A stretch of DNA of 64,000 nt from Macrocystis pyrifera (lineage: Eukaryota; Sar; Phaeophyceae; Laminariales; Laminariaceae). The notes beneath the pieces are model-generated. The model did not search any database, was not told where the DNA came from, and was given only the letters and a program-made list of their open reading frames with translations. The DNA lies in assembly GCA_031763025.1 (NCBI GenBank), contig JASSKH010000028.1:6893324-6957323 (forward strand), written 5' to 3'. Within the stretch, counting starts at the first letter, position 1. Every line of letters starts with the position of its first letter. Shown here one piece after another: positions 1 to 64,000 of the stretch. The translations under genes and the position numbers were made by a program.

Positions 1-278
1 AGCGTGTGCTACGTACGTACGGGTATACCATAGGGGTACGCGTACGTACGTAATCGTAGCACCGTTTTTCTTCAGAGTTTTTTTTCTTCGCTCTTTTCGA
101 AGAAGCTCCATGTATACCTGACCCAAACCTACGCTTTGAGAAATGTGTACCAGGTATGTATATTCAAGGCGCTTCGCTCCGCGGGCGGCCTACGCCGCCC
201 GCTACGCTCGCTCAGGAAGGAAAAGTACATTAAAAAAATATGCGAAGCGGACAGAGGTCCATGATTGAATATTGCTTG
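1..278. other. Intergenic, TACG-rich
   Basis: Short TACG/GTAC tandem stretches near the left edge and a T-rich tract near 64-100. I see no gene. Short TACG runs recur across the window and seem to be a general compositional feature of this genome. Confidence 0.5.
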
Positions 279-1316
279 TTGCAAACTGGCGACTTGATAA
301 TGCCAAGAGTCCCGCCGCCATATGCTTCAGGAGAAAACAGCTCGGACGCCACATATGCTTCGCGTCGCGGGCGGTTTTCTGCTACGCTCGCTCACATGTC
401 GTACATACGTACATACCCCAGGTAGCGTACTTATTTTCTTCTTTCGATATGCTCTGTGTCTGTACTCGTATGTACGAAAGATAAAGCACAGCACGGTACA
501 CAGCAACACAGCAAATACAGTGAAAATGAAACCGAAAATATCTGAAAGAAAAAAAATCCCCGTCTCCTTTCGTATAATAATTTCCTTCCTGATTGGAACA
601 CCTTGCACCAGTCAAAAAAGAAAATGAAAAAATGAAAAAAATCAAAAATCAAACACCAGAGCTTATTCTCTCTCAGCCTCGTACGCCGCCCGCCGCTCTC
701 GCGACCATCTCGCCACCGCTTCAGTCCGGGTAAAGAGTTCCTCCCTCTCTTCCACAGTGAGCCCCGTCGCCCGCCTCGCGTGAAGCCCTGTGCTCACCGT
801 GGACCTCGACGCAAGCTCGACAATGTTGGTGCTCATTCGGGGTACCTCCCTCTTGTGACTTTCAGCCCGGTCGCACAAATAAGCACCGCTTGAATGTTAT
901 CTTAAAATACCGAACGATCCTTAAATACTCGTACGTACTATATCAAACATCACAAATGGAGGCCATACAAAGCCTATTGATGCATCCCTCGTGTCTCGAG
1001 GCACACGCGACGCCGAGGCACGAAAGCGGGGACCGCGCTCCTTGCAACTCCCCCTCTACCCGCCAGCATCCGCTGGCACCCGCGACGGTGCCGGATTCGC
1101 CCGCGCAACCGTGCTCGGAGTACACGCACGCGCACGAAACGAAAGAAGAAAACAGGAAAGAAGGACTGAAAGTACATCGAGAAATGGAGAAAACAAAGAC
1201 CCGCTGGAAGGGTCCGGCAACTAATAAAAAAAGGCGATTTCCAAGTGGGAGCTCTGAGAGGCCAGGGATGTGCCAACCGAGCACGCTCAGAGATCGAGAT
1301 CTAAGTAAGTAGTTCC
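279..1316 (-). repeat. Dispersed repeat family RC, copy 1
   Basis: This ~1.04-kb segment is present in inverted orientation at 55442-56625 and, in part, at 58035-58824. All copies carry the same landmarks in order: the sequence GAGCGTGCTC, a CCTTCTTTCC pyrimidine tract, a CG-rich block, a block encoding the conserved peptide ARRxTGLTVxExE, a T-rich block, and an end block GGCGGGACTCTTGGC. Copies 1 and 3 share an outer edge ending in GTTTGCAAC. The ~45-residue peptide block (minus strand 663-878 here) is open in all three copies, but this could simply reflect DNA conservation. The family could be an LTR, a non-autonomous retroelement or a gene-derived repeat; no terminal TG..CA or target duplication could be fixed. 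Confidence 0.75.
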
Positions 1317-1418
1317 ATGTAGGCTCTCCGTAATCCGAGGAGCAATCCCACGACCGAGGTTTACGACCAACAATGTTCGTATTGTGCAACACGAATGGGA
1401 TATGTGTGTTATATGTAC

Positions 1419-1844
1419 TACCCTGGGCTGGGTAGTCGATCGATATTTTACCCCTATAGCCCAGTATAGGTAACACCTTCACATTTGGCGACGTCGAAAG
1501 GACTACATTTGTGCTCGTGGCCATCGCCTCGACCTGCTCTTCGAGCTATCTCCTCCCTTTAGATGTGAGCTTTCCTCCTTTTTTTTGTTTTGGCATGAGT
1601 CGGGTCGTTGTATTTTAGAGTACTTTGTCTTTCTTCCTTTTTTTTCTTGTCGTCGTCTTTCTGTCTATCAGCGTTCGCGTTCTCCGTTGGGTAGCACCGC
1701 AACGTAACGCAACGCGCGCGCGTTGCGCCCACCTGTAAAGACGAGATCGCTGTAGCGCGCGTCCTGTCGACGACGCCAAATGTGAAGGTGTTACCTACTG
1801 AGCTATAGGGGTAAAAGATCGATCGATTACCCAGCCCAGGGTAA
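1419..1844. repeat. Long imperfect inverted repeat (~80-bp arms)
   Basis: Arm 1419-1500 and arm 1764-1844 are reverse complements with a few mismatches. Shared blocks include ACCCTGGGCTGGGTA, GATCGAT, TACCCCTATAG and CACCTTCACATTTGGCG. The spacer is about 260 bp and holds a CGCGCGCG stretch near 1715. It could be a MITE-like or fold-back element, or two inverted copies of one repeat end. No coding content. Confidence 0.7.
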
Positions 1845-1880
1845 TCCTTATAACATGTGTGTATGTGTGTGCTAATCACA

Positions 1881-2239
1881 TTAAACTGTTATTTCTACCC
1901 GTCGACCTCCAGCACAAACTACCAGTGGCCGTGCCAAATCTTCATCCTTAGAGATACAAGCTCTGTGGTCATAATACTACGACACGGAGACACTACTACT
2001 GTAAATATCTGAAGATTGGTATGCAGTAAGAAGAGTAGACACTGCAATGCCATGTCATCGTACTGGATACAAAAGCGAGGAGCAGGCAGTTCATTAGGGG
2101 CGAGGATGGCGCGCTGTAGCGAGATGAAGGTGCGATTTCGTGGACGATGGTCGGGGGTTTTACCACAATCTCTAGAACACGAAATCGCTGAAACTCGATC
2201 CTATGATCATCGATCTCTTGCCACCGTGACCGCTCAAGT
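1881..2239. other. No recognisable gene
   Basis: Between the inverted repeat and the first recognisable LINE codons. It may include decayed LINE sequence upstream of the reverse transcriptase, but no motif is clear. Confidence 0.4.
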
Positions 2240-3440
2240 GGTCGCTTGGAAATGGACCATTCATGGACGAGATGATGGAGATGCCAACTTGGAAAGCTGT
2301 TGGGCCAGACGGCCTCCCGGTCGAATTCCTAAACATCGACCACCGCGCATTCGCCCAGTGCTTCCACAATATTCTTGTCAACGTTTGGGTAACAGGAGAA
2401 GTACCCCAGTAACGGAAATATGTGATCATCAAGGTCCTTCGCAAAAATAAGGACCGAACTGATTGCACCAACTACACGGGGAATTCGCTTGTTGCCCACG
2501 CAGGCAAAATGTAGTTGAAAATCATGGCGTCCCGCCTTAGCAACTACTACTGCGAGACCGGGGGAATACTCCCGGAGGAACTGTGCGGCTTCCGCCCCGC
2601 ACGATCAACCATCGATATGTAAATATGGTGTTCGTCATGCGCCGGTTGCAAGAGCTCGGACGACAGAGGAAAATCCCCCTGAACATGTGCTTCACCGATC
2701 TGCAGAAGTGTACGACTATGTCGACCAAGAGCTGCTGTGGGAGGTACTCACGCGCTCTGGTGTACCAACCAAGGTGCGTACAATTATCCGCAACTTCCCC
2801 GAAAACATGCGGACTCACGTGCGTACGGATAACGGCGAGCACTCGGAATGGTTTGATGTCGCACAGGGGCTGCGGCAAGGCTGCGTGCAATCACCGTTAC
2901 TGTTCAACGTGTTTTTCGCTGCTGCGTTACACGTCCTACTGGTACGGTTCAGCAAAGACAAAGCCATCGTGAGGGATTTGGTTTAACCGATGATGTTGGA
3001 GTAGTTGGAACAAAGGAGCAGGAGCCGTTGGCATGCGTGCAAAGGGCTGTATGGGGCATGTTGTATGCCGATGATGCAGGAATTGTTTCGAAGTCGGCTG
3101 AAGGATTCGCTAAGCGATGACAGTCATGGTGACTGTCTTCGAAGCAGCAGGACTCACGGTATCAGAATAGAGGACAGAGACAATGCTGCTACGAACACCG
3201 CACCAGACAACCCTCACCCCACCGCTCGTCATCGAAGCAGCCGGCCAGAGGTATAATGAGATGGCCCAGTTCATACACCTAGACGGCATTGTCCACGAAA
3301 ACGCTGACCTCTCGCTGCGGTTCGACGAACGGATCCATCTCATGCGGGCATGCCTCAAACAGTTCGGCCCGGAGTGGTATGATAGGACGACCGCCCAGCT
3401 TAGTCTGAAAGTCCGAATGCTGAAGGCCGAGGTGATTGAT
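2240..3440 (+). mobile_element. LINE (non-LTR) reverse transcriptase fragment L1
   Basis: Remnant of a non-LTR retrotransposon ORF2. Reading downstream there is a WKAVGPDGLPVEF motif (RT block 0/1, from 2290), then [16 protein letters not shown], a [12 protein letters not shown] block, the [17 protein letters not shown] block (2687-2986 frame), the catalytic YADD box at 3064-3075, and the post-RT segment DLSLRFDERIHLMRACLKQF (3183-3436). In-frame stops (2410-2412, 2512-2514) and frame changes between blocks show it is dead. It ends abruptly at about 3436, where the related copy at 50.1-50.8 kb continues, so the 3' part is missing. No endonuclease domain was recognised upstream. Clade not assigned. 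Confidence 0.88.
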
Positions 3441-4439
3441 TGTCGAGGGGTAGAAATAACGATGAACACACACATACGCCAGGCGCCATACACATACATA
3501 CTGTAGGAAAGAGAGAAACATCCGAAGAAACAAAGAAAAACAAAAAGTGTCGTGCCTCCCTCCCAGAAGGAAAATTGCAGACAACACAAAACAAGCAAAA
3601 TAAACCATATCATGCGAAATATTCCTCCGGGGAGGCATCGACAATAACATAAACCGACCTACATTCCTCCCCAGGGTCAAAATGAAAAACAAACCTGCGC
3701 GTTGGAATTTCTGGACGAAACTACGAAAAATGTTTTTTTTTTTTTTTTTCATATTATATAGTGTGTTTTACTTGGCGTTAGTCTTTACCGTCCTTCCCTG
3801 TCTGGGTCTCGAATGTGTCGAGATATTTTTTCGTGGACCCCTGCCACCACATATCTATAAATATATCTTGATTGGTAATTACCGGGTAGTTCCTCTGTCG
3901 AGGAGCTCCGTCCCCGTAACAAACATTTTGGCCCAAAATCGCTAGTAGAATATATACCCCGACCACCTAGTGTATCGTAGCGCGCGTCAATACTACAGAC
4001 CTGTTGCGATGATATTGGCTAGCTTGAGGGTGATGGTGGTCTCTGGGTGGATGCAGCAGCACAGTAGTGGTAGGTAGTCGTAGAGCAGACTACACGTACC
4101 AATTACCAGTTATCGCATACAGACAAGCAGTTATGTACGCGTGATCAGCGCACGTAAAAATAACAGGTACCAGGTATACCAGATACCAGTATTTTCTGCG
4201 GCAAAACGCCCAATTCAGTAGCAATGTTCTGTGTGTATTGTATTTCCGTCTTTTATTGTCCCTCCTCGGGTGCAATATTCCAGTCCAGAGTTATGGAGAC
4301 TGTCTTGAGACCACGGACTTGCGTTGCTGCACAGCTTGGATGACATTACACTAAACGTTTTATGTTTATGTTTGGCGTCAGCGAAAATAAATCGCAACAT
4401 TCCGTTACTACTGTTAATATGTACTTTAAATACTTTCTG
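3441..4439. other. AT-rich non-coding stretch
   Basis: Holds a poly-T run near 3732-3749 and no convincing coding sequence or RNA gene. Open frames here are short and low-complexity. Confidence 0.45.
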
Positions 4440-4960
4440 GATTTCGTGATAACATAGTGTTAGTGTGTTACGATATTAGCGGGCGTTCGCGTAACATTAT
4501 CTTAGTTAGAGTGTTACCTTGATCCCGTATTGAACGCAGAATACATGTCACGGCGTTAGGGTAGGCAGCCCATAGCGAGGAGCACTATGCTAGCGTGTTA
4601 GCGGAATTCCTAGTGGCTGTCGAAACACACGTTGGAGGGATAACATAGTGCATACACGTCAACATTATGTTACCGTGTTAGCGACATAAACCCGTAGCGA
4701 GTAACATTGTGTTAGTGGGCCAGCGGAATTCTTACTTGCTACCGTAATGCAGTTTATTTAGACGGATAACGTACACAGCAATTTCTAACGCTTATATGTT
4801 GTGTACACTATGTTAGTGTGCTAGCGGCATTCCTGGTGGCTATCGCAACACACGTTAGAGGGATAGCGTGTATGGCCGATAAAACGTCCACATTTTGTTG
4901 CCGTATCAGCCTCAGCAGCAGTCCGTATCGAGCAATGCGATGTTAGGATATTAATGGAAG
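4440..4960. repeat. Degenerate tandem repeat, ~225-bp period
   Basis: Blocks resembling ACTATGTTAGTGTGCTAGCGG, then CACACGTTAGAGGGATA, then an ACATTxTGTTxCCGT block, occur from about 4580 and again from about 4805, with further fragments at 4450-4560 and 4690-4740. Divergence is high, so this is an old, decaying array. Confidence 0.6.
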
Positions 4961-6917
4961 TATTGCCCACCACAACATGTGAACGTACCTGGTACATTAT
5001 TACGAGTTGGTGATTAGCGTGTGAAGCTGTTGTGCACGCTCAGACCCGATTGCCGATGACCGAACACCACACGGTCTATAAATTGAGGCAAGCGCGAAGC
5101 CAAGCTCCAATAGAAGAGAAGACGGCGAGATGATGTGGTGGCCCCAAGCCAAAATGTTGATTATGTCCATCAGACAGAGCTCTCGAAGAGCATATTTTTG
5201 CGGAAGAGAGATGAAGAAGAGAAGGAGGAGAGAGAGAGGAGAGAGAAGAGTGAGCTGGGGGGGCTCGTACGGTCGCAGCTCAGAATATGAGGCGTGACCC
5301 CAAAATAAGATCCAAAGGATATCACCCCAAGAATCCATGACGGCCCTCGGCTATTTCCCGGAACATTTCACTGGTATTCCACGGTATTCTATTCGACTGC
5401 ATCTAACAACAGTCCCGTTTCAGTATACGACACATGTACGCATGCAGACACTTCCATGATACTCATGACCAAGCTTAGGGTACTGCACAACCTCTGGTGT
5501 GTACTTGTGCCTGTGTGTACTTAAGTTTCTGTCCTGTCTTACGAGTAGCTATGCTGTGCTATGCCGCTCTCTGCCCTCGATATGGGCACTGTAGCTTTGT
5601 TATTCTACCAGAAAGTACTCGTTACGTGTACGAGTGTACACAAGAGTGTAAGACCTGCAATTGCGTACTGGTACTGAATCGCACCGTTGCACCAGGTAAC
5701 CTTGTGTTACCAAGCAGCGACTAGAAGATACTGACTAGGTGTCATCTCTAATACGACCCATCCATGCGTTGACACATCGAATCGAACCGAAGTTCGAAAT
5801 TCAACTCTGTAACAATGTACTCGGTACTTCTGCGTTACATGCAATACTTTCAAAAATGCACACAACAACGCGATACTTGTTGCGGGAAAATATTCAACAT
5901 ATCATACGCTACTGAGAGCTAACTCATTCTGCTACAATACACGGGGGGTTACACAAAACAAGCGGATGTAAAATATTTTGCTCTGCTACTATACGCGTTT
6001 CTGCATGTCTCAGGCAAGTTTATCTGTTAGTCCACAATAGTACTAGAAATCATCAGACGTCAACTCCATTCCAGTCAGTTAAACGACAAGAGAACGTTAG
6101 ATGTTTGTAGTATAGTCTAAGATGATCGTGAATTTTTTCATCATTCCGCAAAAAGAATAGGAGTGAACAAACTGTCAAGGTTGCTGCCGCTCACGAAACA
6201 AAGGAACACACTGTTGATACTGCCAGCTTAAACCGTAACAAGACATACTGTTTTATAGAGACGCCATCCCTCGTGTGTGCTAATCTCCCGTTTCGACACA
6301 TCCAGGTGGCGGGTTCTCCTTCCATACACCCTTAAGTTCTGGAGAGGACGTAGCCGAACTTGCTATTCAACTACCCAATAAAAAAATAATATTTCGACTT
6401 GGTTACAATCTATCGTTGCTTGGTACTGACGGCGATGTATCGCAATCTTTCACAGCACTGGTAATTCCTGCACTGATGGGAAAACGGACGGGATACGCTA
6501 CCAACCAACGTACGAATAGAACTCCAGTGATCAGTTCATTGACCAAGCAATTGAATGTCTATCCGCCCCGTACCTGCTGAACATGCGATACTCTACAGCT
6601 TCGGTAAGGGAGATAATGCAGCTCATGCTTCCAGTGGCTGCACTTTATTGATGTAGACGCCGGTGGTTGTCCGATGTGCTCAATCCGTTATCCCTTGCAC
6701 AGGATTTGCGGCTCAACTTGTGTTAGAGTTGGAGAGGTAGGTAGCTTCCTTTCCCTCAAGACTGATTGGCATCTCAGCACCGCCTCTACTGTTATTCAAG
6801 CAGTCAGTGCCTGCTTGTTGGTCCCGATGTCGATGGGCTCTCCGTCTAGGAAGAAGAGGAAGCTTGATCTAGGCTTGCGGATGTGCACAAAGACCGAAGT
6901 CGCCAGTGGCTCTTGGT
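4961..6917. other. No recognisable gene (about 2 kb)
   Basis: Contains a purine-rich GA tract (about 5205-5255) and otherwise unique-looking sequence. Small ORFs (such as 5497-5724, 75 codons) have no recognisable motif and fit chance expectation. Confidence 0.45.
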
Positions 6918-7168
6918 GGTCCTGTGTTGATTCCGCAGATCCTGTCCCGGGGGTTGCCCGCGGTTGTCTTTCCGCTATCATGAGCATGTGGACCTCTTCA
7001 GCTGACGGTTGGTTTTTGTGTTCTTTGTCTTGGGCTCGTCTTATGTGGAGGCGTGAGTCAGACACTGATCTCTAGCAGCTGACACGACCCCTGGTGAAGC
7101 AGGCGGTGATGTCTAAGCTGATGCTCCGGTGATGCCAGATGACCACGATCCAGCTGATGATCTGGTGA
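6918..7168. repeat. Duplicated segment D, copy 1
   Basis: About 250 bp matches 57279-57530 in the same orientation, sharing CCGCAGATCCTGTCCCGGG, TTTCCGCTATC, GAGCATGTGGACCTC, CAGCTGACGGTTGGT and CCCCTGGTGAAGCAGGCGG blocks. The two copies lie ~50 kb apart and their flanks differ. Nature unknown; probably part of a dispersed element. Confidence 0.75.
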
Positions 7169-7359
7169 TCCCAAATGTTGTTGATCTAGTGATCCCAGAC
7201 AGTGATGCTTCGATGATCCCAGACGCTGATGCTTCGATGATCTCAGATGCTGATGTTCTGAATATCCCAGAAGCTGATGCTCCGGTGACCCCAGATGTTG
7301 ATGATCTGATGATCCTGGGTGATGCTGCTCCGGGGAGTAGCATCCTAGTGCTTTGTTGA
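7129..7359 (+). repeat. 24-bp minisatellite encoding an acidic octapeptide repeat
   Basis: From about 7150 the sequence runs as ~24-bp units around GATGCTTCGATGATCCCAGAC. In the + frame opening at 7129 they translate to octapeptides such as IPDSDASM, IPDADASM, ISDADVLN, IPEADAPV and TPDVDDLM. The unit length is a multiple of three and the frame stays open for ~76 codons, but no start, splice site or partner domain is evident. It may be a remnant of a repetitive protein-coding segment carried in duplication D. Confidence 0.6.
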
Positions 7360-7624
7360 GGATTTTGATTACCACGTTTTCCTCCTGAGATCTGAAGTGG
7401 GGTGTCTATTGATGTAGGCGAATCCACGCACGTGGCCGGGGGGTTTGCCCCCGATGCCCTCTTGGCGTGCGTGCTGTCGAAGGTCTCCTCAACGCTTGGA
7501 TTGGGTGTCGTACTGGCGATCTCTCGATGCGGTGCATCCGGTGTGACTCCAGCCGAGGTGGAAGAAATGACCCCGGGCGAAGCAGAAGAAACGCCCCCGG
7601 GTTTAATATAAGATGTAGCTCCTG
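7360..7624. other. Between minisatellite and LINE fragment
   Basis: A short + strand open frame (7402-7611) rich in Pro, Glu and Gly, with GVTPAEVEEMTPGEAEETPP near its end. No domain recognised. It could continue the acidic repeat region upstream. Confidence 0.3.
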
Positions 7625-7950
7625 ATGATGATTTCGGCACTCCAGGTTTTTACCATGAACCGTTCGGCTGCTTCGAGAACCCCCCGGTACCACTTCCCGG
7701 CCTTTTTTGCTGTAGTGGGCCACAGCGCGGTCTCCACTCCAAGCGCCAAGGGGGACTGTTCAGTAGATCTTTCGGTGGCTCGGAGCCCCCTAAGGGTTTG
7801 GATTATGAATCTATGCCAAGCACCAGGTCTCGGGTTCTCCCCACCAGCCATCGTCCCGAACATTACCCTACTGGGAAAATGTTCCTTGCTTTGCCGCGCC
7901 ACGGCCTCCCCAAAAAGGAGTCGCCGTTTACGGATGGTCGTTTCGATACC
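7625..7950 (-). mobile_element. LINE 3'-end fragment L3
   Basis: Minus-strand translation matches the C-terminal part of the LINE at 50.1-50.8 kb: shared blocks include LGTIAGGExPxPG (here FGTMAGGENPRPG), KATE/RATERSTEQSP, GVETAL and KWYRGVLEAAERFM. Only the region downstream of the reverse transcriptase is present. It is opposite in orientation to the other two LINE pieces. No poly(A) tail recognised. Confidence 0.85.
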
Positions 7951-8351
7951 AGTATTTGAACACTTCTTTTGTATGCACTCTCTAGCGTACCGGTAGCACC
8001 TGTATAGAGCTTTACGTATAGCTCCAATTCAGCGCCCTTGTCAAATTTTCAACAATTTCTTACTCCGGCATACCATGCTGTGTAGAATACGGAGTACGTG
8101 GTGTAGTAGGGTGCGGGACTCGAGCGTTTAAGGGGCAGGTAGCCCCCCCGATGTCATACTTCGACGGTGAATAGCAGCATGCATGCCAAGTGCATGTCCT
8201 CGACGTGATCGTTCACGCCGCCTCTGGTCCCGGGCACGGAAAAACAGTACTGTACAGAAGACGACGGGGTATTGCGGGCTTGACGAGAGCGTTCAGGGTC
8301 ACAAATCACAGGTCACAAGTCATGCCAAGCACCTCAGTCAGTATCGCCGCC
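7951..8351. other. No recognisable gene
   Basis: Unique-looking sequence between the LINE fragment and repeat RB. Overlapping short ORFs near 8183-8417 are not supported by any motif. Confidence 0.4.
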
Positions 8352-8690
8352 GATTCGGATATCTTGTTGGTCCACCCGTGGCAGGTGGTAGCGCAGGCTC
8401 GCGCTGTTAGTGGTTAAACTACCTGGCTGGCGTTTGGGAACCAAAGAAGACGTTTTATGTTTAAAGTTTCCGCTTATGGGCGAAAAGAAAAATAGGAAAG
8501 GGATAAACGAGAGAGAAACTAAAAACTAAGGGGGTGTGCGCTTGCACGATCGTCCTCGATCAACTCACACCTACGGTTACGTAGACTGCATCCTTCGAGT
8601 CGTTGTACTGAGCGACGTACAACACCGTTCCTTGATGCCATACTGTTACCTGCTCCAACGTCCCGATAATCAACCAAACACCCTCTTCTC
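8352..8690 (+). repeat. Dispersed repeat family RB, copy 1
   Basis: About 340 bp matches 14387-14726 in the same orientation. Shared blocks include ACTACCTGGCTGGCGT, GTGTGCGCTTGCACGA, CCTCGATCAA and CACCGTTCCTTGATGC. Spacing of the two copies is ~6 kb. They could be ends of one old element or two independent copies. Confidence 0.8.
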
Positions 8691-9750
8691 GTAACTTGCT
8701 TGTACGTATGTACGTGATGGTCATTGCCTCCGGAAATAGTGCCGTTCAATGCTTGGAGAAAATTGCCCCTAAAAGTAATCTCGTATTTTGGGCAATCTTG
8801 GCGAAAAGAGGCAATCTCAATCTCCAACTCAATCTCGATGTTTTTTCGCCAAGTTTAAGCGGTTCGGATCTTTTAGACTCGTTTGTTTATTTTGTATAAC
8901 TACAGCACAGGAAACAATATTTGGAAAATGAGCAATAAGAAAGGCAGCCTGATATCTGCAGGGGCATAAAGAAAGTATGACGTTGTTGTACTGCACTTAG
9001 TGTAGAACGCACCCATTCTCAAATGATAAATCCAGCCTAGACCAGGTTTCCAATTTCTTATTAGGTGTCCGGTACTACTGCGTTCCGAGTATTTGGTACC
9101 CGTATTAGTTACGGTACTTGTTACTGGTACCAGCTGATTGGTACGCCTCAAGCGGCTTCGTCTTCTATACTGGCTTCCCATTTCCCGCGCATAAAACATA
9201 ACAATCTCGTTCCAGCAAGGACAGGAGGCCTGTACACACACCTGCATTATTGTGTCGAGAGGCACTAGGCAAAGATCACAGAGCATCGGCCGCTTCAACA
9301 AAAATTGAATGGCCGTCACGAACGACGAAGAGTGTAGGTGTGTGCCGGCGTTAGGCCCGCCATAAAGAAACACCTTGTCTGAGCAAGCCTTCAAGCCTTA
9401 ATTAATGTGACATTATCCTTGGACGATCTTGAGCATAGGCTATTTTATATCAGGTACCTGGCAGGATTTAGTGTAGCACTCGCCGCTGAGCGTGATTTCT
9501 TGATCCAATCTTCTTATCGTCCTCCAAAACGTGAGCCTCATTTTCTTATTAGATTACTTCCTATTCGTAGGCCTAATGCTGTCCAGAAGGCGGCAAATGT
9601 TTGCCCCTTATATCTGTATGTACTTGCCAGCTGGTTGGTGCAGAGTGTAAAGCATGTGGGGATGCGTTTTATAAGGGTTTCCAGTGATGTGGTACCACGT
9701 TGTTTGGGCGGGATGCAAAATATTGAGATTTTATAAAATTATGAAATATG
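8691..9750. other. No recognisable gene (about 1 kb)
   Basis: Two moderate ORFs (8900-9394 minus, 164 codons; 9407-9736 plus, 109 codons) have no recognisable domain. The plus one ends immediately upstream of repeat RA1. Confidence 0.35.
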
Positions 9751-9934
9751 TCAGCTGTGAGTTCGACTGATTAAAATAAGTAGTTGATACTCAACTTTGT
9801 AAGCTGCGTAGTACGTCTCGTCTATATCCCATTTTTACTGAATTTTGCAAGTGTTATAATAAGCCGAACGCGCGTATTCTATATGTAATTCTTGTCAAGG
9901 ATATAGGCCAGTGGCTCCCATGGATGCTGCCCGG
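9751..9934 (+). repeat. Dispersed repeat family RA, copy 1 (full)
   Basis: About 185 bp. Landmarks: GTGAGTTCGACTGATTAAA, TTGATACTCAACTTTG, AAGCTGCGTA, CTCGTCTATAT, CGCGCGTATTCTATATG, CTTGTCAAGGATATA and an end block GGATGCTGCCCGG. Four other copies or part copies lie at 49936-50080 (-), 53820-53945 (+), 60049-60144 (+) and 60753-60883 (-). Short length and scatter suggest a SINE or MITE; the class is not determined. Confidence 0.85.
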
Positions 9935-10110
9935 GTCAACAGGAAAATCTAAATTATCATTCTGCGCACTGATAATATGTAACCCGAACAAGGGAGAGTG
10001 ATATGACGTTGCAACATGTCGAAACCTTTTCATTTTACAAATATTTGTATATTGATTGAGTGTTGTTGAATTTTAGTATGGTATAGTTCTAAATGTGAGA
10101 TTGAAAATTT

Positions 10111-11068
10111 CAGGGCTTTTCGCGGGTCACGGGGCGTTCTAAACGTCACGGGTCAGGTCAGGGAGTGTTCAAATCTCACGGGTTTTCAAATCTCGCGGGT
10201 TGGGTCAGGTTGGGTCAAGAGTTTTTCCAATCTCACGGGTCGGGTCAGGTCGGGTCAAGAACTTTTCAAATCTCACGGGTCGGGTCGGGTCGGGTCAAGA
10301 GGTGATGACAAGCTCACGGGTCGGGTCGGGTCATGACCCGCGAGAAACGGGTCACTCGCGGGTCGGGCCAATGTGACCCGCGAGTTGTTTTCTGCTGACC
10401 CGCGGGTGGGACCCGCGCATCCGGCCCGCGGATTCGACACTTAAAACACTTCCGGATCTCTTACCCAAATGCTTCTCTCGTACAGTACTCAATAATACTC
10501 CTTTGGTATCTTATTCAAACATTAAAACACCGCCAAATCTATATACGCATGCCCGCATCCATCCATGCCCACCGCAGCCAGCCTACACATCACTGCTGGG
10601 TACAAAAATGAATATTAAATTGTTGTTGAAGTGTCGACCCACGGGTCGGATCCGCAGGTCGAACCTACGGGTCAAGATAATGGTCTCGCGGGTCAAGGTG
10701 ACCCGACCCGCATGAAACCCGTGTCTCACGAGCCAATCCGAAAGTGGCGGGTCGGGTCGAGTCGGGTCAGGAGGTTTTGAAATCTCGCGGGTCGGGTCGG
10801 GTCGGGCCGGGTCAGGAGATTTTCAAATCTCACGGGTCGGGTCGGGTCGGATCAAAAAACTGTTTAAATCTCGCGGGTCGGGTCGGGTCGGGTCAAGAGG
10901 CTTTGAAAATCTCGCGGGTCGGGTCGGGTCAAGTTAACACACCTCATAATTTTCGCGGGTCGGGTCGCGTCAGCTATCGACCCGACCCGACCCGTGAGAG
11001 TTGACCTGAATGACCCGACCCAACCCGGCCCGACCCGTGAGGTTTGACCTGACCCGCGAAAAGCCGTG
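10111..11068. mobile_element. hAT-like MITE built of GGGTC repeats (958 bp)
   Basis: The left end CAGGGCTTTTCGCGGGTCA (10111) and the reverse complement of the right end CACGGCTTTTCGCGGGTCA (to 11068) differ at one base. The flanking octamers GAAAATTT (10103-10110) and GAAAAATT (11069-11076) differ at one base and look like an 8-bp target-site duplication, the size typical of hAT transposons. Inside, ~40-bp units of (T)CACGGGTCGGGTCGGGTC run rightward on the left (10140-10420) and are continued and partly inverted on the right (10640-11060). A ~190-bp non-repetitive core sits at 10430-10630. No transposase, so it is non-autonomous. Confidence 0.8.
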
Positions 11069-12059
11069 GAAAAATTGAATGACCAATATTTGATTTTCAA
11101 TCTAGATTGAAAGATCGACTGCGAAAACCGCCAATCCCATCTCGAGATTTTCCGAAAGATTGTAATATTTTCAGGGCATTTCAATCCCAATCTTCATCAC
11201 TGACAGCTGATGTGTGCGATGGTTATAGCACCGCACATGTTGAAGGTGATTGCCCCGCACTACTCGCACGTTTTTCCCTAGTTCCGCCGCATAATTGCTA
11301 CCAGTACCTGACCAGTGCTCGTGGGTGTTAATTCCAAGCAGTACGTTTATCGACCTCATAACGCTGACCGTTGTGCTTCTACTTCTTCTGTCGTACTCCA
11401 TGCTACTGCACGTTGACTAGACAGGGTGACAGGCTGATATGCTGGCTGTAATCGCTACTGAATATTGATCACGACAATATAATGCGTTGTTTACTACCTG
11501 GTATTTCGTAGCACTCCCCCTGAATGGAAGTACACATTTATATTAATAGGGTCGTAAAACAAATCTTATTGTCACTTGAAATCCTGCCCTGGTGTGATCT
11601 CCTAAGGCAAAGCTTGTGCAGTGAAACGTCGTTGCAACCGGTGTTCTTTTTCACTGTTGAGCTTGCTAAGTCAATGAAATAGTGATACCTGAACCTAATT
11701 GTTGTGCGGTGAACTGCTGTTGCAACTGGTGTCTTATTTCGTTGTTGAGCTTATACACTAAATTAAACGCATATTAATGCATTTGTGCACTACTACCAAG
11801 TTACTCTGAAATCATAAACCGTCAGTCGAACATCAGCAATGCCCACTTAAACGTACCAGCTACGTTGTAACGGCTGCCTTTTGAAGACAACTGCAAGGGT
11901 TCACAGTCTACCGTGTGTCGTACTGAACTCTAGAACAGGTGAAACAACTGCTATAATAGTGACAGACACTATATTCGTGTCTTACGGCGTTATGTGTGCC
12001 GTTAACCGCCCCTACGATAATCCTTTAAGCTCCAACAATGATACCGGCCCAACAAGCCC
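11069..12059. other. Mostly unique sequence with an RB-associated fragment
   Basis: The segment 11281-11378 (CCGCATAATTGCTACCA, CATAACGCTGACCGTT) matches 14771-14873, which lies just downstream of RB copy 2. The rest shows no coding signal. Confidence 0.55.
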
Positions 12060-12470
12060 CTGAAGCTGATATAGTCGATGAAGCTGATGGGGCTGATGTA
12101 GGTGATTCAGCTGAAGCACGTTGATAAACAGACGAACTTGCCGTAGTTGGTGAAACTAATTAAGCTGAAGCAGGTGCTGAAGTTGACAAAGCTGATGAAA
12201 CGATATACCAGGTAGTTGATAAAGCTGATGAAGTTGAAGCACCTGCAGCTGATAAAACTGGTGTAGCTGCAGCTAGCCCTGCTGTAGCCGCTGCTGTAGT
12301 ATCCTCTGTTGTACATATTAATAGTCGTATCTGCTGTCGAAGTCGGGGCTGTAGTATTTAGGTACTGAAGTACTCGTTGCTGTACCAGTCGTTGCTGTAC
12401 CAGCTGTTGCTGTATCAGTCGTTGCTGTCGTAGTAGCTGTTGCTGTAGCAGTCGATGCCTTCCGGAGACA
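12060..12470. repeat. Degenerate GCTGATGAA / GTTGCTGTA minisatellite
   Basis: Left part: loosely repeated AAGCTGATGAAG-type units. Right part (about 12380-12450): a cleaner ~15-bp unit GTTGCTGTACCAGTC. Long minus-strand ORFs over it (12107-12517) are low-complexity products of the repeat. Confidence 0.65.
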
Positions 12471-14267
12471 ATGCTAGTGACGATGACGATGATGACGATG
12501 ATGAGGATGTTGAACATGCTGTCGGAGCTGCTTGGTCCGTGTGTTGATTTGGTGGTAGCTCCGTGTCTTGACTTGCGGAAGGTACTATTTTTGTTAGTCG
12601 ATGAGAAGTTGATATGCGTGATGATGACGGCGCTGCAGTGGATGGTGAGTAGTATGTGATGGAAGAGGTAGTCGTTGAGAAGTTGACGAGCATGATGATG
12701 ACGGCGTTGAGATAGATTTGAAGTTAACGGGATGATGAAGTAGCAGTATCCATAGAACGCGATGTACGCTGTAGGCGGTCTTAGAGGAAAATGTAGCTGT
12801 ATTCGTAACTCTGTTCCAGGCTCCCATGCCTTGTCGATGATTCACTCCCTGCCTCCGGTAGTCCCACGAGGCTTTAAAAAAGTTGTCCGAAGTTATCACC
12901 ACTTCCCCCCTCCTCGAACAGCTTTCAGTCGTCAGGGGTCTGTCCGAATTGTAGACATGTCGCGAATCATTTAGAGAAAAGAGTGCTCCCCATTTCGTGA
13001 AGACGATGTTGTGCTGTCTTCATGATGTAAGATCTTGGCCAGTTCCTCGTGGAGTTCCTGCCGAGTAACAGTGCCGATGGCGCCATGCGTCTCCTCGAGC
13101 GCATTCCAAGTCGCTTGTCGTCCGGTTTCTCGCTCTCGTGATGCCGCACCGCTGCTGTGGTGACTCCTCCTTTCGTAGATAGGAAGAGAGCAGAGTAGAG
13201 GTTGATGTTGATGCGCTGCCACTTGAACCAGGCTGCTACCGACTCTCGAGTTGTACCTTTCCTGCCCTATGAGCATGATGTTGTAGGTGATGTGAGTATG
13301 ATGTTGTGATGTTGTAGACGGAAGGGGAGGATTCGTTGAAGTGGACATTGGCCGATGCCTTCCACCTGCGATAGGCGTGCTCATCCTCCACGTCGTAACT
13401 GCAGGGGGCACTTTGCTAATATTGCCGCTAAGTTGATGGTGCTGTGCCTCCATGTTGTGAGAGCTATTGTTACGAAAAAGCTTATGGACGAGAATTTGCG
13501 CCGCCTTCACACAGTACTTCGGTCGGACCGCAGCTTCAGATTTTAAGATATTTCATGGAAACATCTTTTCGTTCGTACTTGGTACGAGCCGAGTTGCAAC
13601 TTTGCAGATTCTATCCTTCGTGCTGTGAACAACTCTTCTTGCCGCATCTCTACGGACTTCACGTTTGCCGCACTTGGTACAGGCGTGCTGCAAACTCGGC
13701 AGATTCCGCGATGTCGCGGAATTCTATGCCGTACTTTTGGTACGAGCATGCGCCAAGTTGCGTGTTGTTGTCTACGCCGTACACAAACGAATTTTACCGC
13801 AATTTTACAGTACGTGCTTGCTACACCTGGTGTTACAGTAGTTTCAGCGTAACTTTGTGGACTTTCGAATACCGTAACTTTACGATATACGCTTGAGTGT
13901 TGTTTCTGGTACGAGATTCAGCCACGAGGACACCTTGGGCTTGTGAAACTAACGTAGCCCTTTATTTCAGATATCGCCCCAACAATGCACAGCTTTGCGA
14001 CCCTCGGCCCGAGTACAAATGAATAGGGAATGCCAATCCTCGTGCTTCTAGCCAGTGATGGCTAAACGTACTGAGGCAAATGCTGTTTTGTATGCGGTAC
14101 ACGCGCTCGCTATAGGGCCGTATAAGTATATCAGCAGTAGTAGATGGTTGTTAAGCTGCGTTTTTACTCTATTCGTGTTTTCACTTTGACCGTTGCTGTT
14201 GTACGAGTAGCCTCGTGACAGTCTCGCCTGCGGTTCGGCAGTCCCCCCGCGCAGTAGATTCCTGCCA
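12471..14267. other. No supported gene; low-complexity ORFs and weak repeats
   Basis: A pair of ~50-bp repeats with GATGATGACGGCG cores sits at about 12598-12720. From about 13590 to 13760 a degenerate unit ACTTGGTACxxGCxxxxxTGCAAACT recurs. A 179-codon minus ORF (12971-13510, Ser/His/Thr-rich) and a 150-codon plus ORF (13444-13896) overlap; neither has a recognisable domain and at most one could be real. Confidence 0.35.
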
Positions 14268-14375
14268 GGTTTAAATCCGCAGGAACGTCCTCCCAATGGC
14301 GTTGCCCTGCGTACTGCGTTTAAATACGTAAGAACGTCTTCCCAATGGCCTTGCGGTGTGTACTCCGTTTACGAG
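14268..14375. repeat. Two-copy ~53-bp tandem repeat
   Basis: TTTAAATCCGCAGGAACG... and TTTAAATACGTAAGAACG..., each followed by TC(C/T)TCCCAATGGC, repeat in tandem directly upstream of RB copy 2. Confidence 0.65.
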
Positions 14376-14386
14376 GCTCATAACCT

Positions 14387-14873
14387 ATTCGAATATCTTG
14401 GTAGTACATTCTTGGCAGGTTGTAGCACAGGCTTGCGCTGGTAGTGGTCGAACTACCTGGCTGGCGTATGGAAATCAATGACGGCGTTTCATGTTGAAAG
14501 TTGCCGCTTGAGGGCGAAAGGAAGAAAACAGGAGGGAGAAAGAAGATATAGAAAGAGAGTGTAAAGGTGTGCGCTTGCACGACCATCCTCGATCAATTCA
14601 CATCTACGGCTACGCAGACTGTATCCCACGGGTCGTTGTACTTAGCGACCTACATCACCGTTCCTTGATGCTTCCCCGTGGAAGTTTACCTACTCCAACT
14701 TCCCGGTGATCAATCAAACATTATTGCACTGCACCAGTTCAACGTGTTTACACCGCATCACTCGTATGTAGTTCCACCGCATAATTGCTACCACTACCTG
14801 ATCAGTACTCGTACGTGTTGAATAAAGCAGTACGTAGAGTAGATCGACCTCATAACGCTGACCGTTATGCTCG
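14387..14873 (+). repeat. Repeat RB copy 2 plus downstream block
   Basis: 14387-14726 matches RB copy 1 at 8352-8690. The adjoining block 14771-14873 matches 11281-11378. This is the longest RB copy in the window; the two parts are separated elsewhere, which suggests the other locus was broken up by insertion or decay. Confidence 0.75.
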
Positions 14874-15196
14874 TCACACCGCTTGATACGCGTCCATCCA
14901 TCATGAGCTGCTACTATCAATATTTGTTGTTGTTTTCGTTCCACGAGGTACTAACTGTAGCCACTTCGCCACCATCAGAATTAATCCTACTGATGCTGCA
15001 AAACGTATCCCACACTGCTCGTAATTTTAAGCAGTCCCTTCCCCAAAACGTGGGTGCAGCTGTAAAAGCTTCGCCAACAACGACGGAGCAAACGTGGTAT
15101 GGTATGACATGATATGTATGCACAGAAAATGCGCGCTGCTTGGTGAAGCAAGAAGAAGCGCACGCCACTTTGCTTTTGGGCAATAAATGCGATGTT

Positions 15197-15751
15197 ATGA
15201 TGATTTGTAAACCACCATCCATTTCTCCCGCTGCCACGCCGCTTCCGACGAAATCTGCTGCATATTTCGCGCCACAGATAACAAGAGACGATCTCGCGGA
15301 GGTCGTACAGGCCCGCAACGTCGCCATACTACAAATAACCGTCGAAGTCGTAGCGATTGTGTTTGCTTCCTCAGAGTGGTGGCTTGCTACACCCTTCGTG
15401 GCGGTACTGTCGGCAAGTCCCGTGGCGTGTTGCAGCAAACTAGGCGTAACCTACATGCTCTGGAGTTGTATCGGGGCTTTACTCTGCGTTGTTCATGCCA
15501 TCACTGCTGTGGACGCTATTAAACACGAGCCGTCTTATATTAGCTGGTCCCCCATAGAACTCTTATTTGCGCAGATTTTCCTATGTGGGGTTAGTTTGCT
15601 TGTCGTGTACTGCGGTTGGAAAACCGCTTCGGCAACGAGGAGACCTGTCCACCCTGTAGAGACGCCGTTAGAGTTGCCCATGCAGATGCCGATGCACTCG
15701 GTAGCTGAGACACAACAACAACATCCGCAGGTTTGTCGCATGTTGCCGTAG
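15197..15751 (+). CDS. Putative four-helix membrane protein (hypothetical)
   Basis: The open frame runs from a stop at 15110-15112 to the stop at 15749-15751. The first ATG in frame is at 15197 and gives 184 residues; a TTG at 15140 is possible but unlikely. The protein has a short Pro/Thr-rich N-terminus with a charged stretch (QITRDDLAEVV), then about four hydrophobic segments near residues 42-59, 64-79, 84-107 and 120-141. Segment 3 contains GVTYMLWSCIGALLCVVHA and segment 4 contains ELLFAQIFLCGVSLLVVYCG. A Met/Gln/His-rich hydrophilic tail follows. The spacing of helices resembles small tetraspan membrane proteins, but I recognise no family. The reverse strand also has a 173-codon ORF (14917-15438); this strand is preferred because of its membrane-like pattern. 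It may be one exon of a larger gene. Confidence 0.4.
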   Translation: MMICKPPSISPAATPLPTKSAAYFAPQITRDDLAEVVQARNVAILQITVEVVAIVFASSEWWLATPFVAVLSASPVACCSKLGVTYMLWSCIGALLCVVHAITAVDAIKHEPSYISWSPIELLFAQIFLCGVSLLVVYCGWKTASATRRPVHPVETPLELPMQMPMHSVAETQQQHPQVCRMLP

Positions 15752-16650
15752 CTCTGGGAACAGCAAATGTTTGCTACAAAAGCAGTACGGAGGACGTGAA
15801 GCAGAGTCGTGTAGTGCTGTTTGAGGTTAGATGTGCAGTTGAGTTGCACGGCTGCACTCTGCTCTGGGAGTTAAACTAGCGGTGACGTGCAACATACGAC
15901 TTGCTTCTTCCAAGTTTGAAGAGCACTTGCGACTCACGACCCATTGCAGCGCCGTAAAGGGGGTGCGCAGATAAGTCGTTTCGGTGTAATCGAAATATTT
16001 GTCTCCTTCCCGCCTCGCCCCTGCCCTGCTTCTGACCCCTGCGGCCTGTGGCCTCCGTCCGTCGTACGAACTGGCTCTGTATTCATGACTCCTGCTAAGT
16101 ATATTTTGTTCCAAAACCGGTTTCGAAGCCACCCATCCCCGGTCGCCTCTTCATCATTCGTCAAAGGTCTACCACTAGGTTCACTTGCACTCGCTCCTCG
16201 TCTGATATTTGATGTCTTGTAGTATATATAGGTTAGGCTGACGTCGGTTGGCAACGACACTGTAAAGCATGGCGCTCACTACGTGAGCTAGACAACCGGG
16301 GTACCCTTTTTGTTTGGCGGTCGGTTACAGCTGGCGATCGAAATAGATCTTTTGTGCGGGGTTGAGAACCTTTACTCCGCACAAGGGGAAATGTCGTATC
16401 ACGTGGTGTTCATGGTAAGGCACTCACAAGGCATTTACATAGTAGATCCATTGCTTTCTCTGGAAGTGGCCACACCGGAAAATAGTTTGACTCAATGACG
16501 CTGTCATTCATATGCAAGTGCGCCTCACAAAACGGTTCGTATTCGGATGCAGCTCATCCTTCATGCGATTCGCCGAACACCTCACGGAGCTTTGCGCTTG
16601 GTGCAAGCAATGTTTGCCTGGTCGGTGAAAGCCCGACGTGCTCCGTCTCG
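15752..16650. other. No recognisable gene
   Basis: Unique-looking sequence. Overlapping short ORFs on both strands around 15830-16260 lack motifs. Confidence 0.4.
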
Positions 16651-16654
16651 GCAT

Positions 16655-17260
16655 GTAGGGATGCGAGAGTCTATGGTCATACGACAGCAGCTACGCGTGA
16701 CATCGAGTACACCCCCCACCCCCCCTGACGCCCATCGCTCGATACAGCTTGCAGATCTATCAGAAAAATGAGTCGGGCACAGCGAATCAAAGCACTAGGA
16801 GGGTCGCGTTTGTTGCATCCTCGACTACAGTAGATATAAGTCGACGTTCGGCCAGAACCCCGCCACAGCCGCGTCGGTTTGTGGCGTGATTAATTAAATA
16901 TCAGCCTACTTACATGTAACGTAAATGGATTGCGTGAGCTATCATCAATATTAGCGATACACTGTACGTTTTTAGTGTGTCGTGTATCAAATTGCAACGC
17001 CTGCTTCAATCCAATATTATTAATCGAATACCCATGTACTTTTACGGAAGCACGCTACTGTGCGTCAAAGCCGACCAAGATAAACAGATTATTATCATCA
17101 CCGTCAACCGGTCCCTTCCCCCTCCGCCCGGGCCTACTTGCAGACACTGTTACCAACCTACCCCCCCCGGCATTGTCGGGATGCGAGGGTCTATGGTCAT
17201 ACGACTACGGCCATGCATGATCGAGTACATCTCTCCTATCGAGTACACCCCCCACAAACA
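16655..17260. repeat. Duplicated GGATGCGAG-TCTATGGTCATACGAC block
   Basis: Two copies of a ~75-bp block (about 16658-16730 and 17178-17255) share GGATGCGAG, GTCTATGGTCATACGAC and ATCGAGTACA followed by a C-rich CCCCCCAC tract. They are separated by ~520 bp of unrelated sequence. Confidence 0.65.
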
Positions 17261-17819
17261 CCTGGGCCTACCTACAGACGCCACTACCAACCTCTCCACC
17301 AATGCCTACTCCTTTACAAAGTATTTAGTCTAAGCCTTCGTGGGTCCTACTCCGCATCTCTATGATGCGCTCCCTCATCATAGGCAAGCAGCTCTCAAGC
17401 TTATTCCTTAGCGGCCTGGTCTATCCCCACCCTCCCCTCCATTGCTGTTTCTGGGATTGGCCACACCAGAAAACAAACCAGTGGTTTCGACGCTCTCATC
17501 CATACCAGGTATGCAAGAATGCCCCGGCGCTGCATCCAGTATATCAAGGCCAAAGAAAACCTTCATGCGGACAAAACAAATCTGGGCATTCTTCGGTATG
17601 TCTGTTCGACTCCGGGAGCAATTGCCGTGGGGATCAGTTTCCCCGGGGCTTCACGGTACTGTTAGTATTATATCTGGCCACCGTGAGACTCTCCGAGGCG
17701 GGATTCGGTCACCACGGGACGCACCGGGATAGTGTGTACGGGATCTAGCCACCGCGGGACTCGACGAGATTGTTCGTGCGGGATGCGGTCACCGCGGTGC
17801 TCCCCGGGACGGGGTCCAT
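17261..17819. other. GC-rich short-repeat stretch
   Basis: From about 17590 the sequence is a loose array of GTCACCGCGGGAC-like units (GGCCACCGTGAGAC, GGTCACCACGGGAC, AGCCACCGCGGGAC, GGTCACCGCGGTGC). Open frames through it are products of the repeats. Confidence 0.5.
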
Positions 17820-18930
17820 CCAAAACATTCATCCCGTTCCCAGATCACAAACCCTTCCACGCATGCATGTACAACTCTGACGAACAGGAGCTCCCGCCAC
17901 AAAATTTTGTGCAGGACGTGTGTCGTCAATTTCAACCTTGCACGTCGGCCCAGACCAACCCAACCCCAGGCCTGACGCTAACCCTAACCCTAACCCTACC
18001 CATAACCCTAACCTAAGCTCCAACCCTATGGGGGGCTCGGGGTCACCAGAGGGAGTGACGCGGCTACGCCGCGTGTTTTGGTGGCGTTTTTTCCAAAATA
18101 CGCCGGGCGGCCGAAAGACTCGCCTTGACCAATAAGAACTGCATCCTGCACAAACTTGGTGCAGAACGCTCCTGCACCTAGATCGAGTCACGAACAGGGG
18201 ACGAACACGGTGATCTCCTGGGTCGATACCGTTCCGTACGGTGTGGAGAACTCAACCCCGTTGACGGACCTCTGATTGGCTGAGGTTCGTGACCCGCATC
18301 TTGCACAAAGCTTGGTGCAGAGAGGTCCTGCACCTAGATCGAGTCACGAACAGGGGACGAACACAGTGATCTCCTGGGTCGATACCGTTCCGTACGGTGT
18401 GGAGAACTCAACCCCGTTGACGGACCTCTGATTCGCTGAAGTTCGTAGAGCCAGCAGAGAGAACACGGTGCCATCCCCGGATAACAACTTCCTCCATACA
18501 TCTACAACCCCACCAACCATGGGACGAAAATGTTGGTAATACCCCGGGTCGATACTGCCCCGCAAAGTGTGGAAGCCACAGCCCCACTTTGGTTGATGGC
18601 TGATTGGCTGGGATTGGTGGAGCAAGCGGCACCCGGGGAAGACAAGGTGCCCTCCCCGGATCATAAACCTTCCTTAAATGTACATTTCCAACAACCCGGG
18701 GTGAAAACGGTGATCCCTCGGGTCGATACTCCCCGCACGATGTGGTGACCCCAACCCCATTGGCTGATTGCTGATTGGGTGGTATTCGTGGAGCTAACGC
18801 CACTCGCGGAAGTTCAGGTCCCATCCCCGGGGCAGATATCCTTCCATAAATATGCAAATCCAACAAACTGGAGACGAAATCGGTGAGCTCTCGGTTCGGC
18901 CCGCACGGTGTAGAAACCCTAACCCTGTCT
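17820..18930. repeat. Subtelomere-like tandem repeats, ~154-185-bp period
   Basis: Two close copies, starting at about 18157 and 18311 (period 154 bp), share TCCTGCACCTAGATCGAGTC, GTGATCTCCTGGGTCGATAC and CGTACGGTGTGGAGAACTC. More diverged copies with GTGAT/GTAAT...GGGTCGATACT follow at about 18515, 18700 and 18870. The last ends in AACCCTAACCCTG. Together with the CCCTAA tract next door this looks like a subtelomeric repeat block now inside a chromosome. Confidence 0.75.
17977..18015. repeat. Interstitial telomere-like CCCTAA tract
   Basis: Four clean or near-clean CCCTAA hexamers (GCTAACCCTAACCCTAACCC followed by TACCCATAACCCTAACC). This is the complement of TTAGGG, a telomere repeat used by many eukaryotes including stramenopiles, some other algae, fungi and animals. 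A second short AACCCTAACCCTG motif lies at about 18913-18925. Short length suggests an internal relic, not a live telomere. Confidence 0.85.
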
Positions 18931-19382
18931 ATCGTCGAAGATCACCTTTGGTAGTCTACCGCACGAGAGACTGAAGGAGATGGCGTTCGGAGTTTGGTTG
19001 GTTCGAAGTTGGCAGAGGCAGCAGTCGGATCAAGGACACAATAATAAAAAATGTCGTATCGTCTTAACACCAGCAGATGGAAGGCAGCTCAAAGCATTGA
19101 AAGCAGATGGGGCATCGTACAGTCATCTGTCACAAACAATCTACGCCCGACCCTACAGTAGATCTGACTAATATCCTCCAAGAATCACTCACTGACGTTT
19201 GTCTACGTAAACAACCTGCGCTTTCTCTAGCTGACGATCTATGATCTCCAGGCCAATGATACAGACGCTACAGAGAATATCCTACGAGCTCGTACCCGAC
19301 CAGTCACCAACTAATCGATTCTCTGCCCAATCATACCATTCTCTACTGCACTAGCCTTCTGTATACCACAGTATTTTCAGTC
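18931..19382. other. No recognisable gene
   Basis: A short stretch near 19045-19150 has protein-like composition in one frame (RWKAAQSIESRWGIVQSS), followed by stops. No family recognised. Confidence 0.3.
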
Positions 19383-19385
19383 TAA

Positions 19386-19781
19386 GAGCAGTATAGTCCC
19401 GTTCTATACGCTAACTCCTCTTATCTCATTGGCCTACACTCAGTCTCTTTGTGGGGACATGATTGGTACCTGCAACAGGAGACTGAGCCATCTCCTAGCC
19501 CCGACTATATGCCGCCATACAATAGCACCGAAACCCAAGTTCATTTCAATAGTCCACAATTTTCCAATGACGCCATTTTCAAAGGCGTGCTGTGGAATGA
19601 CAACCCGTACATCATATTGCTAGTCATGTATTCCACGGGAAGCATGCTAATAGGACAGAAACAACCCACGAAACAAAAACGAAAAGCCCCTGAAAACTGC
19701 ACTAGAAACATTCTTGTCGCACAAAAACAAGTGTTTGTGTACTCTAATCTCTTCACCAAACAACACAGACTACGCAAGTAG
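19386..19781 (+). other. Coding-like segment, unassigned
   Basis: The frame is open from just after a TAA at 19383-19385 to a TAG at 19779-19781 (131 codons). No early ATG is present, so it would have to be an internal or terminal exon or a broken gene. Residue use looks protein-like, with a Trp/Tyr-rich stretch (WGHDWYLQQ), PSPSPDYMPPYN, a hydrophobic stretch (NPYIILLVMYSTGSML) and a basic tail (KQPTKQKRKAP). No domain recognised; a fragment of a host gene or of a mobile element are both possible. Confidence 0.3.
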
Positions 19782-19796
19782 TACCCTGCCTCAGTA

Positions 19797-19945
19797 CCTT
19801 ATTGTGACCTCCTGGCTCATTTACAGATAATAAATACACACTGAAGTTTTTACCATCCCCCCTCATCCACTACGTACGGTAACGACACCCTGGTTCATGT
19901 ACAGACAATCCATACTGAAGTTTTCACCATCCCCCCCCCATACAC
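19797..19945. repeat. Two-copy ~80-bp tandem repeat
   Basis: TGGCTCATTTACAGATAAT... and TGGTTCATGTACAGACAAT..., each followed by ACTGAAGTTTT(T/C)ACCATCCCCC, repeat in tandem with a C-run after each copy. Confidence 0.7.
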
Positions 19946-20029
19946 CATAGTAGCTATTGCGTGTAGCAACTGCCCGTTCTATTTTCTCTGGTCCTCCGAT
20001 ATGAGATAGGATAGCATCTGTCACAAGAT

Positions 20030-21835
20030 GTTATGCAGTCTGTCTACCATGCTGGGAGCGGTAAGAGCTCGTCGTGAACTTTTTCGATGAGCCTAACATC
20101 TTGAAGATCTGGCAGAAATGTGCGGAGACAGCCCCACCTTGGGATAATTTCGTGAACCAACCGTGCAGCATAACCTTCCGGATGTTCCTCTTCCGCTGTA
20201 ATTGCGTACGCCTCATCGTGACGACAGAATACATCTACTACCAGGAAGACAGACCAATTTCCCTTGGCCGTTGCCGGCGCAGGAGTCCTAGAAGGTTAAA
20301 TGATGTCATCTCTCCCGATCTACTAGGTAATGTGGTATATGGTATCAAGGGCCGACGCACTGTGTTCCGAGTGTTTTTGCGTACCTGGCGCGTGCAGCAC
20401 CTTTCGGATCCGCAGGTTCTCAGCCGTATCGATCCGCCAACACAGTCTCTCTGACAACCCAAGTGTCACCTTCTCACCCAACTGTACTGCCCCCTTGTGC
20501 GCACAGTCCACCACTCTGGAGTGTCGAACCGAGAGGAGGGTCGTTGGCTTCGGTGGGCTGGAGTATCGAACCGACAGGAAGGGCATCAGCTTGGGTGGGC
20601 TGCAGTGTGTCGGACCGAGAGGAGGGGCATCAGCTTGGGTGGGCTGGGGCGTCTAACCGACAATTTTGTCAAGATGGGGAGAGAAAAAGGTAGATAATCG
20701 AAGCGGGCCGCGAACAACCGACGAAGAGACGAAGCTGTTATGGAAACTGATGCAACGCGCCCGAATGCAAGAGAGTATCTAGAAGAGACATCCCAAGAGT
20801 CCGCGAGTGTATGCAATACATGACGATGAACCGCGAGGAGAACCCGACGATAGTTTAGTAGTCAGCGGCCAGCTGGAGCCTGGTTTAATGATACATGCAT
20901 GTTCGATGACTGTGGAGGGTAGATCTATTTTAAACCCGAGAGTAATACAGGATGTGGCAGCAGTAAACCCAGACGGGGAGGCAGTAGCGGAGGCGCAGGA
21001 GCTGTGGTGCAGAAGGGCCTTGGAATTGCCAGAAGCGGGGTTGGATGATGAAGCAGCGTGCGCGTTCGGCGAAAACTTACGCCAGAAAAACTGCCAAGGA
21101 TTGAGCGGCGGCCCAGATAAACTATGATACTGCCAACGTAGTGATGACGGGTACGAATGAAAAACGAAACATTGAGCAGTGAATAAACCATGGAAGGTTT
21201 AGGTCTAGGGGTGGATGTTAAGGAAGACAAACGACTGGTATCACAAGGGGAAACATTCGATTTGCCTACGTAACTCAGAACAATAACTGGCCCGACAATA
21301 GTCACGCGCCCCTAAAAACCGTCCGGACAGGAACCCAGGACAGTTCGAGAGGATTCTCGGAGACGAGCCACCAGCACCTAATAAACAAACATCCACATCC
21401 GACGGGTCGGACGGACGCAGGTTACCACAGACATCTTGTTCGGTAGCAGACAATTGTAATCGGGGCATATGATCTGCGTTGTCATTCAGCCCCCCCGCCT
21501 ATATACCGGTTTGTAGTTATATTCGCTCAAGAAAGTCCACCACCTCTGTACTCGGATAACTCTGTGGCTAAGCTCTCGAGGTTTTTAGCGGTTGGTGATC
21601 ACTCACCACGATAAATGGTATATCGTAAAATAGATGGCGATTTTTCTTCGCTACTATTGCTGCACACTCAAATTCAGCTGCACTCCAACTTATCTCCTTT
21701 GGGGGTGTCGATCTGCTCCAAAACACAATCGGTCGAGTCGCCCTGTCACTCTGGTCTTGCTCTATCCCCGCCCCCAAACCATCCGCGGACGCGTCTACAA
21801 TTAACTGACTCTCGAAGAAATCCAGCGACGCGAAG
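20030..21835 (-). mobile_element. Ty3/gypsy LTR retrotransposon fossil (RNase H and integrase parts)
   Basis: Two domain remnants in pol order on the minus strand. The RNase H part (21568-21835) shows IVDASADGLGAGI, RPIVFWSRSTPPKEISWSA and FIVVSDHQPLK, which are typical of Ty3/gypsy RNase H. The integrase core part (about 20031-20330) shows an IIPRWGC block and a KFTTSSYRSQ block with the look of the usual D..S.YHPQT motif. The stretch between them is largely unrecognisable, and no LTRs, gag or protease were found. The element is clearly broken in many places and old. Confidence 0.8.
20520..20655. repeat. Three-copy ~45-bp tandem repeat
   Basis: Three units of the form TCGAACCGAGAGGAGGG...GGTGGGCTGGA lie side by side inside the gypsy fossil between its RNase H and integrase remnants. 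Confidence 0.7.
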
Positions 21836-22667
21836 GCCTAGAGGACGAGATGGAGGAGAACGCCCTGCATGTGAAGCTCACACGCTGCTCGAGGAAGAAG
21901 CGAGACATCAGCATGTATGTGTGGTTGGGCACAGCTGCTGGAAGATGAAGACCTCTCTGACCCCACGAGCATCACAAGGGCAAAGCAGTTTCGAACCGAC
22001 TTCCGCCTAGCCTACCTTTTCTTCTTGGAGCTAGTCAATCTATTTTGAAATCAAACGTCTCCAGAAAAAAAGCACAGAACTGTATATTCGAGCGATTCAA
22101 AATCCAGTCGGAAAAATAACCGATCGGAAACAGGCTTTTCGGTCCAAGTTTGTTTCCGACTGCATAATAATTGGCCCAAGCGTGTAGACAAAGAAGGAAA
22201 CTAAACTGTAAAAAAATGAAAAGTAAATGCGTGCGTATGATACGAACTCTCGATTTTTTTTTGTCATGCTGCAGGCGCGGCCCCAACAAAAGCAACAGTT
22301 GGCACGCCAGGACACGTCGCATTCTTTGTTTTCGCGACAAAGGGGGGGTCATTCTAAAACCAAGTGAAAATATGTATCCTGAAACATGTTTTTTTTTTTA
22401 TTTCGCCTTGTGATCACTACTCTTCGGTTGGTTTTCCATTCTGATATCTGTGGCGGTGGGGTGTGTCGTTTTCTCTTTTTCGGGGGCGCTCGTCGTACGC
22501 TGCTGAATTATTTACGTACTTCCTACATTAGTATCGATAGTACCTGCGTATATACTGATGTATACGTACTTCACAGAAAATGCGAGACACAAAGAAAGGC
22601 GTTGGCTTTAGGCCTTTCATTCCATTTATTTCTTTTGTCGACATGAAAAAAATACTTACTGTATCTA
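21836..22667. other. No recognisable gene
   Basis: AT-rich with poly-T/poly-A runs (22255-22265, 22386-22397). No coding or RNA signal. Confidence 0.4.
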
Positions 22668-22778
22668 TTACGGGGACCATAGTAAATAGAACCAGATATT
22701 GTTAGTAAAAATATGTAAATATATGGGTTTTTGTGTGTACCGTAGGTCCTATTAACTATGGTCCCCCGTAATAGTTTT
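22668..22778. repeat. Small hairpin element (~27-bp inverted ends)
   Basis: The left end CTATTACGGGGACCATAGTAA and the right end, the complement of TTAACTATGGTCCCCCGTAATAG, are near-perfect inverted repeats around a ~60-bp AT-rich loop. Looks like a very short MITE. Confidence 0.6.
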
Positions 22779-22861
22779 ATATTGTACTGCTGTACGAGTA
22801 GCCTATAAGGGAAGAGCAATAGACTCACTGGAAACTGGAAAGGGAGGGCGGGCGGGTTCTT

Positions 22862-23072
22862 CTTTCAACTCGCCGACCTTCTAAGGACATCGAACCCCCG
22901 CTGCTCGCACCCCCACGAGTAGAGTACTACGGTAGATGGTCTTCTTCCTCACTGGTCTTCTTCCTCGCTGTGCCAACCCTTCCCAGGCTGTCTCCCTAGT
23001 TCAACCAACTGCACTCGTCATGAACTATATGCACCTCTTGCCCATCCCTTCTGTCCAAGCATGCCACCGATT
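22862..23072. repeat. DIRS family terminal sequence, copy beside the recombinase
   Basis: Matches 53522-53742 from TCAACTCGCC through CCACGAGTAGAGTACTACGG, GTCAACTG-like blocks and CATGAACTATATGCACCTC to AAGCATGCCA. It is downstream of the recombinase here and upstream of gag in the other piece, as expected of a direct terminal repeat. Confidence 0.85.
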
Positions 23073-23263
23073 AATATGTGCTGGATCTTATCCACACTTA
23101 AACTACAGTAGCTTATATAACACATACCCAAAATAAACGGCCAACTTCTACTTAAACCTACCACACCTTAAACCCACCTTAAACAGTCTCTGCATTATCT
23201 GTGTGCTACCAATCCATTCTGCATGCCTTAACTCTCACACCATCCCCACTCCTAACCCCCACA

Positions 23264-24007
23264 TCAATAATTCTTTCTTACTCTGCCCCCTCCCCACTTT
23301 GTCCCCTGTCCTGGCTGGGTCCCTACGGCCACTGCATTAGAAGCTAAAACTCTTGAAACCCTATCCTCCTCCTCTCTTGTCGCTCTTACATACATAATTA
23401 ATGCACCACTCTTCCACCTCCCCTGACGCTGGATTTCCATTGTCGGCACCTCTCCTGCAGCAAGTCCCGTCGCTCCCCCAATCCTTCCCGAATGCAATGC
23501 ATACTCACCCGGTACCAAACCTTGCTTTCCCACTAATTCTCTTAGTGACGCAGTGGCCTGGTTTTGAGTCCACACTCTCCGTGTATTCCCGTCTGCGTAT
23601 GTGGCCAAAGGACTCCGTACGTCCAAAATTGGATACAGCATAATCAATTCGAGTATCACCTCAAAACCACCGGCCTCCCCCTTCAAATATGAAATAGACG
23701 GTGATACACTATCCCAATTGAATCCACTCGCACCAACCACCGTTTTCTTGCGTGACACTACTTCTCCATACCTCTTCTGATCCCCTTTTAATCCTCTGAA
23801 CAAAAGTTCAACCCGATCCGCACACCGCCACAATTCAGGCGCTTGCAACTGAACCATACCACAAAAACTGGACACATCTCCCCTCGTCACTCTAAAATCT
23901 TCGTGGATATTTCCATCGTTGTATGCAAACATCTCCGACGCACGACCCAAAAACAAACATGAAACCGCCAGCATCAGCCACATCACCTTACCCCCACTCC
24001 GGAACAA
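23264..24007 (-). pseudogene. Tyrosine recombinase catalytic domain (DIRS fossil)
   Basis: Catalytic part of a tyrosine recombinase, the enzyme DIRS elements use in place of a DDE integrase to insert a circular DNA copy. Recognisable landmarks in this 247-residue frame are LGRASE (Arg 22), HSGRIGG (His 172, Arg 175), a GRWKS block and a Tyr at 206 in ALIMYVRA, matching the R..HxxR..Y arrangement of the family. A putative N-terminal core-binding segment with TNVTYKAAGRLWTQW lies upstream at 24219-24446. It is followed by the family's terminal sequence. Part of a fossil. Confidence 0.85.
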
Positions 24008-24532
24008 TTGACAATCCCTGTTTCAACATGGCCCACGAAATTGGACGCCGAATCCGTTGAGGTTCCCCCTTCAACGCACTCTCCCTCGCAATGCCTGCCT
24101 TCATGGATTTTATGAGGAACTGCTTCATCGGTAATTATATTCCCACTCGGCGATGAAAGTGCTGTACAGCTACCAATTTCCCTTCAACAGTCGACGCTTT
24201 GTTTCCACGAAAAACCTATTAATGCGCCATATACTTCGCGATCTCACTGGCCACCGCCTCCTCCCCCAACTCCATGCCCAAATATACGCTTCTGTGCACA
24301 GCAACTGAACGCCACTGCGTCCACAAACGCCCGGCAGCTTTATAAGTGACGTTTGTCGAAGGAGCCACTCCGACCGTCGCCAATAAGCCTGCAAGCTTCC
24401 CGAGCACATCATTCCACCACTCTCCCCCAAACTCGCCTCCTGCCATTGCACATGCGGGTAAAGGGAAGATAATCGCGAATTAATATTTTCGCGAGGTCAT
24501 TTGGAAATACCATCAGCCAAAACAGTACTGAC

Positions 24533-25006
24533 TCACGGAATATGCGCAGCTTCAAAGCACCAACCAGTTCGCATCTCTATCCTGCCCAAATATCGCACCA
24601 AAAACGCAGCTCTTGGATCACGTGTTCCCCCGCACTTATTAACCCACGTGGCCGCCGACACGTTGTCTCCAAGCGTAACAACGGGCGCTCCAACAATAGT
24701 CGAGTGGTCCGATTCCTGCTCTACCATCACATACGCATTCATTACCATCGCCAGCAATTCCAACAAATTAATTGAAATCATGTTTATGCTTTGCGCACTT
24801 TGCCCTATCTCGGACCTACTTTTCTCTTCAGATGATAAATCGTATCTCCACCACACCCCTGTCTCTACGCAGAAACCTCCAACCGCACTAAGAGTAGCGT
24901 CCGATGACCAATGCCGTTCCGGAATCCATTGCGTGTGAGAAAAACAAGGTAAACACAAGACACACCGTCCACCAAACATGGTTCGTGCAGAGCCCATTTC
25001 CACCAA
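24533..25006 (-). pseudogene. RNase H domain (DIRS fossil)
   Basis: Carries the spaced acidic residues of retroelement RNase H: SSDATLSAVGG, INLLELLAMV and LGDNVSAATWVNK. It lies between the reverse transcriptase and the recombinase, as in DIRS-order elements. This enzyme removes template RNA during reverse transcription. Confidence 0.8.
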
Positions 25007-26241
25007 TCCAAATCCGCGTGAAACTCTTGGCCTAATAATGCAATAGTCCCCTTAGGTACCGCAGCCAACTGCGTGTCACTACACTCCTGCTGGCCTTCCA
25101 GTCCCACCATCAACAATAACCTCCACACAAAGAACCGACCTGGCCTCATGGCCGTGGCGACATGACGCGATTTCCCTGTCAAACTCCACATCTCTCTAGC
25201 AGTTGCGGTCTTTCTAGAGGACGGCCACTTTCGAAACAGCAGTAAAACTCCGTTACGTTTCCGTTCCGGCAATTTCATCCTCATTCGTTGCGTGTCGACG
25301 TCAAAACCCAAACCTTCTTGGCACACCGCCCAATTCGTCAATTTCTTTTGTGGCAAAACAGGCACAGGATTTCTGCTGTCATCCCCAAACATCCTTAAGT
25401 GATCCGAAATCGCAGAAAGTGTTGCTGTTAACAGCCGACTCTCGATACCACGCTTACACGCTTCCAAATTCAGCATGTCATCGACGTACGCACATCTCAA
25501 CGTAAAACTTCGTCTTTGAGTGGCCATGTAGTTCAGGTACGACAACGACGCCAGGAGGAGCACACATCGCCGTTGATCCTTCAGCAGGGACCAGAACCTT
25601 AACATCCTTCGCTCTCAATCGCGCTTCTGGCAAAACCACTGCTGTATTGAAGTCAGTGTTGCGATGCGAATGAAGAATTGCCGCAGCCATCAAACCCCAC
25701 CATCCAAGCGATGAATGCCAACCGAACGCCAACCGAACGCCAACCTGAAATCAATAATAATATACTCCCCTACCACATATGAAAAGGTAGGTGATTTGTC
25801 CCACTCAATGTGAACTCTTCTGAATGCGTCCTTCACGTCCATTTTTGAAAAATAAATGGGCACTTCCGCGCCGACTTGTTCGCGACGCGCGCACGTTTGC
25901 GCGATAAATCTGAATAGGACCTCCCACAAATCACACACAGGCGCTTCGTCGAAGTCAGTGTCTGAGTTCACTCCTTGACCTACTGTCCAATCTAGTATCA
26001 CTCTCACTTTCTTTCGTTCCTCTACCACACCCAATGGGGATATTCTCAAACCCCGAACCGTACATGCTGCCGACCGGTGTAAAGGTAAAACGCGACCACG
26101 CACGATGCCCTCCATGAGCCTGTCCAACAACAAACCACTGTGCTGTAACGTGCTAGAATGATTCCCATATTGCAATGATGCTTCGAAATTTCCTCCCTCG
26201 ATAACATCGACTGGCACTCCGTGCTCAACTGCTTGCATCAA
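24865..26241 (-). pseudogene. Reverse transcriptase domain (DIRS fossil)
   Basis: RT signatures: RVILDWTVGQGVN, the block A motif FSKMDVKDAFRRVHIEWD (about 25810-25860), the block B-like FRLAFGWRS, and the catalytic LRCAYVDDMLNLE (near 25470-25500). The YVDD box and block A wording fit the DIRS/Ngaro type better than Ty3/gypsy or LINE. It sits directly upstream of the RNase H part. Confidence 0.85.
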
Positions 26242-26739
26242 ACGGCATAGAAACCTGTCGAGACGAAATGTTGCTCTATCAAGTTAGCATTACGGTGCGA
26301 AGCTATCAATTTCCCATCCTTCCACCACACTTCAAAGCCCCTGCTGTTGCAGTATCTGCCAGTTTTTGCGAAGCGTTTAATGCATTGGATCTCTCCGCCT
26401 CTCTTTGAATTGCGTTGAAAACATCAGATCTCTCTGTAGTTTCCGCCAATCGTGCCTTGTATTCTGCCAGCCTTTTTCTTGTCTGGTGGTAATCCTCCCC
26501 CAATCTCACCATTTGCTCCGGAATATGACAATCCGAAACCGTTGGATCCACTCCTTCATCGTAACCTGGACCGAAACAGCCACGGTTTGTTTTACACATG
26601 GTATGTTGGCTTATCTTCAAAAAACAAATCCATAACTCGGCACAAATTATGGTCCTCCTTGGTCCCTCAAACGGCGATTGACCATACAAAACCAAGAATA
26701 GTCCTCCTTGCTCGAGCGAATAGCCCATCACAACAATCA

Positions 26740-27520
26740 GCGCACATCATTCACTTTTTATCATGGTCCAGTAATCCCATCACACTAACCAACGAACTTC
26801 GTTCACTTTGTATCATGGTCTCAAACTTTTCATCATGATTCGTCCATCCCATCACAATAGTCATCAAGTTAGATCACTTTGTATCATGGTCCCATCACAA
26901 TGGCCAGCAAACATCGTTCATATTTCATCGTGGCCGATCCATCACAATCATCAGCAAACATCGTTCACTTCATATCGTAGTCCATTCATCACAGTCATCA
27001 GCAAACCTCGTTCACTTCGTATCGTGGTCCATTAATCACAATCGTCAGCAAGCAAAGTTCACTCTGTATCGTGGTCCACTCATCACCATCGTCAGCAAGC
27101 ATCGATGTTCACTTTGCATCATGGTCCATTCATCACATTCGTCAGCAAACATCGTTCACTTTGTATCGTGGTCCATTCATCACAATCGTCAGCAAGCAAA
27201 GTTCACTCTGTGTCGTGGTCCACTCATCATAATCATCAGCAAAACTTCATTCACTTTGTATCGTGGTCTGTTCATCACAATTGTCAGCAAACATCGTTCA
27301 CTTCGTATCGTGGCCTGTTCATCACAATCGTCAGCAAACATCGTTCACTACGTATCGTGGTCCATCCATTCCATCACAATAACCAGCAAAACTTCGTTCA
27401 CTTTGTATCGTGGTCCATTCGTCACAATCGACAGCAAACATCGTTCGCTTTTTATCGTGGTCCATCCATCCCATCACAATAATCAGCAAAAACTTCGTTC
27501 ACTTTTTATCATGGTCCTGT
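26740..27520. repeat. 47-bp minisatellite, main block
   Basis: About 17 units around ATCACAATCGTCAGCAAACATCGTTCACTTTGTATCGTGGTCC. Period measured as 47 bp between 27001 and 27048, with occasional longer units. The overlapping open frames here (27105-27525) are repeat products. It directly abuts the 5' part of the DIRS pol fossil. Confidence 0.85.
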
Positions 27521-27524
27521 TATG

Positions 27525-28344
27525 ATCAAGGTTGCGGGACACTTCGTATCCCTGGACAGGTCTACCTTTTAAGTCGGTAATCGTTGGTACTCACGTGTGT
27601 TGCTTGCTTAGCTATAGAAGAAGAGCAGTTTTATTCCTTTCGTGCACGCGGAGACTGAGACCAAGCTCGTGCGTCTCTGGAAAACCAATCTAAGATACGC
27701 CTTCCAAGTACTACAAATGCGTTCCCAGTGCCTGAACCCAGGTAATTACTGGGCTTTCAACCTCATACAAAGCAGTATCATAACACTAGCCCACTCTGAT
27801 GAGCCGCATATGCAGAATTATGGGAAATGGAAACCCCGATTCCACGAACTAGAACATGAGTCGAAGATGCGGCTCCTCAAAACCCACTCCCACACCTCTG
27901 AACGGCGAGGCAACGAAGGCGGCAAAGTATGTAAAAAAAATAAAGGGAAGACCTAGCCTTAAGGGGCAGGAAGAAATCGCCAATGAAAGCCATCGCCATG
28001 CCGCCCGCACGGGGGGGGGAGGCGAGGAAGATGCATGGAAAAGCGACGAGGGCGTCCAAGTCGTTCGAGGTGACGGGGGGTGCGTCAGTTGGCGGCGGAA
28101 GTCTTAAAAGAGGAGTTCCCACGGGCTCGGTGCGGTCGCGGCCGGACGGGATGGGTACCGTCGGGACGGACGAGGCGACAGGAGTCGGGGCCAAAACGAC
28201 GGGTGCGGGCGGTCACGGCCGTGGGGCTCGCGGCGGGGTGATAGCACGCCGGGCTGGTGGTCTAGGGGCCCCACCGGGCCCGAAGCCGTAATCAACAGCA
28301 GGCGGCACGGTGCCAGCGGCGGCGGCTGTTCGTCGGCGTTTCCA
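27525..28344 (+). other. Coding-like insertion inside the minisatellite
   Basis: This segment interrupts the 47-bp minisatellite, which resumes at 28345. A + frame at 27642-27956 (104 codons, GTG start only) has protein-like composition, including KLVRLWKTNLRYAFQVLQ and KWKPRFHELEHESKMR, and ends in a basic stretch. A second + frame, 27983-28291, is GC-rich and Gly/Arg/Ala-rich. The sharp rise in GC against the AT-rich minisatellite suggests separate origin. No domain recognised. Confidence 0.35.
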
Positions 28345-28545
28345 TTAATCTCATCACAATAATCAGGGAACTTCGTTCACTTTGTATCATGGTCCCATCA
28401 CAATTTCGTTAACTTGTTATCATGGTCCATTCATCCCAGCACAATAATCAGGGAACTTCGTTCACATTATATCATGGTCCCATCACAATAGTTAGCGAAC
28501 TTAATTCACTTTATATCATGGTCCAACCATCCCCTCATAATAATC
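28345..28545. repeat. 47-bp minisatellite, second block
   Basis: Three to four more units of the same repeat (AACTTCGTTCACTTTGTATCATGGTCC). Weak remnants (ATTATATCATAGTCCATCCA) reappear at about 46190-46220, on the far side of the split-repeat element and the fold-back element. Confidence 0.8.
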
Positions 28546-28644
28546 ATGTCTTCCTTGTAAATAAAACAAAATAAAATAGATACCTTCACAATATATTTTC
28601 CTCCTCCATAATAATGATAATAAACATCATTATTTTATTATTAT

Positions 28645-28853
28645 GCAGAATATTCTCGGAAGAATGAGAGAATGTGAGTTTTGTACGTACGAAAGAAGTT
28701 CAAGCCAATCAGATGACTGCGGTGATTCACGGTAGCATGAATCGTAGCCCTTGGTACACACACCTTGTCTGGTACGTAGCCGCAACCTACACGTATCAGC
28801 GCAGTGAAGCAGAAGCAGAGCTACAGGTCCAAGGTGTGAGACTAGTTTGAGTT
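28645..28853 (+). repeat. Split direct repeat A1
   Basis: Begins GCAGAATATTCTCGG right after an ATT-rich flank and ends GACTAGTTTGAGTT. Same length as A2 at 42455-42663, about five substitutions. Confidence 0.92.
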
Positions 28854-29867
28854 CGAAGAGGGCTCTGTGTTGAGCGTTCGATCTGATCTGTTTGAACGCT
28901 GAGCAGGCAGGGTTTTCGCCAGCCAGACATTTCTTTATTTTTATTTTGTTGATCGAGGCACCTTCCTTGGAGAGACTCGTTCGTGGTGTCTTGTGAGTGT
29001 ACGAGAGGTGCTAGCTGGGAGTGTGGACGGAAGACCTTGGGGACTATGTCGGAGGGCATGGCAAGCTTGGCCGGACAAGCCAGCACAGGAACGAATCGGC
29101 AAGATCGGTATCTCCGGTATGTCGTAGCACAGCGAGACGTTACAGGGGATGTGTACTGCTGTAGCACAGTGTGACGTTACCCGGGATGTTGCGCCCTCGG
29201 TGGTATCATTATGTTCGCAACTTGCAAACACATGCGTACAGCAGTGATGTGTCGGTAGTGTGTGCTTGCGGGAATATTATATTATACCAGACGCGAGTAT
29301 GCATACTCTCGTACTTTTGCTTGGTACCAAACTCGAGGAAAGGCACGATTATTAATAGTAAATATGACGGGTTCAGCAGAAGTGCGGACACAGCAGCAGG
29401 GTTCGTGCAGCAGTGGTCGTACGTTCTTTCAAGTGCTCGTACTTTTATTAATAATATTAATGCGAAATATCATACCTCACGCGAGACTTTTATCGGTGGT
29501 ACCAAACTCGAGAAAAGGTTATGTGAGTATGACTGGTAAAGCCATGCGTATACATCAGTGTTCGTGCAGCAGTGGTTGTATGTCAAATGCTCGTACAGGG
29601 GTATACTACCAATGTGTGGGATAGCGGTTTCCCGAAACTGGGGCCTGTGCAGTATTCTGGTAGAGCGTACTCTGAGCTATTGGCGCTCTGATTGTTTCTT
29701 GGTGGTATGAGATTATCAGAGCATACAGGCTGTGTAGCTGGTAGCGGTGGTAGCTGGTATTTTATTGTCCTTCGCTACAATACTACGTAGATTGGGGTCT
29801 AACTGGTACCGGTTGCTCCACTGTAGCTTAACTACCTATGGTGGTACAAGTTGCTGGTCGCGAATCG
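28854..29867. other. Interior left of the satellite; internal ~185-bp duplication
   Basis: The block TGGTACCAAACTCGAG(G/A)AAAGG followed by TTCGTGCAGCAGTGGT and AATGCTCGTAC/AAGTGCTCGTAC appears at about 29321-29440 and again at about 29498-29595. No reverse transcriptase, gag or other domain was seen where a normal element would carry them. Confidence 0.5.
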
Positions 29868-32854
29868 GGGGGGTCGCGTCGGCTTCCTCGTGCATATTAC
29901 TTTAGCCGTTAATCCGGGAGAAGTTTTCACGAGCGGGTTCGTGACCTCCGTGGGTACACCGGGTATCGCCGCCGAAGCGGATTTCGTCGGTTCTCGTTTC
30001 TTCGTCTGCGTAGGACCCGTCCACAGGGGGGTCGGGGGTGCTGTCACAGTGTGTGCGCCTGCTTCAGCGAAACAGGTTGAATCTTGTTGACTTCGTCGTC
30101 CATGTTTCGTGTGCGGTTCATTCGGGGGAGCGTGTGCCATAAGTTGGACCATGTGCTATTGTAGTGCGCACGTCTGTTTCAGCGAAGCACGTGTCGCAAC
30201 TCCTTGACTCCCGTGTCCGTGTCTCGTGTGCCGCTCATCCGGGGAAGCATGTGCCACACGTTGGACTGTGTGCTGTTGCGGCATGTGCGTCTGCTTCAGC
30301 ACTACAAGTGTCGCGACTCGTCGGCTTTCTCGTGCATATCACCAGTCGACAGGGGGACGGTGTGCTGTCGCAGTGTGTGCGCCTGCTTCAGCGAAGCAGG
30401 TGTCGTATCTCGTTGACGTCCTTGTCCATGTTTCGTGGTGCTATTGCAGTGCGTACGTCTGTTTCAGCGAAGCAGTCGTCACTCTTTGGCTCCTCGTCCA
30501 TGTTTCGTGTGGCGTTCATCTGGGGAAGCATGTCTCACAAGTTGGACAGTGTGATGAGTAAGCATGTGCATTTGCTCCAGAGCTACGCGTCCATGTTTCG
30601 AGTGCGTTTGTCGTTCATCCTGGGAAGCGTGTGCCACAAGTTGGACCGTGTGCTATCGCACTCTGTTGCAGCGAAGCAGGTGTCACTCTTTGGCTCCCCG
30701 TCCATATTGCGTGTGCCGTTTATCCGGGAATCCGGGGAAGCGTGTGCCACAGGTTGGACCGTGTGCTATTGCGGCGCGTACGTCTGTTGCAGCGAAGCAG
30801 GTGTCACTCTTTGGCCCCGCGTCCGTATTGCGTGTGTCGTTCATCCGGGGAGGCGTGTGCCACAAGTTGGACAGTGTGCTATTGCAGTGTGTACGTCTGT
30901 TTCAGCGAAGCAGGTGTCACTCTTTGGCTCCCCGTCCGAATTTCGTGTGCCGTTTATCCGGGGAAGCGTGTGCCACAAGTTGGACCGTGTGCTGCCGCAC
31001 TGCGTACGTCTGTTTCAGCGAAGAAGGTGCCACTCTTTGGCTCCCCGCCCGTATTTCGTGTGCCATTCACCCGTGAATCCGGGGAAGCGTGTGCCACAAG
31101 TTGGACCGTGTGCTATTGCAGTGCGTACGTCTGTTGCAGCGAAGCAGGTGTCACTCTTTGGCTCCCCGTCCGTGTTTCGTGTGTTGTTCATCCGTGAATC
31201 CGGGGAACCGTGTGCCACAAGTATGACCGTGTGCTATTGCAGTGCGTACGTCTGTTTCAGCGAAGCAGGTGTCACTCTTTGACTCCTCGTCCGTGTTTCG
31301 TGTGCCGTTCATCCGGGGAGGCGTGTGCCACAAGTTGGACCGTGTGCTATTGCAGTGCGTACGTCTGTTTCAGCGAAGCAGGTGTCACTCTTTGGTTCCC
31401 CATCCGTATTTCGTGTGCCGTTTATCCGGGGAGGCGTGTGCCACAAGTTGGACCGTGTGCTATTTCAGTGCGTACGTCCGTTTCATGTCACTATTTGTCT
31501 CCCCGTCCGTGTTTCGTGTGCCGTTCATACGAGGAGGCGTGTGCCACAAGTTAGATCGTGTGCTATCGCAGTGCGTACGTCTGTTTCAGCGAAGCAGGTG
31601 TCACTCTTTGGCTGCCCGTACGTTTTTCGTGTGCCGTTTATCTGGGGGAGCGTGTGCCACAAGTTGGACCGTGTGCTATCGCACTACGTACGTCTGGTTC
31701 AGCGAAGCAGGTGTCACTCTTTGGCTCCCCGTCCGTGTTTCGTGTGCCGTTCATACGGGAATCCGGGGAAGCGTGTGCCACAGGTTGGACCGTGTACCAA
31801 TGCAGTGCGTACGTCTGTTTCAGCGAAGCAGGTGTCACTCTTTAGCTCCCCGTCCGTGTTTTGCTTGCCGTTTATCGGGGGGGGAAGGGTGTGCCACTTG
31901 TTGGATCGTGTGCTATTGCAGTGCGTACGTCTGTTTCAGTGGAGCAGGTGCCACTCTTTGGCTCCCCGTCCGTGCTTCGTGTGCCGTTCATCCGTGAAAC
32001 CGGGGAAGCCTGTGCCACAAGTTGGACCGTGTGTTATTGCAGTGCGTACGTCTGTTGCAGCGAAGCAGGTGTCACTCTTTGGCTCCCCGCCCGTGTTTCG
32101 TGTGCTGTTCATCCGTGAATCCGGAGAAGCGTGTGGCACAAGTTGGACCGTGTGCTATTGCAGTGCGTACGTCTGTTGCAGCGAAGCAGGTGTCACGCTT
32201 TGGCTCCCCGTCCGTGTTTCGTGTGCCGTTCGTCCGTGAATCCGGGGAAGCGTGTGCCACAAGTTGGACCGTGTGCTATTGCAGTGCGTACGTCTGTTTC
32301 AGCGAAGCAGGTGTCACCCTTTGGCTCCTCGTCCGTGTTTCGTGTGCCGTTTTTCCGGGGAAGCGTGTGCCACAAGTTGGACCGTGTACTATTGCAGTGC
32401 CTAACGTCTGTTTCAGCGAAGCAAGTGTCACTCTTTGGCTCGCCGTCCGTGTTTGGTGTGCAGGTCATCCGGGGAAGCATGTGTCACAAGTTGGACAGTG
32501 TGCTGATGCAGCATGTGCATCTGCTCCAGCGCTACGAGTACGTGTTTCGTATTCGTTTGTCGTTGATCCGGGGGGGGGTGTGCCACAAGTTGGACCGTGT
32601 GCTATGGTAGTGCGTACGTCTGTTTCAGCGAAGCAGGTGTCGCAACGTTTTGGCTCCCATGTCCATGTTCGTGTGCCGTTTATCAGGGGAAGCATGTGGC
32701 ACAAGTTGGACTGGGTGCTATTGCAGTGCGTACGTCTGTGTCAGCGGAGCAAGTGTCACTCTTTGGCTCCCCGTTCGTGTTTCGTGTGCCTTTTATTCGG
32801 GGACGCGTGTGCCACAGGTTGGACCGTGTGCTATCGCAGTGCGTACGTCTGTTT

Positions 32855-35800
32855 CAGGGAAGCAGGTGCCACTCTTTGGTCCCCCGTCCGTGTTTCGTGT
32901 GCCCTTCATCCGGGGAAGCGTGTGCCACAGGTTGGACGTGTACTATTGCATTGCGTACGTCTGCTTCAGCGAAGCAGGTGTCACTCTTAAGCTCCCCGTC
33001 CATGTTTCGTGTGCCGTTCATCCGGGGAAGCGTGTGCCACAAGTTGGACCGTGTGCTATCGCAGTGCGTGCCTCTGTTTCAGCGAAGCACGTGCCACTCT
33101 TTGGCTACCCGTCCGTATTTCGTGTGCCGTTTATCCGGGGGAGCGTGTGCCACAAGTTGGACCGTGTGCTATCGCAGTGCGTACGTCTGTTTCAGCGAAG
33201 CAGGTGTCAGTCGTTGGCTCCCCGTCCGTGTTTCGTGTGCCGTTTATCCGGGGAAGCGTGTGCCACAAGTTGGACCGTGTGCTATTGCAGTGCGTACGTC
33301 TGTTTCAGCGAAGCAGGTACCACTCTTTGGGTTCCCGTCCGTGTTTCGTGTGATGTTCACCCGGAGGAGCGTGTGCCACAGGTTGGACCGTGTACTATTG
33401 CAGTTCGTACGTCTGTTTCAACGAAGCCGGTGTCAATCTTTGGCTCCCCGTCCGTATGCTGTGTGCCGTTTGTCCGGGGAAGCGTGTGCCACAAGTTGGA
33501 GCGGATGCTATTGCAGTGCGTACGTTTGTTTCAGTGGAGCAGGTGCCACTCTTTGGCTCCCCGTCCGTGCTTCGTGTGCCGTTCATCCGTGAAACCGGGG
33601 AAGCCTGTGCCACAAGTTGGACCGTGTGCTATTGCAGTGCGTACGTCTGTTTCAGCGAAGCAGGTGTCAGTCGTTGGCTCCCCGTCCGTGTTTCGTGTGC
33701 CGTTTATCCGGGGAAGCGTGTGCCACAAGTTGGACCGTGTGCTGTCGCAGTGCGTACGTCTGTTTCAGCGAAGCAGGTACCACTCGTTGGGTTCCCGTCC
33801 GTGTTTCGTGTGCTATTCACCCGGAGGAGCGTGTGCCACAGGTTGGACCGTGTACTATTGCAGTTCGTACGTCTGTTTCAACGAAGCCGGTGTCAGTCTT
33901 TGGCTCCCCGTCCGTATGCTGTGTGCCGTTTATCCGGGGAAGCGTGTGCCACAAGTTGGAGCGGGTGGTATTGCAGTGCGTACGTTTGTTTCAGTGGAGC
34001 AGGTGTCACTATTTGGCTCCCCGTCTGTGTTTCGTGTGCCGTTTATCCGGGGAAGCGTGTGCCACAAGTTGTACCGTGTGCTATTGCAGTGCGTACGTCT
34101 GTTGCAGCGAAGCAGGTGTCACTCTTTGGCTCCCCGTCCGTGTTTCGTGTGCCATTCATCCGTGAATCCGGGGAAGCGTGTGCCACAAGTTCGACCGTGT
34201 GCTATTGCAGTGCGTACGTCTGTTTCAGCGAAGCAGGTGCCACTCTTTGGCCCCCCGTCCGTGTTTCGTGTGTCATTTATCCGGGGAAGCGTGTGCCACA
34301 AGTTGGACCGTGTACTATTGCAGTGCCTAACGTCTGTTCAGCGAAGCAGGTGTCACTCTTTGGCTCCCCGTCCGTGTTTCGTGTGCAGTTCATCCGGGGA
34401 AGCATGTGTCACAAGTTGGACAGTGTGCTGATGCAGCATGTGCACCTGCTCCAGCGCTACGCGTCCATGTTTCTTTTTCGTTTGTCGTTGATCCGGGGGA
34501 GCGTGTGCCGCAAGTTGGACCGTTTGCTATTGCAGTGCGTACGTCTCGTTCAGCGAAGCAGGTGTCATTCGTTGGCTCCCCGTTCGTGTTTCGTGTGCCT
34601 TTCATTCGGGCAAGCGTGTGCCACCAGTTGGACCGTGTGCTATCGCAGTGCGTACGTCTATTTCAACGAAGCAGGTGCCACTCTTTGGCTCCCCGTCCGT
34701 GTTTCGTGTGCCGTTCACCCGGAGGAGCGTGTGCCACAGGTTGGACCGTGTACTATTGCAGTGCGTACGTCTGTTTCAGCGAAGCAGGTACCACTCTTTG
34801 GGTTCCCGTCCGTGTTTCGTGTGCTGTTCACCCGGAGGAGCGTGTGCCACAGGTTGGACCGTGTACTATTGCAGTTCGTACGTCTGTTTCAACGAAGCCG
34901 GTGTCAGTCTTTGGCTCCCCGTCCGTGTGCTGTGTGCCGTTTGTCCGGGGAAGCGTGTGCCACAAGTTGGAGCGGGTGCTATTGCAGGGCGTACGTTTGT
35001 TTCAGTGGAGCAGGTGTCACTCTTTGGCTCCCCGTCTGTGTTTCGTGTGCCGTTCATCCGTGAAACCGGGGAAGCCTGTGCCACAAGTTGGACCGTGTGC
35101 TATTGCAGTGCGTACGTCTGTTTCAGCGAAGCAGGTGTCAGTCGTTGGCTCCCCGTCCGTGTTTCGTGTGCCGTTTATCCGGGGAAGCGTGTGCCACAAG
35201 TTGGACCGTGTGCTATCGCAGTGCGTACGTCTGTTTCAGCGAAGCAGGTACCACTCGTTGGGTTCCCGTCCGTGTTTCGTGTGCTATTCACCCGGAGGAG
35301 CGTGTGCCACAGGTTGGACCGTGTACTATTGCAGTTCGTACGTCTGTATCAACGAAGCCGGTGTCAGTCTTTGGCTCCCCGTCCGTATGCTGTGTGCCGT
35401 TTATCCGGGGAAGCGTGTGCCACAAGTTGGAGCGGGTGGTATTGCAGTGCGTACGTTTGTTTCAGTGGAGCAGGTGTCACTATTTGGCTCCCCGTCTGTG
35501 TTTCGTGTGCCGTTTATCCGGGGAAGCGTGTGCCACAAGTTGTACCGTGTGCTATTGCAGTGCGTACGTCTGTTGCAGCGAAGCAGGTGTCACTCTTTGG
35601 CTCCCCGTCCGTGTTTCGTGTGCCATTCATCCGTGAATCCGGGAAAGCGTGTGCCACAAGTTCGACCGTGTGCTATTGCAGTACGTACGTCTGTTTCAGC
35701 GCAGCAGGTGCCACTCTTTGGCCCCCCGTCCGTGTTTCGTGTGTCATTTATCCGGGGAAGCGTGTGCCACAAGTTGGACCGTGTACTATTGCAGTGCCTA

Positions 35801-38740
35801 ACGTCTGTTCAGCGAAGCAGGTGTCACTCTTTAGCTCCCCGTCCGTGTTTCGTGTGCAGTTCATCCGGGGAAGCATGTGTCACAAGTTGGACAGTGTGCT
35901 GATGCAGCATGTGCACCTGCTCCAGCGCTACGCGTCCATGTTTCTTTTTCGTTTGTCGTTGATCCGGGGGAGCGTGTGCCGCAAGTTGGACCGTTTGCTA
36001 TTGCAGTGCGTACGTCTCGTTCAGCGAAGCAGGTGTCATTCGTTGGCTCCCCGTTCGTGTTTCGTGTGCCTTTCATTCGGGCAAGCGTGTGCCACCAGTT
36101 GGACCGTGTGCTATCGCAGTGCGTACGTCTATTTCAACGAAGCAGGTGCCACTCTTTGGCTCCCCGTCCGTGTTTCGTGTGCCGTTCACCGGAGGAGCGT
36201 GTGCCACAGGTTGGACCGTGTACTATTGCAGTGCGTACGTCTGTTTCAGCGAAGCAGGTACCACTCTTTGGGTTCCCGTCCGTGTTTCGTGTGCTGTTCA
36301 CCCGAAGGAGCGTGTGCCACAGGTTGGACCGTGTACTATTGCAGTTCGTACGTCTGTTTCAACGAAGCCGGTGTCAGTCTTTGGCTCCCCGTCCGTGTGC
36401 TGTGTGCCGTTTGTCCGGGGAAGCGTGTGCCACAAGTTGGAGCGGGTGCTATTGCAGGGTGTACGTTTGTTTCAGTGGAGCAGGTGTCACTCTTTGGCTC
36501 CCCGTCTGTGTTTCGTGTGCCGTTCATCCGTGAAACCGGGGAAGCCTGTGCCACAAGTTGGACCGTGTGCTATTGCAGTGCGTACGTCTGTTTCAGCGAA
36601 GCAGGTGTCAGTCGTTGGCTCCCCGTCCGTGTTTCGTGTGCCGTTTATCCGGGGAAGCGTGTGCCACAAGTTGGACCGTGTGCTATCGCAGTGCGTACGT
36701 CTGTTTCAGCGAAGCAGGTACCACTCGTTGGGTTCCCGTCCGTGTTTCGTGTGCTATTCACCCGGAGGAGCGTGTGCCACAGGTTGGACCGTGTACTATT
36801 GCAGTTCGTACGTCTGTTTCAACGAAGCCGGTGTCAGTCTTTGGCTCCCCGTCCGTATGCTGTGTGCCGTTTATCCGGGGAAGCGTGTGCCACAAGTTGG
36901 AGCGGGTGGTATTGCAGTGCGTACGTTTGTTTCAGTGGAGCAGGTGTCACTATTTGGCTCCCCGTCTGTGTTTCGTGTGCCGTTTATCCGGGGAAGCGTG
37001 TGCCACAAGTTGTACCGTGTGCTATTGCAGTGCGTACGTCTGTTGCAGCGAAGCAGGTGTCACTCTTTGGCTCCCCGTCCGTGTTTCGTGTGCCATTCAT
37101 CCGTGAATCCGGGAAAGCGTGTGCCACAAGTTCGACCGTGTGCTATTGCAGTACGTACGTCTGTTTCAGCGCAGCAGGTGCCACTCTTTGGCCCCCCGTC
37201 CGTGTTTCGTGTGTCATTTATCCGGGGAAGCGTGTGCCACAAGTTGGACCGTGTACTATTGCAGTGCCTAACGTCTGTTCAGCGAAGCAGGTGTCACTCT
37301 TTAGCTCCCCGTCCGTGTTTCGTGTGCAGTTCATCCGGGGAAGCGTGTGTCACAAGTTGGACAGTGTGCTGATGCAGCATGTGCACCTGCTCCAGCGCTA
37401 CGCGTCCATGTTTCTTTTTCGTTTGTCGTTGATCCGGGGGAGCGTGTGCCGCAAGTTGGACCGTTTGCTATTGCAGTGCGTACGTCTCGTTCAGCGAAGC
37501 AGGTGTCAGTCGTTGGCTCCCCGTCCGTGTTTCGTGTGCCGTTTATCCGGGGAAGCGTGTGCCACAAGTTGGACCGTGTGCTATCGCAGTGCGTACGTCT
37601 GTTTCAGCGAAGCAGGTACCACTCGTTGGGTTCCCGTCCGTGTTTCGTGTGCTATTCACCCGGAGGAGCGTGTGCCACAGGTTGGACCGTGTACTATTGC
37701 AGTTCGTACGTCTGTTTCAACGAAGCCGGTGTCAGTCTTTGGCTCCCCGTCCGTATGCTGTGTGCCGTTTATCCGGGGAAGCGTGTGCCACAAGTTGGAG
37801 CGGGTGGTATTGCAGTGCGTACGTTTGTTTCAGTGGAGCAGGTGTCACTATTTGGCTCCCCGTCTGTGTTTCGTGTGCCGTTTATCCGGGGAAGCGTGTG
37901 CCACAAGTTGTACCGTGTGCTATTGCAGTGCGTACGTCTGTTGCAGCGAAGCAGGTGTCACTCTTTGGCTCCCCGTCCGTGTTTCGTGTGCCATTCATCC
38001 GTGAATCCGGGAAAGCGTGTGCCACAAGTTCGACCGTGTGCTATTGCAGTACGTACGTCTGTTTCAGCGCAGCAGGTGCCACTCTTTGGCCCCCCGTCCG
38101 TGTTTCGTGTGTCATTTATCCGGGGAAGCGTGTGCCACAAGTTGGACCGTGTACTATTGCAGTGCCTAACGTCTGTTCAGCGAAGCAGGTGTCACTCTTT
38201 AGCTCCCCGTCCGTGTTTCGTGTGCAGTTCATCCGGGGAAGCATGTGTCACAAGTTGGACAGTGTGCTGATGCAGCATGTGCACCTGCTCCAGCGCTACG
38301 CGTCCATGTTTCTTTTTCGTTTGTCGTTGATCCGGGGGAGCGTGTGCCGCAAGTTGGACCGTTTGCTATTGCAGTGCGTACGTCTCGTTCAGCGAAGCAG
38401 GTGTCAGTCGTTGGCTCCCCGTCCGTGTTTCGTGTGCCTTTCATTCGGGCAAGCGTGTGCCACCAGTTGGACCGTGTGCTATCGCAGTGCGTACGTCTAT
38501 TTCAACGAAGCAGGTGCCACTCTTTGGCTCCCCGTCCGTGTTTCGTGTGCCGTTCACCCGGAGGAGCGTGTGCCACAGGTTGGACCGTGTACTATTGCAG
38601 TTCGTACGTCTGTTTCAGCGAAGCAGGTGTCACTCTTTGGCTCCCCGTCCGTGTTTCGTTTGCAGTTCATCCGGGGAACGATGTGTCACAAGTTGGACAG
38701 TGTGCTGATGCATCATGTGCATCTGCTCGAGCGCTACGCG
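32855..38740 (+). repeat. Higher-order repeat core of the satellite
   Basis: Successive copies of a ~1471-bp, 13-unit block: open frames starting at 33617, 35088 and 36558 encode almost the same 182 residues, and minus-strand frames at 34119, 35590 and 37060 likewise. The following copy is shortened to 898 bp (about 8 units). Near-identity between copies, against visible divergence between neighbouring 113-bp units, means the block itself was amplified recently. Confidence 0.9.
34618..38004 (+). other. Longest repeat-derived open frame (1128 codons)
   Basis: Because 113 is not a multiple of three, any + frame cycles through all three frames of the unit, giving a 339-bp (113-residue) super-period. 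The product is Cys-rich, with recurring CATSWTVCYCSAYVC, SAKQVSLFGSPSVFRVPFIR and CFVCRLSGEA blocks. Long frames overlap in all three + frames (for example 32650-34431, 34406-35902, 35877-36533). No initiation context, splice site, signal peptide or known domain supports translation; the A-poor strand explains the lack of stops. Listed so it is not mistaken for a gene. Confidence 0.75.
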
Positions 38741-41359
38741 TCCGTGTTTCGTATGCGTTTGTCTTTCATCTGGTGGAGCGTGTGCCACATGTTGGACCGT
38801 GTGCTATGGTAGTGCGTACGTCTGTTTCAGCGAAGCAGGTGTCGCAACTCTTTGGCTTCCCCGTCCATGTTTCGTGTGCCGTTCATCCGGGGAAGCGTGT
38901 AGCACAAGTTGGACCGTGTGCTATCGCGATGCGTGCCTCTGTTTCAGCGAAGCAGGTGCCACTCTTTGGCTACCCGTCCGTATTTCGTGTGCCGTTTATC
39001 CGGGGGAGCGTGTGCCACAAGTTGGACCGTGTGCTACTGCAGTGCGTACGTCTGTTTTAGCGAAGCAGGTGTCAGTCGTTGGCTCCCCGTCCGTGTTTCG
39101 TGTGCCGTTTATCCGGGGAAGCGTGTGCCACAAGTTGGACCGTGTGCTATCGCAGTGCGTACGTCTGTTTCAGCGAAGCAGGTGCCACTCTTTGGCTCCC
39201 CGTCCGTGTTTCGTGTGCTGTTCACCCGGAGGAGCGTGTGCCACAGGTTGGACCGTGTACTATTGCAGTTCGTACGTCTGTTTCAACGAAGCCGGTGTCA
39301 ATCTTTGGCTCCCCGTCCGTATGCCGTGTGCCGTTTATCCGGGGAAGCGTGTGCCACAAGTTGTACCGTGTGCTATTGCAGTGCGTACGTTTGTTTCAGT
39401 GGAGCAGGTGTCACTATTTGGCTCCCCGTCTGTGTTTCGTGTGCCGTTTATCCGGGGAAGCGTGTGCCACAAGTTGTACCGTGTGCTATTGCAGTGCGTA
39501 CGTCTGTTGCAGCGAAGCAGGTGTCACTCTTTGGCTCCCCGTCCGTGTTTCGTGTGCCATTCATCCGTGAATCCGGGGAAGCGTGTGCCACAAGTTCGAC
39601 CGTGTGCTATTGCAGTGCGTACGTCTGTTTCAGCGAAGCAGGTGTCACTCTTTGGCTCCCCGTCCGTGTTTCGTGTGCATTTCGTCCGGGGAAGCATGTG
39701 CCACAAGTTGGACAGTGTGCTGATGCAGCATGTGCACCTGCTCCAGCGCTACGCGGCCATGTTTCGTTTTCGTTTGTCGTTGATCCGGGGGAGCGTGTGC
39801 CACAGGTTGGACCGTGTGCTATTGCAGTGCGTACGTCTGTTTTAGCGAAGCAGGTGTCATTCGTTGGCTCCCCGTCCGTGTTTCGTGTGCCTTTCATTCG
39901 GGGAAGCGTGTGCCACCAGTTGGACCGTGTGCTATCGCAGTGCGTACATCTGTTTCAACGAAGCAGGTGCCACTCTTTGGCTCCCCGTCCGTGTTTCGTG
40001 TGCCGTTCACCCGGAGGAGCGTGTGCCACAGGTTGGACCGTGTACTATTGCAGTGCGTACGTCTGTTTCAGCGAAGCAGGTGTCACTCTTTGGCTCCCCG
40101 TCCGTGTTTTGTTTACAGTTCATCCGGGGAACGATGTGTCACAAGTTGGACAGTGTGCTGATGCATCATGTGCATCTGTTCGAGCGCTACGCGTCCATGT
40201 TTCGTATGCGTTTGTCTTTCATCCAGTGGAGCGTGTGCCACATGTTGGACCGTGTGCTATGGTGCGTACATTTGTTTCAGCGAAGCAGGTGTCGCAACTC
40301 TTTGGCTTCCCCGTCCATGTTTCGTGTGCCGTTCATCCGGCGAAGCATGTGGCACAAGTTGGACTGTGCGCTGTTGCAGAATGTGCATCTGCTCCAGCGC
40401 TACAGGTGTCGCGACTCGTCGTCTTCCTCGTGCATGTTTCGTTAGCTGTTTATCCGGTGGAAGGTCTTCGCGATATGTTTGGTGACCTCCGCGGGCACAC
40501 CGCGTATCGCCGCCAAAGCGAATTGCGTCGGTTCTCGTTTCTTCGTCTGCGTACCACCCGTCCACTGGGGGGGGGGACGGTGTGCTGTCGCAGCGTGTGC
40601 GCCTGGTTCAGCGATGCAGGCGTCGCGTTTGTTGGCGCCCTCGTCCTTGTTTCATGTGGCGTTCATTCGCGGAAGCGTTTGCCACAGGTTGGACCGGGTG
40701 TGTTGCAGTGTGTGGGTGTGCTTCAGCGCTGCATGTCAGATATTTGCAGATGTCGCAACTCGTCGGCTTCCTCGTGCATGTTTTGTTTGCCATTCGTCCG
40801 GGGAAGCATGTGTTACACGTTGGACTGTGTGCCGTTGCAGTGTGTGCATCTGGTTCAGCGCCGCGCACGCGTCGCAACTCGTCGGCTTCCTCTCCTCGCG
40901 CATGTCCGTGTGCCGGTCATCTGGGGGGGTTCTTCGCAACGCGTTTCGTGGTGTCCGTGGGTACACCGCGTATCTCCGCCGTCGCGGATTTCATGGGTAC
41001 CTGTTTCTTCGTATGCGTAACAGCCGCCTAGAAGGTGGGATGGTGTGCTGTTGCAGTGTGTGCGTCTGCTTCAGCGAAGCATGTGTCGCATCTTGGTGTT
41101 TCTTCGTATGCGTAACACCCGTCCACAGGGGGAGGAAGTGTCCTGTTGCAGTGTGTGCATCTGCTTCAGCGAAGCAAGTGTCGCAACTTGTTGACTTCGT
41201 CGCCCTTATTTCGTGTGTCGTTCATCTGGGGAAGTATGAGCCACACGTTGGTTTGTGTGCTGTTGCAGTGCGTGTGCGCAGTACCCGTCCATAGGCGGGG
41301 AAGGTGTGTTGTTTCAGTCAGTCAGTGATTTTCTGTCCTGATCCGCGAGCATTCATTCT

Positions 41360-42168
41360 TGGGCAATTTTTTTCCCAGGTGTTTTTTGTTTTTTCCCCAC
41401 CTGGTTTCTTTTTCCCCTTGTGTTCTGCGAGTTGGGCTGTTGATCCCGTCCGTGTGCGACGGACTGATGTTGACTCCAATCGCGAAACCGTTCAACTTGC
41501 AGCGCAGTGCAGCCCGCCTTGAGGTGTGGTTTCGTGAGTTGAAAGGTGACCTGCTTGGGAAAGGGGCAGTTTCTACGTGTGTTCGGGTGTGGGTTCGTTG
41601 CGCACGTTCGCACGTTCACGTGTATGTCCTGCTACTACCTTTGTTTTTCCTCGCCGGACCCCTCGTTACGTGCTGCGTCTGCAGCGGCGGATGCTCTATA
41701 TGGACTCCGCTTCAACGGCCGATAACCCAGCGACGAGTAATTGCGTTGGTGGGAGTGTGCGCACGGAGGAGTACGCTCGGCACCACCGAGGATTGGAGGC
41801 GCAACGAACTCGTCTACAGGGGGGAGCTGTACCAGAGGGGTTGCAGCCCGGCGGTCGATGGATGTGTTTCGCCACGGGGCAGGACGCCATCTGGATAGCA
41901 AACGGAGTGGCCTAGGAGGGTCTTGACAATGGGATCCCGCCGAACCTGGGCGGGAGCGGGTTGATCCACCTAAGGTGTTGCAGCGTGAGGGCCGATGGGC
42001 GTCCGATGCGTCCGATGCGTACAAGGCGTGTGTTCGCAGTCACGGAAAGGATGCCAGTTGGGTAGCAGACGTTATGGCCCAGGAAGGAATTAGCGGTGGG
42101 ATCCAGCCGGGCCAGGGCACTGAGTGGGAGCGAGTTAATTCACTCTTAGAGGTGACTAGGCAGAAGTA
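41360..42168 (+). pseudogene. Tyrosine recombinase remnant of the split-repeat element
   Basis: The last frame (41975-42168) shows LQREGRWASDASDAYKACVR with the expected catalytic Tyr, then IQPGQGTEWERV, closely resembling the end of the DIRS recombinase at 23264 (QRQGRWKS..., TQPGQGTKWGG). Upstream, ARLEVWFRELKGDLLGKGAV (in 41359-41898) resembles DRVELLFRGLKGD of that copy. The remnant ends ~110 bp before repeat B1, the normal place for a recombinase in PAT/Ngaro elements. It is broken. Confidence 0.72.
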
Positions 42169-42278
42169 AATACTGAAGAAGTGTGTTATCATATGCGTTC
42201 CCTATGAGATTGCAAATGGGAGGGGGAAGGGGTCGTAAGAATACATCAGTAAATAGGGTCAACTCCCATGTGTGATGG

Positions 42279-42454
42279 AGGCTGGCGTCGAGAGTTCTGT
42301 GTCGCCAGTTGGGTTGGGAGTTGACTCGAGTATTCGGATGTTAGCGTGGGGTTGCCGTTGGGGCAGCCCCGGGGTGGTCACCCCTTCTCCAACCCCCTTT
42401 TCCGGGCGGGGGGTTGCGCATTAATATAATACAACTTCGAAAGCAAAGTGCAAA
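42279..42454 (+). repeat. Split direct repeat B1
   Basis: Runs from AGGCTGGCGTCGAG to CGAAAGCAAAGTGCAAA and abuts A2 without a gap. Same length as B2 at 43132-43307. Contains a GGGGCAGCCCCGGGGTGG palindrome-rich core. Confidence 0.92.
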
Positions 42455-42663
42455 GCAGAATATTCTCGGAAGAATGAGAGAATGTGAGTTATGTACGTAC
42501 GTAAGAAGTTCAAGCCAATTAGATGACTGCGGTGATTCACGGTAGCATGAATCGTAGCCCTTGGTACACACACCTTGTCTGGTACGTAGCCGCAACCTAC
42601 ACGTATCAGCGCAGTGAACCAGAGGCAGAGCTACAGGTCCAAGGTGTGAGACTAGTTTGAGTT
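42455..42663 (+). repeat. Split direct repeat A2
   Basis: Second copy of A1; starts GCAGAATATTCTCGG immediately after B1, ends GACTAGTTTGAGTT. Confidence 0.92.
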
Positions 42664-43131
42664 ACCACCCACCCGCCCGTGCTTTTGAGGGAGTCAGTGG
42701 GGGGGAGTTCAATAGTCGCAGTAACGTTTGCGTTTGTTGCTGTATGTTTTACGTACACAGTAATTTCGCTGATGGTGCGACCGGGTGTCGTAGATTGCAC
42801 GAGTGGCGGCGTGGGCTAGCCGCCTTCTTTGGCGTTTGGTATTGTTCGATGCAAGTGAGGTTTCTTTATATCATACTATTAGTTGATACAAGTAAAGTGG
42901 CGTTGACGTGGAGTTGCATCGGCTCGGATTTTGCGCGCAATCTGAAAGTATAGGAGAAGGGGGCTATCCGTATATTAACATTGAAATGCATTGTGAGTTT
43001 AAATGTACTTGTGTTATTTGTGTATGCCTGGTACAAGTGCGTGTCGATTTTTTCACGTGTGAGGTTACCTTGCACTTAGTGTGGTTTCTCGAGTTATTTG
43101 TCAGAAACGGCTTTTCTGATAGCGGTTTGGT
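42664..43131. other. Segment between A2 and B2
   Basis: 468 bp without a recognisable domain, inside the split-repeat element. Short + strand frames (42657-42953, 42908-43177) are unassigned. Confidence 0.4.
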
Positions 43132-43307
43132 AGGCTGGCGTCGAGTGTTCTGTGTCGCCAGTTGGGTTGGGAGTTGATTCGAGTATACGGATGTTAGCGT
43201 GGGGTTGCCGTTGGGGCAGCCCCGGGGTGGTCACCCCTTCTCCAACCCCCCTTTCCGGGCGGGGGGTTGCGCATTAATATTATACAACTTCGAAAGCAAA
43301 GTGCAAA
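43132..43307 (+). repeat. Split direct repeat B2 (right outer end)
   Basis: Second copy of B1. It ends at GTGCAAA and is followed at once by an ATT microsatellite. Confidence 0.92.

Positions 43308-43352
<45 letters not shown>
43308..43352. repeat. (ATT)n microsatellite
   Basis: About 15 ATT triplets, directly at the right edge of B2. The left edge of A1 (28625-28644) is also ATT-rich, so this was probably the insertion target. Confidence 0.9.
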
Positions 43353-43353
<1 letters not shown>

Positions 43354-43372
43354 TATTCATTCATTTATTTAC

Positions 43373-46104
43373 GGGTAATGCTATTTGCGACACCGGTGTC
43401 GTAATTTCTTATTTGCGACATGGTGCCGCAAATAAGCGGCTTATTTGCGACACCGCGTCACGTTCGCGGCACATACTTCAGATTGGCTCCGCATCGCCAG
43501 AGATGTGTTGACATGGTGCAGGGCCATCATTGAAGCTATCGCATGGCCGAAACGGGCCAGGATTCGAGGAGATATCTGGCATCCTGGTGCACCCGCAAAA
43601 CGTTCAGATCGGTGTCGCAAATAAGCGTTATTTGCGACACGCGTGTCGCAAATACCGTATTTGCGACACCGCGACGTGGTTGCCGCACACGCTCCGGATC
43701 GGCGACGTACTACCAGTAGAGTCTCAGCATGGTGTAAAGCTACCATTGAAGCTATCGTGTAGCCTAAACGGGCCAGTACTCGAGGAGATATGGGGTATCC
43801 TAGTACACCTAGGCTGATGTCGCAAATAAGCCTGATTTTGCGTGTATCTAGAACGAGCCCATTACAGTAGTAGATACTGCTGTGTGTTGTATCCTGGTCA
43901 TCCTGGTGCACTGTCAGAGTAGTCAGACTGGTGTCGTAAAGCCGCATTTTGACGACATCGCACGACGTGCGTCGCGCGCGCCCCGTTTAGAACTCGGACT
44001 ATACCACTGTACAGCATGTTTCCACGAGTACATCGATCGTTAGCCACGTCATCGTGAATCAATGGATTTGAAATTAACATGGTTATATTGCCGCGCCGTA
44101 TTCTAATAAGTCGTACGTACTATAATTGAGAGCGCTGGTATCGTTCAAAGCGCCGGGTGCTCTGTTTACGCGTCGATTAACATGGGCACAAATGCATGGG
44201 CACAAATGAAGGGCACAGAAGTTTGTGCATGCTGCGCTCTGTATATGGTTTTTGTACTTGTCTGTGGATGCTATCGAAATAGGTGGGTGTATGTCATTTA
44301 CAGCAGTATCATAGTATCGCAGTAAAATCGGCGTTCGTTCCGTGCAACCATCACCATCCACCAATGTGGTTGTTTAATTGCCCTTGAACAACCGTGTAAA
44401 AGCGTCTATCCCTCAGGCGTTTACCAACGCTTATCGTTCTGCCGCACAGAACTGAACAAACTTTCGAAACGCTGTGCACAGTTTTTGTCGGATTAGTTAA
44501 GGTAACGAACACACCCCATAGACGCACAGAGGGCGGCCATACTGCAGCTTGCCTAGCTATGCGCCATGTTCGTTGTACGCGCTCGTTCCGACACATTATC
44601 CTACTTGTTGCACCAACAGCAGTCCACAGTACACTGCTGTAGTATTGACACATACTAATAATAATCATAGTCTAACTTAGGGCACATAGCACGTAGTTTG
44701 TAAACGGATTCCCGATGTTTATCTCTAACGGTTGTGAAACATACAATAGAAACCCACAGCAGACTGCATGAGTTCAATGTGAGCGGCGCCTTGTTTATGG
44801 TGCCGAAGAAATTGGTATGTGTAACGCGTGTAGGAGGTCGTGGAGTTTGTAGGCTGCTTGGAAGGTGTCCTTCGATGCCCTGCAGTATTGTGTAGAGTTC
44901 CCACCGTGCTGTTGTATGCTGTACACACTGGTGCGCGGGTTGGATGTTTTTCCAATAAGTTCAGGCAGAATGTTTGCGGAGAGAAGCCCAACCATTATGT
45001 GAGATTCACCAGCATCCGGCAACTCCAGCAGATTGTGCGCACTGACCTGCCCCACTCAAATCATGCGTAGTCTCCTCGTCCAGCTACCCAGTCAATTCCC
45101 GATTATTTTGGATGCCCTGGTCGGCGAGGCAGTCTGATGGGTTATGTATAGTTTTCGCACTCCTAGCCTACGGTGTTTGTGTGTTTACTATGTTGTATGT
45201 AGCACAGCAACAGTAGTAGAAGAGCCACGTTGAATATTCTGACCGTGTACTAGGATAACCCATATCTCCTCGAGTACTCGCCCGTTTTGGCTACACGATA
45301 GCTTCAATCGTAGTCCTACACCATGCAGAGACTTTACTGGTAGTGCGCCGACCCGGAGCGTGTGCGGCAACTACAACGCGGCGTCGCAAATACGATATTT
45401 GCGACACGCGTATCGCAAATAAGGCTTATTTGCGACACCAGCCAGAAGATTCTGCGGGTTGTACCAGGATACCCCAAATCTCTTCGAGTACTGGCCCGTT
45501 TTGGCTACAGGATGGCTTCAATGGTAGCCTTACACCATGCTGAGACTCTACTGGTAGTGTTTTGCCGATCCGGAGCGTGCAGCAACCACGGCGCGGTGTT
45601 GCAAATACGGTATTTGCGACACGCGTGTCGCGAATAAGGCCTATTTTTATTTGCGACAGGAGCCAGAAGATTCTGCGGGATGTACCAGGATACCCCATAT
45701 CTCCTCGAATACTGGCCCGTTTAGGCTACAGGATAGCTTCAATGGTAGCCCTACACCATGCTGAGACTCTACTGGTAGTACGTCGCCGATCCGGAGCGTG
45801 TGCGGCAACCACGTCGCGGTGTCGCAAATACGGTATTTGCGACACCGATCTGAACGTTTTGCGGGTGCTCCAAGAGGCCAGATATCTCCTCGAGTCCTTG
45901 CCCGTTTCGGCCATGCGATAGCTTCAATGATGGCCCTGCACCATGCCAACACATCTCTGGCGGTGCGGAGCCAATCTGAGGTATGTGCCGCGAACGTGAC
46001 GCGGTGTCGCAAATAAGCGGCTTATGTCGCAAATAAGCGGCTTATTTGCGACACCGTGTCGCAAATAAGAAATTACGACACCGGTGTCGCAAATAGCATT
46101 ACCC
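43373..46104. mobile_element. Fold-back/TIR element with TTTGCGAC palindrome arrays (2.7 kb)
   Basis: The left end GGGTAATGCTATTTGCGACA and the right end, ending in TGTCGCAAATAGCATTACCC, are inverted. Similarity continues inward for ~450 bp (43373-43830 against 45650-46104). The arms consist of ~200-225-bp units containing CTCGAGTACTGGCCCGTTT, ATAGCTTCAATG, CACCATGCTGAGACTCTAC and GATCCGGAGCGTG, separated by palindromes of GTCGCAAATA(C) facing (G)TATTTGCGAC. Two units lie on the left and about four on the right. A ~1.1-kb central part (44050-45180) is different and holds only short ORFs. It sits in ATTT-rich DNA, so the target duplication is unclear. No transposase found; non-autonomous. Confidence 0.85.
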
Positions 46105-46491
46105 TTTATTTATTTATTTATTTTTAAACATCCACCATCCTTCTCCACCATAACTCCATTGCTGTATTTCATGTACCTGACAAAAAACCAACATTATATC
46201 ATAGTCCATCCATTTTTAGTTTTCTTCATAAAATTTCAATCAATATAGTCCTCCTGGCTAAATATTTTTCTCGTTACCCACAAAAAAAATATTCACCAGT
46301 CCTGGCAAACCTCAATAATATTCTTAGTAAACAATTACTATTGACAGTATGCCCATCATCCCCCCATCCCTTCATGAAGTAATCAACAACCACAAAGAAA
46401 ACAAAAATCCGTGATCAACCCAAATAGAAAACCCCACATAAAATAAAAAATTATAAAAAATACAAGGCTTTCCTTCGGAGTGGGTATTCCG
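46105..46491. other. AT-rich flank with minisatellite remnant
   Basis: TTTA repeats, then ATTATATCATAGTCCATCCA near 46190-46215, which resembles the 47-bp minisatellite at 26740-28545. No coding sequence. Confidence 0.5.
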
Positions 46492-46722
46492 TCGTTTCTT
46501 GTACAAATACATTTAGTTTGGTTGGCTTTGGGCTATGACGCCAATTGCAGTTTTGGTTGGCTTTGGGCTTTGACGCCAATTGCAGTTACCAGGTATATTG
46601 CAATTGGGGTAATGGCCCAAAGCCAACCAAACTAAATGTTATGACGCCAATTGCAGTTATATTGCAATTGGGGCCATACCCAAAGCCAACCAAACTAAAT
46701 GTATTCGTGTAAGAAACGGTGA
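46492..46722. mobile_element. Palindromic MITE with nested inverted units
   Basis: The outer arms GTTTCTTGTACAAATACATT and AATGTATTCGTGTAAGAAAC are inverted. Inside, TTTAGTTTGGTTGGCTTTGG and its complement occur twice each, alternating with GACGCCAATTGCAGTT and its complement, so the element folds on itself at more than one scale. No coding capacity. Confidence 0.8.
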
Positions 46723-47439
46723 AGGATGTAATAATCGCGTTTATTTGTGAATGTAATGTGAAACGTAAGATCGGGTGACGCAAGAGTAAGAATGGCATTC
46801 GTCTAATAGTAAGGATAACATATTTCATCAGTGCGGGGAGAGAGTGGAGTAGTGCATGGCATGTGGATGATATACAACATACAGGCTGTTGTTTCAAGGA
46901 AGGTTCGGGACAGAGGGGAAAGCAGCAGTGCCGGCAACGACAACGGTTATGGAAATGTTGTATAGTTGCTGGGCGGCCGCGATTTCGATTTAGCCAGCAT
47001 AGGAGTTTGGATGAGACATATTATGTAAATAGTCTTCCAGGCTGCTGTAGTAACGAGGCGGGAGGCCCAGAATGTGGATCTGTCCGCTGTTGAACCCGTT
47101 GGGTAGGTGTGCGGAGAAATAATCGTGATTTTGGGAACTGTGGGAACAATTTGTTGCCTCTCATTCGTCCTGGATGGAGACAATCTGCTTGGCGTACTGC
47201 TTTGGAATTCCGCGAAGCCCTGGAGCAGGCGAAATGGAAAGGAGTCTTCTTGCGCTTGATGATAATGTCTCCGTCTTTGATGGTGGAGTCCGTCAGGCGG
47301 CAGTTGCAGCACTTGCCACCGACCTGGTCGAAGTAAACAGGGTGCGCGGGGCGGGGAGTGGCGTGCAGGGAATGGCGGGGGAGGGGGAGGGGGGGCAGAG
47401 TTCATTATTTGTACTGCTCTACAGCGGCACAACAGCAGT
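46723..47439. other. No recognisable gene
   Basis: Unique-looking. A 136-codon + ORF (47174-47584) has no domain and runs into the CAG-rich repeat; a long minus ORF overlaps. A G-rich stretch lies at 47385-47396. Confidence 0.35.
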
Positions 47440-48106
47440 ACGTAATCGCTTGCTATACGACGGCAGCAGCAGCAGCAGAAGCAGCAAGTACATGCGTAAA
47501 ACGCAACAGGAAAACGGCCAAAATATTTTTTTTAACGTACCAAAACGACCATTTGGGTGCAAAAACGACCAAGAAAAACAGTAATCCGAAAACATAAGAA
47601 CAATCAGTGGATATTGAGGCAGCATTAGCAGTATCAGCAGCAGCAGCAGCAGCCGCAGCCGCAACGGCTTCGAGCAGTGGTTGCGGCAGCATTAGCAACA
47701 TTAGCAGCAGCAGAAGCAGCAATGGATCGCCGCAGCGTTGGCAGCAGTAGCGGCATAGCAAAGATATGATAAAAAAGAAGAAACAAAGTATGTACCCTGG
47801 TATGCCGCGACCGCAAAAACTACGGAATTTCATTGACGAAACAAAAATATGTACACACAAATGACCAGCATGATGTACAACGCAGCAGCAGCACCACAGC
47901 AGCGTAGCAGCGATACGGAAAGAACGAAGCACAAAACGAGAAAAAGCAGTACGTACGCAAAATGCAGCAGCAAAATGACCAAAATATTTTTTCCAGGTAC
48001 CCAAACGACCATTTAGGTACAAAAACGATCAAGAAAAACAATAATCCGAGTACATGCGAACATCCAGTGAATATTGCGGCAGCATTATTAGCATTAGCAG
48101 CAGCAA

Positions 48107-48137
<31 letters not shown>

Positions 48138-48790
48138 GGATCGCCGCAACGTTGGCTGCAGCAGCAGCAGCATAGCAACGATATGAAAAGAAGGAAGAAA
48201 AAAACTATGTACCCTGGTCTGCCGCAATCGCAAAACGTACGGTAATTATTGACGATACAGAAATATGTACACACACACACGAGTGTTCTACACACACAAA
48301 TCACGTCCAGCATGATGTACGGCAACAACGCGCAGCAACACCACAAAAAAAATCGTTGACGATACAGAAATATGTACACACGCACAAGTGTAATAGGCAC
48401 ACAAATCACGTCCAGCATGATGTGTACGGGAACAACGCAGCAGCGCCACAAAACGACAAAACGACCAAGAAACACAATTATCCGAGTACATACGAACATT
48501 CAGTGGATATTGCGGCAGCACTAGCAGCAGAAGCAGCTACAGCATTAGCAGCAGCAGAAGCTGCAATGAATCGCCGCAGCGTTGGCAGCAACAGCGTTGG
48601 CAGCAGCAGCAGCAGCAGCATAGCAACGATATGAAAATATGGAAGAAAAAAAGCATATGATGTACCCCAGTATGCCGCCATCTCGAAACCTACGGAATTT
48701 TATTGACGATCCGAAAATATGTACACTTCCAGCATGATGCACGGCAACAACGCAGCAGCACTACAGCAGCAGCAAGTGCACACAGGAGCA
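47440..48790. repeat. Tandem array of ~440-456-bp CAG-rich units (about 3 copies)
   Basis: Each unit has, in order, CAAAATATTTTTT, CCAAACGACCATTTxGGT, AACAxTxATCCGA, CAGTGGATATTGCGGCAGCA, a run of GCAGCA triplets, GGATCGCCGCA(G/A)CGTTGGC, CATAGCAACGATATGA, GTACCCTGGTxTGCCGC and AAATATGTACACAC. The CAGTGGATATTG landmark recurs at about 47607, 48065 and 48501. Open frames of poly-Ala/Ser/Leu type on both strands come from the GCA runs. Confidence 0.82.
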
Positions 48791-48827
48791 GCAGGTGCAC
48801 AGCAGCAGCACTCATGGCGTGGCGCTG

Positions 48828-48871
<44 letters not shown>

Positions 48872-48880
48872 CGAAAACGA
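48791..48880. repeat. (CAG)n microsatellite
   Basis: A ~39-bp uninterrupted CAG run at about 48827-48866 with looser CAG triplets around it. Confidence 0.85.
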
Positions 48881-49225
48881 GCAGGTACGTAGGGTCACCA
48901 AAACATGTACACACAGAAATCGTGTGCACCGAAAATGCACCACAGTAGCAGCAGCACTCACATCGTTCGGTGCAGCGGTGACGGCGACAGCTGAATCCTC
49001 CGTTCCTTCGCTCACGTCCCGCAAACAGTTGTGCATGTGCGCGTTCGCGTGCACTGTGTAAGAGGAGCCGACGCAACGCACGAAGGGGAAAGAACGAGCA
49101 TGGATGAGTCCAAAAAATAATAAACGCTTTGAGGTAGGTTTGTATGCAAAAAGGCAATTGAAAACCCCAAAAAAACGTACTGGCAACAGACAGCATTCAA
49201 CAATAGACCCAAGACACTCACCACT

Positions 49226-49640
49226 GTCAGCAGTCTCGAGGGAGTACGAGACAGTCCCTTCCTTGATCGGGCGAGCACAGAACCCGCAGTTGGTTGCCCA
49301 ATACAGGATGATCCCGCCACCATCGCACATGAGATCCTCGCAGGTGGCGAAGGCCACGTTTTTGCCACCAGGCGCGGAGTTCTTGGGCGAGTAAGCAAGT
49401 GCTGGTCCGTGCACCGGTCGCAAACAACAGTCGGCACCAGGTCGGTCTTTGTCGTTGCCGCTCTCTTGCCAGAGGGCGAGGACCACGCGCCTCTCGACGA
49501 GGGGGAGGTGAGCTTAGGGGGCGTGGAGAAGGGAGAGGCGGGGGTTGCAGCACCAGCAGGTTCGCCACCGACAGCAGCTTGGCCGCCTACAGCTGCATCT
49601 AGATGCCGTTCGTCGAAGGCGAGACGCCTCTTCTAGGCGT
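49226..49640 (-). CDS. Cysteine-rich exon-like segment (hypothetical)
   Basis: On the minus strand a Pro/Ser/Ala-rich stretch (TPASPFSTPPKLTSPSSRG, ATTKTDLVPTVVCDRC) is followed, in the next frame, by NVAFATCEDLMCDGGG and ILYWATNCGFCARPIKEG. The second frame runs 49486 to about 49226 and ends at GTGAGTGTC, a good 5' splice-site match (GTGAGT). The paired cysteines (CEDLMC, CGFC) with a Trp between suggest a small zinc-binding fold, but no family is recognised. The change of frame near 49430 could mark a small intron, a break, or a wrong choice of frame upstream. GC content is higher than in the flanks. Confidence 0.35.
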
Positions 49641-49935
49641 TGTGCGAAGAGCTGTCTATTGGTTGCAGTTTGCGAAGAAGAAAGAAGAAAGAAAGGTTGT
49701 TTGGCTGTTCGGCTGTTTCAAAGAAGAAGGGCTGTTTGCGAAGAGCTGTCTATCAGTCGGTCTGTCTGCCAAGAGCTAGCAAGTGACAACGACCTCAAAA
49801 ATCGTAATTGTAGTTGTATTTATATCACCGTACAAAATAAAATGAGTAAAATAAATAAAACAAACCACCACCAAGTTAATTTTTCCCTACGAATCACCGT
49901 TCAACCTCCCAGGGCGTTATAAATACATAATATAT
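49641..49935. other. Short duplication, otherwise no gene
   Basis: TGCGAAGAGCTGTCTAT occurs at about 49647 and 49737 with AAGAAGAA-rich sequence between. Confidence 0.5.
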
Positions 49936-50080
49936 TTGACAAGGAAATACATATAGAATACGCGCGTTCGGTTTTATCACAATACTCGTAAAATTCGGTA
50001 AAAATGGAATATAGACGAGACGTATTACGCAGCTTGCAAAGTTGAGTATCAACTATTTAATCAGTCGAACTCACAGCTTA
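49936..50080 (-). repeat. Dispersed repeat RA, copy 2
   Basis: Inverted copy of RA: TTGACAAGGAAATACATATAG, TACGCGCGTTCGGTTTTATC, GCAGCTTGCAAAGTTGAGTA, TCAGTCGAACTCACA. It ends just upstream of LINE fragment L2. Confidence 0.85.
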
Positions 50081-50104
50081 CGTCTTTCAAAATTTACTAA
50101 ATAC

Positions 50105-50850
50105 ATAATATTCGTGTCGCCCTACCCAGCTTTCATACCTAGGAGGCATTATCCACGAGAATGCTGACCTCTCCTTCGAAATCGAGCGATGCATCCGTCT
50201 GATGCGGGCATGCCTCAAACGGTATGGTCCGGAACTGTACGATAGGACGAACGCACCGCTTAGTCTGAAAGTCCGAATGCTGAAGGCCGAGGTGATCGAA
50301 ACCTTGCTGTACGGTTGCGTGACGTGGACCCTCAATACGGAACACTTCGCCAAGCTTCGATCAGCCTACCACGAAGTCCTTCTGCGAGTCATTGGCTTCT
50401 AGCGCCGACTACGCACGGACCTCACCACCCTCTCGTACGCGAAAGCGCTCAGGATATCACGATGCGAAAGTATCGAAACGACCATCCGTAAACGGCTACT
50501 CTTCTTTGCGGGGGCTCTGGTGCGGCAGCACGAGGGGCGATGGCCCAATCGGTTGATGTTGGGGACGATCGCTGGCGGGGAGAGCCCGAAACCAGGCGGG
50601 CAGCTCAAGACTTGGCCTGGGGCCGTTGCTGAGGACCTTAGAGTGTTCAAAGCCACCGAGGGATCAACGGAAGACTCCCCCATAGTCTTTGGAGTTGGGA
50701 CCGCACTGTGACACACTGCAGCAAAACAGACGGGGAACTGGTACCGGGGAATCCTCGAAGCAGCTGAACGGTTCATGGGCAGGTGGCACGAGGCTGAGGC
50801 AAAGCTGAGTAGACAGCGCCGCGCATCCGCTGCGGTTAGTGTCAGAGGGA
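50105..50850 (+). mobile_element. LINE 3'-part fragment L2
   Basis: Begins with the post-RT region ENADLSFEIERCIRLMRACL (matching 3290-3350 of L1), then LSLKVRMLKAEVIETLLYGC and the WTLNTEHFAKLRSAYHEVLL block, a stop at 50400-50402, then SYAKALRISRCESIETTIRK, LGTIAGGESPKPGG, a stop at 50709-50711 and NWYRGILEAAERFMGRWHE. It is 5'-truncated, as is usual for LINE copies. No poly(A) tail or 3' UTR boundary could be fixed. Confidence 0.88.
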
Positions 50851-51480
50851 ACGGGGGGAGGGGTAACAACAAGAGGGGTAGAAGGAACACCGTACAAGTG
50901 TATGGGGGCAGGGGGGGGAACGGGAGGAGTAGAAGAGAAACCGCGGTAGAAGAAAGTAGCAAAGAGACCGCAGACAGTGTAGCAGGTACCAGGCCGACTA
51001 ATAGGTTGGACTTTTTTTTGCTACTCGTACCGCCAACTGCTGCGGCCGTTCGGTATGTATTGGCTTGGTGCTGTGATTTTTTTCCATGACTTGACTTTTT
51101 CCTATATTTTCCCCTTCTTGTCCTTATGAAAGAAGTACTACATAGTGGGTGGGTGACGAGCGTATTTTGGCCCACTCATTCTTTCTCTTTTTACTTAGTT
51201 AAGTGCTCCCCGGGATGCATATTTCCCTTTTTCCTTCCCGTTTCTTCCCCCGTGCACGTCCATTTTGGCTCATGCTCGGGGTATGTGTCTGAGCTTTGGC
51301 TTCCATTTTATTTATTTATTTGGGATCTTCTCCTTTTCTTTTTCGGTTTGGTTTCTTCGTTGCTTCTCTTTCTCTATGGTGTATTTTGGTTGCTGGGCGT
51401 ATGTATGTTGTGTCGGCCGCACCTAGTGCAAAGGCATGGTATTGCGTTAGCTATTAATGCATTACGGTGTGTTATCTCTG
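50851..51480. other. No recognisable gene
   Basis: G-rich then T-rich sequence. The first ~150 bp may be further LINE 3' sequence. Short hydrophobic ORFs at 51126-51488 reflect T-richness. Confidence 0.4.
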
Positions 51481-51686
51481 TGTCGTAGTCTGACCACAGA
51501 GCTCGTATCTTTCTAGGGTGAAGAATCAGCACGGACACTGGGCTTGCTGGATGTCGACGAGTAGAAGAACGGTTTAATGTGAAGAACACACACATATTGT
51601 TCCACTCACCCATCACATCCTTCAACGAAACCGACTTTGGGAGAGGCGTACCCTGGTGTTCTAACGACCTAGACGACCCGTCCAAG

Positions 51687-52514
51687 TTAGTGGTCCACGA
51701 CGCTGGTCCCCATCTCCCTCCCTGCAGTACATCTCCTCCTAGTCGTTTCGTTGTTGGCCCCGTGAAAGAACGGAGCCCGTGTCCTCATCCTCGCATATTT
51801 CCACCCCGCCCCCGGCCACCAAAACCACCTCCACCCCCAGATAATGGAGCCGAACCGAAAGAACCCCCTGACGGTCCACCCCCCCCCGCTCCCCTTCCGC
51901 TCCCTCCTCCTCCAGCTCCTCCTCCACCTCGTCCGAACCCCCCCCCCCGAACCGAAACCGCCCGATGCCGCCCCCCCCCCGCCGGTACTGCTGTTCATGA
52001 CCTGAATGTCGTGCCTAAAACGACACGACTGCCCCAGCGGACACCCCTCACTCTTCCAATGATGGATGCACGTACCGCGTGGGCATCCAGACGCCTCCAA
52101 CTCTCTTACTCTCGTTGAAACGCCAAGCGCTTGTGTCGCCCGTGCCAGCTGTCGCGGATACATAACTCCTCGCGTGCCCTTCTTCTTCCCCGACGGACCT
52201 CCTCCTCCCTCTCCACTCCTCTTCTTCGATCCCCCCATCACTGATTGCAATACCACCTGTTGCTGCACCCCTCTAATTCGATCAGTTGCTGAGCGAGTCC
52301 TCGGAAATTTTGGCGGCGGCAATTCCGGAACACTCTGACCCAGGATGGGTGGACCATTCGGAAAAGCCGACTTTATGGCGGCCGCTACGTCTCCGACCCC
52401 TTTTGACACGTCCACAAAATCCTGATCAATCGACGCGGTGATCGCATCAGATATATGGAGCCCGAATTCTCCTGCGAGGACGTCCTGGTATCTCGCTGCG
52501 TACGCGAACAACAA
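51687..52514 (-). pseudogene. Gag-like frame with CCCH zinc finger (DIRS fossil)
   Basis: A 275-codon frame. The middle has basic and Gly-rich sequence (GGGGPSGKKKGTRG) and then CIHHWKSEGCPLGQSCRFRH, which fits a C-x8-C-x5-C-x3-H zinc finger, an RNA-binding type. The C-terminus is Gly/Arg/Trp-rich. Retroelement gag proteins usually carry CCHC knuckles, so a CCCH type is less common. Assignment to gag rests on position after the terminal sequence and on RNA-binding features. Confidence 0.6.
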
Positions 52515-53521
52515 TTGTCGAATCTCACGCAGTTCCTGAATAAAAACCCCGCTCGAGCGTATTACCCCAAAACAACCTCGAAACCCCTCCTCAATGCTGC
52601 GAAACGGTCTTGAACAGTCACCTTCACTCCCGGCAGCATCGCTGTGTCCACCGATCCCCCCCCCAGACCCCTTTCTTTGGCGCGAACTGATTGATGCGGA
52701 CCCCGGAGCACGTTGTTAGCATCTTCAACACAGCGTCGTTCACCACCAGATCTTCGTCGAGCATTTATTGAATACACTCCTTGGTGAACGACTGCACTAC
52801 TGCTGCCATCGCTTAAAATCGTTTGGTGCAGTCCTTGCTCCATGCTGTTATTCGTCGCTTCGCTGCCTCCTTTTCTTCTATTGCCTCATTGGGATTCGAC
52901 ACGACACCCAACCCATCGTCCTGAGATCCCCCCCCCCCCCGCCAAATGAGCCCCCTCCCCAACTCCCGGTTGATTATGTTGCAAGGCGTTGACTTGCTCA
53001 GCCAACCCTTGAATCATTGAAAGAGCAACCGCGAGCTGTTCGATGATCGTAGTTATGCGGAGGGAATGTTCGTGGATCTGATCTACCGCTGGTATCGGTA
53101 TCCCAACACCCTCTCCGGCGATCCCCCCCAATGCCACCTTGACCAGTCCCTGCACCCTCTCCAATAGCTACATTCTCCCCATCCCCGTCGACCTCACCTC
53201 AGGCATGCGCCACGTCCTCACTGCCCGCAGCCGCAGCAAGGGCAGCAGCGTTCACCTCTCCCGCATTGGCATCTGCTCGGCTGCCGCAGCAGCATTCTCC
53301 GAGTCTAAATCGGCAGCTACGATCGCAAATCATTCCCCGCGGCGGCCGCTGCCGCTACATCAACAGCACCTGCCGCACCCACACTCACCCCCACGTTACC
53401 CGACTCTCCTTCCCGTGCCGCGCCGCCGAAGACCGCACTGCCACCTACCGGATGTGCTTTCTTCCAAGCCTCGGCAGCAGCTGCTGCTGCTTCTTGCGCG
53501 CTCGTGTGGTGACTCATTCTT

Positions 53522-53742
53522 CTGTCAACTCGCCAACTTTCTAAGGATATCAAGCCCCCGCTGCTCGTACCCCCACGAGTAGAGTACTACGGTAGATGGT
53601 CTTCTTCCTCACTGGTCTTCTTCCTCACTGCTGTGTCAACCCTTCCCAGGCTGTTTCCCTAGTTCAACCAACTGCACTCGTCATGAACTATATGCACCTC
53701 TTGCCCATCCCTTCTGTCCAAGCATGCCAACGATTCAATACC
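53522..53742. repeat. DIRS family terminal sequence, copy beside gag
   Basis: Same ~210-bp sequence as 22862-23072, carrying CCCACGAGTAGAGTACTACG, TCTTCTTCCTCACTGGTCTT and ATGAACTATATGCACCTC. Confidence 0.88.
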
Positions 53743-53819
53743 TCTCCACAAACCCCAGATTTCCTCCGTTCAATCTTCTACTTTTGTAGCTTGCGGTTTT
53801 ATAAAAAACTGAAAAAGCT

Positions 53820-53945
53820 CGTCAGCTGTGAGTTCAACCGATCAGTCGATACTCAACTTTACAAGCTGCGTGAACCGTTCGCGCGTTTTCCTTTATTTCC
53901 CTCGGGCTTGACTACTGGCCAGTGACTCCCCTGGATGCCACCAGG
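53820..53945 (+). repeat. Dispersed repeat RA, copy 3
   Basis: GTCAGCTGTGAGTTCAACCG, ATACTCAACTTTACAAGCTG and the end block CCAGTGACTCCCCTGGATGC; the middle is shorter than in RA1. Confidence 0.8.
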
Positions 53946-55441
53946 GTCTCTGTCGATCATGCAGGCATACGGTTGCTGGTAGGTTCAACCGAACACAATG
54001 CTAGAATATGTGTGCCCGAACTCGGAAATTTTAATTAACTCTATATTCTTGTACGAATTACAGAACTCGGAAATTTTAATTGTTAATTTGTGCGTTTTGA
54101 CCAGATTGCATCCCCGAATCGGAATTTTTGAAAAAAGCAATTAATGCAGTCTTCCCGCTTCTCTCCCCCCTCCGAAGTACAGCAGTTATAATAATGTTGA
54201 AAGCCAGGCGATGATTCGCCAAAATGTATTGTTGGATAGTTTAGAGTAAATTTCGTTGGGCTGTATAAAGGCACGCAGAGACATATACTCTCGGGCGAAT
54301 ACGTACCATTATCGACCGGGGCTATATATACAGCTTATATATCGCACATACAGCACAGACTAATAATGCAAAAAAAAAAACTCTCCTTCCCGACCTCTGA
54401 TAAAAAACCTTGATCTCTCCCGATCTCCCTCCGATTCCGAAGCAGAGTTTTTTTTCGTAGTTTGGATATACTGATGTAGACCATACCACGCCGCGGGCAT
54501 CTTGTAGCCCCCTACACCGCGGCTCCGGATGATGATTCCGAGGCCGTCATCTACGTTCACTGGCCTTCCCCAACACGAAGCAGGTTGGTTGACCGTGGCT
54601 TGAATCTATGTCGAGAGTCAAGATAAAAGGAAGTGTCATCGCATGATGAGCTGATGTTTCTCTGCGTGTTATGTATATTTTAGGAGAAAGCAAATTGCCC
54701 CGCGTGAAAAAATAATGATATCTTTCGTCGGTGCTGGTGCTGAAGAGAGTAGCTATCATATCTACCAGGTGCTTATTATAGTAGCTATAGACGACTCCAG
54801 CTGGCGTACTCTACGTATACGCTTACCTCACAGCCATACCACCGAGTGCTATACTGTGCTGCTGTGGGACCGTATATGCGCGAGGTGGGAGCAAGGCCAG
54901 AGGGCCATAGTGTGACGTCTTGCCACTCAAGCAAGGAAGGGTGAACAGCTACGCCAACTAAAAATTGTGGGGGACGTGTTGCGGCGTTCTGCCTGTGAAA
55001 TGGTGGCCAAGAGCTTGAAGAAAAAAAAACTCGTGAAAGCACTGACTGGTTGAAGGACGACTTTGTTAGGTAAAAGGAGGGCCGTTATTACGAACAACTG
55101 CAAATAGCACCGACCATACTTTCTGAAAACGAAATGGTATTTATGTAATAATACATACATCAGTAACCTACCCGACATGCAAAAGTTCGTAACAGAAACA
55201 AACGCAAAAAGAACAAACGTCCGGGCAAGTAACCGGCAACGATAATACCGACCACGCGACACGAAAAGTTATGTATGTTTATTGTTTCGACGAGTACACC
55301 GGACAGAGTACATACTTATTATAGTATACACTAAAAACATGTGGACGTCAGGTACATAGTTACGTAGAGTAAATGTGGGCGGCCAACACTGCAGTCCATA
55401 GCCGTGCCAAGCAAATATAGAACTACTTATAGATATATCGA
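53946..55441. other. No recognisable gene (about 1.5 kb)
   Basis: A short duplication AACTCGGAAATTTTAATT lies at about 54018 and 54064. AT-rich TATATA stretches occur near 54320-54345. ORFs are short and unsupported. Confidence 0.45.
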
Positions 55442-56625
55442 TCTCTGAGCGTGCTCAGTTGGTACATCCCTGGCCTCTTAGAGCTCCCACTTGGAAAGCG
55501 CCTCCTTTTATTACTTGCCGGACCTTTCCAGCGGGTCTTTGTTTTCTCCGTTTCTCGTCGTACTTTCAGTCCTTCTTTCCTTTTTTCTTCTTTCGTTTCG
55601 TGTGCGTGCGTGCATTTCGATCTCTGAGCGTGCTCGGTTGGTATATCCCTGGCCTCTCAGAGCTCCCACTTGGGAATCGCCTCCTTTTACTACGTGCCGG
55701 ACCTTTCCAGCGGGTCTTTGTGTTCTCTATTTCTCTTGGCACTTTCAGTCCTTCTTTCCTTTTTTCTTCTTTCGTTTCGTGTCCGTGCGTGTCCTCGGAG
55801 CACGGCATGGCGGGCGAACTCGGCGCCGTCGCAGGTGTCGGCGGATGGTGGCCGGTAGAGAGGGGGGACTGCAAGGAGCGTGGTCGCCGGTTTCGTGGCT
55901 AGGCGTCGCGTGTACCTTGAAACACGAGGGAAGCATGAATGGGCTCTGTCTGGCCTCCATATGTGGTTTCTGATAGAGTATCTACGAGTTTGAAAGTGTC
56001 GTTCGGGATTGCAAGATAAATTCAAGCGGTGCTTATTTTTGCGGCCGGGCTTGAAGCTCAAAGAGAGAGGTACGCAGGCTGAGCACCAACATTGTCGAGT
56101 TGGCGAACCACGGGCACGGTGAGCACCGGGCCTCACGCGAGGCGGGCGACGGGGCTCACTGTGGCAGAGAGTGAGGGAAGCTTTGCCCGGACCGAATCGG
56201 TGGCGAGATCGTTGCGAGAGGAGCGGGCGGCGTACGGGGCTGAGAGAGAAGCTCTGCTGTTTGATTTTTTTTCTCTCTTCTTTTTTGTTTTTGACCGGTA
56301 TAAGGTTCTCCAATCAGGCAGTAAATTAGCACACGAAAGGGGACGGGGATTTGTTTTCTTTCAAAATTTTTCGGTTTCATTTTCATTGTTTTCGCTGTGC
56401 TGCTGTGCCGTCCTGTGCTTTATCTTTCGTACATACGAGTACGAGTACAGACACAGAGCACATATTATATCGAAAGAAGAAAATAACTACCCTACCTGAG
56501 GTATGAATGTACATACGACATGTGAGCGAGCGTAGCGGAAACCGCCCGCGACGCGACGCGCGTGTGGCGTCCGAGCTGTTTTCTCCTGAAGCATGGCGGC
56601 GGGACTCTTGGCTGCAGGTAGGACC
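55442..56625 (+). repeat. Dispersed repeat RC, copy 2 (with internal ~180-bp duplication)
   Basis: Inverted relative to RC1 (279-1316). Its first ~180 bp (55442-55618) is repeated at once (55619-55799): both start GATCTCTGAGCGTGCTC and run through the CCTTCTTTCCTTTTTTCTTC tract. The conserved peptide block ARRATGLTVAESEGSFARTE is at 56130-56200. A partial extra copy of the pyrimidine-tract portion follows at 56668-56795. Confidence 0.85.
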
Positions 56626-56667
56626 CTGATTTCAACCACCCGGGTGCCCGGCGGGTATACCAGTCAG

Positions 56668-56795
56668 GGTCCTCCATGAGGTCTTTGTTTCTCCATTTCT
56701 CTTGGCGCTTTCGGTTATTTTTTCCTTTTTTCTCCTTTCGCTTCGTGTGCGCGCGTGTAATCGGAGCACTGCACCGCGGGCGAGCCCGGCGCCGT
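56668..56795 (+). repeat. Partial RC copy
   Basis: GTCTTTGTTTCTCCATTTCT, CTTGGCGCTTTCGGTTA and GGGCGAGCCCGGCGCCGTCT match the early part of RC2 (about 55720-55830), same orientation, directly after RC2. Confidence 0.75.
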
Positions 56796-57278
56796 CTATT
56801 AGAGATGTTACTTGTTAATAGTCATCATAGTTGTTACTCGGTAACACGTACGTCATCTGGCATACATTTACGCTTTTTTAAGTACAACGGACAGTTTTCC
56901 AGTCTGTGAGTAGTAGCAGTATACAGCAGCATCAGTCTTACAATATCTACTGCTGTGCACTCGTACACATTGCAGAATAGGTCTCGTGGGTCTACTGTAT
57001 TACGTACGTACATAATCTACAGGAGCACATGTACTACAGTAGTACCTGGTACGTGCGCTCTGCTAAATAAATGGAAAGGGTATCTTCAGTATCCCGCCGG
57101 GACCAGTAGCATAGTTTTAGTCTGGTTGAAGTAACAACATAGGCTACAAGAGGGTCATGAGTACGTACCCCAAGAGATACTGATTTTTGCAGTAGAACTG
57201 CGGGTCTCCGTGTTGTTTTATATTGAACTGAATGCAAGGGTATTTCCCTATTTTTGTTTTTGAACGAATTGTAGGGGT
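56796..57278. other. No recognisable gene
   Basis: Unique-looking sequence with short ORFs only. Confidence 0.4.
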
Positions 57279-57530
57279 CGTCCTGTGTCGATGCCGCAGA
57301 TCCTGTCCCGGGGTTTGCCCGTGGTTGTCCTTCCGCTATCGTGAGCGTGTGGACCTCCTTCAGCTGACGGTTGGTCTCTGTGTACTCTGTTTTGGGCTCG
57401 GCTCGTGTGGAGGCACGAGTCAGCCACAGCCCTCGAGAAGCTGACATGACCCCTGGTGAAGCAGGCGGTGATGTCTCAGCTGATACTCCGGTGATGCCAA
57501 ACGATGATGATCCAGCTGATGATCCGGTGG
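57279..57530. repeat. Duplicated segment D, copy 2
   Basis: Matches 6918-7168, same orientation. It lacks the long 24-bp minisatellite seen in copy 1, having only the first GATGATGATCCAGCTGATGA part. Confidence 0.75.
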
Positions 57531-57756
57531 TGTCCGTACCACGTGTTCCTCACGTTTCAACGAAGTACGTAGACCTTCGATGTTTGGTTCATCTCGTCGT
57601 GGAAGAAGCTCCTTTTTTCGTTCGTAGCAGCAGGTTTCTTGGTCTTGAAAAAGTCCAGTCCTCCTCCTGCTGTATATATAGCCGGTAGCAGTTCAGGGTG
57701 GCGGTCTTGGGCCACCGTTGCTAGTAGCCTGCCGCGTTTACGCGTTCCGAGGCTAT

Positions 57757-58038
57757 TTTACCTATTAGGTATGGCAGTTGGCGTGTGTACCAGCTCGTAG
57801 CTGATGTGTACGCCTAGGCTCCATTGCCGATGGCCGGTCAATACGCAGTCAAAATTTCCGAGGCAGGCACCATATCCTTCTTTTCTTCTATTGAAGCTTG
57901 TCGTACAAATCACCTCACAGTGGCTATACGTTTGCCTCGGACATTTTGACTGCGTATTGACCGGCTATCGGCAATGGAGTCTAGGCGTACACATCACCTA
58001 CGAGCTGGTACACACGCCAACTGCCACACCTAATACCG
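57757..58038. mobile_element. Hairpin MITE with ~100-bp near-perfect inverted arms, TA-flanked
   Basis: The left arm (57757-57866) and right arm (about 57928-58034) are reverse complements with about six mismatches. Shared blocks: TTAGGTxTGGCAGTTGGCGT, GTGTACCAGCTCGTAG, TGATGTGTACGCCTAG and CGGTCAATACGCAGTCAAAA. The loop is ~60 bp. Both outer ends are TTAGG flanked by TA, fitting a TA target duplication of the Tc1/mariner type. No transposase. A transcript across it would form a long hairpin. Confidence 0.82.
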
Positions 58039-58824
58039 TCGCGGGTATCAGCGGGTGCTGGCGGGTAGAGGGGGGGCTGATTGGAGCGCGGTCGCCGTTT
58101 TGGTGCCTAGGCGTCGCGTGTGCCTCGAGACATGAGGGAATCATGAATGGACTCTGTCTGGCCTCCTGGTGTGGTTCCGGTTATACTATGTTACTACTGT
58201 ATGTACGAGTATATAAGGGTCATTTAGATATGCAAAATAAAATTCAAGCGGTGTTTATTTTTGCGACGAAACTAAAAATCAGAGAGAGAGCGACTCAGCC
58301 AGAGCACCAACTTTGTAGAGCTGGCGAACGAGGGCCACGGTGAGCACCGCTCTTCATGCGAGGCGGTCGACGGGGCTCACTGTGGCAGAGAGGGAGGGAA
58401 GCTTTGCCCGGACCGAATCGGTTGCGAGGTGGTCGCGAGAGGGGCGGGCGGCGTACGAGGCTGAGAGAGAAGCTCTGCTGTTTGATTTTTTTTCCTTCTT
58501 TCTTTTTGACCCGTGTACGAAAGGTGTTCCAATCAGGCTGGAAATTATTACACGGGAGGGAACAGGGATTTTTTTTCTTTCCGAAATTTCGGTTTCATTT
58601 TTGGTTGTTTTTGCGATGCTGTTGCTGTGTGCCGTGCTGTGCTTCTCTTTTGTACATACAGCAGTTACTCACAACAAGAAAATAAGTACCCTACACACCT
58701 ACCTGGGGTATGTACGTACGTACGGCATGTGACCCGCGACGCGAAGCATATGTGGCGTCCGAGCTGTTTTCTCCTGAAGCATGGCGGCGGGACTCTTGGC
58801 ATTATCAAGTCGCCAGTTTGCAAC
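58035..58824 (+). repeat. Dispersed repeat RC, copy 3 (left end missing)
   Basis: Starts at the right edge of the hairpin MITE with CCGTCGCGGGTATCAGCGGG and continues through the conserved peptide block (RxTGLTVAEREGSFARTE, near 58360-58420) to the end block GGCGGGACTCTTGGC and GTTTGCAAC. The hAT element begins ten bases later. Confidence 0.85.
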
Positions 58825-58833
58825 TACAATGAT

Positions 58834-59776
58834 TAGTGTTGGTAAGCAACTTTAAAATGGGCTTGCTTTGATTGTTGCTTATCTGGGGAAAAGTTGCTTA
58901 ATTAAGCATGCTTATTTGCTTATTAAGCAAGTTCTGTGATTACGTGAGTTCACAGGAAGTTGCTTGATTAAGCATGCTTATTTGCTTATTTGCCGTGCAA
59001 TTTAGTGATTTCTAATGAAATGGAAGGCGTTTTCGCACCGGGTTCAGCACACGACCACCACACAACAAACACAACCCGCACACACACATGCGCAGTGAAC
59101 CAGCGCACAGCCATAGCACAGCGCAGCACACACAGGGAACAGACCACAGGTACCGGGCCACACCGCAGTTTTGCCTTCGGCGTTTGGGTGCGGAAAAAAT
59201 ATGGATGCTCTACGAAAGGTGGCCGCGACAGCGGACGCGGCGGGCGGGGCGGCAGGCCGAGCGGCGGGTGGAGCGGCCGCCGCGACAGCGGACTTGATCC
59301 CGCCTGCAACGCCGAAGTACAAGGGCGACGGCGTTGGATCGAGGGGTGGCGCAGTGAGGGGTGACTCGTCTGGTTTCTCGCTCTCGCGCCTCATCCAGCA
59401 AGCTTCCGCCCTCAAGCACGTCGAGCAGGCAGGCGAAGACGGGAGACGCCCATCGACCGTCCCGAAGGTGTCAGCTTCCCCCCGTCAAGTCATCACCACC
59501 AACGAGTGGACGGTGTACAAGGCGGTGGAAATCGATCCGGATGTAGTGGATAGCATGGGCAGCCCTCTTGGGTGGTGGCGCAATAACGAGACTCGATACC
59601 CCCACATGGCCAAACTGGGTTGTAAGTACCTTGCGGTCCAAGCCTCGTCGGCAGCTTCGGAACGCTTGTTCTCGCAAGCCGGCTTGGTCGTGACGGCGAA
59701 GCGTAATCGTGTGAGCGGGGAAACGGCGGCAGACATTATATTTCTCCACGAGAGCATGAAGCACAACCTGTGCTAG
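58834..59776 (+). mobile_element. hAT transposon remnant (left end plus C-terminal transposase domain)
   Basis: The left end TAGTGTTGGTAAGCAAC and sub-terminal copies of TTGCTTxATTAAGCATGCTT (58900-58990) fit the end structure of hAT elements. The transposase remnant follows. No matching right inverted end was seen downstream, so the right end is missing or too diverged. Confidence 0.7.
59201..59776 (+). CDS. hAT transposase C-terminal dimerisation domain
   Basis: An open frame with the first ATG at 59201 gives 191 residues. The N-terminal ~85 residues are Ala/Gly-rich and low-complexity. The C-terminal part holds the hAT dimerisation motif: PLGWWRNNETRYPHMAKLGC, YLAVQASSAASERLFSQAG and VTAKRNRVSGETAADIIFLH (about residues 120-185). 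Full hAT transposases are several hundred residues longer and carry a BED zinc finger and RNase H-like catalytic fold, neither seen here, so it cannot be an active transposase on its own. It may be the last exon of an old transposase or a domesticated fragment. No splice acceptor was confirmed. Confidence 0.85.
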   Translation: MDALRKVAATADAAGGAAGRAAGGAAAATADLIPPATPKYKGDGVGSRGGAVRGDSSGFSLSRLIQQASALKHVEQAGEDGRRPSTVPKVSASPRQVITTNEWTVYKAVEIDPDVVDSMGSPLGWWRNNETRYPHMAKLGCKYLAVQASSAASERLFSQAGLVVTAKRNRVSGETAADIIFLHESMKHNLC

Positions 59777-60048
59777 TTTGCTGTAAGCGGCGGTGATGTG
59801 CCGGTGGTAGTCAGCCGGTATGCTGTCAACCCGACAGTGGGGTATAGGTGGTGCATGGGTTGGAGGAGTACCATGAAGATTTCGTTAGTTCGCGAGATAA
59901 AGTGGGAGAGAGAGAAAGAGAGAAAATGAGAAAGAGACACAGACAGGGAGAAAGGATCATGCTCTCATAAAGGTAGGGCGCTGCTGTTGTCCTCGAGCAT
60001 CGACCATTGAGCAGGAGATACGTATATTTTTGTTAATTTTGAAATACG
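59777..60048. other. GA-rich stretch
   Basis: AGAGAGAGAAAGAGAGAAAA microsatellite-like tract at about 59907-59960. No gene. Confidence 0.6.
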
Positions 60049-60144
60049 TTAGGTGTGAGTTCGACTGATTAAATAGTTGATACTCAACTTTGCAAGCTGC
60101 GTAATACGCCTCGTCTATATTCCATTTTTACCGAATTTTACAAG
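60049..60144 (+). repeat. Dispersed repeat RA, copy 4 (left half)
   Basis: GTGTGAGTTCGACTGATTAA to CCGAATTTTACAAG. It stops at the point where copy 5, inverted 600 bp away, begins its part of the element. Confidence 0.85.
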
Positions 60145-60752
60145 ACTTAGTACTGTGATAAATATACGGGAAACGGTAAATGACAACTGAACTGACGAAT
60201 ACATGAATTCGATTATTTTAATCTGACGATTTGTTATGGGTTCTATGTCGTAGATTTGCGAGCGAGAAGTTACTCGCTGCTTGCGGGCAAAAGACGCATT
60301 ACGCAGCTCCCGAACTTGAGTGTAAAAAGTACTGTGCACCATTGTACAGTACTGCTGCACTCCTGCAGTACTGCTGCCTGCTGTATGTAATTATTGGCAG
60401 GCGGAAGGGCCGAAGATTGCAGTCGCAGTTTGCCACGCAAAGCCCAAACGCTTCCTGTACGACGCGTGCGAGAGCTCGTTGCAGCAGCGAATGCATGATA
60501 GAGACCAAGGTGTGTCACAGACAGGTTCACCAACATAACAATTCAACAACATCGGAAGAATTCAACAACATCGAAATATCGGATACCTACAGAACAGCCT
60601 CCGAGTACATACTATTAATACTAGTATAATAATACTCTTTCGTACCGTATCATACGTAGCATACGTACTCGAACCAGATGTTTGTTATTTTAATGTTTTT
60701 GATACCGGTACAGCTACAAACAACGACCAGTTTTTTTTTTTTTTTTGTCGGG
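60145..60752. other. Spacer between two inverted RA halves
   Basis: No recognisable gene. A T-run of ~16 at 60731-60746 lies next to RA5 and could be the complement of a poly(A) tail. Confidence 0.4.
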
Positions 60753-60883
60753 CATTTTACCGGGCAGCATCCAGGGGAGTCGCTGGCATATATCTTTGAC
60801 AAGGAATTGCATACATACAGAGAGAGAATACGGGCGTTCGGTTTATCACCATACTTGTAAAATTCGGTAAGAATGGAATATTT
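60753..60883 (-). repeat. Dispersed repeat RA, copy 5 (right half, inverted)
   Basis: CGGGCAGCATCCAGGGGAGT, CTTTGACAAGGAATTGCAT, GGGCGTTCGGTTTATCACC and TTGTAAAATTCGGTAAGAAT are the complement of the RA right half. Confidence 0.85.
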
Positions 60884-62379
60884 ATATGTATACGTATTAT
60901 ATTATATTTGTCAAATTTTGGTACTTTTGCCAACTTTTCGCTTCGCACCAGCACTCTTAGGCAAAACACTAAGTACACGGACACGGGAAGCCCTGCCGGA
61001 CACATTGGTCTAGGTCTCGGCGCGATCCGTGCACTCTGAAGCGCGTGGCGGGCGCTAGAAGTTTTTTTTCCGGCGGGAGTGGATAAGACGATTTCCCTGA
61101 TTTCAGTAAGAGGCCTTACTTTGTACGTACGTATCGGTACATACATGCTGTCTGTTTTCTCCCCTAGGCTACTCTCACGAGCTGTGCATATACGAGGCAC
61201 ACAATAGACAACATGCACAGATCCCAACGTTCCAACGCTGCTGCCCCCCACTCACCCGCCATGCGTGTGCGACACACCCATATGCATGCGCAGTGTTGCT
61301 GTGGTTGGTTGCGTTTGTCGGAGCCTGCAGTCCGCATTCCACCGTCTGCCATATACTTTTTGATCCGTATATACCCAGGATGACATATATATCCCTGTAC
61401 ATTATTATTTTTGTGTTGCACGGAGCACGGACTACCGCCTAGAGAACAATAACCACAGCAGTGCACAAAGCGTGCTTACCTCCTGCTTCCTACAGCACCA
61501 CAACCCTGTTGCCCAGCAGCAGCAGCAGTGGGCACACCTTGCGCGTATGGATGATCGTACTGCGGCTATCACAGTTGGTTTATTCGATCAATCACTTGAC
61601 CACGCCACCAACACACCAACCAGCATCACACACTTCTCTCCCTGCTTCAGAATCCTCTTCTGCATATTGCTGTGTGTGATCCAACATTGCCACTGCTCCA
61701 GCTGTGCTCAGCACAGTGCGCCAACAGCAGCAGCAGGCAGGGTACTATGCGCATGTGAAAGATCCGCGCTGTAAGCTCAGTACTACTGTAGTTCGTTGTG
61801 GTTGTCATCGGCATTGGCCGATGCACATACCTTCTGCAGTGTGTGACCCATTATCCCCGGACCGATTTATTCGTTGTCTCCAGTACAACAAAAACAAACC
61901 GTTCGTAATGTACAACAAATTATTCGTACAGCAGTGTTCGTACCAAACATACGTACAGCAGCAGTAGTTCATATTGATGTGTGTCCTACATTGCTGACCG
62001 ATAGATAGATCCTAGAGCCAGCTGAAAGGGGGTCAATACAGGTACGTTCCTCACGTGGCATTCTACAGCAGTGCTGCTGTATATGCAGTCGTACCTGTAC
62101 AAGCTACTCTACTGCTGTAGGATATCGTGCAAAGTGTTTTATGTTGCGTAAAAAACACGACGTGCCAGTTGTAGGAGCACTGCTGTTCTATTAATAGCGT
62201 ATATAGACGTTTATACTGCGCGCGATAAAATTCTCGTTTCCGACGTCCGACTCGCACCATCCACGCTTTTTTCTAAATTCACTTTTTTTTTTTTTTAGTC
62301 ATCAATTTTTATATTACTTTCCAGCCTAGCTCCTAGGAGGTTTTACACTCAGCGATCTTCTGGACAAGCCGTGGTCACA
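60884..62379. other. No recognisable gene (about 1.5 kb)
   Basis: Several small ORFs (61472-61774, 61704-61967) with no domain. GCAGCAG triplets are scattered. A T-run at 62281-62297. Confidence 0.4.
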
Positions 62380-62625
62380 GGTGTCGTCCCTTCTCCCCCC
62401 CGGTACGTGCCTTTATTTTTTGTCGCGCATGTGGGGTTCAGCATTCCCACTGCTCGTCGATTTTCATCGAATGAAGCTAACTCACTCTCTGTCGCTTTCT
62501 GCTAATCAAATTTTAGGCAAGATAATGTCCCTCCGAGCATGCACTCGGTGAGACTTGAACCCACGAAATTGATCTTGATAGGCACGCGGACCACCTACCA
62601 AGCCACCGGAGACTCCGGCATGGAG
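62380..62625 (-). repeat. tRNA-derived SINE-like sequence
   Basis: On the minus strand, from about 62604, there is a box A-like TGGCTTGGTAGGTGG and, 30-40 bases on, a box B-like GGTTCAAGTCTC within a GTGGG-TTCAAGT-CTCAC T-arm. These are the internal promoter elements of RNA polymerase III. The acceptor and anticodon stems do not pair, so it is not a working tRNA. An unrelated ~170-bp body follows. This head-plus-body layout is typical of tRNA-derived SINEs; only one copy is seen in the window. Confidence 0.5.
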
Positions 62626-62659
62626 GGGTTGTTGACTATTTTTGTACCAGGACTACAGC

Positions 62660-62880
62660 AGTACTATTAATAATAATACGTTCGTCCACACCTTGCTTTT
62701 CTGAGCGTATAGTGGTATGATATTATACTGTGATACAGGTTGTGTGTGTTTATTTTCCTTTTCTGTTTTTTTTTGTGCCACAACTGTAGTACATTCATCC
62801 ACCTTGATTTGCTGAACGTATAATATGATGTACAAGTTACTTGTTGTGTGTTTTTACCCAAGGTATAAAGAGTTTGGGCG
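62660..62880. repeat. Diverged ~130-bp duplication
   Basis: CACCTTGCTTTTCTGAGCGTATA...TTGTGTGTGTTTA and CACCTTGATTTGCTGAACGTATA...TTGTTGTGTGTTTTTA lie in tandem. Confidence 0.6.
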
Positions 62881-62999
62881 CTCTTACATGTGGCGTGCGT
62901 TCACACCTCAACATTTCACAGCTACTCCCAATAGTTGGGAGTAAAGCAAAGTATGTTCGAGAATATAAATACTGCTATTTATTATTATCGTAGGTAGGT

Positions 63000-63540
63000 A
63001 CTTCGTACACTCGCAGTGTTTCGGGGTTTTTGTACTCGAGATACTGCGAGTACTCGCAGTATTTTGAGGTTCTGTCGATATTACTTCGTATACTTTCGGG
63101 CTCGCACTAATGCGGGGAGTATCGCAGTAATGAAATACCCTCAATATGCCCAGTATACTTCGAGTATGATGTATACTTCAACCGTCAGGTGCACCGCGTC
63201 GACAATTCTCAGGCCCAGCGTTCGGCACCAAACACACCCAGATAGTCCCACACGAGTGGGAGTTGGAGCAAACCACTTTCTTTGCTGGAGACAACTTGAG
63301 TACTTAGAGCAGTCTGGCAGTATTTCAAGACAGTATACGCATCTGCGAGGAATATATATGCAATGACTGCGAATACTCTCAGTATCTCGAGGTTCTGTAC
63401 TGCGCATATTGCCTTTACTCCAAGTTTTCGTGTTTCGATACTACTGCGGGTACATACTTTCCTGCATTCTCGAGGTTCGGTACTACTGCTCACACTCTCA
63501 TTACTCTCAGTATTTGCGCCTTCTCAGTGCTGGCAATATT
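63000..63540. repeat. Degenerate repeats of a CTCGAGGTTCTGTACTGC type
   Basis: Blocks combining TACTCGCAGTATT, GAGGTTCTGT/GAGGTTCGGT and GATACTACTGCG recur at irregular spacing (about 63035-63090, 63375-63410, 63440-63520), with an unrelated stretch between. Confidence 0.5.
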
Positions 63541-64000
63541 TTTGCAGCCAGTACTCCAATTGTAGGGCAGGGCAAGGGTTGCCCCGCTGTTCCCTAGGGT
63601 TTTACCATATAACAAAAGGTTGGCCGGCGGTATGACAATTCTCTCGCGACGTCGATATTTGCCACGCAGAATATTACTTGTTTGCAGATGCTGCTGTTGC
63701 CGCTATTTCGAAGCACACACATAAACAAAACGTCACAGTCGGGCATCGCGCAGATTTTGCGATGACCTCGACGTGTCGCGAACACACCCACACCAAATAA
63801 AACGCTGCCGTGACGTCAAAGATGACAAAAGGCATACAAGTAGACTTTTCGCCGATGATCGTCACGTACATGCACCCCGTAAACAACACTCTGTCGACCG
63901 AACAGTTAATATAAATGTAGCCGCGCAGAACTCGAAAGGCTGGACGCGCCGTGCAACATTTCTACAAAATGCGTTCTAGCAAAAAGAGGGAAACAAGAAG
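63541..64000. other. No recognisable gene at right edge
   Basis: Unique-looking sequence; small ORFs only. Confidence 0.4.

What the first reader, a model, noticed from the sequence alone, without database searches (positions are those of the whole stretch)
28645..43307. Exact A1...B1-A2...B2 split direct repeats frame a 14.7-kb tyrosine-recombinase element
A1 and A2 are each 209 bp; B1 and B2 are each 176 bp; B1 and A2 abut without a base between them. The outer edges (left of A1, right of B2) both fall in ATT-rich DNA, and a tyrosine-recombinase end lies just before B1. This is the layout of PAT/Ngaro-type DIRS elements. What is unusual is the interior: no reverse transcriptase or gag is visible and ~11.4 of 14.7 kb is a satellite. 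Repeat similarity of ~97-98 percent by eye points to a recent insertion.
Basis: partly seen in the sequence, partly recalled or inferred. Interest (0 to 1): 0.85.

Follow-up and report, generated by a model that had tools for sequence, protein, structure and literature searches.

The report
Satellite-filled tyrosine-recombinase retrotransposon relic
A 14.7-kb jumping-gene copy has the paired end repeats of a tyrosine-recombinase retrotransposon, but most of its interior is a 113-base tandem repeat array that seems older than this insertion and to have kept changing after it.

Summary
A1 (28645-28853) and A2 (42455-42663), 209 bp, and B1 (42279-42454) and B2 (43132-43307), 176 bp, differ at 5 sites per pair; B1 and A2 abut; no further copies lie in the window. 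This is the A1-[interior]-B1A2B2 layout of Ngaro/PAT-like elements. Both outer ends lie in one in-phase (TAT)n tract. Before B1 sits a broken recombinase C-terminus matching a neighbouring ORF (tblastn 6e-9). No gag or reverse transcriptase was recognised. Instead 29877-41278 is a 113-bp satellite: 98 monomer slots, a 1470-bp higher-order repeat, decayed edges, no sign of coding. Monomers differ by 16% on average against 2.6% between terminal repeats, so much of the array seems older than this insertion and was probably carried in. Adjacent 1470-bp blocks differ by 0.27%, so it kept amplifying or homogenising afterwards. Best reading: a non-autonomous Ngaro/PAT-type element carrying a satellite; Ogre LTR elements are the published parallel. 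No genome is held, and eight scans of viral and prokaryote collections gave no relative, so movement as a family is unproven.

The parts
28629..28644 (.). Left flank, end of an ATT-rich tract that finishes in TATTATTAT
   Evidence: printed
28645..28853 (+). Split direct repeat A1 (left end of the element)
   Evidence: 97.6% to A2 over 209 bp
28854..29876 (+). About 1 kb of unique interior; holds one diverged internal duplication (29235-29442 / 29404-29596, 66%)
   Evidence: no match to the window's gag/RT/RH/YR ORFs below E 0.02; duplication
29877..41278 (+). Satellite array, 113-bp unit, with decayed edges; best-aligned span 30038-40926 in 98 slots
33073..37484 (+). Three successive 13-monomer higher-order blocks (33073-34543, 34544-36014, 36015-37484)
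37485..38382 (+). Eight-monomer partial block, 0.3% from blocks b and c
41494..42169 (+). Broken tyrosine-recombinase C-terminal remnant; matched pieces 41494-41550 and 41966-42127, stop at 42167-42169
   Evidence: tblastn E 0.02 and 6e-9, blastp 2e-10, frames, stop
42279..42454 (+). Split direct repeat B1
   Evidence: 97.2% to B2 over 176 bp
42455..42663 (+). Split direct repeat A2, directly after B1
42664..43131 (+). 468-bp spacer between A2 and B2, not found elsewhere in the element or window
43132..43307 (+). Split direct repeat B2 (right end of the element)
43308..43353 (.). Right flank, (TAT)15 tract in phase with the left flank

Best explanation
The interval is one insertion of a non-autonomous tyrosine-recombinase retrotransposon of the Ngaro/PAT type. 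Its ends and its B1A2 junction are intact, its gag-RT-RH part is gone, its recombinase is a pseudogene, and its interior is a 113-bp satellite array. Inferred history: an element lineage acquired a tandem array and lost its coding part; the array diverged while the lineage still moved with enzymes supplied in trans by autonomous relatives; a DNA circle with a B-A junction inserted into a (TAT)n tract without visible target duplication; after insertion, segments of several monomers were duplicated or homogenised by unequal exchange or gene conversion. Shown: layout, recombinase remnant, absence of recognisable gag/RT, array structure, divergence contrasts. Inferred: mobilisation in trans, circular intermediate, order of gene loss and array growth.
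For: Repeat layout and single occurrence of A and B pairs, as published for Ngaro-like, PAT-like and VIPER-like elements (PMC8547959 passages; PMC6681497 passages). Recombinase remnant in sense orientation ending 109 bp before B1. In-phase (TAT)n on both sides. Array older than insertion: mean pairwise monomer divergence 16.2% (95 monomers), 13.9% in 84 core monomers, 82 of 83 neighbouring core monomers above 4.8%, against 10/385 between terminal repeats. Later change: blocks b and c differ at 4/1470 (Fisher P 6e-5), b and d at 3/898 (P 6e-4). Decayed edges (14.9% and 21.9% from consensus against 6-9% inside).
Against: One copy only; no relative found, in collections of viruses and prokaryotes. 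The recombinase call rests on weak profile matches of the neighbour ORF (Pfam E 0.3; PHROG E 0.21) plus similarity of the remnant to it; the remnant itself hits no Pfam family and only a PHROG of unknown function (E 0.007). Blocks a and b as a whole (40/1471, P 1.0) and block e (2.7-3.2% from the others) are not younger than the insertion. The age argument assumes one clock for satellite and ends.
Confidence: 0.7

Rival explanations
1. An autonomous Ngaro/PAT element inserted whole and then, in place, lost gag-RT-RH while an array formed in it or a pre-diverged array piece was transferred into it. The satellite was never cargo.
For: Post-insertion change is shown (4/1470 between blocks). Only one copy is known, so carriage is not shown directly.
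Against: Monomer divergence (16.2% mean) is about six times that of the terminal repeats. A transferred piece should have sharp, homogeneous edges; both edges here are the most diverged part, and left and right edge share a longer diverged unit (29877-30331 with 40417-40892, 76%).
Confidence: 0.2
2. Two tandem copies of an 853-bp LTR-like unit (A-spacer-B), the first of which was broken open by unrelated DNA; not a split-repeat retrotransposon.
For: B1 and A2 abut end to end, as tandem units would.
Against: The 468-bp spacer of the second unit has no counterpart beside A1 or before B1 (best hit 17 bp, E 0.25); a simple insertion would leave it in two pieces. The recombinase remnant lies in sense just before B1, where Ngaro layout puts it.
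Confidence: 0.05
3. The layout or the array length is an assembly artefact.
For: Exact repeats up to 753 bp in the array are places where assemblies fail, so the number of higher-order blocks could be wrong.
Against: Most monomers are distinct (40 single-linkage clusters of 95 at 4.8%), the edges are unique, and the target tract is in phase on both sides.
Confidence: 0.05

Closest known systems
Ngaro-like / PAT-like (and VIPER-like) retrotransposons, DIRS order
   Same: A1-[interior]-B1A2B2 split direct repeats, recombinase gene last before B1, no visible target duplication
   Different: No recognisable gag, RT or RH; recombinase broken; interior is a satellite; 14.7 kb against about 6 kb in Cafeteria (PMC8547959, passages)
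Ogre LTR retrotransposons with tandem arrays that gave rise to satellites (Lathyrus, PMC7004042, abstract and passages)
   Same: Tandem array inside a retrotransposon that occasionally expands and forms higher-order repeats
   Different: LTR ends and DDE integrase (recalled) instead of split repeats and tyrosine recombinase
Helentron non-autonomous elements with central satellite-like repeats (oyster; seen in the search listing and a passage of PMC9659126)
   Same: Non-autonomous element that disperses satellite-like repeats
   Different: Class II rolling-circle elements (recalled) without split direct repeats

Membership tests
Ngaro/PAT-like retrotransposon | Split direct repeats in the order A1 - interior - B1A2 - B2 | tested here: met
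Ngaro/PAT-like retrotransposon | Tyrosine recombinase gene at the 3' end of the interior | tested here: met
   As a broken remnant only; tblastn 6e-9 to a neighbouring ORF that matches integrase profiles weakly
Ngaro/PAT-like retrotransposon | gag and RT-RNase H genes | tested here: not met
   No match below E 0.02 to the window's own gag-like/RT/RH ORFs in 28854-30037, 40927-42278 and 42664-43131; the rest of the interior is satellite. Hence a non-autonomous derivative, not a full member; a very divergent gag could be missed
Ngaro/PAT-like retrotransposon | No target-site duplication | tested here: inconclusive
   None visible, but a duplication in multiples of 3 bp would be hidden in the (TAT)n tract
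PAT-like as against Ngaro-like | RT/RH phylogeny | not testable with these tools
   RT/RH absent from the element; criterion from PMC6681497 passages
Satellite DNA | Long head-to-tail array with a homogenised core and higher-order structure | tested here: met
Satellite DNA | Abundant or clustered in the genome beyond this element | not testable with these tools
   No genome held
LTR retrotransposon | Same direct repeat at both outer ends | tested here: not met
   Left end is A1, right end is B2

The most novel reading that the evidence does not exclude
A family of tyrosine-recombinase elements has become a satellite carrier: parasites of autonomous Ngaro/PAT elements that keep only the ends and the B1A2 junction, carry kilobases of satellite through an RNA and a DNA circle, and seed new satellite arrays in microsatellite targets, where the arrays go on growing. 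The circular stage could itself amplify the array.
Probability: 0.3. Interest if true: 0.68.

Novelty: new variant of a known kind. Interest (0 to 1): 0.47.

Why it matters
It joins two subjects usually described apart: split-repeat tyrosine-recombinase retrotransposons and the birth of satellites inside mobile elements. A review of transposon-derived repeats has no occurrence of 'DIRS', 'Ngaro' or 'tyrosine recombinase' in its main text (PMC9659126, find). Eight library searches (capped listings) listed no paper whose title or start of abstract describes a satellite inside such an element; most listed papers were not opened. Because the terminal repeats date the insertion, a locus like this can place array growth before and after insertion on one scale.

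Tried and rejected
Coding satellite: the array has stop-to-stop frames up to 1170 aa, but 113 is not a multiple of 3, a unit without any + strand stop arises in about 5% of first-order simulations, and variants that make stops are not avoided (17 of 151 distinct variants in 84 core monomers, 17.2 expected). Rejected.

Structure of the neighbouring recombinase ORF: single-sequence AlphaFold gave mean pLDDT 34 and was useless; no fold search was run.

Relatives: six scans of viral contigs and two of genome contigs gave no relative; three stretches each matched a peptide pattern but none was confirmed. These collections hold viruses and prokaryotes, so absence says little. Three PDB sequence searches, NCBIfam, Rfam at gathering scores and ARAGORN gave nothing; PHROGs gave only weak rows.

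B pair of the neighbouring older element: not found.

Full report
Observation. Self-comparison of the window finds A1 28645-28853 with A2 42455-42663 (209 bp, 97.6%) and B1 42279-42454 with B2 43132-43307 (176 bp, 97.2%), ungapped and in direct orientation. Each pair has 5 differences. B1 and A2 touch. A sensitive search finds no further copy of A or B in the window, and the B1-A2 junction word occurs once, with none in 100 shuffles.

Ends. Left of A1 the sequence ends in TATTATTAT and right of B2 it begins TATTATTAT, in phase; TRF reports about 15 TAT copies on the right. This fits insertion into one (TAT)n tract with no visible duplication, though a duplication of a multiple of three bases would be invisible there.

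Interior. Five ORFs of the window (gag-like, two RT pieces, RH, YR; gag-like and RH named by position, not by a database match) were compared by tblastn with 28854-30037, 40927-42278 and 42664-43131. Left of the array nothing scores below E 0.02 (best 0.024). Between array and B1 lies a recombinase remnant: 41966-42127 matches the C-terminal end of the ORF at 24022-23264 (tblastn 6e-9; blastp 2e-10, 22 of 54 identical), a piece at 41494-41550 matches at E 0.02 (blastp 0.005), and the frames between are broken by stops. The reading ends at a stop at 42167-42169, 109 bp before B1. The neighbour ORF is only weakly like integrases: Pfam Phage_integrase E 0.3, below the curated cut-off, and PHROG integrase E 0.21, over residues that include HSGR and a later Tyr (HxxR...Y motif recalled). 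The remnant itself hits no Pfam family and one PHROG of unknown function (E 0.007). The naming therefore also rests on the neighbour's gene order: an ORF with a weak RVT_1 match (E 0.17) and an ORF with YVDD (motif recalled) lie upstream of it.

Satellite. TRF gives a 113-bp unit over 30662-40159 and related longer periods. A wrap-around alignment divides 30038-40926 into 98 slots, 95 of them with at least 90 aligned positions. Similarity extends over 29877-41278, 11.4 of 14.66 kb. A 13-monomer block of 1470-1471 bp occurs three times in a row (33073-37484), followed by an 8-monomer block. Edge monomers are the most diverged: 14.9% (six on the left) and 21.9% (five on the right) from the consensus, against 6-9% inside.

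Not coding. The unit has no stop on the + strand, which happens in about 5% of first-order random units; of 151 distinct variants in 84 core monomers 17 make a stop, 17.2 expected. There is no sign of selection for an open frame.

Relative ages. The terminal repeats differ at 10 of 385 sites, 2.6% (Poisson 95% CI 1.25-4.8%). A published model implies that A1/A2 and B1/B2 are nearly identical at insertion (PMC6681497, passages). Monomers differ by 16.2% on average (95 monomers) and by 13.9% among 84 core monomers; 82 of 83 neighbouring core monomers differ by more than 4.8%. In a simple simulation with every pair at 4.8% the mean stays 4.8% although the largest pair reaches about 13.5%, so single distances prove nothing but the mean does. 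Single-linkage clusters number 40 at a 4.8% cut, 20 at 8% and 14 at 10%. On a shared clock some 20 monomers or more (about 2 kb) were thus probably present when this copy inserted; the exact number is soft.

After insertion. Blocks b and c differ at 4 of 1470 sites, less than the terminal repeats (Fisher P 6e-5), and b and d at 3 of 898 (P 6e-4). Blocks a and b as a whole differ at 40 of 1471, no less than the terminal repeats (P 1.0); 34 of these lie in the first 500 positions and 6 in the remaining 970 (P 0.004; a split chosen after seeing the data). A fifth, partial block e (39051-39835) is 2.7-3.2% from the others, so not younger. Part of the array was duplicated or homogenised after insertion, and part is older.

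Mechanism. The most likely course is a non-autonomous Ngaro/PAT-type element that carried a tandem array, inserted through a recombinase supplied by a relative, and whose array went on changing by unequal exchange or conversion. [quoted passage not shown] Mobilisation in trans and the circular stage are inferred.

Alternatives. Growth only after insertion conflicts with the monomer divergence unless the satellite mutates much faster or a pre-diverged piece was brought in; the decayed edges speak against the latter. A pair of tandem LTR-like units with an insert conflicts with the missing spacer. Misassembly of the block number cannot be excluded.

Setting. No whole genome is held for the window, so no genome-wide test was possible. 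From the repeat types I take the source to be a brown alga, but this is recalled and no call shows it. In Ectocarpus 15 Ngaro and 5 PAT-like families are reported (PMC12477816: passages, outline, section 5 part 1 and section 10 seen). That study reclassified families with more than 60% tandem-repeat overlap as tandem repeats, so elements of the present kind could be hidden in such annotations (inference).

Verdict. A real, well-preserved structure and a new variant of a known kind: a split-repeat recombinase retrotransposon whose interior is a satellite. Its interest would rise sharply with a second copy.

Noticed in passing
22857-26400 and 51400-53740, minus strand: Possibly the two halves of one older element of the same kind that encloses the finding: 53517-53740 and 22857-23076 are 93.75% alike in the same orientation, a gag-like ORF lies downstream of the first (51687-52715, weak CCCH zinc finger, E 0.013) and RT/RH/YR ORFs upstream of the second (23264-26283). 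Its repeat divergence (6%) exceeds the 2.6% of the inner element, as nesting would predict; no B pair was found.
   Followed up: partly
26724-27521 and 28341-28546: A second, unrelated tandem array (47-bp unit, TRF calls period 47 and 144) just left of A1, split by about 0.8 kb of other sequence.
   Followed up: no
43373-43838 and 45232-46104: Related repeats in inverted and direct copies with short palindromes around TGTCGCAAATAA, directly right of the (TAT)n tract.
   Followed up: no
278-1318 versus 55417-58824: A dispersed repeat of about 1 kb in several copies, 75-89% alike, with the copy at 278-1318 inverted to those at 55417-58824.
   Followed up: no
59117-59776 and 2519-2986: hAT transposase C-terminal dimerisation domain (Pfam 2.6e-16) and a reverse-transcriptase fragment (RVT_1 6e-8).
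   Followed up: no
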